In this document: in pieces, positions 1 through 26,387 of the stretch
Numbering within the stretch: position 1 is the stretch's first letter
Layout: each line of letters starts with the position of its first letter
Virus record (IMG/VR): IMGVR_UViG_3300025168_000564
Span: 1-26,387 of that record
Source: a virus
DNA: 26,387 nucleotides
Strand: one strand, 5' to 3'
Position numbers and translations under genes: made by a program
Notes under the pieces: generated by a model
Database searches by the model: none
Told to the model about the DNA's origin: nothing
The model's input: only the letters and a program-made list of their open reading frames with translations

Positions 1-105
1 GTAGAGTAGAGTAGAGTAGAGTAGAGTAGAGTAGAGTAGAGTAGAGTAGAGTAGAGTAGAGTAGAGTAGAGTAGAGTAGAGTAGAGTAGAGTAGAGTAGA
101 GTAGA
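1..105. repeat. Pentanucleotide tandem repeat, (GTAGA)21
   Basis: Twenty-one uninterrupted, identical copies of GTAGA fill the left edge of the window and stop one base before the terminase small subunit stop codon. A further isolated GTAGA occurs at 111-115 inside the gene, so the array may have grown from that seed. On the minus strand the unit is TCTAC and has no stop in any frame. Perfect identity over the whole array fits either recent slippage in a real genome or an assembly artefact at a contig edge; the sequence alone cannot separate these. Confidence 0.95.
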
Positions 106-106
106 C

Positions 107-634
107 TCAGGTAGAGCTGACTATCTCTCCCTCTATCGTTCGTGGTAATCGTTTGCTGATCAAGTCGCTCAGTCGATCGATCAACTGATCCTTGCTTAAT
201 CCGTCGATCTTTGCGGTCAAAACCTCCCTTCTATCAATGTAAAGCCCTCCGACCTTCCCTCGATGAATCTCTGCTGTAATGGCTGCGTTAATCTGTCCCT
301 GGTCTCGAGCTTCCTCTCTTAAATCATGTAGAGCTGATAGATGGCTCTCCATGGAAACCTTCTCTCTTTCCTCGGCCTCTATCTCCTGCTCAATTAGGTA
401 GTTTCGCACTAGTGGGTTGTGATTAAGTAACACACTGCCTTGTCGCTTCGCTGCATTACGATTCTTCGTGTACCCTGCTTTTACAGCTGCATCGGTGGCG
501 TTCTGTCCCTTAACGTACTCCCTTACGAATTTCTTTTGTTTCGGGTTGAGGTCTTGCCACGTCTTACCATCGGGATCTAGGTAGCCGTTACCGTCGTCGG
601 TGGGAGCCATCGGGGTGTACTTGAGTTCTTTCAT
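107..634 (-). CDS. terS: Terminase small subunit
   Basis: This 175-residue protein resembles the Terminase_2 type of phage small terminase subunit, which binds the packaging site and hands DNA to the large ATPase/nuclease subunit. The family signature is the N-terminal helix-turn-helix stretch at about residues 28-60: LNPKQKKFVREYV, then NATDAAVKAGYT, then the helix leading to NPLVRNYL. A charged helical region follows at about 75-125, expected to form the oligomeric ring. The start at 634 is preceded by GGAA seven bases upstream. It is the first gene after the regulatory repeat at 670-909, and the large subunit would be expected further left, outside the window. The C-terminus abuts the GTAGA array, so the reading frame may have been reshaped there. 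The family call is good; the packaging role is inferred from the family. Confidence 0.82.
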   Translation of the reverse strand: MKELKYTPMAPTDDGNGYLDPDGKTWQDLNPKQKKFVREYVKGQNATDAAVKAGYTKNRNAAKRQGSVLLNHNPLVRNYLIEQEIEAEEREKVSMESHLSALHDLREEARDQGQINAAITAEIHRGKVGGLYIDRREVLTAKIDGLSKDQLIDRLSDLISKRLPRTIEGEIVSST

Positions 635-669
635 CCAGTCATTCCGAGTGTTTCAACTGGGTGAAGTAT

Positions 670-909
670 AATTTATATATCTAATCTTTTTTATTAAAAC
701 TTAAAGTTTTCTCATGGCCTGTTTACCTATATTCCTATACAGATCTAATAACTAATAGTTTTTCTATTACTTTCGTCACTCACCACTATCCACTGTCCTA
801 GAGACTTTCACTCTGATTCTATTACTTCTATTGATCTATTAGTCGTTTTTGTTAGTTTTTTAAAAAAAAGTTAAATCTCTCACAGAACAATATACTCAAT
901 ATCTAATAG
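670..909 (-). promoter_or_regulatory. Regulatory repeat, left copy (upstream of terS)
   Basis: This AT-rich, non-coding stretch is a diverged inverted copy of 19787-19992. Read on the minus strand it starts with CTATTAG, has a T-run followed by an A-run (TTTTTTTTAAAAAA) and several TAATAG or ATTAG words. It then has a 26-base block (744-769) matching the right copy at 25 of 26 positions, AGGCCATGAGAAAA (707-720) identical to the right copy, and ends with ATATAAATT. It lies directly before the terminase gene, so it probably holds its promoter and repeated regulator sites. No single sigma-70 promoter stands out. A replication origin is an alternative. Confidence 0.7.
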
Positions 910-922
910 CGTCTTTGGGCAT

Positions 923-958
923 AAAAAAGCCCCAGTCCACTGCCAAATGAACTGAGGC
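923..958 (-). terminator. Intrinsic terminator ending the leftward early block
   Basis: On the minus strand GCCTCAGT pairs with ACTGGGGC (8 bp with one T-G wobble) around a 14-base loop and is followed directly by six T residues. It lies after the last gene of the leftward block (stop at 1021) and before the terminase regulatory region, so it insulates the two units. Confidence 0.8.
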
Positions 959-959
959 T

Positions 960-1021
960 ATCAAGTCTATCTCAGGGTTAAAGGATGCCTTGAGTCCCTA
1001 AGATAGTTGCGGCGTCTTGAT
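960..1021 (-). other. Folded element between last gene and terminator
   Basis: On the minus strand an 11-bp stem (CTATCTTAGGG with CCCTGAGATAG, one wobble; 996-1006 with 967-977) encloses a small AAGG-CAT-CCTT hairpin. An outer ATCAAG/CTTGAT pairing (1016-1021 with 960-965) closes the whole. It begins at the stop codon of the last gene and runs straight into the terminator hairpin. It may be a 3'-end protective structure or the body of a small RNA released by the terminator. It lacks tRNA features. Confidence 0.45.
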
Positions 1022-1515
1022 CAACCGTTAACCTCACCCAAGGCAGGTTCTTCTCCTAGTAGAACTCCGTCACTTGTAACTATAAACTCGTTACGGTGTT
1101 TTCCTGGAATGTTTTTGAACTCGTCAAAGAACTCGCGAAACTCATCGCTATCGTAAGTGCGGTACTTCGGATTCTTGTTCATCCGGTCTTTAACGTAGTC
1201 TAGCAAATCGTTCAGCCACGCTTGTCGAGCGTCTTTCCAAGCGATTGTCTGTATTGGTTCGAAGCCGATGTTTTCCACCCAGCCTTCGGTAAGTTCTGCA
1301 ACGTAGGGGTTCACAAAACTGTATGTGATCGCCATGTCAAATACGTTCGGCATAGCCGTTCGCATATCCATCAATACACCAGTGTCTGTAGTGCACACTA
1401 GTTGGTGTGCTTCGAACATCGCGCCAGCGTATCGTGTTGCAATGTCATCGGGCCACCTGTAGTAATCCCTGAGGAATGGCATGATGATTGTTGAGTGATA
1501 GTCTGATCTATCCAT
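1021..1515 (-). CDS. Hypothetical phage protein, 164 aa
   Basis: I do not recognise this family. The start is set at 1515 (MDRSDYHS) because AAAGGAGAAC lies just upstream; an extension to 1629 would swallow the intergenic hairpin and the preceding gene's stop. The protein is mixed alpha/beta, rich in aromatic and acidic residues, with no signal peptide, membrane segment or cysteine motif. It is the last gene of the long leftward block and is separated from the preceding gene by hairpin module D1. After its stop come a folded element and an intrinsic terminator. Codon use resembles that of its neighbours, so it is a real, probably early-expressed accessory gene of unknown role. Confidence 0.7.
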   Translation of the reverse strand: MDRSDYHSTIIMPFLRDYYRWPDDIATRYAGAMFEAHQLVCTTDTGVLMDMRTAMPNVFDMAITYSFVNPYVAELTEGWVENIGFEPIQTIAWKDARQAWLNDLLDYVKDRMNKNPKYRTYDSDEFREFFDEFKNIPGKHRNEFIVTSDGVLLGEEPALGEVNG

Positions 1516-1522
1516 TGTCGTT

Positions 1523-1589
1523 CTCCTTTCTATTGGTTTAAGTGTTTCTTGGAATGGCCTTCTTTCGAAGGCCGCTCGGAGAACTACTC
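1523..1589 (-). repeat. Intergenic hairpin module D1
   Basis: This is one of two related spacers. On the minus strand it has GAGTAGTTCTCCGAGC, a perfect 7-bp hairpin GGCCTTC-GAAA-GAAGGCC (1556-1573, GNRA-type loop), AAGAAACACTTAAACCAATAG, and then the ribosome binding site AAAGGAG. There is no T-run after the stem, so it looks like an mRNA processing or stability element, not a terminator. Confidence 0.75.
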
Positions 1590-1966
1590 TATCCTGAATA
1601 CGGTGTATCGTACCAACGTATTGGTTCATAGTATGTAGCGGGTCCGTTCGTCCACACGTCGAATTTGTAATGCATTCCTGGGTATTGTTTTCCGCGAGGG
1701 TTGTGCCAGTGAAATGTAACTACTTCGACGGGTCCGAAGTTTTTGTGGTCGACATCGGTGATGTCTCGGTGGTTAGCTAAGTCAATCACGAACTCTTCTA
1801 TGGTAGGTCTTAGTTCGTGTAAGTTAAGATCTCCAATTTCTTTTTCTTTAGGCTTTTCGATAACCCCCCAATCGGCAGGGTCACTCAATACCCAGAACTC
1901 GTCGCTCAGGTAATGCTTGATAAGTTCTGGTCCCTCTATAAAGAGTTGTTCATACTCATTTCTCAT
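1589..1966 (-). CDS. Hypothetical phage protein, 125 aa
   Basis: This protein is unrecognised. The start at 1966 follows AGAAAGGAAGAAAGAC, a good ribosome binding site. The N-terminal half is acidic and helical (residues 1-75); the C-terminal half (about 80-125) is rich in Trp, Tyr and His (VVTFHWHNPRGKQYPGMHY) and probably forms a small beta domain. There is no membrane segment. It lies between hairpin modules D2 and D1, each with its own ribosome binding site, so its translation is likely independent of its neighbours. The setting, among other tiny genes near the end of the early block, suggests an accessory host-interaction gene, which is an inference from position only. Confidence 0.7.
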   Translation of the reverse strand: MRNEYEQLFIEGPELIKHYLSDEFWVLSDPADWGVIEKPKEKEIGDLNLHELRPTIEEFVIDLANHRDITDVDHKNFGPVEVVTFHWHNPRGKQYPGMHYKFDVWTNGPATYYEPIRWYDTPYSG

Positions 1967-1976
1967 GTCTTTCTTC

Positions 1977-2035
1977 CTTTCTATTGGTTAAGTGTTTCTT
2001 AAAGCGGCCTCGTAAGGCCGCTCGGAGAACTACTC
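1977..2035 (-). repeat. Intergenic hairpin module D2
   Basis: This is the second copy of the D module. It keeps the flanks GAGTAGTTCTCCGAGC and AAGAAACACTTAACCAATAG, but its hairpin is GCGGCCT-TACG-AGGCCGC (2004-2021), a perfect 7-bp stem with a different loop and stem sequence from D1. Conserved flanks with a swapped hairpin argue that structure is what matters. It ends in the ribosome binding site of the 1966 gene. Confidence 0.75.
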
Positions 2036-2369
2036 AGATAAAGCTAACCGTGTATGCGTGTCCGTGGCCGTCGTATATCAGTCCTACAACTTTCGTACTT
2101 CCCGTCCCGTCTCTGAAAACTAATACGATCTCATCTCCAGGCTCCATCGCCTTAGTTTTGCGTAACATAGTCAAGTCGACTCTAGCCGGTGAAATAGCCT
2201 TATCACCAAATCCCCACGGGTCGCTATCCCCTAACTCAAGCTCTGTCAGCTCGCGGTTGGGTGAGTTCTCTACCTCTTTTGCAGTCACCTGCATCAGAAT
2301 GTGTATCAACTCAGGGGTTGCTTTTAGTCTTTCGGCTACGGTCAAATCGGCAATTTTTAAGTTTTTCAT
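2034..2369 (-). CDS. Hypothetical phage protein, 111 aa
   Basis: This 111-residue protein has no recognised family. The start at 2369 follows GAGAAAGA and lies directly after repeat module C1, so it is probably the first gene on a transcript from the C1 promoter. Residues 1-40 look helical (IADLTVAERLKATPELIHILMQV). Residues 60-111 look like a small beta barrel (EPGDEIVLVFRDGTGSTKVVGLIYDG), a layout seen in SH3-like folds, though no motif proves it. Its stop overlaps hairpin module D2. It has no cysteines and no membrane segment. The function is unknown. Confidence 0.7.
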   Translation of the reverse strand: MKNLKIADLTVAERLKATPELIHILMQVTAKEVENSPNRELTELELGDSDPWGFGDKAISPARVDLTMLRKTKAMEPGDEIVLVFRDGTGSTKVVGLIYDGHGHAYTVSFI

Positions 2370-2390
2370 TCTTTCTCACTTTCTATCGGT

Positions 2391-2487
2391 TAATAAAATC
2401 CCGCCTACGGGCGCGGGGCTACCCCTATTTTAACCCGCGATTAAACGGAGTAAAAACAGTAGCGGTAAAGAACTTAAAAAGAGTTAA
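2391..2487 (-). repeat. Promoter-hairpin module C1
   Basis: This is the first of three ~95 bp modules (others at 3806 and 5107). On the minus strand the order is a T-rich lead (ACTCTTTTTAAGTTCTTTACC), TTTACT (2454-2449), 16 bases holding the dyad CCG-N7-CGG, TAAAAT (2432-2427), then GGGGTAGCCCC and a leader hairpin CCCGC...GCGGG before the ribosome binding site of the 2369 gene. The 5' TACCGCTA can pair with TAGGGGTA apart from one mismatch. Confidence 0.8.
2427..2454 (-). promoter_or_regulatory. Predicted promoter in C1 (TTTACT-N16-TAAAAT)
   Basis: The -35 hexamer TTTACT is the same as at the stronger promoters near 7979, 14514 and 19314. The -10 is TAAAAT at the same 16-base spacing in all three C modules. 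The spacer carries an inverted repeat that could be an operator. The spacing is slightly short and the hexamers are imperfect, so the call is moderate. Confidence 0.45.
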
Positions 2488-2666
2488 CTTTTGGCTCCTA
2501 ATGTTCTTCCAAGTCGCGCTGCTAGAACTACTGAGTAGTTACAATCGCTGCAGCACCTCCCTTCGGCCACTGGTGCGGCGTTATGCCCGTCGCTCCAGAA
2601 CACTATGCCCTCGGGCGTTTTCTGTACTTCAATCTCGCCTTTACAAATCACACATTCATTTTTCAT
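2484..2666 (-). CDS. Small zinc-binding protein, 60 aa
   Basis: This small protein has two cysteine pairs, CVIC at residues 5-8 and CCSDC at 38-42, separated by a conserved-looking GIVFWSDGHNAAPVAEGR stretch. This pattern is seen in many short phage and metagenomic zinc-ribbon proteins, and the four cysteines are expected to bind one zinc ion. The start at 2666 follows ATAGGAGAAACAG. It is separated by 9 bases from the preceding gene's stop and its own stop runs into module C1. No catalytic residues are visible; DNA, RNA or protein binding is the usual guess for such ribbons. The role is unknown. Confidence 0.72.
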   Translation of the reverse strand: MKNECVICKGEIEVQKTPEGIVFWSDGHNAAPVAEGRCCSDCNYSVVLAARLGRTLGAKS

Positions 2667-2675
2667 CTGTTTCTC

Positions 2676-2897
2676 CTATTGTTGTTGGTTAGAGTGTAGA
2701 GCTTCGCGTCGAACCCACTCAGGATGTAGTTCGTCGTCGTACTCTTCGACGTAATAAAACGGTTGTCCGTTTCCGAAACTAATCACTGGTAGAAGCTGCA
2801 ATGCATCCTCTACGACAGTAATTGCTCTTTCGATATTGTAGTCACCGTTAACTTCTACGTTGTCTATTACAATCCGTAACGCTTCTTTTATATCCAT
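2676..2897 (-). CDS. Hypothetical phage protein, 73 aa
   Basis: This is a short acidic protein of no recognised family. Residues 1-36 (MDIKEALRIVIDNVEVNGDYNIERAITVVEDALQLL, split by a short turn) predict two helices. The rest contains the FYYVEEYDDELHPEWVRRE stretch, which may be an extended, partner-binding tail. The start at 2897 follows CAGGAAAATAAG, nearly identical to the ribosome binding site of the next upstream gene at 3273, and only one base separates the two genes, so they are almost certainly co-transcribed and translationally linked. There are no cysteine pairs and no membrane segment. Acidic tiny proteins of this type are common among phage host-takeover genes, but no function can be assigned. 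Confidence 0.68.
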   Translation of the reverse strand: MDIKEALRIVIDNVEVNGDYNIERAITVVEDALQLLPVISFGNGQPFYYVEEYDDELHPEWVRREALHSNQQQ

Positions 2898-2898
2898 C

Positions 2899-3273
2899 TT
2901 ATTTTCCTGTGTTTGTCATATTTTTAAATGAATCTTTATCGACGCACCAAACTCCTACGAAATATTCTTCGGTGTCTATGTCAAAACGCTTCGATATTCT
3001 AAGCCTCCACTGTTGGTTGAAATATTTTCGTTTGTGTGTGTTGGCTGCAGTGTTACTCAATGATATTGATTGTTTTTTGGCCTCCTCGTGCGAAAACGGG
3101 CCAGTCTCAAAAGATTGGCCTAGTTTTAACTTTTCCATCACACGTGTGTGTGGAGAAGATGGCCTACCTTTTCTTTTCTGGGTTTTTTCTGGAAAAGGTA
3201 CATCCTCTCTAATAACTAGCTCACCCACAATGTCTTCCTGTGGTGCTTCGTAAAATTTTGGTTTAATATGCAT
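2899..3273 (-). CDS. Hypothetical basic phage protein, 124 aa
   Basis: This protein is unrecognised. A flexible N-terminal third leads into a basic patch TQKRKGRPSSPHTRV (about residues 31-45; KGRP resembles an AT-hook core). A region with the arrangement LKLGQSFETGPFSHEEAKKQSISLSNTAANTHKRK (about 49-83, split here only for description) looks like a helical DNA-binding unit. A beta-rich end, EYFVGVWCVD, follows. DNA binding is therefore plausible but unproven. The start at 3273 follows TAGGAAAATAAG; one base separates it from both neighbours, placing it in a tightly linked mini-operon (3785 to 2484). Confidence 0.68.
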   Translation of the reverse strand: MHIKPKFYEAPQEDIVGELVIREDVPFPEKTQKRKGRPSSPHTRVMEKLKLGQSFETGPFSHEEAKKQSISLSNTAANTHKRKYFNQQWRLRISKRFDIDTEEYFVGVWCVDKDSFKNMTNTGK

Positions 3274-3274
3274 C

Positions 3275-3520
3275 TTATTTTCCTATGTAGATGATGTCGG
3301 CTTTCGATATAACTTGGTACGCTCCCTTGTTATACGCCGGTGCTATGGTATATCCCTCAGTAGAGTGCCGCTCTGGTCGAGAGGTCGAGCAGGGCTTAGT
3401 CGAAAAGTGGGATGGGTAATTAATCTCTCGTAGAGCCTGTGGTACAGGCTCCGAGGGTCTGAGAGGTCGATCGGGTCGAGCAACCTTGCGGTTGCTGATT
3501 GGTTTATATCGTCTAGGCAT
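3275..3520 (-). CDS. Hypothetical basic phage protein, 81 aa
   Basis: This is an Arg/Pro-rich protein. The first 35 residues (PRRYKPISNRKVARPDRP, then LRPSEPVPQALREINYPSHF) are basic and probably disordered. The C-terminal part, YTIAPAYNKGAYQVISKADI, resembles a tail seen in many small phage proteins of unknown role. The start ATG overlaps the preceding gene's end (ATGCCTAG) and is preceded by GGAG at eight bases, a translational-coupling arrangement. An alternative frame over 3343-3534 has no ribosome binding site and is rejected. There is no membrane segment and no zinc motif apart from a single Cys. The function is unknown. Confidence 0.66.
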   Translation of the reverse strand: MPRRYKPISNRKVARPDRPLRPSEPVPQALREINYPSHFSTKPCSTSRPERHSTEGYTIAPAYNKGAYQVISKADIIYIGK

Positions 3521-3785
3521 TTGTCTTGCTCCACTCTAGGAGCATCTCATTTAGGTTATCGTAACTGTCTTTATCAGACTCACAGCTATCTCCGTCTTCC
3601 ATTAAAATCCAGTAAGTAGATTCTGGTTCTTTTGCAAATCCTCGATCTAGGTGCATCAGCAAAGCTCCTCCAAGGTGGTCGATCTTAGTGTTGTGCTGAG
3701 CCCATGACTCGAACCTCTCCTCTGGGTCTTTGATCTTGTTGTAAAACCGTTCTTCGGCCAGTTTAAACAAGTGGTTGTAATCCAT
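3513..3785 (-). CDS. Hypothetical acidic phage protein, 90 aa
   Basis: This is an acidic, largely helical protein with no recognised family. The N-terminal helix carries HLFKLAEERFYNKIKDPEER. The middle segment has WAQHNTKIDHLGGALLMHLDRGF, and the acidic C-terminus (MEDGDSCESDKDSYDNLNE) could mimic nucleic acid or bind a basic partner. The start at 3785 follows GAAAGGAGAACGTCA, a strong ribosome binding site contained in the shared AACCAATAGAAAGGAGAAC leader also found in module D1. It is the first gene after module C2 and so probably heads a transcript covering 3785-2484. The role is unknown. Confidence 0.7.
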   Translation of the reverse strand: MDYNHLFKLAEERFYNKIKDPEERFESWAQHNTKIDHLGGALLMHLDRGFAKEPESTYWILMEDGDSCESDKDSYDNLNEMLLEWSKTNA

Positions 3786-3805
3786 TGACGTTCTCCTTTC
3801 TATTG

Positions 3806-3900
3806 GTTAAAATCCCGCGCCTAAACGCGGGGCTACCCCTATTTTAACGGGGGATTACCGCGAGTAAAAACAGTAGGGGTAAAGAACTTAAAAAGAGTTA
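3806..3900 (-). repeat. Promoter-hairpin module C2
   Basis: This is the second C module and the one with the best pairing. TACCCCTA (3' of the T-rich lead) is a perfect complement to TAGGGGTA about 30 bases later. TAGGGGTAGCCCC can instead form its own GGGG/CCCC hairpin, so the two folds exclude each other. GTTAAAAT and ATTTTAAC also pair around a CCCGCG-TTTAGG-CGCGGG leader hairpin. The spacer dyad is CGG...CCG, opposite in sequence to C1 (CCG...CGG) but still a dyad. Confidence 0.82.
3841..3868 (-). promoter_or_regulatory. Predicted promoter in C2 (TTTACT-N16-TAAAAT)
   Basis: The hexamers and spacing are identical to C1 and C3. Transcription would start near 3834, placing the CCCGCG/CGCGGG hairpin at the very 5' end of the mRNA, ahead of the ribosome binding site of the 3785 gene. 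Confidence 0.45.
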
Positions 3901-4080
3901 CTAATCTACTAATTCGAATTCCTCCGGTCTGTACGTCTTTTCACACTCAGGACAGTAAATCAATTCTTCTGCGTAAACTGAGTGTTGAACTCCTACGCCG
4001 GTGTCGTGGCTGTGCATATCTTGTTCTTGATAAACTAGAGGCACATCGCAATCTTCACATTTTTCATTCATAGTTTCCAT
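3901..4080 (-). CDS. Small zinc-ribbon protein, 59 aa
   Basis: This short gene encodes a protein with two CxxC knuckles, CEDC at residues 8-11 and CPEC at 43-46, separated by a His-containing linker (DMHSHDTGVGVQHSVY). This is a classic single zinc-ribbon layout. The start at 4080 is chosen because AAAGGA sits seven bases upstream; a second ATG at 4071 is possible. It overlaps the preceding gene's end by 17 bases and its stop touches module C2. It ends with an acidic tail (EEFELVD). Such ribbons often bind nucleic acid or RNA polymerase, but nothing here fixes the partner. Confidence 0.7.
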   Translation of the reverse strand: METMNEKCEDCDVPLVYQEQDMHSHDTGVGVQHSVYAEELIYCPECEKTYRPEEFELVD

Positions 4081-4249
4081 CAGCTCTTCCTTTGTCGAGC
4101 CACTCTCCTACCCGTTCACAGCCGTGACTGAATTCTCGAGTGACTATTATTTCTTGTGGTTTCTGGTTCTCTGGGACGTAGATCTTGAATTCCCATAGAC
4201 CGTTTCGTCTTGTCGCTAGTATGTCGACTGGTTGCGCTATCTCTACCAT
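4064..4249 (-). CDS. Hypothetical phage protein, 61 aa
   Basis: This small protein of no recognised family probably forms a compact beta-rich fold: LWEFKIYVPENQ, EIIVTREF, then a C-terminal helix CERVGEWLDKGRADG. The start is set at 4249, where TAATG joins it to the preceding stop and GGAAGAG lies five bases upstream; an upstream ATG at 4282 would overlap the previous gene by 34 bases with no ribosome binding site. Both ends overlap neighbours, so 4455-3901 is a three-gene coupled set. Confidence 0.65.
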   Translation of the reverse strand: MVEIAQPVDILATRRNGLWEFKIYVPENQKPQEIIVTREFSHGCERVGEWLDKGRADGNYE

Positions 4250-4455
4250 TACATCTCTTCCTTTGGTACAAAATAACCCCATCCTGTACTCACCATCTCA
4301 GCCTGTAAAGCCGATCCGAGGGTATCAAAAGCTTGTTGTATTTTCTCATCTTCTAGGTATTCCGGTCCATGATCGTCGGCTAATTTAGTCCAGAGCAGGT
4401 TGATTGCTTGGATTGTTTTTATCCGAGTTTTTAATGTAAGTTCTTCTTCTTTCAT
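4249..4455 (-). CDS. Hypothetical phage protein, 68 aa
   Basis: This is a mostly helical small protein (EEELTLKTRIKTIQAINLLW, then a second helix through EKIQQAFDTLGSALQAEM) with no recognised family. The start at 4455 follows ACAAAGGAAAAAA, and the extended frame to 4524 lacks a ribosome binding site. It heads the coupled set 4455-3901 and is preceded by a 232-base gap. Two amphipathic helices suggest a helical bundle or dimer. There is no cysteine or membrane motif. The function is unknown. Confidence 0.65.
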   Translation of the reverse strand: MKEEELTLKTRIKTIQAINLLWTKLADDHGPEYLEDEKIQQAFDTLGSALQAEMVSTGWGYFVPKEEM

Positions 4456-4687
4456 TTTTTTTCCTTTGTTAGTTAATAATGTAGTGGTTGAAACAATTGA
4501 CAGCAAATTACAAAACACACTCACCTTTACATCAGTGTGCCGGTGCCACCGTACAGCATCATTTCTTTTTTAACCTCTCCCAACATACTGCATTGGGGGG
4601 CTTAACACAGACACAGATTTCTCTGTGTTGGACCTGTGAGGAATACCCATCCGACGCCACTACTCTCCGGATTTGATGAGGCACCTT
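4456..4687. other. Intergenic region with one perfect hairpin
   Basis: This 232-base gap holds a perfect 7-bp hairpin ACACAGA-GAAA-TCTGTGT (minus strand, 4611-4628) with the same GAAA loop as module D1. A minus-strand GTG frame of about 41 codons follows in frame after the stop of the 4688-5086 gene; it has no good ribosome binding site and is not called. There is no clear promoter and no T-run after the hairpin. Confidence 0.5.
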
Positions 4688-5086
4688 TTACTTCCACTCT
4701 TCGTAATCTGTTGTCACTCTTTTAGCTAAATGTTCAGGGATCTCTGGTAGAGTTTTCGAAAGCAGCATGTACCAGCCACACTTGCTACACTCTACTGCGT
4801 TATATTTTGTTTCATCTGGTTTATCAAAACTAAACCACTCTGAACAATTTAGGCATATTGTTGCATCGCCGTCCATTTGTTCGTAGAGTATGTCTAGCTC
4901 GTTACCTTCTTTTTCGTAAAAATCATTGAACACCATATCTAAGAACTCTTGTTCCGTCTCAAACTTGCTGCGAAACTCAGGGGTGTACTTGTGTTCATTA
5001 CCGTTGTATCGAACTACCGTGATACCTGTTCCGTCTCCAATTATTTCGGCCTTCATATGAAGAACTTCGTCGTAGACTTCTTTCAT
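4688..5086 (-). CDS. Zinc-ribbon protein, 132 aa
   Basis: This protein has an N-terminal domain of about 75 residues (including GDGTGITVVRYNGNEHKYTP and an acidic helix through QEFLDMVFNDFYEKEGNEL) followed by a zinc ribbon. The first knuckle is CLNC near residue 78 and the second is CSKC near 98, with WFSFDKPDETKYNAVE between them. The C-terminal helix is charged. The start at 5086 follows AAAGGAGAAAAT, and the gene lies directly after module C3, so it is probably the first gene on the C3 transcript. The N-terminal part is not recognised. Nucleic acid or protein binding is likely from the ribbon; the specific role is unknown. Confidence 0.72.
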   Translation of the reverse strand: MKEVYDEVLHMKAEIIGDGTGITVVRYNGNEHKYTPEFRSKFETEQEFLDMVFNDFYEKEGNELDILYEQMDGDATICLNCSEWFSFDKPDETKYNAVECSKCGWYMLLSKTLPEIPEHLAKRVTTDYEEWK

Positions 5087-5106
5087 ATTTTCTCCTTTCT
5101 ATCTTT

Positions 5107-5191
5107 CTAAATTCCGCTAATACGCGGCTACCCTATATTTTAACCCGCGAAAAAGCGGAGTAAAAACAGTAGGGGTAAAGAATTAAAAAAG
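5107..5191 (-). repeat. Promoter-hairpin module C3
   Basis: This third C module has the same T-rich lead, TTTACCCCTACTG, TTTACT and TAAAAT as C1 and C2. The spacer dyad is CCGC-TTTTTC-GCGG and the leader hairpin is CCGC-GTATTA-GCGG. The long-range TACCCCTA/TAGGGTA pairing has one bulged base. Stem sequences differ from the other copies while pairing is kept. Confidence 0.78.
5137..5164 (-). promoter_or_regulatory. Predicted promoter in C3 (TTTACT-N16-TAAAAT)
   Basis: This has the same hexamers and spacing as the C1 and C2 promoters and lies about 50 bases upstream of the 5086 start codon. Confidence 0.45.
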
Positions 5192-5272
5192 ACCCGTTTC
5201 GATCTTAAGTGGGTCAAGCTCACTGTGTTTTTGGTGACAAGAACAGGTTAGGGGAGTCTGTTCGCGGAGGAG

Positions 5273-5422
5273 TCACCTCAGACCTCCATCTATTCTAGTC
5301 TTGTTTCGTTTCTGTAGAAACTGGTAAATTATGGCTTGGGGTACTACAAAAAACACTACTGCTGTTTCGATTCCAAGGTTATGGTAGACTACTGCAGACA
5401 GTCCAAATAATAAATACTCCAT
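5273..5422 (-). CDS. Small membrane protein, 49 aa
   Basis: This short gene encodes a hydrophobic protein: residues 2-14 and 20-36 (TAVVFFVVPQAIIYQFL) are apolar, and a basic tail (QKRNKTRIDGGLR) would face the cytoplasm. It has one confident membrane span and a possible second. The start at 5422 follows GGGAGGGAGA. It lies 15 bases after the preceding stop. A holin-like, superinfection or envelope-interacting role is conceivable for so small a phage membrane protein, but no lysis gene is adjacent and nothing supports a choice. Confidence 0.55.
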   Translation of the reverse strand: MEYLLFGLSAVVYHNLGIETAVVFFVVPQAIIYQFLQKRNKTRIDGGLR

Positions 5423-5437
5423 TCTCCCTCCCATTGC

Positions 5438-5551
5438 TTAACGCTGTTTCAGTATCGTTAGCTTTGTTCGTTCCCAAAACTCTTTCATTCTTGGGTCGGT
5501 TGTTTTAGCCGCTGCTTGGCTAACTGCTTGGATTCGTTGTGCTTGGTTCAT
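5438..5551 (-). CDS. Small helical protein, 37 aa
   Basis: A 37-residue, basic, almost wholly helical peptide begins MNQAQRIQAVSQAAAK and ends WERTKLTILKQR. The start at 5551 is chosen because GGAGAATAGA precedes it; longer frames to 5563 or 5656 lack a ribosome binding site or overlap the preceding gene. It lies between the 129-residue and 49-residue genes with short spacers, supporting a real gene in the same transcript. No family is recognised; an amphipathic peptide that binds a host protein is one guess. Confidence 0.5.
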   Translation of the reverse strand: MNQAQRIQAVSQAAAKTTDPRMKEFWERTKLTILKQR

Positions 5552-5604
5552 TCTATTCTCCATAAAGTGGTCTGGGGGCCGAAACCCCCTTTCCACGTGT
5601 TTTG

Positions 5605-5994
5605 TTACCCGATCCGCTTGATGAAACCCTCCTCGACTAACCGTTGCTTGTAGCAAGCAATTATTCGTTTTTTCTGGTTCTCAGGTTTCTTCGTGTTGGG
5701 CATCGCTAAGACACCTTCTTCAACACACAAGTCTACGAGCAGCTGTAACGTAAAGTCTTTAACATCAAATGTTTTAGACTCTATGTCCCCTGACATACCG
5801 TGAATTAAAGCTAGACACTGAGGTGTCGGTGGCTTTAGCTCCTCGGCTTTTTTACCTGTGTAAACAAAACGCTGTAGTGCCCTACCGCTCTTTTCAGTCG
5901 TGGGGGCAGGAATGCCGTTCTTATTACCAACAGGTTTTGCTGGCGCAGTTTTTGCCTTCGTTGCCGAAGGGCTTTTTGCAGATGCTACTGCCAT
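5605..5994 (-). CDS. Hypothetical DNA-binding-like protein, 129 aa
   Basis: The first ~38 residues are Ala/Lys/Pro-rich and low in complexity (AKSPSATKAKTAPAKPVGNK), like the basic tails of histone-like or nucleoid proteins. The rest forms an alpha-helical unit: LQRFVYTGKKAEELKPP, then FTLQLLVDLCVEEGVLAM and KKRIIACYKQRLVEEGFIKR, whose end resembles a winged-helix recognition helix and wing. The start at 5994 follows ACGGAGAAATACT. It is the first gene after the 6052 promoter and a leader hairpin. Chromatin or transcription modulation is plausible by composition, but I do not recognise the family. Confidence 0.6.
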   Translation of the reverse strand: MAVASAKSPSATKAKTAPAKPVGNKNGIPAPTTEKSGRALQRFVYTGKKAEELKPPTPQCLALIHGMSGDIESKTFDVKDFTLQLLVDLCVEEGVLAMPNTKKPENQKKRIIACYKQRLVEEGFIKRIG

Positions 5995-6017
5995 AGTATT
6001 TCTCCGTTCTACTTTCT

Positions 6018-6047
6018 ATTTAAAGCTGCTCTAAAGAACAGCCGGTT
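6018..6047 (-). other. 5'-leader hairpin before the 5994 gene
   Basis: On the minus strand GCTGTTC pairs with GAGCAGC (one wobble) around a TTTA loop, lying between the predicted 6052 promoter and the ribosome binding site. It parallels the leader hairpins in modules C and after the 7950 promoter. Confidence 0.55.
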
Positions 6048-6051
6048 TACT

Positions 6052-6080
6052 ACTTTACTACTTCTTTACCTAAAGGTAAA
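6052..6080 (-). promoter_or_regulatory. Predicted promoter with -35 dyad
   Basis: TTTACC (6080-6075), 17 bases, then TAAAGT (6057-6052). The -35 lies inside a perfect inverted repeat CTTTACC-TTTA-GGTAAAG, a possible operator. The -10 is weak, so confidence is moderate. Confidence 0.4.
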
Positions 6081-6083
6081 GGA

Positions 6084-6281
6084 CTAATGCTTGAGGTCTG
6101 GGTCTTGGTTGACATATGCCGACGTAGGCCCAGACTCTTCCTCTGGATAAAGAATTCCATTTAGGTCATCTAAAGAAAGTTCTAAAAGTTTAACATCATT
6201 TTTTATGGCATCTGTCAAAAGACGAAGCCCTTCTAAAATTTTGTCTATATCTTCTATTGCGTTCTCTATTTGTTTATCCAT
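6084..6281 (-). CDS. Small acidic helical protein, 65 aa
   Basis: This coiled-coil-like protein has residues 1-45 (MDKQIENAIEDIDKILEGL, then LLTDAIKNDVKLLELSLDDL) showing heptad spacing of Ile and Leu. The acidic tail is probably disordered. The start at 6281 is chosen because TAATG joins it to the preceding stop and GGAGG lies eight bases upstream; a TTG five codons earlier is unlikely. No family is recognised. The arrangement 6583-6084 is a coupled pair, so it may work with the 100-residue protein encoded just before it. Confidence 0.65.
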   Translation of the reverse strand: MDKQIENAIEDIDKILEGLRLLTDAIKNDVKLLELSLDDLNGILYPEEESGPTSAYVNQDPDLKH

Positions 6282-6583
6282 TATGTTGTCCTCCAAACTC
6301 GGACCCCGCTACATTCTTTTTTGGTTTTAGGATTCTCTTCTAAAATAATACGAGAAGTAAAAGTCCAAACAGGATCTTGTTTCTTACTGTGAGTACGCCA
6401 AGACTGATCTAGTCGGTTCTTTAACCGCTTAGATGTGTCGTTGTCGTCATCAGGCGCAAAAAACTTAGAGTTCCCTTTTTTGAATATCGGCCAAGGGTAT
6501 CGACTACCTCTAGCACCTCTCGTATCACTCGGTATAGGGATATCGGTGTCTAACTCGACATCTTCCCATTCATTATCAATCAT
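6281..6583 (-). CDS. Hypothetical phage protein, 100 aa
   Basis: This protein has an acidic, disordered N-terminus (DNEWEDVELDTDIPIPSDTR), then a basic segment GARGSRYPWPIFKKGNSKFF and a long helical or beta part ending in CSGVRVWRTT. I recall similar small proteins in marine phages but cannot name a function. The start at 6583 follows AGGGGAATAAA. Its stop is joined to the next start by TAATG. The RY/KK/W-rich middle could bind nucleic acid. There is no cysteine pair or membrane segment. Confidence 0.65.
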   Translation of the reverse strand: MIDNEWEDVELDTDIPIPSDTRGARGSRYPWPIFKKGNSKFFAPDDDNDTSKRLKNRLDQSWRTHSKKQDPVWTFTSRIILEENPKTKKECSGVRVWRTT

Positions 6584-6584
6584 T

Positions 6585-6851
6585 TTATTCCCCTATCGGA
6601 TTATGTATACGTTCTCTTATCGGAGACGCCCATTCATCTAGTATCTCTTCTTGTTCAGCAAACTCGTCGGACAGACCGCAATTTTGGTCGTACATCTTAA
6701 GCGCAAGGATCTCTGCTAATATTTCAGCATCGTTACGCAAAGGGAGAGAAGACTCCCCTCCCTTGCGTAAAAAGTTCACCATTGCCCAGACTTTACTGAT
6801 AAGATCTTGATCTAGTACAACATGGTTGTGAAGTTTTACTACTTCTCCCAT
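6585..6851 (-). CDS. Hypothetical phage protein, 88 aa
   Basis: This is an acidic helical protein of no recognised family (MGEVVKLHNHVVLDQDLISK at the start, and a charged run EFAEQEEILDEWASPIRERI near the end). The start at 6851 directly follows the DUF932 gene's stop (TAATATG), and the longer frame to 6920 would overlap that gene by 68 bases. The ribosome binding site is weak, suggesting re-initiation after the DUF932 gene. One base separates its stop from the next start. A role linked to the DUF932 protein is possible from coupling alone. Confidence 0.62.
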   Translation of the reverse strand: MGEVVKLHNHVVLDQDLISKVWAMVNFLRKGGESSLPLRNDAEILAEILALKMYDQNCGLSDEFAEQEEILDEWASPIRERIHNPIGE

Positions 6852-6852
6852 A

Positions 6853-7878
6853 TTAAGCTGCCTTTGCGTAGTCAACTGCAAGCCCAAGAGCTTGTGTCTT
6901 ACGCTTAGAGCTATCACCAAATAGAGCGTTGTAAACTCTATTCTCGCCGGTACGCATATGGTCCTCTACATAGGTAACTGCGTTAACCGCTCCCCACCAA
7001 GTACCCTTGGCTGAAGCTAAGTTTGCTCCAGGAGATTGTTCTAACGCGTCAACTACTAAGTTCGAAAACTTGCTGAACTCATCTCGTAACGGGGTGATCT
7101 CACCAACCTTCTTGCCGTCTGCTTTAAGGGTTCGGCTTTCTATATACTCATTGTATACTGCAGGTTGGTAAATCCTAGCCACATACTCTAGTACGGTGGA
7201 GTGTTGAGCTTTCTTCTTGGACAAGAACTCAGCTGTTTGTTGGAACTCAGCTGTCGTTTCTTTCATAAGACCAACTGCCATAGCCGCTTCCCTAGCCATA
7301 TCATCATTAAAGTCATGAATGTGGCTCATACGGAACTCGCCTTTAGCTTCCTTACCTAGTGCGAATTGCAGTGTGTTATTGCACACAACTCGTATTTCGG
7401 TATCGCGTACCAGTAATTTATGTCCAGGTTCGTGAGGTTGTCTAAACAAGAGGTAGTCGTTAATTTCGTCTCCTCCTGGAAGCTCAAACCCACCGTTCAG
7501 TTTAGCGAGTGCCCAGATGTCTTTGCCGCCGCGTAAGCTACCGGCAGTTTCCATCGTGACGTTCGTCTCTTTAGCAAACTTCTGAAAGAAGTCGAAGATA
7601 CGCTCGTTTTGTACGGGTAGGTAGTTTGCTCCGCAATGTCCTAGGATGGAGTTGTCCGTATCCCTAACAATAAAGTTACTGTTGGGGGTTTGGATTAACC
7701 CAGAATCGTCCCCGTAAACGGGGCTGTCGATTGTGTATCCTGGACGTTTGCTAACAGACCAATCAAGTCCTGCCGCAACCATCATTTCTTTAGGCGTTAG
7801 GTTAGCGTCGACTTTTACGCCTTCGCCATGCCATGGGACATCACCTGTCCACGCCATCGTTTCTACTGCTGCAACCAT
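6853..7878 (-). CDS. DUF932 phage/plasmid-like protein
   Basis: A 341-residue member of the DUF932 family (also known as TIGR03299, phage/plasmid-like protein), recognised by the opening VETMAWTGDVPWHGEGV, the middle YLPVQNERIFDFFQKFAKE, and the end MRTGENRVYNALFGDSSKRKTQALGLA. Family members are widespread in phages and plasmids; their biochemical role is not established, though links to DNA recombination or maintenance have been suggested. The length is normal for the family. The start at 7878 follows CAGGAGCATCCTT. It is the first gene after the 7950 promoter and a stable leader hairpin, and so is probably well expressed. It is followed by four coupled or closely spaced small genes. Confidence 0.85.
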   Translation of the reverse strand: MVAAVETMAWTGDVPWHGEGVKVDANLTPKEMMVAAGLDWSVSKRPGYTIDSPVYGDDSGLIQTPNSNFIVRDTDNSILGHCGANYLPVQNERIFDFFQKFAKETNVTMETAGSLRGGKDIWALAKLNGGFELPGGDEINDYLLFRQPHEPGHKLLVRDTEIRVVCNNTLQFALGKEAKGEFRMSHIHDFNDDMAREAAMAVGLMKETTAEFQQTAEFLSKKKAQHSTVLEYVARIYQPAVYNEYIESRTLKADGKKVGEITPLRDEFSKFSNLVVDALEQSPGANLASAKGTWWGAVNAVTYVEDHMRTGENRVYNALFGDSSKRKTQALGLAVDYAKAA

Positions 7879-7921
7879 AAGGATGCTCCTGTTCTACTTT
7901 CTGTTCCCTTTCGGGGCTTTG

Positions 7922-7942
7922 GTAAGCGGCGTGCCGCGTTAC
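7922..7942 (-). other. 5'-terminal mRNA hairpin after the 7950 promoter
   Basis: On the minus strand GTAAC-GCGGC-AC-GCCGC-TTAC forms a 9-bp stem with one bulge, starting right at the predicted transcription start. It may protect the 5' end of the transcript or act as an operator. Confidence 0.6.
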
Positions 7943-7949
7943 CTTTATA

Positions 7950-7979
7950 AGTATACGGGGGGACTTTTTGGAAAGTAAA
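7950..7979 (-). promoter_or_regulatory. Sigma-70-like promoter, TTTACT-N18-TATACT
   Basis: TTTACT at 7979-7974 and TATACT at 7955-7950 are separated by 18 bases in the intergenic gap ahead of the DUF932 gene. The element CTCCTTTACTTTC around the -35 recurs at 14509 and, as CCCCTTTACTTTC, at 19309. Confidence 0.7.
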
Positions 7980-7997
7980 GGAGTAAACTAAAAGAAT

Positions 7998-8372
7998 TTA
8001 AAAGAGTTTTAAGAGCCGTTCCCATTCGTACGGAGACTTTAAATGGAGTAATGGCTCGCTTTTCCACGTCAATTCTTTTAGCTGCGCTAGGTCTACTATC
8101 TTAAATAATTTTACTTCTCTCTGTTTTTGTACCAAGACGTAACACGTCCCTCCAAACTTAGCTCTGGTTGCCATCCATGAAATCTGCATGGGACTCAAGG
8201 TCAGCTGGTTTCCTTTGATAGACTTAAGTTCGATCCAGAATTCTCTTCCTTGATAACAGCAGTTGACATCGGGAACTCCTGCTGCGGTAATCCCCGTTTC
8301 GATTCTTTGTAAATGAAGCTGGTTCTTCAGGCTGGTTTTTAACGAATTCCAGAGTCGTGCTTCTTTAGGCAT
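7998..8372 (-). CDS. VRR-NUC domain nuclease
   Basis: This 124-residue protein matches the VRR-NUC branch of the PD-(D/E)xK nucleases, found in phage replication modules and in FAN1, where it cleaves branched or flapped DNA. The active site reads GVPD (D35), then EFWIELK (E48, K50) and the downstream Gln of LSPMQISW (Q63), in correct order and spacing. It has only the nuclease domain, as is typical of phage stand-alone members. A Holliday-junction or structure-specific endonuclease role in replication or recombination is the family expectation. It overlaps the preceding HTH gene by 8 bases and is the last gene of the polymerase operon. Confidence 0.85.
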   Translation of the reverse strand: MPKEARLWNSLKTSLKNQLHLQRIETGITAAGVPDVNCCYQGREFWIELKSIKGNQLTLSPMQISWMATRAKFGGTCYVLVQKQREVKLFKIVDLAQLKELTWKSEPLLHLKSPYEWERLLKLF

Positions 8373-8610
8373 CTTTTAAATTCACTTTTTGCTCTTTTAT
8401 GTAAATTTGCCTTGCTCTCGTGGCAGAAATTCCATGATCTTCGCCAATATTTTTAAAAGATCTCCCTGCTTCTCTTTGTTTATAGATAACAGGGTTTCTC
8501 CAATTAAAATATTCAATGTGGTCATCAAATCCACTATTCTTAAGAAGATTAATCCATTTTTTAAATCTTATCTCTCCTTCATCTTCAGTCTCTGTAGAAA
8601 TAATCCCCAC
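8365..8610 (-). CDS. Sigma-70 region 4-like HTH protein, 81 aa
   Basis: The C-terminal part carries a helix-turn-helix of the sigma-70 region 4 type: YKQREAGRSFKNIGEDHG followed by ISATRARQIYIKEQ. It probably binds DNA or modulates RNA polymerase. The start is unusual. The only usual codon is a GTG at 8610 that overlaps the AGGAGG ribosome binding site, with a stop two codons upstream; an in-frame ATT five bases after AGGAGG (8604) is better placed, so initiation at ATT is possible. It overlaps both neighbours. A second, related HTH protein is encoded immediately upstream. Confidence 0.68.
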   Translation of the reverse strand: MGIISTETEDEGEIRFKKWINLLKNSGFDDHIEYFNWRNPVIYKQREAGRSFKNIGEDHGISATRARQIYIKEQKVNLKDA

Positions 8611-8776
8611 CTCCTAGTCTCGATCGGCTTACAATCTGCCAAATTCGCTGTTTAGTCAACTTATATTTCTCTCCGAGTGAAGCTAGGGTGGTGTTTCCTT
8701 TAGAATATTCCTCGTAGATTTTCCGATAGAGTCGACGATTCTTTTCTTTCTTTTTGTCACTAATACCTTTACTCAT
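8585..8776 (-). CDS. Sigma-70 region 4-like HTH protein, 63 aa
   Basis: This small basic protein begins MSKGISDKKKEKNRRLYRK. A helix-turn-helix follows: YEEYSKGNTTLASLGEKYK, then LTKQRIWQIVSRSR, a typical region 4-like recognition helix. The start at 8776 is set by the ATGA overlap with the DNA polymerase stop; a longer frame would run back into polymerase. It overlaps the next HTH gene by 26 bases. It may regulate transcription or redirect host RNA polymerase. The pairing with a second HTH protein suggests either a duplication or a two-component regulator. The function is inferred from the motif. Confidence 0.68.
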   Translation of the reverse strand: MSKGISDKKKEKNRRLYRKIYEEYSKGNTTLASLGEKYKLTKQRIWQIVSRSRLGGGDYFYRD

Positions 8777-10635
8777 TCTGCAGAGTCTCCCCATGTTTTC
8801 CCATACTCTGCGTCTACTATTAGTGGGACTGACAGATCCACACAGTTTGCCATTTTTTCCATAATAAATTCACCTTCTTTTTCCGATTCGACCGAGTAGT
8901 CAAGCTCGTCATGGATTTGTAAATGAGGAACATATCCCTCTTTCCAAAGGTCTAACATCGCAATTTTCGTCATGTCTGCTGCTGAACCTTGAATTAGCCT
9001 ATTCAGTGCTTTATAGGTATAGGCGCGTCGAACATTCCCGTAGAGATCTCGTGCTTCCGATTCTTCTAATGGTAATCCATCCCCATGGACAGGTTCCCAT
9101 CGGTCAAATCTGCACTTTCTCCCTCCGAGTGTTTTTATATGTCCTCGCTCTAAGGCCACCCGAGCACACTGATCTTGTAACGCTCTAATGAACGGTACTC
9201 TCTGGTGGTACGTCTCGAGTAGAGCACGAGCTTCGTCTTCCTCTACCCCAAGTTCTTTAATAAGTTTCGTATGACCCATGCCATAGGTCAGTCCGAGGTT
9301 GATATTTTTTGCTTGTTTCCTAGGGATATTAGCCATATCGGCTACGATCTGGTGGAAATCCGCTCCTTCTTCGGAGTAAGCCCTAACCGCGTCTTCTGCC
9401 CCCCGTAAGCCCATCTTATACGCGTAATGCACCGTTAATCTAGGTTCCTGCTGAGAATAGTCGAAAGCCCCCCAGATCGCGTTTTCTTCCGGTATAAAGA
9501 GTGACCGAATTAACTTGCCTAATTCTGGGTCTCTCGCTGGAACTTGTTGTAGATTCGGGTTCGAGTAGCTAAATCGACCGCTTACAGTGCCTCCCGAGTC
9601 GTTTCTAAGAGGGTGAGCTTCTGCGTGTATCCGACCGTTAACTTGGTGGCCTAGTATCATTTTCTCGATAAACGAGGTCCGAGCTTTGTTCAGCTTCCGA
9701 GCTCTTACAATCATTTTAGGTAGAGGGTGGTCATGAGCCTCTAGCCAAGGTGCTTGGAAACTTGCCATTCCTTTCTCGGTGCGTGGATACCAAATATCGT
9801 TAGCATCAAACGCTTTCTGAATCGAGGCGTTAGCCCAAAGCTCTACCGTAGTGCCGTACTTTCTCTTAAACTCGACCAGTATCTGTTGCTCTTTCTTCGA
9901 CAGCTCTTCAGCTACTTGTTCTGCTCGGTTAGTATCAATCCGAACACCCTTCCATCGCATTGCAATCAGTAATGGAATCAAGTCACATTCTAGTTTAAAA
10001 ATCTTCTCAAGCCCTTCTTCTTGTATCCGAGGGTAGAGCTGGTTCCACAATTGTAGAGTAAGAACTGCGTCTTGTTCTGCGTAAGGTCCAACGTATTTCG
10101 CAGGTAATGCGTAGAGTCCAGACTTAGCGTTAACTCCCCAAGATTTAGCGGCGGCTTCTAGGAGAGACTCGTCTTTCTCCGAGGCACAGTAATCTTTGCC
10201 TAGCGCGTTAAGCGAGTAGCCTCGTCGGTGCTCATCTAATAAAGGAGCTGCGAACATCGTATCGTAGATCTGACACGTTATTTCAATCCCCTCACGCTTC
10301 AACCAACCTACGTCGTAGAGCGCATTGTGAAAGATTAAAGACCCTTTGTGGTTTGTTAGTGTGCGTTTTAACCAACGCATTACTATCTCTTCCTCTAAGT
10401 TCCCCCCGCCTTCATGCCTTATCGGTAAGTATCCGCTCCATGAAGCAGAGGCAATAGCAATACCCACTATGTGGCCATCGCCTGTCGCCCACCCAGGACC
10501 GCGTTGCCGCAAAGAAGGGTCGTGCGTTTCTAGGTCGACAGCTAATAGCTCGTTTTCATCGAACCGAGGCAGAACATCGGGGGCTACCCAACTACTCTCT
10601 GGTGTTATTAGTGGTATCTGTGTCTGGATCATCAT
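8773..10635 (-). CDS. polA: DNA polymerase, family A, with 3'-5' exonuclease
   Basis: This 620-residue replicative polymerase has a proofreading domain with DLE (D34, E36), HNALYD (D108) and YAEQDA (Y185, D189). The polymerase motifs are A, FDYSQQEPR (D392); B, R439-K443-L447-Y451G; and C, HDE at 575-577. All catalytic residues are present. It lacks the 5'-3' exonuclease domain, as expected for phage PolA. The residue matching E. coli Phe762 is Leu (447). It overlaps the preceding gene by 44 bases and starts ATGATG with GAG seven bases upstream. Its setting with primase, helicases, SSB-like protein and nucleotide enzymes makes it the main phage replicase. The symbol is by family only. Confidence 0.95.
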   Translation of the reverse strand: MMIQTQIPLITPESSWVAPDVLPRFDENELLAVDLETHDPSLRQRGPGWATGDGHIVGIAIASASWSGYLPIRHEGGGNLEEEIVMRWLKRTLTNHKGSLIFHNALYDVGWLKREGIEITCQIYDTMFAAPLLDEHRRGYSLNALGKDYCASEKDESLLEAAAKSWGVNAKSGLYALPAKYVGPYAEQDAVLTLQLWNQLYPRIQEEGLEKIFKLECDLIPLLIAMRWKGVRIDTNRAEQVAEELSKKEQQILVEFKRKYGTTVELWANASIQKAFDANDIWYPRTEKGMASFQAPWLEAHDHPLPKMIVRARKLNKARTSFIEKMILGHQVNGRIHAEAHPLRNDSGGTVSGRFSYSNPNLQQVPARDPELGKLIRSLFIPEENAIWGAFDYSQQEPRLTVHYAYKMGLRGAEDAVRAYSEEGADFHQIVADMANIPRKQAKNINLGLTYGMGHTKLIKELGVEEDEARALLETYHQRVPFIRALQDQCARVALERGHIKTLGGRKCRFDRWEPVHGDGLPLEESEARDLYGNVRRAYTYKALNRLIQGSAADMTKIAMLDLWKEGYVPHLQIHDELDYSVESEKEGEFIMEKMANCVDLSVPLIVDAEYGKTWGDSAE

Positions 10636-10912
10636 ATCTAATCTCGTGTTCTACTAGAAGTAAGTATCGCCGTAGGTCTCCGATATCGTCTAAGAGACCG
10701 TCTTCCCCGTTATACTTACCCCCTGCCTCAAAAATATCGTAATTACAAACTTTGCTCTGTTGCTCAATGCGATCAAACTTACGAGCGAGCATCATAAACG
10801 CTCCTGTCCCGCCTCTACGCTTCCACGAATCCCCGTAAGATTTCTCAGACTCGATTAAACTATGTAGATCGTTTTGTGCGATCTCTTTTATGTCTCCCCA
10901 TTTACTAGCCAT
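10592..10912 (-). CDS. Nmad1/DUF1599-like protein, 106 aa
   Basis: This is an all-helical protein with the run SYGDSWKRRGGTGAFMMLAR, then KFDRIEQQ and a C-terminal GEDGLLDDIGDLRRYLLLVE. I recognise this as resembling the DUF1599 family, named nucleotide modification associated domain 1, and more distantly the MazG-like helical nucleotide pyrophosphohydrolases, with acidic and basic residues (E, D, D, R, K) spaced for metal and phosphate binding. The start at 10912 is set by the ATGGCTAG overlap with the ThyA-family gene; the frame extending to 11029 is rejected as it lies inside that gene. The place between the ThyA-family gene and polymerase supports nucleotide metabolism. The exact substrate is unknown. 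Confidence 0.6.
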   Translation of the reverse strand: MASKWGDIKEIAQNDLHSLIESEKSYGDSWKRRGGTGAFMMLARKFDRIEQQSKVCNYDIFEAGGKYNGEDGLLDDIGDLRRYLLLVEHEIRYDDPDTDTTNNTRE

Positions 10913-11963
10913 TTCTTTTAACCCCCAGTTTTTGCTCCCAGTTTCTTTTTCGCTTAGTGATCCACGTAGTACACGCCATTCTCCAATCTTCTGCTTGAAT
11001 ATTTTCAATTTGTTTATAACAGTTTTCATAATCTCTCATCTTGTGGTAAGTAAATGCTTTAATCATAGGTCTAAGCACCAATGGGAAAATGCGGTTTTTA
11101 AAACTGCTCCAACTAATAGACTCACAGTGGCTCAACTCAAGTTGGGTTTCTTTGCCAGTGGGTAACACGTTTAGAAAATACTTACAGTCTTGCGTAAACG
11201 TGGTGTACTCATCCACAACAGGTATTAAATCTTTTGGATAGTGCATAGGGACTGCTTGAGAAAACACATCAAAATCTATATTCTTAATCGTTTTCCACTG
11301 CTCTGTGTCGTAAATGTGAAAGCTATCGCTAATCTGATAATACTTACCCATCGGTAGATCGAGAGACGCTGCTATGTATTCTTGGAGAACTGACATATGT
11401 ACTACGTTAGCTCCATAGGCTCCCCAGATCATATCGTTCGAGCGGTTACACACGGTCATCTGTAACTCGTAGTCTCTAACCTTGAAGTAGATATTCGTAT
11501 TGCAAGGAATGTCAATACTTGGGCTATTCAAATCATGAACAGCATCCCACATCTGTAAAACTACTCGACGCGAGTCAGGGTCTTGCTTTAACATTTCTAT
11601 TATGGTAGGCAGCTGATCATGATCAAACTGTTTTCTCCACCGATATCCGTAGGCTCCGTTTAATAATTCTCCATTGTCTGAAAAATTAGCCATACCTGCG
11701 TTAAAGTGAGTGAGCTGTCTAAGGTTGTTAGACCCCGCCATCATCCAGATGGCTTCTACTAGATGAAAAAATGGATTAGCGTCTCGAGTTTCTTCTAATA
11801 GCACTCTCTCCCATGGTTTTTTATACACCGTAGTAACTGGGTCTACACATTCTAGCGTATCCCCGTTTCTGCTTTTCTGTCTTCGGAAGTTTGTCTGTCC
11901 TTTAAACAGATCTACTCCTTTAACGAAAGCGTCGTTAATATTGTTGGCTTTAATCACCCTCAT
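10905..11963 (-). CDS. ThyA-family enzyme: thymidylate synthase or dUMP hydroxymethylase
   Basis: This 352-residue ThyA-fold protein uses a pyrimidine monophosphate and methylene-tetrahydrofolate. It keeps the catalytic Cys (PCN, C154), DPDSRR (R132, R133), NRSND (R174, S175, D177), an Asn in GANVVH (N186) and HIY (H216, Y218), plus E70. By hand alignment the two Trp residues of the E. coli IWDEW segment are Met91 and Phe94, and one residue is inserted between D177 and N186. PCH of the usual enzyme is PCN. Loss of that Trp is compatible with water attack on the methylene intermediate, as in hydroxymethylases, so 5-hydroxymethyl-dUMP is a possible product. The retained Asn favours dUMP over dCMP. 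It overlaps both neighbours. Confidence 0.8.
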   Translation of the reverse strand: MRVIKANNINDAFVKGVDLFKGQTNFRRQKSRNGDTLECVDPVTTVYKKPWERVLLEETRDANPFFHLVEAIWMMAGSNNLRQLTHFNAGMANFSDNGELLNGAYGYRWRKQFDHDQLPTIIEMLKQDPDSRRVVLQMWDAVHDLNSPSIDIPCNTNIYFKVRDYELQMTVCNRSNDMIWGAYGANVVHMSVLQEYIAASLDLPMGKYYQISDSFHIYDTEQWKTIKNIDFDVFSQAVPMHYPKDLIPVVDEYTTFTQDCKYFLNVLPTGKETQLELSHCESISWSSFKNRIFPLVLRPMIKAFTYHKMRDYENCYKQIENIQAEDWRMACTTWITKRKRNWEQKLGVKRNG

Positions 11964-12192
11964 ATAGACTCTCCGTGTTGTTGATTAAGACCTGTTCTAT
12001 CTGTAGACGACTAAGTTGAGCTTCTCTGCGTTCATGGACTTGTTGCTGAGAAATCCATGTAATTGCATCTCTCCATGTACTAGGGATGCTGTGATCTTTC
12101 ATACATTGTTGTAAGAACTGCCCGTATGTGACTAAAATCCACTTCACTTTGAGTTCGGAAGTTTCCATAATGTGTTGTTTTAACTTCCCCAT
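11950..12192 (-). CDS. Hypothetical phage protein, 80 aa
   Basis: This is a helical, Gln-rich protein of no recognised family. It contains KVKWILVTYGQFLQQCMKDH, a central WRDAITWISQQQVHERREAQ, and a final helix with RLQIEQVLINN. The start at 12192 follows CAGGAGAAAGCAA and overlaps the preceding gene's end by 13 bases; its own stop overlaps the ThyA-family start by 14 bases. Conserved placement between two candidate base-modification genes makes it a candidate partner of them, but only by position. There is no metal or nucleotide motif. Confidence 0.65.
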   Translation of the reverse strand: MGKLKQHIMETSELKVKWILVTYGQFLQQCMKDHSIPSTWRDAITWISQQQVHERREAQLSRLQIEQVLINNTESLYEGD

Positions 12193-13109
12193 TTGCTTTC
12201 TCCTGTTTTTAAATCCTCGATTAAAGGACGGTGTCTTTTTGAGTAATCGTATGTGCTTCGAGTGCGGCCTTCTTTTCTTAAAATACGGGTGTACTTGTCG
12301 TACTCACACAAACCCCCCTCTACTTCCCTCATCTCAAAAGGCATTCGGTAATGTTTGTCGTTTGGTGATATTCCAGGAAGGATTAGTCTTTCTTTACAAA
12401 TTTCGTAGAGCAACCTCATCTCTAAGTCCCAGTCATAGCTGCGCTTACAGAAACCTAGTGGGCGACCTGTTAGTCTGTTTAGTCCTCTCATGGCTCCGGG
12501 TCCAGGATTACCCCAAGTACAGATGTCGGTGGCCTCATTTAACACATAGGTGTGTCGTAGATCCGTAACTAATTCATAAGCAACGAAGGGGCCAATGTAT
12601 GGGTACTGTAAGAGAAACTGCCATGCTTCTTGTAGCGTAGTCATCTTTTCTAAAGAGGCGATTAAATTCTCTCGCTCGACCCAGATATGAGAAATACACT
12701 CAGCTACTCCTGTCACTTTATTCATTCGGTTGGGAGTTTTTACTATGTAAGCCCCTGTTACCCACTTGGGCTGTTTAATTACCTCTTCAATAGCTTTCTC
12801 TCTGTTCCATTCTAAATGTAGATTATTCTCAAGCAGTGTTCGACCTGTTTCTATCAGGTTAAAGAATCTAAAGATAACCGTGGCCATTATTACTTCAGGC
12901 TCGGCTGACAAAGGTTGTCTTATATGAGCCGCAAACCAACGGGTAGTCCTGTCATCTTCTCGAAAAACTTGGCAAAACTTGAACTCTTTCAGAATTGGAT
13001 CTTCTGTCCACGGTGGGTCTTGTTTTAACTCTTCTTTTTTAATCCGAATACGCTCTCTTTCTTCTATCCAGTAGAGGTAGCGTTCGATTTCTTCTTTAAT
13101 AAATTTCAT
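12180..13109 (-). CDS. 5-hmdU DNA kinase helical-domain (HMUDK_hel) type protein
   Basis: This 309-residue protein resembles the helical domain of 5-hydroxymethyl-deoxyuridine DNA kinases, a family first described as alpha-glutamyl/putrescinyl thymine pyrophosphorylase with a helix-hairpin-helix glycosylase-like fold. The signatures are IRIKKEELKQDPPWTEDPIL, KFCQVFREDDRTTRW, YIGPFVAYELVTDL, GPGAMRGLNRLTGRP and the C-terminal CEYDKYTRILRKEGR. These proteins act on 5-hmdU in DNA as part of thymine hypermodification. The P-loop kinase domain found in some members is absent, so the activity of this stand-alone form is uncertain. The start at 13109 forms an ATGA overlap with the methyltransferase stop; a longer frame from TTG is rejected. 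Confidence 0.72.
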   Translation of the reverse strand: MKFIKEEIERYLYWIEERERIRIKKEELKQDPPWTEDPILKEFKFCQVFREDDRTTRWFAAHIRQPLSAEPEVIMATVIFRFFNLIETGRTLLENNLHLEWNREKAIEEVIKQPKWVTGAYIVKTPNRMNKVTGVAECISHIWVERENLIASLEKMTTLQEAWQFLLQYPYIGPFVAYELVTDLRHTYVLNEATDICTWGNPGPGAMRGLNRLTGRPLGFCKRSYDWDLEMRLLYEICKERLILPGISPNDKHYRMPFEMREVEGGLCEYDKYTRILRKEGRTRSTYDYSKRHRPLIEDLKTGESKWGS

Positions 13110-13969
13110 ATTCGTTTTCTCAAAATCCAAGCACAATTGTTAGACACCTCTGGGAAGAATGTTGCGGCTACTACTCTAAGGAACTGTTTTCCGTAGCGTT
13201 CTTGCAGTAACTCAAACTGGTCTTCCATTAACCGCCACTCCCCGTCCTCGTTGTCTTTATGCATAGCTGCTTTTAACTTAGGCATCTGGGCAAACGTCCC
13301 AACAACAGATTGTAGATACCATTCTCGAGACCCTCGGGTTAGCTCTTTCTTTAGTTCTTCAAACCCCCATTCATACACGTGGTCTTCCGGTAGCTTGTTA
13401 TTCGAGCCATCGTGATTAGGAGTAGAGACATAAATCAACCCTCCTGGCTTCAGCACACGGTTGGCATCGTCAAGCCATGCTTGGATAAACTCGCTGCCCA
13501 TGTGCTCAATAACTTCGGTAGTCCAGAAAAAATCAATCGAGTTATCCGGTAGATTAAATACAGGGTTAACGGTGAGGTCTTGTATGTTGATCCTTCCGTT
13601 AAAATTAGCGAACCAAGTAGAATCCTCAACTAGTCCAGTGGGGCTGCTATATCCTTGTTTCTCATTCAGACAAGCAGGGTCTATATCTACTCCTGTGTAG
13701 GAATTGATAATGTCAGATTTCTTAACGGTGTAGGCTTTATACAGGTTTCTAAGCACCCAGATCTCTCCGCATCCTGCTTCTAGTACATCAATCGGTCGAC
13801 CTAGGAGTTTCGCTTCCTCAATACACAGCGAGGATATTTTGTCGTAACGAGTCATGTGAGTAATCTCGTCCGGTCGCCAATTGCCTAGCATGTTCCCACT
13901 AGCAATATCCATGCGAGTGTTCTTGCTGTTGTTTGCGTTTTCTTTAAGAATCTTTCTTATAGAGGCCAT
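13106..13969 (-). CDS. Class I SAM-dependent methyltransferase
   Basis: This 287-residue protein has the class I Rossmann signature: motif I VLEAGCG near residue 62, then YTGVDIDP, NSIDFFWTTEVIEHM, and RVLKPGGLIYVSTPNHDG. It belongs to the Methyltransf_11-like group. No DPPY or PC motif typical of DNA adenine or cytosine methylases is visible, so the substrate could be a base or modified base, a protein, or a small molecule. The start at 13969 is set by the TAATG junction with GGA seven bases upstream. The setting immediately before the HMUDK-type gene makes methylation of a modified base or its precursor a reasonable hypothesis, unproven. Confidence 0.8.
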   Translation of the reverse strand: MASIRKILKENANNSKNTRMDIASGNMLGNWRPDEITHMTRYDKISSLCIEEAKLLGRPIDVLEAGCGEIWVLRNLYKAYTVKKSDIINSYTGVDIDPACLNEKQGYSSPTGLVEDSTWFANFNGRINIQDLTVNPVFNLPDNSIDFFWTTEVIEHMGSEFIQAWLDDANRVLKPGGLIYVSTPNHDGSNNKLPEDHVYEWGFEELKKELTRGSREWYLQSVVGTFAQMPKLKAAMHKDNEDGEWRLMEDQFELLQERYGKQFLRVVAATFFPEVSNNCAWILRKRI

Positions 13970-14460
13970 TATATTTTCCACCATGTTGGTTTGCGGCTAG
14001 GGTCTTTTTCCCATTTAGCAAAATGTTGTTTTTCATTCATTAGATAATTTTGATAAGATGAGACAGTATCCTCGGATTTATACTCGTCAGGCATCGCTAA
14101 TGCGAAATCGTATGGTTGTTCTAAAACAACTCCAGGTTTAAATGGCATTTGTTTTAACGGCTCGGTGAGCCTAGTAGATGCATGGGTTTTTCCGTAACGA
14201 TGTGTGTACTCGTTACACAATGCAATGAAGTGGTCGTATAACCACTGGTAGTTTTCTCGAGCTAATCGAACCCAAATACTACAGGGGTGATTAAGATGTG
14301 CGGTTTTATATAGTTCGTGTTCGTCTGCATATTCTGCAGAATATTCTCGCCAAGCCGTAGACAACATCTGGGCAGACTCGAGTACCATTTTTACGCAGTG
14401 TTTATCACATTGTTCTTGTGCACTTTTTACGGGGCACAGATCAGTTACGAATATATTCAT
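13969..14460 (-). CDS. Conserved phage protein with CDKHCVK motif, 163 aa
   Basis: This protein opens with MNIFVTDLCPVKSAQEQCDK and continues HCVKMVLESAQMLSTAW, then LYKTAHLNHPCSIWVRLARE and LYDHFIALCNEYTHRYGK, ending DPSRKPTWWK. The family is common in marine phages and is sometimes annotated as a pyrimidine-dimer glycosylase-like protein. The C-terminal KPTWW and Lys-rich end are weakly like DenV, but the evidence is thin and I leave the function open. The conserved Cys, His and Asp residues could form a metal or catalytic site. The start at 14460 follows AGAAAGGAGAAATAA. It is the first gene after the 14485 promoter and heads the whole modification and polymerase operon. Confidence 0.7.
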   Translation of the reverse strand: MNIFVTDLCPVKSAQEQCDKHCVKMVLESAQMLSTAWREYSAEYADEHELYKTAHLNHPCSIWVRLARENYQWLYDHFIALCNEYTHRYGKTHASTRLTEPLKQMPFKPGVVLEQPYDFALAMPDEYKSEDTVSSYQNYLMNEKQHFAKWEKDPSRKPTWWKI

Positions 14461-14484
14461 TTATTTCTCCTTTCTAAGTAGTTT

Positions 14485-14514
14485 ATTCTACTTTACTTTT
14501 TATTTGAAAGTAAA
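14485..14514 (-). promoter_or_regulatory. Sigma-70-like promoter with -35 dyad, TTTACT-N18-TAGAAT
   Basis: TTTACT at 14514-14509 and TAGAAT at 14490-14485 are separated by 18 bases. A perfect 9-bp inverted repeat CTTTACTTT/AAAGTAAAG covers the -35 and spacer, which could be a repressor or activator site. It lies between the UvrD-like gene and the 14460 gene. Confidence 0.7.
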
Positions 14515-14519
14515 GGAGT

Positions 14520-16013
14520 TTATAGTGGGTAATACTTTTGAGTTTGTGGTTCAATTAAAAACAAGTTTTCTTTTGCACGAGTTACCCCTACATAAAACAC
14601 CCGCGATTCGTCGTCAGGATTTTTCTGATATGACTTAAATACCCGAGAAGAGATATCAGTCAGCAAAATCACATTAGTTGCCTCTCCTCCTTTCGCTGCA
14701 TGAATAGTCGATATCCGAATACGGGGTTCTTTTGTGATCTTTTCTCCTCGTCTAAGCATGGCGCGTATGTAACTGCGCTCTTTTACCGAGATCCCCTCGA
14801 ACACATCGTACCAATATCCGTCTTTAAGGATAGGAATGTGTTTCTGTAGTTGTTTTAACGAAATCAAACTATCAAAGTCGATAACCGCGAGGGAGTTAGG
14901 TACGCGAACCTTTAGATAATTTAAGACATTGGTAACTTCCGTCATGGCAATAAGACCACCGCTGCGCAGCGTTTCCCAAGACTTAACTGCACGAACCTTT
15001 TTCTCTGAAATACTTGTTCTATTTTTGGTTTTAAAGAACCAACCTTCTGATCTACAGTGGTCTTCTACATCTTGTAGTAAATAATTAGTGCGAGCTAACA
15101 CTAGCCAGTCCCCCTGTTCCATGTTAATAGACTCAACTGCGGTTTCCCACCTAACTAATCCTTTCTCTTTTCTAGGGTTCCATACTTTATGCACTCGTGA
15201 GCTTACGTTTCCGATACAACGCTCGGCAAGGTTATGAATAGATTTAGGGATTCTGTAGGACTGTTTAAGGATCATCGCATCTTTAGAATTACGAATCAAA
15301 TAATCTACGTCTGCCCCCGCCCAACGATAGATAGCTTGGTCGTCGTCTCCTGCGATATAAATTCGATCAGCTGACTCACACAGCTTCCTAACTACTGCCC
15401 ACTGCAAAGGAGAAAGGTCTTGCGCTTCGTCTACAAACATCACATCTAAACGAGGGGCTACCCCCCGCTCTAAAAACTGCTGGAGCATATCGGTGTAATC
15501 TAAAAGTAATTTGTCTTCTTTGAAAAGTTTAAGCCCCCTAGCGAATCGTTCTAGCTCAAACCACCCCACTACATCGTCTACGTCCTGCCACTGGTTCTCT
15601 AGTGTCGTCTGTCTCATACGGGCTAGGTTTTCTATAAACAAAAGCCTGTCGTCCTTAGATATCCCTGATATGTGCCCTTCTTCAGAACCGAAAGAACCTG
15701 ACAGTCGTAGATTAAGCTTCTCATTCAAGTCACTGAGGTCTGCTGCACCTAGTACGCTTTCTTTAGTCAGCCCTAGCTGTAAAAAACATAACGAGTGTAG
15801 CGTCCTAAAATATGGTAATTGATTCTTATTAATTTCAAACCGAGCAATAGCCCTGCTCTTGCCTTCTTGCACAGCTTGTTTAGTAAATGTAAAAAATCCA
15901 ATGCGCTCGGGCTCAGTCCCCCTTTCAAGTTCCTCTTCCAGAAGTCCTAGCAATGTACTGGTTTTGCCGGTCCCTGGCGGTCCTAATATAATCTGAGCCT
16001 TACTGCTTAACAC
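14520..16013 (-). CDS. UvrD/Rep-like SF1 helicase
   Basis: This is a superfamily 1 helicase of 497 residues. Its motifs, in order, are Walker A GPPGTGKT (11-18), motif Ia FFTFTKQAV near 40, Walker B DEAQD (195-199), motif III GDDDQAIYRWAGAD (222 on), the QSYR motif near 250, RISTIHAAKGGEA and the final VFYVGVTRAKENLFLI. It is shorter than bacterial UvrD (about 720 residues), so the accessory 1B/2B domains are small, as in compact phage helicases. It probably unwinds DNA at the phage replication fork or in repair. The start is GTG at 16013, overlapping the primase stop as TAGTG, with a weak ribosome binding site, so it depends on coupled re-initiation after primase. Confidence 0.9.
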   Translation of the reverse strand: MLSSKAQIILGPPGTGKTSTLLGLLEEELERGTEPERIGFFTFTKQAVQEGKSRAIARFEINKNQLPYFRTLHSLCFLQLGLTKESVLGAADLSDLNEKLNLRLSGSFGSEEGHISGISKDDRLLFIENLARMRQTTLENQWQDVDDVVGWFELERFARGLKLFKEDKLLLDYTDMLQQFLERGVAPRLDVMFVDEAQDLSPLQWAVVRKLCESADRIYIAGDDDQAIYRWAGADVDYLIRNSKDAMILKQSYRIPKSIHNLAERCIGNVSSRVHKVWNPRKEKGLVRWETAVESINMEQGDWLVLARTNYLLQDVEDHCRSEGWFFKTKNRTSISEKKVRAVKSWETLRSGGLIAMTEVTNVLNYLKVRVPNSLAVIDFDSLISLKQLQKHIPILKDGYWYDVFEGISVKERSYIRAMLRRGEKITKEPRIRISTIHAAKGGEATNVILLTDISSRVFKSYQKNPDDESRVFYVGVTRAKENLFLIEPQTQKYYPL

Positions 16014-17536
16014 TAAATTATTCTTTCGTCAAAGGTAGGAAGTTCATGCACCTCGATCTGTGTTTCAAAATCGTCTATGTGCCAAACATTAGCTCCCCTT
16101 CCTTTTATATTAAAGAAGTGGGAATTCCCTCCAAAATCTTTTAATTTAGCGGTGAGCTTATTCCTAGGGTAGTCTCTAAAGTTCTTCCTATGTAAGAAGT
16201 CCATTAGATCCGCGAGTCTAAAATAAGTTCTACCTTTATTAGACCATGGTTTACCCAATAGAATCTCATCCTTTTCCCTAGCCGGTCTCTCCGTACAGAA
16301 AGTTTCTAACAACTCGTTAAAATGCCCCTCTGTAGACGCGTCTTTAGGAACCTCGATAATAGTCAGAACGTCTAACAGCTGCTGTATAATAGATCGCCAA
16401 ACATTATCCCGAACTTTCGGTGGGATTATGTTTAAACTATCCATACACTTACGCTGAAACTTCGTCTGGTTTAATAACTCTTCAGTCTCAAGTTCTAGCC
16501 TTCCACCCTCTACGTCTAAGAACCAGATAGGCGGGTCACTGTTCTGTTTCGTTAAGTTACTGAATAACGGTGTTCCTCCTGAAGCACCTACTCCGAACTT
16601 TCTAGTCCTACACAGAGGACTGTTACAGAAACTTGAGATTGGTTGGTCATTACATTTATAGAAGTAATCTTTCTTTTGTAATTGTTTTGCTACCGAGAGC
16701 ACCTCTTGGGCACTTAACGGTGGTTGCATATGTTTATGATTAATTTCTTCTAGTTTCTTTTCCCAATCGTCTGGGAATTTCTTACGCAAGAACACGCCTA
16801 CATTAAACAGTCCCGAGTTCCGCATGCCTTTAGGGAACCCCTGAGCAATTAAATGCTCTAGGCATGGGGGCGACTGATCTAGCCATTGGGCGTCTTCGAC
16901 TACAGGTGCAACCTCTAAGTCAGTGAGCTCTTTTTCTGTAAGAACTAACGTATCGGCGTATTCTAAGAACTTATCTGGAGATAACACTTCGCCTTTAGCA
17001 CCAAATGCATACCCAGTTGAATCCTCTCCCCCAAAATATGGCATATTAAGGGAGCTGCCTCTATCGCCTCTTTCTAACAATAACTTAGATTGTTTTGGAA
17101 ATATTTCTGCTTGCCCGAACCCGATTGCAGAAGCCACTTGCCGCAGTTTCTTCTGCAAGGACGAAGCCGGTACAGGATCGAAAACAAACAGAAATAAATG
17201 TGCGCCACCGCTCTTAGAGCGACAGACTATAAGAGGAAGTTTAAACTTTTTAAGTTTTTTGGCCAAGCCTTTTAGGTCGAGAGTAAACTCGTCGATATCT
17301 ATGGCTCCCCAAACACAGCTATTGTTTTCATCTATTGGCACTAAGCCAAGTCCTTTTTCTCCTTTTAAATGTTGACCCCATAAATCATGTAACTCTTTTT
17401 GGGTAATCGTTTGTGATATTGTTACATAATTCCCTTTTGCTTTCCCATCTTCCCGCGTTTCCTTCGTCGGGGTAAAGACACTATAACCGTGTCTCAGCCC
17501 CGCGAAACGGTGGGCAAACTGCTCTTCTAACGACAT
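16013..17536 (-). CDS. AEP-type primase
   Basis: This 507-residue protein has an archaeo-eukaryotic primase domain of the kind also found in TOTE systems and many phages: WGAIDIDEF with the metal-binding D80 and D82, SKSGGAHLFLF with H113, and the downstream EIFPKQ and NMPYF strands. A helical linker (RNSGLFNVGVFLRKKFPDDW) and a cysteine cluster CNDQPISSFCNSPLC near residues 295-310 follow, similar to the zinc-bearing PriCT-like region of such primases. The last ~190 residues are not recognised. It makes primers for the phage polymerase; some relatives are also polymerases. The start at 17536 follows AAAGGTGAGCA. It is coupled to the UvrD-like helicase, forming a primase-helicase pair. Confidence 0.85.
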   Translation of the reverse strand: MSLEEQFAHRFAGLRHGYSVFTPTKETREDGKAKGNYVTISQTITQKELHDLWGQHLKGEKGLGLVPIDENNSCVWGAIDIDEFTLDLKGLAKKLKKFKLPLIVCRSKSGGAHLFLFVFDPVPASSLQKKLRQVASAIGFGQAEIFPKQSKLLLERGDRGSSLNMPYFGGEDSTGYAFGAKGEVLSPDKFLEYADTLVLTEKELTDLEVAPVVEDAQWLDQSPPCLEHLIAQGFPKGMRNSGLFNVGVFLRKKFPDDWEKKLEEINHKHMQPPLSAQEVLSVAKQLQKKDYFYKCNDQPISSFCNSPLCRTRKFGVGASGGTPLFSNLTKQNSDPPIWFLDVEGGRLELETEELLNQTKFQRKCMDSLNIIPPKVRDNVWRSIIQQLLDVLTIIEVPKDASTEGHFNELLETFCTERPAREKDEILLGKPWSNKGRTYFRLADLMDFLHRKNFRDYPRNKLTAKLKDFGGNSHFFNIKGRGANVWHIDDFETQIEVHELPTFDERII

Positions 17537-17554
17537 TGCTCACCTTTCTACTTT

Positions 17555-18334
17555 TTAAAATGGAATTTCCTCGCTGTCATCTGCAGCATCAGATCCGGAT
17601 TCTTGTTTAACTACAATAGATCCACCTTTAGCTGCTTTCATAAAGTCTAAAGACAGCCTAGCTAGTTCTATCGGAGTTGGCTTTTCCCTCTCAGCGGTAA
17701 CACCGTACCACGAGCCTAAATCATTAGACTGTTCAACAGTCCTAACTCGGTAGATGTAAGAGAAAATAGGTGCGAGAACAGAAGTACCTTCTGCATTTTT
17801 AACCCTAGCAGTACGCAACATAGAGTTCCAACGCCTAGAAAACCCTAGCTGAGATGAAGTAAAGCTGAGTAGAACCTGCTCCGGTTCAGCTTCGTCATTA
17901 ACGATCAGTGAGAAATACTGAGCAGTCTCTTTGATCTCGTTACCGTTATCAAGAATATACTCTTTCTTTTCGTTGCGGCTACACTTCTCTAAGATAGATG
18001 CATCGTGGTCAGAGCTAACGAACCCCCCACCCTGTGTTCTAGGAACCCATTCTATCCACTGCTTAGAATATACGCAGGGGATGATTAGTACGCCTTCGTC
18101 ACCGTCGTACACTTCATTAGTTACTGTATTGAACAGCATCCCTTGTCCTGCTCCATCAATGTACTTACCGTCACTCTTTTTGAGTTGCGGAGACATTGCT
18201 TGGATTACCCTAAGAAACGGTATTGCGAAGTCATTACTGCTTGCTTCTTCTAGCCCCGTACCCTCCGACAACAAGTCGGTATCGTAGACAGCAACTTCAC
18301 TGTCTTTCTTTTCTGCTACTTGTTTATTAGCCAT
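17555..18334 (-). CDS. Single-strand DNA-binding-like protein
   Basis: This 259-residue protein has an acidic N-terminus, a beta-rich core (including FAIPFLRVIQAMSPQL, EGVLIIPCVYSKQWIEWVPR and FSRRWNSMLRTAR), and an acidic C-terminal tip SDAADDSEEIPF. The DDSEEIPF ending is the same type of tip by which SSB proteins recruit partners (DDDIPF in E. coli). It is therefore probably the phage ssDNA-binding protein, although no OB-fold can be proven by eye. The start at 18334 follows GAGGTTACA. It sits between a coiled-coil protein and primase, in the place expected for an SSB of a replication operon. Confidence 0.7.
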   Translation of the reverse strand: MANKQVAEKKDSEVAVYDTDLLSEGTGLEEASSNDFAIPFLRVIQAMSPQLKKSDGKYIDGAGQGMLFNTVTNEVYDGDEGVLIIPCVYSKQWIEWVPRTQGGGFVSSDHDASILEKCSRNEKKEYILDNGNEIKETAQYFSLIVNDEAEPEQVLLSFTSSQLGFSRRWNSMLRTARVKNAEGTSVLAPIFSYIYRVRTVEQSNDLGSWYGVTAEREKPTPIELARLSLDFMKAAKGGSIVVKQESGSDAADDSEEIPF

Positions 18335-18342
18335 TGTAACCT

Positions 18343-18915
18343 CTATTTAATGTTGGCGCGGGATCCCACATAAATCCCGAATATTTCTGCAGGAATATCC
18401 TTCCCACTTGTGATTTGCTCCTTTATGAACGCATTGAGCGTCTGCGGATGAACACCTTGTTTAACGTTTGGATCTAGACCCTGTTGTTTTAACGATTCGA
18501 TAGTCGCAGTCGCTTTTTCATCTTCGTCTTTCCCAAATTTTAAAGTAACTTCGTTTTTAATTAAGCTACCGTGATTGTTATCAACTAACCAGCCCATCGC
18601 ATCATCCCGATGTTCTTCCGATATATATCCTTTATAGAAAGGTTTAATCGTGATCTTAGATCCGTTAGTCAATACAATCTCTGCAAGGTTTGATTCCTGC
18701 ATCGCTTCGGGAAGTTCTAGTTCAGCCACCACGCGGTGTCGATCTTTTGTTTCCTTTAGCTTGTTTTCAAGATCAGCTATTTCTTTTTCAAGGTCTAGCT
18801 GCTCTTGAGCTTTAGCGGATACTTTAGATAATTCAGTATCCGAGGCTTCTTGCTGCCACTCTTCGACAGTAGATGTTCCTGTAAGTTCCTCGAAACTTAG
18901 CTCTTTATCAGACAT
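18343..18915 (-). CDS. Coiled-coil phage protein, 190 aa
   Basis: The N-terminal third has a coiled coil (AKAQEQLDLEKEIADLENKL and following). The middle contains VLTNGSKITIKPFYKGYIS, probably a beta sheet. The C-terminal part, IESLKQQGLDPNVKQGVHPQ then TLNAFIKEQI, matches a pattern I have seen in replication modules of marine podoviruses and siphoviruses without a known function. The start at 18915 overlaps the preceding stop by 8 bases with AGGAGAACTCC upstream. It comes before the SSB-like gene, so a role in recombination or replication is possible. There are no enzyme motifs. Confidence 0.7.
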   Translation of the reverse strand: MSDKELSFEELTGTSTVEEWQQEASDTELSKVSAKAQEQLDLEKEIADLENKLKETKDRHRVVAELELPEAMQESNLAEIVLTNGSKITIKPFYKGYISEEHRDDAMGWLVDNNHGSLIKNEVTLKFGKDEDEKATATIESLKQQGLDPNVKQGVHPQTLNAFIKEQITSGKDIPAEIFGIYVGSRANIK

Positions 18916-19255
18916 GGAGTTCTCCTAGTTTTTCTTTAGGGGGGCTGTAACCGTGGACATCTATCGACACTGGGTAGTACATCGCCTCTTGTCGATCCCA
19001 TTTCAGTACGGTAAATTTCCCACCGTTGTGCTGGGCTGCTACTGCGCAAACTAATCCAATAGCTGCTGGGTCTCCCATTAACAACAAATAGTCGTCATCG
19101 TTAAAGTCTATAAGATGTTTCTTTAACTCACGAACTACGTTAGTTGTCCCTAACATAAGGTTAGTCTTAGCTCCTAGTAAAAGCTGCAACTTCCCGAATT
19201 TCATGGCTGGTGCTAAATTGCGTCCAAGAACTTCCTGAACTACAAATACAGTCAT
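18908..19255 (-). CDS. Conserved phage protein, 115 aa
   Basis: This is a compact alpha/beta protein with MTVFVVQEVLGRNLAPAMKF at the start, YLLLMGDPAAIGLVCAVAAQ in the middle and FTVLKWDRQEAMYYPV near the end. I recall similar first genes in phage replication operons but no function. The LMGDPAAIG loop and the lone KWDR are the most conserved-looking features; no catalytic set is evident. The start at 19255 follows AAAGGAGAAAGAAGA. It is the first gene after the 19285 promoter, so it is probably among the earliest and most expressed of the replication genes. Confidence 0.7.
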   Translation of the reverse strand: MTVFVVQEVLGRNLAPAMKFGKLQLLLGAKTNLMLGTTNVVRELKKHLIDFNDDDYLLLMGDPAAIGLVCAVAAQHNGGKFTVLKWDRQEAMYYPVSIDVHGYSPPKEKLGELHV

Positions 19256-19284
19256 TCTTCTTTCTCCTTTATACGAACTTTTTT

Positions 19285-19314
19285 AGTCTAAGGGATAAGT
19301 CCTTGGAAAGTAAA
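19285..19314 (-). promoter_or_regulatory. Sigma-70-like promoter, TTTACT-N18-TAGACT
   Basis: TTTACT at 19314-19309 and TAGACT at 19290-19285, 18 bases apart, lie in the divergent gap and point left toward the SSB-primase-helicase block. The shared CTTTACTTTCCAA core links it to the 7950 promoter. Confidence 0.7.
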
Positions 19315-19391
19315 GGGGTATTTATTGTTACTACTGGAATGAGAAATGTTGCTGTGGGATATAAGCATTTCTATTCGTAACGACAGGCTCG

Positions 19392-19397
19392 TATAAT
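19392..19397 (+). promoter_or_regulatory. Plus-strand -10 element TATAAT
   Basis: A consensus TATAAT lies 28 bases before the GTG start of the 19425 gene. No good -35 is visible at 16-19 bases, so it may need an activator. Together with the 19285 promoter it makes 19256-19424 a divergent promoter region. Confidence 0.45.
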
Positions 19398-19424
19398 AGT
19401 GCTATAGGTTTTTTTGGAGTCTGT

Positions 19425-19610
19425 GTGACAAATAATATTATTAATTTTCCAGAAGATGTTGATCTAGTAAAGGATGAAGAGAAGGTCGGATTAGTATGCC
19501 CCACCTGTGAAAGCCCCTACTGGCGAGTGTTTGAGGCTCATGTGATGCAATGCTCTGAATGTGGGCAAGATTGTTATATGGAGTTACCAGACGAAGAGCT
19601 GGAAGAGTAA
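19425..19610 (+). CDS. Small zinc-ribbon protein, 61 aa
   Basis: This acidic protein has two knuckles, CPTC (C25, C28) and CSEC (C43, C46), plus an extra C50, with YWRVFEAHVMQ between them, a classic zinc ribbon. The tail is acidic (PDEELEE). The start is GTG at 19425, chosen because GGAG lies five bases upstream and no ATG is near. It is transcribed divergently from the main replication block and stands alone before the regulatory region of the SNF2-like helicase. The first of the two TATAAATA-bearing repeats begins at its stop. Zinc-ribbon proteins in this position often modulate transcription, but this is only a guess. Confidence 0.72.
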   Translation: MTNNIINFPEDVDLVKDEEKVGLVCPTCESPYWRVFEAHVMQCSECGQDCYMELPDEELEE

Positions 19611-19677
19611 TACTACAGGTATAAATAACGTCGCTGTAGGTGATTTCGCTGAACGCAAATACTACGGGTATAAATAA
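19610..19677 (+). repeat. Direct repeat carrying TATAAATA
   Basis: ATACTAC(A/G)GGTATAAATAA occurs at 19610-19628 and 19659-19677, 49 bases apart with one mismatch. Each copy contains TATAAATA, which equals the T4 late promoter -10 consensus. They could be tandem promoters or binding sites; no T4-type late factors are visible here. Confidence 0.65.
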
Positions 19678-19786
19678 TAAGGTGATAGGACGGCGGTCGG
19701 TTATACCGCTTTAGTAGCGAATACAACCAAGGGTTGACTCGACCCTGGAATCAAGCGTGGCTCACTTGTGGTTGGAAACGAGCTAT
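19678..19786 (+). other. Non-coding stretch with consecutive hairpins
   Basis: At least two perfect 5-bp stems with 7-base loops follow each other: GCGGT-CGGTTAT-ACCGC (19693-19709) and AGGGT-TGACTCG-ACCCT (19730-19746). A weaker CAA-GTG/CAC-TTG pairing lies near 19752. They resemble tRNA arms in size, but the spacing and loop bases do not fit a tRNA. A structured leader or small RNA is possible. Confidence 0.4.
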
Positions 19787-19992
19787 CTATTAGTTATATA
19801 GTTTATCTGTAGAATTTTACTTTTTTTAAAAAAATTAACAGAATCGTCTAATAGAGTAATAGAACTAATAGATATAGGGTTAAAGAGTTGTTCTGTAAGG
19901 GATTTTACAGTGAGTCTGTTTTAATAGAAAAGCTATTAGTTATTAGAAAGAAAAGAAGGCCATGAGAAAAAGTTTACTTTTTCATATAAATT
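19787..19992 (+). promoter_or_regulatory. Regulatory repeat, right copy (upstream of SNF2 helicase)
   Basis: This is the right, plus-strand counterpart of 670-909. It holds CTATTAG, a T-run and A-run, several TAATAG/CTAATAG words, a 26-base block (19922-19947) differing at one base from the left copy, and AGGCCATGAGAAAA at 19957-19970 followed by ATATAAATT. It leads directly to the helicase gene at 20040 and probably holds its promoter and operators. Confidence 0.7.
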
Positions 19993-20039
19993 CTTCTCTC
20001 TCTATATTATTCTTACCGTAGAACTTAGAAAGGATTTGG

Positions 20040-21482
20040 ATGAAATACGAGTTTAAAACTGAACCGTATGCTCATCAGAAAGACGCGTTATTAAAAGCTT
20101 GGAACAAAGAGCATTACGCGTTCTTTATGGAAATGGGCACAGGTAAGTCAAAAGTCTTAATAGACAATTTTGCTATTCTTTACAGCAAAGGAGTTATTAA
20201 TGCGGTCGTTATCGTAGCTCCTAAAGGAGTCTACAGGAACTGGTCGGAACGAGAGTTACCGATACATTTACCGGAGTATATAACACATAGGCTAGGGGTC
20301 TGGTTTCCTTCACCTAAGAAAGAACAGAAGCAAAAGCTACTTGATCTGTTTGAAGTTACTAATGAACTAAAGATATTAGTAATGAACGTAGAAGCGTTTA
20401 GCACTAAGAAAGGATTTAAATTTGCAGAAAACTTTATTCTATCTCACCAGACGCTCTTAGCGATTGACGAGTCTACTACTATAAAGAATCCGAAAGCAGC
20501 TAGAACGAAAGCTCTTATCAAATTAGCTAATAATTCTAAATACCGTCGCATTCTTACAGGGTTTCCTATTACGCAGTCTCCCCTAGATCTGTATTCACAG
20601 ACCGAGGTTCTCTCTCCAAGTCTATTAGGATTTAGTTCTTTCTATTCGTTTCAGAATCACTACGGACAGGTTGTCAAACGCCAGTTCGGAGCGAGATCTT
20701 TCAGACAAGTAGTCGGATACCAGAATCTAGAAGAGCTTTCTCAACGAGTAGACCAGTTTTCTTATCGTGTTCTAAAGAAAGACTGCCTAGATCTACCAGA
20801 CAAAGTTTATCTTCGCAGAGAAGTTGAGCTTACACCAGAACAGAAGAAGATCTACGGTGAATTAAAAGAGTTCGCTATAGCAGAACTAGGTGAGATGGAA
20901 CAAGTTTCAGTGAACAATGTCTTAACCCAGATGCTTAGACTGCACCAAATAGTCTGCGGGTATACGAAGACAGATGAAGGAACTGAGATACCGATAGAGA
21001 ACAATAGACTGGATGAATTGATAAACGTGATAGGAGAGATGCGCGGGAAGATTATTATCTGGGCAAACTACAGACACAACATTAAAGAGATATTAGAGAC
21101 TCTACAGGAACTAGGTGGGCCTGACTGCGTAGCGAGTTACTACGGGGATACCCCAGATGATGAAAGAGAAAGCGTTATCGAACGCTTCCAAGACCCAGAG
21201 TCAGAACTACGATATTTTGTAGGAAATACTCAGACAGGAGGTTACGGGATTACACTGACTCAAGCGCAAAATGTAATCTATTATTCAAACAATTTCGACT
21301 TAGAGAAACGTCTGCAGTCCGAAGACCGCGCACATCGCATAGGACAGGTTAATAAAGTGACCTACGTTGATTTAGTTTCACCTCAAACCGTAGACGAAAA
21401 CATTGTCAAAGCCTTAAGAAACAAATTAAACCTCGCCCAAGAAGTTTTAGGCGATGAAAAATGGAAAGACTGGCTAAGTTAA
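20040..21482 (+). CDS. SNF2-like SF2 helicase/ATPase
   Basis: This 480-residue superfamily 2 ATPase of the SNF2 type is common in phages. Walker A is MEMGTGKS (30-37), motif II is DEST (143-146) in place of DEAH, motif III is ILTGFPITQ in place of TGTP, and the C-terminal lobe ends with GITLTQAQNVIYYSNNFD and DRAHRIGQ, the motif VI arginines. It probably translocates on double-stranded DNA to remodel protein-DNA complexes, recombine or aid replication. The start at 20040 follows AGAAAGGATTTGG. It is the only large gene on the plus strand and lies behind the 19787 regulatory repeat. Its stop shares TTAA with the stop of the convergent gene at 21479. Confidence 0.9.
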   Translation: MKYEFKTEPYAHQKDALLKAWNKEHYAFFMEMGTGKSKVLIDNFAILYSKGVINAVVIVAPKGVYRNWSERELPIHLPEYITHRLGVWFPSPKKEQKQKLLDLFEVTNELKILVMNVEAFSTKKGFKFAENFILSHQTLLAIDESTTIKNPKAARTKALIKLANNSKYRRILTGFPITQSPLDLYSQTEVLSPSLLGFSSFYSFQNHYGQVVKRQFGARSFRQVVGYQNLEELSQRVDQFSYRVLKKDCLDLPDKVYLRREVELTPEQKKIYGELKEFAIAELGEMEQVSVNNVLTQMLRLHQIVCGYTKTDEGTEIPIENNRLDELINVIGEMRGKIIIWANYRHNIKEILETLQELGGPDCVASYYGDTPDDERESVIERFQDPESELRYFVGNTQTGGYGITLTQAQNVIYYSNNFDLEKRLQSEDRAHRIGQVNKVTYVDLVSPQTVDENIVKALRNKLNLAQEVLGDEKWKDWLS

Positions 21483-22096
21483 GACATATTGATTTCATCA
21501 GCTATACTCATTTCTTCTCCACCCCCGCTAAGAAGATCCATAATACCCATATCTGTTTCAGACATTCCTGATTGGGCTCCCATCATTGAATCAAAAATAT
21601 TCAGAGCTTGATCTTGAGCTTGGGCAAACATAGCTATAATCCCTTCTCTTGAGTCAGCAACAGCAGCTACACTAGAGGCTATCGCATTGGGCAGCATTTC
21701 TTCAGGGGTTTCACTTTGCTCTATTGTTCCCATCATCCCAGCTCTAGCGTCAGGGTCTAATCCGGCAAGAAGATCATTAACTTGTTCACCTTCTCCTGGA
21801 GTTATTCCGGTCATCATCCCTGCACCCTGTGGAGGAGGCCCCATTGGACCTGCACCCTGTGGAGGAGGCCCCTGTGGAGGAGGCATAGGTCTTGCTGGAG
21901 GCATAGAGTTTCTCATATTATCAGCTACACCTGGAAGACCACCGCCCACACTAGGTACTGCAGGAGGAGGAGGAGGCATCATCGGAGGTACACCACCTTG
22001 GCTACCTCCCTGATAATATCTAGGAACCCCTCCGTTTTTCATTCCAGGGGCCATTCTTAAATGAGCACGTAACGAATCCATTCTGTTTTCTGGCAT
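21479..22096 (-). CDS. Pro/Gly/Met-rich phage protein, 205 aa
   Basis: This is a low-complexity protein: an N-terminal NGGVPRYYQGG stretch, a run of MMPPPPPAVP, tandem PPPQGPPPQGAGPMG-type repeats (about residues 70-95), and a more helical acidic C-terminus (QVNDLLAGLDPDARAGMMG, then DMGIMDLLSGGGEEM). This composition is typical of virion or scaffold-like proteins of marine phages. The start at 22096 follows AGAGGAACTAGTT and is coupled to the preceding gene. It is the last gene of the minus-strand virion-like block and converges on the SNF2 helicase. The function is unknown; a structural or packaging role is inferred from context. Confidence 0.6.
   Translation of the reverse strand: MPENRMDSLRAHLRMAPGMKNGGVPRYYQGGSQGGVPPMMPPPPPAVPSVGGGLPGVADNMRNSMPPARPMPPPQGPPPQGAGPMGPPPQGAGMMTGITPGEGEQVNDLLAGLDPDARAGMMGTIEQSETPEEMLPNAIASSVAAVADSREGIIAMFAQAQDQALNIFDSMMGAQSGMSETDMGIMDLLSGGGEEMSIADEINMS
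21819..21884. repeat. In-gene tandem repeat (30-bp period)
   Basis: A 24-base GC-rich unit containing CCTGCACCCTGTGGAGGAGG occurs at 21819-21842 and 21849-21872, with a partial third copy to 21884. It encodes the PPPQGAGP-type repeats and stays in frame. Confidence 0.8.
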
Positions 22097-22098
22097 AA

Positions 22099-23529
22099 CT
22101 AGTTCCTCTTCACATTAGGTCTAAAAGCACGTTGAAAAGGATCTACATTAGTTTGGAAATTTAATGAATCCAGTCCACCTTGGTTGTTGTTTGGTTGGCC
22201 AACACCACCACCATGTTCCATAAAACTTGGTTGTTTAAAATTAGCAGTAGCCCCTCCGTTAGCCGCTCCTTGTGTGAACGGGTTAGGATACTCAAAACTC
22301 TTCGGTCCTGATCTTTTTCCGTATTCTTCTGCAGAGATAGGCTCATTAAAATCTGAGTAAGAAGGCGTGAAACTACTGTAATAATGGCTATAAGGATCTT
22401 GACCAGTAGCTTCTCTTTGAGACTTTATTAAACTCGCCATCGGATTAGAAGAGCCTGAAATATAGCTAGGTTGTTTAGTAAACTGAGAAGTAGATCCTGT
22501 CCGTGGGCCGCTATGTTGAGCATTTGTAAAAAATGTATTCATCTCATCTTTAGTTTGATCTATTTGAGCTTGAGTAGCATCTGCATCATATTGAGATTGT
22601 GCGCTTGTGTATTTTGTATCTAAATCATCTAGTTTAGTTGTAAGTTCATCAAACGTAGTATCGTAATCTTGTTGATCAATAATATTTTGAACTTCATCAG
22701 AAGTTAATCCTGGGGTTTGTTGGGCTAAATATTCATCAAATTCTGCACGACTCATGTAGCCTTGTTCAGCCATTTGTTCAGGAGTCATATACCCCATTTC
22801 TGCAATTTCTTCTTGGGTCATATAACCCATCTCGCGTAACTGTGCAGGATCCAGTAACTGTTCTATGCGATCAGCTTCTGTCGTTGGAGTGGTAACTGGG
22901 GCTGTTGTAGTTTGGTCTGCAATAACGGGTTCTGTTGTCGCAACAACTTCTTCAGGTGGGACATAACTACTAATGTATCCGTTTAATGCATTTAAATACG
23001 CTTCATCTGAATCATAATCTTGTCTAGAATACGGCAACCCAACATTGTTAGTGCTGAACCATTGTTCTGCTGCCATTATTTGTTCAAGCGTAGTAGGACC
23101 AGTATCTGGTGCGACTGGTGGGGCTGTTTCAGTAGGTGCGGTGGGTTGGGTAGGCATGTTTATAGGTATATTTTGCCCAGAACCAGGGAACTCAGGAATC
23201 TCGATAGTGCCTACTTCATTTCCATACGCATTATTTTGCGCAGCTGTCATATACCCAAGGTCTTGGGTTTGTAAGTTACCTTGTTCTAATAGTTTTATCT
23301 GCGCTGGGCTGAGCCCTGAACTGGGTTGTTCTGTAGTAATCTCCTCAGCAGCATCTACAAATTGTTGAGGCTCTTCATAATAACCTGTCCCTGCGCCTGG
23401 ATTACTTCCAAAAAAGTCACCGAAACTAAAATTACCTACCCCACCCCCTCCAAACATTTTACGCGGTTCAACGTCGGTTCTTAATCGTGGAATATTCGTT
23501 ACAGGAGGTTGAAAAAATTTTACTTGCAT
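22099..23529 (-). CDS. Low-complexity virion-type protein with 11-residue repeats
   Basis: A 476-residue protein has a Gly-rich N-terminus (KMFGGGGVGNFSFGDFFG), Pro/Thr-rich linkers (110-145, 195-220) and a helical central part. The unit GYM(T/S)xxEIAEM repeats at residues 235, 246 and 257 with an 11-residue period, and a GYMTA occurs alone at 92. A coiled-coil-like segment follows (DELTTKLDDLDTKYTSAQSQ). The C-terminus is Gly/Asn/Ser/Tyr-rich. This is typical of phage structural or tail-associated proteins, but no known family is recognised. The start at 23529 is coupled to the upstream gene's stop with a weak ribosome binding site. Confidence 0.6.
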   Translation of the reverse strand: MQVKFFQPPVTNIPRLRTDVEPRKMFGGGGVGNFSFGDFFGSNPGAGTGYYEEPQQFVDAAEEITTEQPSSGLSPAQIKLLEQGNLQTQDLGYMTAAQNNAYGNEVGTIEIPEFPGSGQNIPINMPTQPTAPTETAPPVAPDTGPTTLEQIMAAEQWFSTNNVGLPYSRQDYDSDEAYLNALNGYISSYVPPEEVVATTEPVIADQTTTAPVTTPTTEADRIEQLLDPAQLREMGYMTQEEIAEMGYMTPEQMAEQGYMSRAEFDEYLAQQTPGLTSDEVQNIIDQQDYDTTFDELTTKLDDLDTKYTSAQSQYDADATQAQIDQTKDEMNTFFTNAQHSGPRTGSTSQFTKQPSYISGSSNPMASLIKSQREATGQDPYSHYYSSFTPSYSDFNEPISAEEYGKRSGPKSFEYPNPFTQGAANGGATANFKQPSFMEHGGGVGQPNNNQGGLDSLNFQTNVDPFQRAFRPNVKRN

Positions 23530-23531
23530 AA

Positions 23532-26387
23532 TTACTGTCTGCCGTACATGTTTTTTATAAATACTTCGAATCTAGGAAGATCGAATTCTTCTGAAACTTT
23601 TTTTCTAAACTGTTCAACTTCTGTTTCTTCTACGTCCTCAGCTCCTGCTCGGCCAAGTGCGATTTGAGCAATTAATCGTTGAACATCGTTAAGGGGGACA
23701 CGTTTATTATCGTAAACTTTCATAAACTCATCTAGTTTTTTAGGATTTGCGAAAATAATAGCTAAGTGGTCTGCTACTTTTGGACCAAGTTGCCCTAAAA
23801 TCAAATGACTTCTATACCCTGCTCGAGAAAGTTGACCAAAAACACCTTTACGAACATTAGTAACTGTTTCTGCTGCATGCTCCATAATAGTTTGCAGTTT
23901 ATTAGGATCTCCTGGTTTTGGTTTTTCTTTTTGAGTTAATATTCTTGCACGTCTAGCAAAATTTCTTAGATGTTTAGCATATTCTAAAGCGTCTTCTTTT
24001 CCAACGATAAGACCTAAGTCGTCTGCCAGCGACTTTTCGTTTTGATAAGGAATTAAAAACATATTTTCTAATTCATTTAAATCAAAACCACTTTCGCTGC
24101 GAGTGCTTGCTTTTCTAAATACTTCTCCACGAGTCAGCGCAGTGTCTGCATCTAACCCCATAAGGTTACGCATTCTACGTTCAAGGTCAGTTTTAAATGC
24201 AGTCCTTAAATTAGGTTCTTGGTCTGCTAATTTAGAAAGTTCTTGTAATTTGTAAAACGCATCTGTTCCTCTAAAATCTTGTTTTTGTTTCTGACTCATA
24301 TTCATATAGAGATCAACAAGTTCTATTGGGCTTCCTATAGCTTCACCTGTTTCTGGATTAACCATACCTTCAAGTAAAGCGTTTACTTGACGAAGTATTC
24401 CCTCTTTATTTTGTAAATCTTGTCTTAATTTTGCAAACTGTTTTGGATTAAACTCAGTGTCTGGAAATAAAATTTCAAATTGTTCTTTATTTCGATTTGA
24501 CAATTTACGAAGCCGATCAGCTTGTTGTACTCGAGTTGCACCATCCCCGCTTACTTCTCGCTCTAGCGCATCAAAAACAAGTTGTCTCATTTGTTGGAGT
24601 TTTTGTAATCCTTCTGGGCTTTGACTAAGAACTTTTGTTAGTCCTTCTAAGTTAGAAGGCTTACTGTTAAGAACATAAGCACCTAACTCACTGGGTTCTT
24701 TAGTAGCGATTTGATAAATATATGCACCGTCGGTTTCATCTTGTGCTTCTTTTATTCGTCTTTTTATGTCTACAACATCGCCGCCGATAGTGTTTAACAT
24801 TTCTTCGTACCCTTTCGGATTACCTTTAAGAGTGGGTGCGCTTTTTGCTCCTGTCATTTTTTTATAAAGAACTCTAAAAGCATCTTCTCTAGCTTCTACC
24901 AATCCATCTATTAATTTTTTACCTTCTTTCCTTACCACTGGGTTCTGATGAGACCTAAAAAGATCCTCTAAACCGTCTATTGTTTGTTGTAACTCTCTTA
25001 CTGAAACTCGTCGTTGTTCTGTAAAAGGCTGAGGAGCAGTTAATAATTCAATACTAATACCTTCATCGGCACGATTTTGTAAAATCGTTCTCATTATTTG
25101 TGCAACTTCTTCATCATCAGTTGTGCTAAAGATTCTATCTTCAGGCTTATTAGCTCTGACCATACTTTGGACTTGCTTACTGACATATTTGGGTAAGGTA
25201 ACGAGTTTTTCTTCGTAAGGTTTAAAATCATTACCGTCTATGTCAGCTACTACTTTATCAAATACTTCCTTATACTCTTCTCGTATCGGATCAGTGTACT
25301 GACGATACATGGTCATTATTTCAGAAGTATACTCAGGGTAGTCAATCCTTCCACCTTCGACTATTTTTTGAACTGAGTCTGTTAAATCAGAAACAGGAGC
25401 GTCAGGACGAGTTCCAGGAATTATTTCTTCTAAGTCAAGCTGTTGCTCAATACCGTAAATATCTTCTTCTACGGCTTCTTTTTGTTTTTGTCTTCTTTCA
25501 CGTTTTATTCGATTAACAATTTCATTAAAAGCTTCGCGACCCAGCTCTTGGTCTGGACCTAATCGAATATTAATTGCTTCATAGTAACGGTCTAAAGCGT
25601 TACCTTGGTTATTTAAGAGACGATTAAGAGCTATATACCCTTCTGACCCTCTATCCATAATTTGCAAAAGATTGTTTTCAATAGCTTGTAATGACTTATC
25701 TTGGGTTACATCACCTAAAGAAAAGATTTCTTCTCCTACTTCTCCTCCTGCATCTATTGCATATTCGTTAAGCAAAGTTTGAGATATGTCGAGATCAGCT
25801 TCACCTTTTTCTTCCCTTAATCTTGCTTTTTTTCTTTTTAATATTTCACCACTCGCTCGTAATCGCGCAAGGAGTGTTTCAGGAAGTCTTTCCCCAGTAA
25901 ACATATTCTTTACTTTACCGAAGGCTTTTATAACAAGTTCTCCTGTAAATTCTCCTCCCGCAGCGTACACTCCTGCAAGCCCAGATTTTTGCCAAATTTG
26001 AGTATCAGACAGTCTAGGGTTACGACCTGTTAATTTTCCTGTATAAAGTCGAGTAGCTTCTGCTACCGCTTCCGCTATACCAGAAATAGCTGCTAATTTT
26101 GCAACTCTTCCTGTTCTACTAAAAACACCTGAATTTTCAAGATCTAAATCACCTTTTTCTAAACGGTCTGCGTTCCGTTTAGTTTGTTTTTCTATAGATT
26201 TCCTAATTCCTTTTTGAGCTAGAGATATAAAACCACCACCAACTATTGCGGATGGACCTTCTTGTCCTAATACAATTTTAGTTTCAGCCCACATAGACTC
26301 AGGGTCTTCTGTAGGTTGAATATTTCCAAAAGGAACGGGTTTTCCCCCTGTTAATAACTCACTTTTTATTACAAATTGACCATCGTT
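23532..26387 (-). CDS. Large virion-associated or ejection-type protein (partial)
   Basis: The open frame runs past the ATG at 26294 to the window edge without a stop, so this is a partial gene of at least 951 residues that begins outside the window. Most of it is helical, charged and rich in Glu, Lys, Gln and Arg, with coiled-coil stretches (such as RIKRERRQKQKEAVEEDIYG). Short apolar helices near the N-terminal part (AKLAAISGIAEAVAEATRL, SGLAGVYAAGGEFTGELVI) could insert in a membrane. No lysozyme or peptidase motif is evident. This resembles large phage inner-virion or DNA-ejection proteins, but that is an inference from composition and position. It is coupled to the two virion-like genes downstream. 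Confidence 0.55.
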   Translation of the reverse strand, partial: NDGQFVIKSELLTGGKPVPFGNIQPTEDPESMWAETKIVLGQEGPSAIVGGGFISLAQKGIRKSIEKQTKRNADRLEKGDLDLENSGVFSRTGRVAKLAAISGIAEAVAEATRLYTGKLTGRNPRLSDTQIWQKSGLAGVYAAGGEFTGELVIKAFGKVKNMFTGERLPETLLARLRASGEILKRKKARLREEKGEADLDISQTLLNEYAIDAGGEVGEEIFSLGDVTQDKSLQAIENNLLQIMDRGSEGYIALNRLLNNQGNALDRYYEAINIRLGPDQELGREAFNEIVNRIKRERRQKQKEAVEEDIYGIEQQLDLEEIIPGTRPDAPVSDLTDSVQKIVEGGRIDYPEYTSEIMTMYRQYTDPIREEYKEVFDKVVADIDGNDFKPYEEKLVTLPKYVSKQVQSMVRANKPEDRIFSTTDDEEVAQIMRTILQNRADEGISIELLTAPQPFTEQRRVSVRELQQTIDGLEDLFRSHQNPVVRKEGKKLIDGLVEAREDAFRVLYKKMTGAKSAPTLKGNPKGYEEMLNTIGGDVVDIKRRIKEAQDETDGAYIYQIATKEPSELGAYVLNSKPSNLEGLTKVLSQSPEGLQKLQQMRQLVFDALEREVSGDGATRVQQADRLRKLSNRNKEQFEILFPDTEFNPKQFAKLRQDLQNKEGILRQVNALLEGMVNPETGEAIGSPIELVDLYMNMSQKQKQDFRGTDAFYKLQELSKLADQEPNLRTAFKTDLERRMRNLMGLDADTALTRGEVFRKASTRSESGFDLNELENMFLIPYQNEKSLADDLGLIVGKEDALEYAKHLRNFARRARILTQKEKPKPGDPNKLQTIMEHAAETVTNVRKGVFGQLSRAGYRSHLILGQLGPKVADHLAIIFANPKKLDEFMKVYDNKRVPLNDVQRLIAQIALGRAGAEDVEETEVEQFRKKVSEEFDLPRFEVFIKNMYGRQ

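Follow-up and report, generated by a model that had tools for sequence, protein, structure and literature searches.

The virus record analysed here (26,387 bases, called the window throughout) carries three copies of a short promoter–leader cassette, C1–C3, and in related phages we find a family-wide class of promoters that are commonly followed by a small hairpin. The explanation that we favour, and hold to be moderately probable, is that these are sigma70-type promoter cassettes whose mRNA would start with a protective 5′ hairpin and which would be gained, lost and exchanged before small genes. On this explanation, host RNA polymerase, perhaps with a phage factor, would start about 7 nt past the −10 hexamer, so that the mRNA 5′ end would lie at, or just ahead of, the small hairpin; an unpaired stretch would come next, then a ribosome site of the GAAAGGAG type and the start codon. 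The hairpin would work through its pairing and not its letters; by keeping the 5′ end double-stranded it should slow 5′-end-dependent decay, and it would also keep the ribosome site free from upstream pairing.

The window and its three cassettes

The long genes of the window lie mostly on the minus strand. Its region from 1000 to 8000 gave no DNA match in the phage collection searched, and the nearest named phage by primase is DSL-LC04 (45%), a lake phage with Gammaproteobacteria as its recorded host. The DNA polymerase of the window matches phrog_17 and shares 48% identity with a DSL-LC04 protein annotated as DNA polymerase I; a DUF932-like protein has its best matches in Methylophilales phages (37.5%), and there is a weak Dda-like helicase match among the window proteins (E 4e-8). 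In twenty scans of the proteins of this fragment against two libraries, none of the matches named was a T4 structural gene. About 21 tandem GTAGA copies occupy positions 1–105, at the extreme end of the contig, and are either an assembly artefact or a true terminal repeat. A match to the 5-hmdU DNA kinase helical domain (12180–13136, minus strand, E 3e-44) and a thymidylate-synthase-family protein (10905–11963, minus strand) together suggest hypermodified thymine in the DNA of this phage, which could have an effect on the reading of T-rich promoters.

The three copies of a promoter–hairpin module described in the first-pass annotation are borne out. They form a 75-nt repeat, C2 and C3 being 89% and 73% identical to C1, and all three lie on the minus strand, each directly upstream of a small gene (Table 1). 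The promoter motif TTTACT-N16-TAAAAT is exact in every copy (minus-strand starts 2454, 3868 and 5164), and the pattern TTTACTN{14,18}TTAAAATA has three matches in the window, against none with the reversed-pattern control. The T-rich lead and the spacer letters of C1–C3 likewise agree with the earlier description, and each copy has a leader hairpin whose letters differ from copy to copy. The upstream block of 21 bases has a single match among viral contigs (L004), which lies in surroundings without sign of the module and was taken as chance. The products of the genes behind C1–C3 have no match at E 0.001 in PHROG or Pfam; for the C3 protein, a peptide-pattern search gave no relatives, and tblastn in loci fetched by other means gave many among the matches listed.

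Table 1. Promoters, leader hairpins and associated genes in the window
Feature	Position	Strand	Details
C1 promoter	2427..2454	-	TTTACT 2454-2449, spacer 2448-2433, TAAAAT 2432-2427
C1 leader hairpin	2400..2417	-	CCCGC..GCGGG
Gene behind C1	2034..2369	-	111 aa
C2 promoter	3841..3868	-	TTTACT 3868-3863, TAAAAT 3846-3841
C2 leader hairpin	3814..3831	-	7 bp
Gene behind C2	3513..3785	-	90 aa
C3 promoter	5137..5164	-	TTTACT 5164-5159, TAAAAT 5142-5137
C3 leader hairpin	5114..5127	-	4 bp
Gene behind C3	4688..5086	-	132 aa
Standard promoter before gene 5605-5994	6052..6080	-	TTTACC-N17-TAAAGT
Leader hairpin of gene 5605-5994	6024..6043	-	8 bp, UUUA loop
Standard promoter before DUF932-like gene 6853-7878	7950..7979	-	TTTACT-N18-TATACT
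Leader hairpin of DUF932-like gene	7921..7943	-	
Candidate promoter reader	8585..8794	-	69-aa helix-turn-helix protein resembling sigma70 region 4 / Mor
Standard promoter before gene 13969-14460	14485..14514	-	TTTACT-N18-TAGAAT; short leader, without hairpin
Standard promoter before gene 18908-19255	19285..19314	-	TTTACT-N18-TAGACT; short leader, without hairpin

A family-wide promoter class

The DUF932-like protein served to fetch fifty related loci, from which, with further pieces, a two-block weight matrix was built. The consensus of the class is TTAGTGC-TTTACT-TTCG ... TAAAGT, that is, TTAGTGCTTTACTTTCG and then aGTAAAGTAtTA, with a spacer mostly of 17 or 18; among the 147 cores of the final matrix set the corresponding gaps of 11 and 12 occur in 103 and 37, respectively. 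At 14 bits or more the matrix gave 491 matches against two on reversed sequence, with duplicates counted on both sides of this comparison. Measured in-sample on related cores, the information content is about 21 bits for the extended −35 block, more than is usual for a sigma70 −35, and about 9 bits for the −10 block. An earlier matrix with a wrong gap had drifted, giving 4062 matches on reversed sequence, and was discarded; a generic sigma70 scan was at chance level, with 28 sites found against 30.8 expected. A literature search, mostly of openly accessible papers, found no account of such promoters.

The 503 raw site records were reduced to 188 distinct sites with a recognised ribosome site and start, and these to 46 clusters at 75% identity, of which 38 were kept. 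Clusters 4, 31, 34, 35, 38, 39, 42 and 45 were dropped, five of them judged antisense or coding artefacts and the other three (34, 38 and 39) for a doubtful −10; two of these three had p<0.05. Within the window the matrix finds four standard sites on the minus strand, starting at 19314, 14514, 7979 and 6080; a fifth match, near 6055 on the plus strand, is the dyad twin of the site at 6080. The promoters at 14514 and 19314 precede the MNIFVTDL and MTVFVVQEV genes, and their short leader without a hairpin is found likewise in the grouped relatives. Before the DUF932-like gene, CTTTACTTTC is present in the window and in the related locus L006, and TACTTTTTT replaces it in L005, L007 and L008; other promoters of the L005, L007 and L008 phages retain a TTTACT motif.

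None of C1–C3 is found by the class matrix at 10 bits (C3 scores −7.2 and C2 −10.2), and our support for the cassette explanation is slightly lower because these scores are so low. From their letters, C1–C3 look like a divergent sub-type of the class. We read them so because they have in common with it TTTACT, a −10-like hexamer, near-equal spacing, a leader hairpin and the ribosome-site region; because the cassette before one gene, the MPRRYK gene, is C-type in L005 and standard in L006; and because some sites are intermediate, that of L030 at 13097, for instance, combining a standard −35 with a C-like leader.

Folding and covariation of the leader hairpin

The first 36 nt after the −10 were folded and compared with dinucleotide shuffles in the 29 kept non-redundant clusters with leaders of at least 32 nt. 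The mean z was −2.28 and 19/29 leaders reached p<0.05, compared with 1/29 for the 36 nt upstream, 5/27 and 3/27 for coding stretches and 3/29 for stretches taken from TTTACT. A 40-nt version of the test (cut 28 nt, n = 32) gave 18/32 at p<0.05, and grouping by downstream gene gave a median p<0.05 in 13 of 21 families; these counts are not independent, since the clusters have common ancestry. In held-out loci, after 83 matches lacking a recognised ribosome site and start had been set aside, 30 new long leaders had a mean z of −1.11, with 10/30 at p<0.05, and the corresponding upstream stretches a mean z of −0.42, with 3/30; the hairpin effect is present in the held-out set but weaker, about half of the first. 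Taken singly, the leader hairpins of C2 and C3 are weak or borderline, with p = 0.080 (C2) and 0.045 (C3) for the 40-nt leader and p = 0.147 and 0.061 for the 36-nt leader; these single-copy values cover C2 and C3, the C1 leader having merged into another cluster. The leader-hairpin signal comes from the promoter class rather than from C2 or C3 singly. In DSL-LC04, leaders before a ACATACAGGAG-like motif gave p<0.05 in two of six, which is suggestive only.

The first paired base of the hairpin lies 6–11 nt past the −10 in 24 of the 29 leaders, and its loop has four bases in 16. Transcription starts about 7 nt after a −10 hexamer, and if it does so here the hairpin would stand at the predicted 5′ end of the mRNA. 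Such a position would suit a protective role, because RppH and RNase E depend on single-stranded 5′ ends, and this accounts for the stabilising effect of structures there, as outlined in PMC3997798; the mRNA of T4 gene 32 is stabilised by a 5′ hairpin, according to the summary in PMC8948821. Nine of the 38 clusters have leaders shorter than 32 nt and were left out of the 36-nt test. The three of these that were folded in the 40-nt test gave nothing (p = 0.25, 1.0 and 0.40), and eight of the nine belong to three genes whose standard promoters have a short, hairpin-free leader; the hairpin is, then, not required for use of the promoter.

Comparison of orthologous leaders gave six compensatory pairs, in five of the 16 groups that had three or more distinct leaders; this count has no shuffle control, and two of the six pairs come from a group of clusters excluded in the other analyses. 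One pair in the leader of the 5605–5994 gene, for example, is C-G in L005, U-G in L006 and A-U in L007. RNAalifold gave no structure in five of the 16 groups. In the leaders of the DUF932-like gene, where one pair is A-U in the window and G-C in L005, the covariation score counted on a hand-given stem was 0.144 compared with 0.092 for shuffled leaders, and one shuffle in 500 scored as high; double-change pairs numbered 2 against 1.6 in shuffles, which is no excess, and RNAalifold found no structure in these leaders, the alignment of which has indels and register shifts. The earlier claim that leader pairing is kept while the letters change is supported for the class by the folding excess and the compensatory changes, and many messages in this phage family probably carry at their 5′ end a small RNA hairpin whose pairing persists as the sequence varies.

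A stem-loop in this position might instead be an intrinsic terminator against read-through from the upstream gene, like that of the promoter-early stem-loops considered below, so that promoter and terminator would together insulate neighbouring genes. The leaders of C1 and C2, with ATTTT after the stem, belong to the more T-rich ones, and C1 has a hairpin listed as terminator-like; TTTT is found within 9 nt past the stem in 8 of the 29 leaders. However, only 4/29 have at least five T in the eight bases after the stem; four leaders have exactly four T there and 15 have two or fewer. Judged by these tracts, terminator function would not be general among the leader hairpins, and we regard insulation by terminators as a rather unlikely explanation of the cassettes.

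We also considered that the dyads might be DNA operators of a repressor or activator, with the RNA pairing incidental. Several promoters have partial dyads between −35 and −10 when inspected by eye, for example CTTTACTTTC...GTAAAG, and the ESAS promoters of cluster K mycobacteriophages contain inverted repeats of unknown role, according to the outlines in PMC3203893 and PMC11373665. Yet the leader stems vary in both letters and length within one phage, unlike the site of one protein, and the excess of pairing falls after the −10 and not in the spacer; operators are accordingly an improbable source of the pattern, and we retain the RNA hairpin as the preferred reading.

Spacer dyad and long-range complementarity

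The dyad that the first-pass annotation placed in the promoter spacer does not hold up as a feature of the class: the mean z of the spacers was −0.43, with 3/38 at p<0.05 and 12/38 folding to nothing, and in the held-out loci the mean z was −0.39, with 4/39 at p<0.05. When the spacers of C1, C2 and C3 were compared with shuffles of the same 16 letters, p was 0.045, 0.128 and 0.001, respectively, by energy, and 0.54, 0.24 and 0.42 by stem length. Among C-type spacers elsewhere, the form found in L005 and L007 gave p = 0.006 by energy and that of L005 at 12436 gave p = 0.63. These values leave room for a spacer dyad as a feature of the C sub-type.

The same annotation had proposed a TACCCCTA/TAGGGGTA long-range stem in competition with a local hairpin, and hence a structured promoter–leader switch with alternative stems. 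The complementarity is a perfect 8 bp in C2, but only seven of the eight pairs form in C1 and C3, where the register has a G-G and a C-A mismatch, respectively; C3 still folds, with CCCTA paired with TAGGG. In whole-element folding C1 was unremarkable (z −0.76) and C2 and C3 did better than their shuffles (z −2.71 and −2.90), which, together with the good pairing of some C-type spacers by energy (C3 and the L005/L007 form), speaks for a switch. On the other hand, the competing stem is not kept in four related copies, which have 5, 5, 6 and 4 of the eight pairs (5/8 in the L006 ortholog of C1), so that the two conserved, mutually exclusive structures expected of a riboswitch or attenuator were not found in these copies. 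Moreover, the 5′ arm of the long-range stem lies upstream of the −10 and would thus be absent from the RNA of this promoter, occurring in read-through RNA only; spacer pairing in the class is close to chance; and the element has no Rfam match, the sole match in the window up to E 5 being mir-247 at 3100–3182 on the plus strand, away from C1–C3, with 21.7 bits against a cut-off of 70. We consider a switch very improbable. What stands of the original description is a promoter–leader module in several copies with a paired leader, and what finds no support is the spacer dyad as a class feature and the switch; comparison with relatives thus leaves standing one of the three structures that had been proposed by eye.

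Presence and exchange of cassettes at orthologous genes

The suggestion that the module had spread among small genes agrees with what is seen at orthologs, some of which have a cassette that others lack. The ortholog of the C1 gene in L006 (the same record as L116) has kept a C-type cassette. For the C2 gene, the orthologs in L042, L114, L116 and L041 have no cassette in the approximately 85 nt seen before the start, and that in L040 has a cassette of the standard type. The MPRRYK gene is without a cassette in the window, and the hairpin of its standard cassette in L006 is unrelated to that of the C-type in L005. Early expression of the genes behind the cassettes is plausible.

A small sigma-region-4-like protein as candidate reader

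The candidate reader in Table 1 is conserved in relatives of the window phage. When its profile was compared with solved structures the best match was sigma70 region 4.2 (E 3e-4), and Pfam gave Sigma70_r4 in 10 and Mor in 10 of 14 family members, the window copy matching Mor only. In-sample, each of the 18 family records that encode the protein has from two to nine promoter matches (the five of the window include the dyad twin); G018, without it, has one match, and DSL-LC04 has none. A search with the protein fetched 80 loci, and 65 of these have the promoter, compared with two on reversed sequence; of 51 primase loci, it is found in 31/31 with the protein and in 4/20 that lack it in the fetched stretch, the reversed control giving 5/51. 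Restriction to new loci, with less than 5% of sampled 60-mers in common with the matrix-building loci, gave 45/60 (two reversed) for loci fetched by the protein and, for 33 primase loci, 16/16 with the protein and 1/17 without (one and four reversed). The protein-less loci are mostly short and from more distant phages, some contigs are in both sets, and shared ancestry could explain much of the co-occurrence of promoter and protein, which is a lead and not proof. Among the 15 loci with the protein and no matrix match, L175 and L177 show CTTTACTTTC by eye. The idea that the −35 change to TACTTTTTT in L005, L007 and L008 was tied to this protein was rejected, because its recognition helix there is the same as in L006.

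A second small helix-turn-helix-like ORF (8365–8610, minus strand) adjoins the candidate reader. In the genome search the Sigma70_r4 match of the window, which is below the cut-off (E 2.3e-4), falls in this ORF and not in the 69-aa protein, and tblastn in those related loci that it covered found no relative of the ORF. DSL-LC04 has an 85-aa protein (L055, 21512–21769) annotated as an RNA polymerase sigma-G factor that was not found by the helix-turn-helix profile; that annotation may be doubtful.

In phage Mu, the small protein Mor redirects host polymerase. As there, and as in the sigma appropriation by MotA/AsiA of T4 in such accounts as we draw on, a small phage protein may here redirect host polymerase at a non-consensus −35; the present candidate resembles sigma region 4.2 or Mor by profile. 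We put forward tentatively, as possible rather than probable, a private promoter code in which a free-standing protein of about 70 aa, similar to sigma region 4, would read the extended −35 region TTAGTGCTTTACTTTCG and lend host polymerase a new −35 specificity, with the cassettes supplying a letter-free protective 5′ hairpin.

Comparison with known systems

The closest known kind of element is the promoter-early stem-loop (PeSL) of T4-type phages, to which PMC4503421 refers. PeSLs and the cassettes both combine a short sigma70-like promoter with a stem-loop, in several copies per genome and before small genes, and in both the presence of the element varies at orthologous genes. The fixed −35/−10 spacing of a sigma70-type promoter, which characterises PeSLs, is found here by sequence, the spacer of C1–C3 being 16. 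The absence or presence of a cassette at the C2-gene orthologs and its difference in type at the MPRRYK gene might reflect gene shuffling of the kind described for PeSLs. Unlike PeSLs, most stem-loops of the present class have no T-tract and so lack the sequence of a terminator; and PeSLs are described from T4-type genomes, whereas the window is a fragment in which no T4 structural gene is named.

The stabilising 5′ stem-loops of ompA, papA and T4 gene 32 resemble the cassettes, as far as the accounts consulted describe them, in that the predicted hairpin lies at or a few nucleotides from the 5′ end, its letters are free and the ribosome site is downstream; unlike those, the present hairpin recurs with one promoter class across a phage family. 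ESAS, in the outlines cited above (PMC3203893 and PMC11373665), are repeated intergenic promoter elements with 17–18 nt spacing and inverted repeats, and the cassettes are like them in all of these respects, with several intergenic copies per genome. In ESAS, however, the arms follow a conserved 17-bp consensus and the promoter lies within the element, whereas the arms here have no common letters and follow the −10; no 17-bp inverted repeat with consensus arms was found among the leaders, whose arms differ in letters and length.

Implications

If the cassette explanation is true, this uncultured family of phages starts its messages from a modular unit, composed of a promoter and a 5′ hairpin, in which pairing is selected and the letters are free. 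The cassettes would then offer a collection of naturally occurring 5′ hairpins with which to test what protects a phage message, and there would be a clear prediction that the small sigma-4-like protein reads these promoters.

Follow-up and report, generated by a model that had tools for sequence, protein, structure and literature searches.

Layout and conservation of the locus

The stretch of viral DNA analyzed here, 26,387 nucleotides long and hereafter the window, carries a densely packed, co-directional set of minus-strand genes (core at 8773-13969), in which a SAM methyltransferase is followed by a PF18723 protein, an 80-residue protein, a ThyA-family enzyme, an Nmad1-like protein, and the DNA polymerase PolA. 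In the order of the minus strand, the features are:

14520..16013, minus strand: UvrD-type helicase flanking the cassette (Pfam UvrD-helicase, E=1.9e-28)
13969..14460, minus strand: pyrimidine-dimer-glycosylase-like "CDKHC" protein (PF03013 Pyr_excise, E=1.5e-8)
13106..13969, minus strand: SAM-dependent class I methyltransferase, proposed capping enzyme (Pfam Methyltransf_23, E=1.4e-11)
12180..13109, minus strand: PF18723 (HMUDK_hel / aGPT-Pplase1) protein, proposed to handle 5-hydroxymethyldeoxyuridine (5-hmdU) DNA (Pfam, E=2.8e-44)
11950..12192, minus strand: 80-aa protein with no assigned function, found in some relatives only
10905..11963, minus strand: ThyA-family enzyme, by its sequence a dUMP hydroxymethylase (Pfam PF00303 Thymidylat_synt, E=5.2e-24)
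10592..10912, minus strand: Nmad1-like protein, 106 aa (homology to Pam3_54 and Goe26_01480)
8773..10635, minus strand: family A DNA polymerase with 3'-5' exonuclease, PolA (DNA_pol_A, E=5.6e-59; DNA_pol_A_exo1, E=7.3e-15)

An earlier note on this DNA had grouped these genes, from the CDKHC protein to the Nmad1-like protein, into one operon directly before the polymerase. All of them are indeed present, on one strand and ahead of PolA, and the Pfam matches confirm the HMUDK_hel-type and ThyA-type proteins that it had named. The Pyr_excise gene, however, does not belong to the core: many relatives lack it yet keep the remaining genes, and we therefore treat it as a variable neighbor rather than a cassette member. 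PolA provides the downstream anchor of the cassette, and the UvrD-type helicase adjoins PolA in the cassette-less phage DSL-LC04. The methyltransferase and PF18723 genes probably start at 13969 and 13109, respectively, resulting in a 4-nt overlap between the two.

The core order, with the methyltransferase adjoining PF18723, recurs in 107 of the 119 distinct relatives sampled, a frequency that holds for the near clade only, since the lists of relatives were ranked by similarity. In most of these relatives the methyltransferase and PF18723 genes overlap or almost touch. Being kept in more than 100 distinct sequences, the order is far beyond chance. The cassette also behaves in an all-or-none manner, as the complete genomes of DSL-LC04 and 023Pt_psg01 retain the gp34-primase-UvrD-PolA arrangement with none of the five cassette genes.

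The cassette proteins

The active site of the ThyA-family enzyme contains Asp151 (codon from 11513), Cys154 (11504), Asn155 (11501), and Asn186. Asp151 lies three residues N-terminal of the catalytic Cys, where thymidylate synthase has Leu, and an Asp at this position sets hydroxymethylases apart from thymidylate synthase (PMC6400193). At the base-recognition position (177 in E. coli thymidylate synthase) the enzyme has Asn instead of Asp; the corresponding Asp179 is the determinant for dCMP (PMC6400193). Because it combines the hydroxymethylase Asp with the uracil-specific Asn, we classify the enzyme by sequence as a dUMP hydroxymethylase. The same signature (D..CN plus the N177 equivalent) is found in the SPO1-like, YuA, and Pam3 enzymes, and in every readable PF18723-linked locus: D/C/N in 222/222 and the Asn in 221/221. 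The best PDB match is the hydroxymethylase MilA (3.7e-22), with thymidylate synthases behind at 3.6e-14. The analysis supports the proposal in the earlier note of a thymidine hypermodification cluster that begins with dUMP hydroxymethylation.

The Nmad1-like protein was previously taken as Nmad1/DUF1599-like, with an open reading frame of 145 aa (start 11029) that would overlap the ThyA gene by 125 nt. We have dropped this start in favor of the ATG at 10912, the likely true start of a 106-aa protein, because homology begins there. The protein shares 44% identity with Pam3_54 ("nucleotide modification") and 38% with Goe26_01480 of a Bacillus phage, a homolog of SPO1 gp30, and 55-89% with its counterparts in relatives. 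The window protein has no Pfam match, including to PF07659, and DUF1599 is seen only weakly, in Goe26_01480 (E=0.02). The 80-aa protein, which likewise has no Pfam match, is divergent (about 27-62% identity where detected) and undetectable in many relatives.

The methyltransferase has the motif EVIEHM where DNA amino-methyltransferases carry (D/N/S)PPY. No (D/N/S)PP(Y/F) motif occurs anywhere in its sequence, and the Pfam search for N6_N4_Mtase gave PF01555 only at E=0.018 (15.4 bits vs. a cut-off of 26.7); the protein does not match the N6-adenine or N4-cytosine methyltransferases. A PDB sequence search returned no useful match. The AF2 model (pLDDT 84) most closely resembles SpnF, TleD, AtmM, RebM, and MitM, which are small-molecule methyltransferases and relatives; since a cyclase and methyltransferases acting on C, N, and O are all among the top neighbors, the class I fold leaves the methyl acceptor unfixed. 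Homologous enzymes (25-28% identity, 30 invariant residues) occur in AXL3-type loci of unrelated phages, where a ThyA-family gene lies beside the methyltransferase in 72 of 80 cases and has the dCMP-hydroxymethylase signature in all 72 that are readable. The family is thus tied to hydroxymethylases in two phage contexts. As 79 of the 80 AXL3-type loci are without PF18723 and one has it, the methyltransferase and PF18723 need not act together. AXL3 itself was considered as a PF18723 phage and discarded, the region examined being free of PF18723.

The PF18723 protein is predicted to be all-helical (AF2 model, pLDDT 90.8). A PDB sequence search found no useful match, and the only structural neighbors with a probability of at least 0.9 are PUGT (8z2n; probability 0.93, E 0.15) and the glycosylase MjOgg (3fhf; probability 0.90, E 0.49), both weak scores with a query TM of about 0.4. 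In an alignment by eye, the Asp codon at 12525-12527 falls near the catalytic-Asp position of HhH-GPD glycosylases. The earlier note saw an anomaly in a kinase helical domain that stands alone, which does not hold up: each of the five known phages checked encodes PF18723 as a protein of its own, which makes a lone copy the usual state. In YuA (gp14/gp13), PaMx11, and Pam3 it adjoins a separate P-loop kinase, and in ViI and PhiW-14 it is a separate protein with no P-loop domain detected. In keeping with this, the annotation of the M6-like phage SN1 names the protein aGPT-Pplase1, distinct from the kinase (PMC9476957). PF18723 is also found alone on bacterial chromosomes, which means that its role may lie elsewhere.

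Kinase and transferase families in the window and its relatives

What is unusual about the window and its relatives is that they have neither the kinase nor the transferase. The 5-hmdU kinase family PF18748 was found in 0/15 and 0/44 relative contigs (59 in total) and the amino acid:DNA transferase family PF18724 in 0/15, with the YuA and PaMx11 controls positive for both; tblastn likewise detected the transferase within about 6 kb in 0/159 loci, in agreement with the earlier note, which had seen none. AAA_33 gave a single sub-threshold match in the clade, in a 509-aa ORF, with control phages positive. In contigs read whole, the Walker-A pattern hit helicases, large proteins, or chance matches and no kinase. 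Neither the PF18748 and AAA_33 families nor the Walker-A pattern nor any of four kinase sequences turned up a kinase elsewhere in the genome. Both enzymes are absent from a terminally redundant 61.6-kb relative genome (98-bp terminal repeat); the 81.9-kb contig G006, having two diverged structural modules, was excluded as a completeness case. In sister PF18723 cassettes where no kinase is detected, glycosyltransferases take the methyltransferase's place and FkbM methyltransferases occur as well; both kinds of enzyme would also need a hydroxyl acceptor.

A proposed route and its counterparts in known phages

The cassette genes very probably serve to replace part of the thymine with 5-hydroxymethyluracil, which they would then decorate. 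In the first step, the ThyA-family enzyme would make 5-hydroxymethyl-dUMP, for which the sequence argues strongly; this would be converted to the triphosphate, possibly with help from the Nmad1-like protein, and used by the adjacent polymerase, so that 5-hmdU enters the DNA. In the second step, the methyltransferase would cap the 5-hydroxymethyl group using its hydroxyl as the nucleophile, with the PF18723 protein as its DNA- or base-handling partner. Since the hydroxyl would attack rather than leave, this step would call for no kinase. The simplest end product would be 5-methoxymethyl-2'-deoxyuridine, and the cap would shield phage DNA from host nucleases. To this reading, a kinase-free thymidine hypermodification cassette in which the 5-hydroxymethyl group is capped directly without phosphorylation, we assign a probability of about 0.5. 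With a methyltransferase in place of the kinase and amino-acid enzyme, the finished base may be undescribed, in line with the earlier suggestion of a methylated or otherwise capped hydroxymethyluracil. A literature search of limited coverage, and so weak evidence, found no methoxymethyl base in phage DNA. More tentatively, and with the odds somewhat against it, we propose that the product is indeed such an undescribed base (5-methoxymethyl-2'-deoxyuridine or another capped 5-hmdU made without phosphorylation) and that PF18723 is a general 5-hmdU-handling platform for swappable modules, which may be a kinase with an amino acid transferase, a SAM methyltransferase, or a set of glycosyltransferases.

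SPO1 DNA keeps plain 5-hmdU, and it is conceivable, if unlikely, that the phage DNA here does the same, with the methyltransferase acting on RNA, a nucleotide side product, or protein and PF18723 serving as a 5-hmdU DNA reader or repair-type protein. The hydroxymethylase-gp30-polymerase order of SPO1 is identical, the modeled fold of PF18723 weakly resembles glycosylases, its solitary bacterial copies fit, and the methyltransferase fold does not fix an acceptor. However, the methyltransferase family accompanies hydroxymethylases of two base specificities and comes and goes with the cassette, and the 49 kb of SPO1 that were searched contain no PF18723 match, which fits a role for the family beyond plain 5-hmdU.

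Rather less probable is methylation at the nucleotide level, whereby 5-methoxymethyl-dUMP is made from 5-hmdUMP (or the triphosphate) before replication, the polymerase inserts the finished nucleotide, and PF18723 has a separate job. Such a route would suit the small-molecule-like fold predicted for the methyltransferase and the AXL3-type phages, which pair the enzyme with a hydroxymethylase, a TMK-like protein, and an NTP pyrophosphohydrolase in the absence of PF18723, but not the coupling of the methyltransferase gene to PF18723 in the window clade, with overlap in most loci, or the fact that in M6-like phages PF18723 neighbors kinases and transferases that act on DNA.

An ordinary M6/ViI-type pathway, completed by a host-encoded or unrecognized 5-hmdU kinase and amino acid transferase, appears improbable. 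PF18723, the hydroxymethylase, and the Nmad genes are common to both, the PF18723 tree places PaMx11, a phage with both enzymes, near lineages that have no kinase, and a kinase of the host or one of non-P-loop type may act; yet the searches of relatives described above, including the 61.6-kb genome, speak against it, and the known M6-type clusters examined hold kinase and transferase together. That the ThyA enzyme is a plain thymidylate synthase merely raising dTTP supply, as PHROGs (phrog_5131, E=2.6e-106) and public phage records would have it, is scarcely credible, being rejected on the active-site residues (Asp for Leu and Asn for His147 in all readable relatives) and opposed by the closest solved enzyme, a hydroxymethylase.

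If direct capping is right, it represents a second chemical route to thymine hypermodification, in which the hydroxyl is the nucleophile; M6, ViI, and PhiW-14, by contrast, use it as the leaving group in their amino-acid pathways. It would also predict new DNA bases in an uncultivated phage group of more than 100 metagenomic sequences, and show the "kinase domain" label of the PF18723 family to be misleading. No isolate in the phage collection searched carried the full cassette. The same methyltransferase family is present in the cultivated phage AXL3, whose DNA withstands 35 of 37 restriction enzymes (PMC7504290) and where a capped cytosine base would be the expected analog.

Compared with known systems, the window shares the dUMP-hydroxymethylase signature, the PF18723 protein, and the site upstream of PolA with the M6/YuA, PaMx11, and Pam3 clusters, and an Nmad1-like gene with Pam3, whereas those clusters have a 5-hmdU DNA kinase and an amino acid:DNA transferase where the window clade has a class I methyltransferase. 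In related, uncultivated pelagiphages of the HTVC023P type, a TS gene and aG/PT-PPlase1 lie near a related PolA, and the combination of hydroxymethylase and PF18723 has already been linked to thymidine hypermodification (PMC9599517). The main text of that paper treats the ThyA enzyme as a thymidylate synthase, does not mention a methyltransferase, and does not raise the absence of kinase and transferase. AXL3-type loci (Stenotrophomonas phage AXL3, ct3Et533) also place the methyltransferase next to a ThyA-family hydroxymethylase, with a dCMP rather than a dUMP signature and usually with the two nucleotide-related proteins named above. SPO1 has the same succession of dUMP hydroxymethylase, gp30 (related to the Nmad1-like protein via Goe26), and PolA. 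The closest chemical parallels are the T4 glucosyltransferase and a phage carbamoyltransferase that, together with a hydroxymethylase, caps 5hmC directly (PMC8670742). These systems, like the window, have no kinase and combine a hydroxymethylase with a group-transfer enzyme, whose gene in the window is adjacent; they add glucose or carbamoyl to the free hydroxyl of a cytosine base, whereas the window would add a methyl group to that of uracil.

Gene order and the ThyA-family enzyme

In the window, a 26,387-bp IMG/VR virus record, a block of contiguous or overlapping minus-strand genes encodes, in transcription order, a PF03013 protein (Pfam E=1.5e-8), a SAM methyltransferase (E=1.4e-11), a PF18723 (HMUDK_hel) protein (E=2.8e-44), an 80-residue protein, a ThyA-family enzyme (E=5.2e-24), and a small Nmad1-like protein. 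The profile search gave no Pfam match for the 80-residue and Nmad1-like proteins. The methyltransferase stop overlaps the PF18723 start by 4 bases, given an ATG at 13109. For the Nmad1-like gene, an ORF of 106 residues from 10912 was preferred over one of 145.

14520-16013, minus strand, UvrD helicase, one flank of the block
13969-14460, minus strand, PF03013 (T4 endonuclease V-like) protein
10592-10912, minus strand, Nmad1-like protein
8773-10635, minus strand, PolA, the other flank

Thr2 is the nucleophile of T4 endonuclease V; since residue 2 of the PF03013 protein is Asn, this protein may lack pyrimidine-dimer glycosylase activity. The Nmad1-like protein is related via Goe26_01480 to SPO1 gp30 (window 10592-10912; L059 25963-26643), a replication gene flanked in SPO1 by hydroxymethylase and polymerase, a kinship that suggests a common role in 5-hydroxymethyl-dU (5-hmdU) replication across distant phages.

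The ThyA-family enzyme was aligned with E. coli ThyA, T4 gp42, and phage enzymes, the numbering being anchored on an E. coli ThyA sequence whose length and residues W80, C146, and N177 were checked. It has Asp at the thymidylate synthase Leu143 site, three residues ahead of the catalytic Cys, Asn at the His147 site, and Asn at 177. The first of these is the hydroxymethylase discriminator, and Asp at the 177-equivalent position (Asp179 of T4) is the dCMP determinant (PMC6400193). Because the hydroxymethylase Asp is present and position 177 holds Asn rather than the dCMP-determining Asp, the enzyme is read here as a dUMP hydroxymethylase. Its signature is shared by the enzymes of SPO1-like Goe26, YuA, PaMx11, Pam3, and RHph_TM26, and among solved structures the hydroxymethylase MilA comes nearest (3.7e-22), with thymidylate synthases behind (3.6e-14).

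A conserved cassette and the search for kinase and transferase

Among the IMG/VR loci, the order methyltransferase, PF18723, (80-residue protein), hydroxymethylase, Nmad1-like, PolA is nearly invariant, and the methyltransferase adjoins PF18723 in 107 of 119 PF18723 genes after removal of identical sequences; these similarity-ranked relative lists cover the near clade rather than the whole PF18723 family. The complete related genomes DSL-LC04 and 023Pt_psg01 have gp34, primase, helicase, and PolA in common (36-51% identity), with the methyltransferase, PF18723, 80-residue, hydroxymethylase, and Nmad1-like genes all missing; in DSL-LC04, PolA directly follows the helicase. The cassette, methyltransferase included, behaves as a single unit.

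Across 15 + 44 relative contigs, nothing matched the 5-hmdU DNA kinase profile (PF18748), and in the 15, nothing matched the amino acid:DNA transferase profile (PF18724). Both profiles matched the control phages YuA and PaMx11, PaMx11 falling under the PF18748 cut-off. AAA_33 likewise matched the control phages, and its sole match in the clade was sub-threshold, in a 509-residue ORF of contig G042. In relative contig G014 (61,618 bp), a 98-bp sequence is repeated exactly at the terminus, 2 bases from the contig end, which marks the contig as a circularly permuted genome that is complete or nearly so; for this genome, the absence of kinase and transferase is thus no fragment artefact. The Walker-A pattern matched nothing in it but the UvrD helicase and a 505-residue protein. 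G014 also encodes a 2OG-Fe(II) oxygenase (PF13759, E=4.3e-13) in its structural module (L026 13837-14562). Contig G006 (IMGVR 3300037962_000140, 81.9 kb) contains the structural module twice in diverged copies and is probably a chimeric assembly.

The PF18723 protein and its partner modules

The Pfam name of PF18723 hints at a kinase domain, and the earlier note treated its isolation as an oddity; it is, in fact, also a separate protein in YuA, PaMx11, Pam3, ViI, and PhiW-14. In YuA, it is gp14 and adjoins a distinct P-loop kinase, gp13, which matches PF18748; PaMx11 and Pam3 similarly have it beside a separate P-loop kinase, and in ViI and PhiW-14 no P-loop domain was detected in it. The authors of the SN1 work named the protein aGPT-Pplase1. 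For its AlphaFold2 model (pLDDT 90.8), just two PDB neighbours reach a probability of at least 0.9: PUGT (E 0.15), which is gp46 of PaMx11, a 5-PmdU glycinyltransferase, and MjOgg (E 0.49), an HhH glycosylase; as these E-values are weak, the likeness offers support at the fold level only.

Lone chromosomal PF18723 genes occur in CPR bacteria (including one complete Dojkabacteria chromosome), Alphaproteobacteria, and one Woesearchaeota MAG, two being backed by Pfam (E=4e-16 and E=3.8e-51). No hydroxymethylase, kinase, or transferase was detected near the lone loci (L265 6848-7786; L240 6980-7915; L247; L264; L231). In Microbacterium phage Pajaza (L037 1798-4587), the ThyA-family gene accompanying PF18723 has the dCMP-hydroxymethylase signature; a tie of PF18723 to uracil thus does not hold for every phage.

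Sister PF18723-hydroxymethylase cassettes, defined as having neither a window-type methyltransferase nor a detected kinase, carry other enzymes.

Modules in place of the methyltransferase in sister cassettes (sampled loci)
L218, L355 (6428-9472), L356: GT-like protein and radical SAM/SPASM
L397 (6838-9180), L412: FkbM methyltransferase, GT, and YfbR nucleotidase
L219 (8139-11181): FkbM methyltransferase, ACP, radical SAM, and GT61

The GT-like label in L218, L355, and L221 (7864-9782) is a sequence reading without a Pfam match. A cytidylyltransferase-isomerase fusion is also found within the set L219, L221, L355, and L397; no kinase was found near these four, and sugar-decorated 5-hmdU is a possible product. 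In the PF18723 tree, in which several nodes are weakly supported, PaMx11, with kinase and transferase, nests near kinase-free sister lineages, and decoration modules therefore appear to have been swapped on a common PF18723 gene.

The methyltransferase, candidate chemistry, and known systems

Within the phage collection, only AXL3 (2 records), PW916, and two uncultivated phages have homologs of the window methyltransferase. In AXL3 and ct3Et533, the homolog adjoins a ThyA-family gene, a TMK-like protein, and an NTP pyrophosphohydrolase. An AXL3-anchored scan gave 80 loci. A ThyA-family gene lies close by in 72 of them, in every case with the dCMP-hydroxymethylase signature (65 distinct C-terminal sequences); at PF18723-type loci, the dUMP signature is present in 221 of 221 readable genes (97 distinct C-terminal sequences). 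A single family of methyltransferases, with 30 residues invariant over both locus types, thus accompanies hydroxymethylation of either pyrimidine, as would be expected, though this is not proof, if it acts on the hydroxymethyl group common to both. Of 37 restriction enzymes, 35 fail to cut AXL3 DNA, and every one of these 35 recognises a site containing G/C (PMC7504290), as would fit a modified cytosine. In its model, the methyltransferase comes nearest to small-molecule methyltransferases and their relatives, among them the natural-product enzymes RebM, AtmM, and MitM, and inspection of the window sequence found the DNA amino-methyltransferase motif missing.

In the amino-acid pathways of M6 and ViI, phosphorylation makes the 5-hmdU hydroxyl displaceable. 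For a methyltransferase or glycosyltransferase, the hydroxyl is itself the nucleophile and a kinase is unnecessary, a logic that the kinase-free gene sets fit; the simplest window product would then be 5-methoxymethyl-dU. The M6/ViI pathway is summarised in PMC6449724, and the kinase-free route has an established example in an enzyme that partners a hydroxymethylase and carbamoylates 5hmC (PMC8670742).

The window system is not placed with M6/ViI, because the kinase and transferase, two of the genes that define the latter, were sought and not found. It resembles the HTVC023P-type uncultivated pelagiphages, to which thymidine hypermodification was assigned in 2022 (PMC9599517), in having a hydroxymethylase/TS gene and PF18723 (aG/PT-PPlase1) near PolA. 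As that paper reports TS and aG/PT-PPlase1, but its main text does not use the term methyltransferase and its relevant passages do not raise a lack of kinase or transferase, the window belongs to an already known system type, as a variant whose chemistry is expected to differ.
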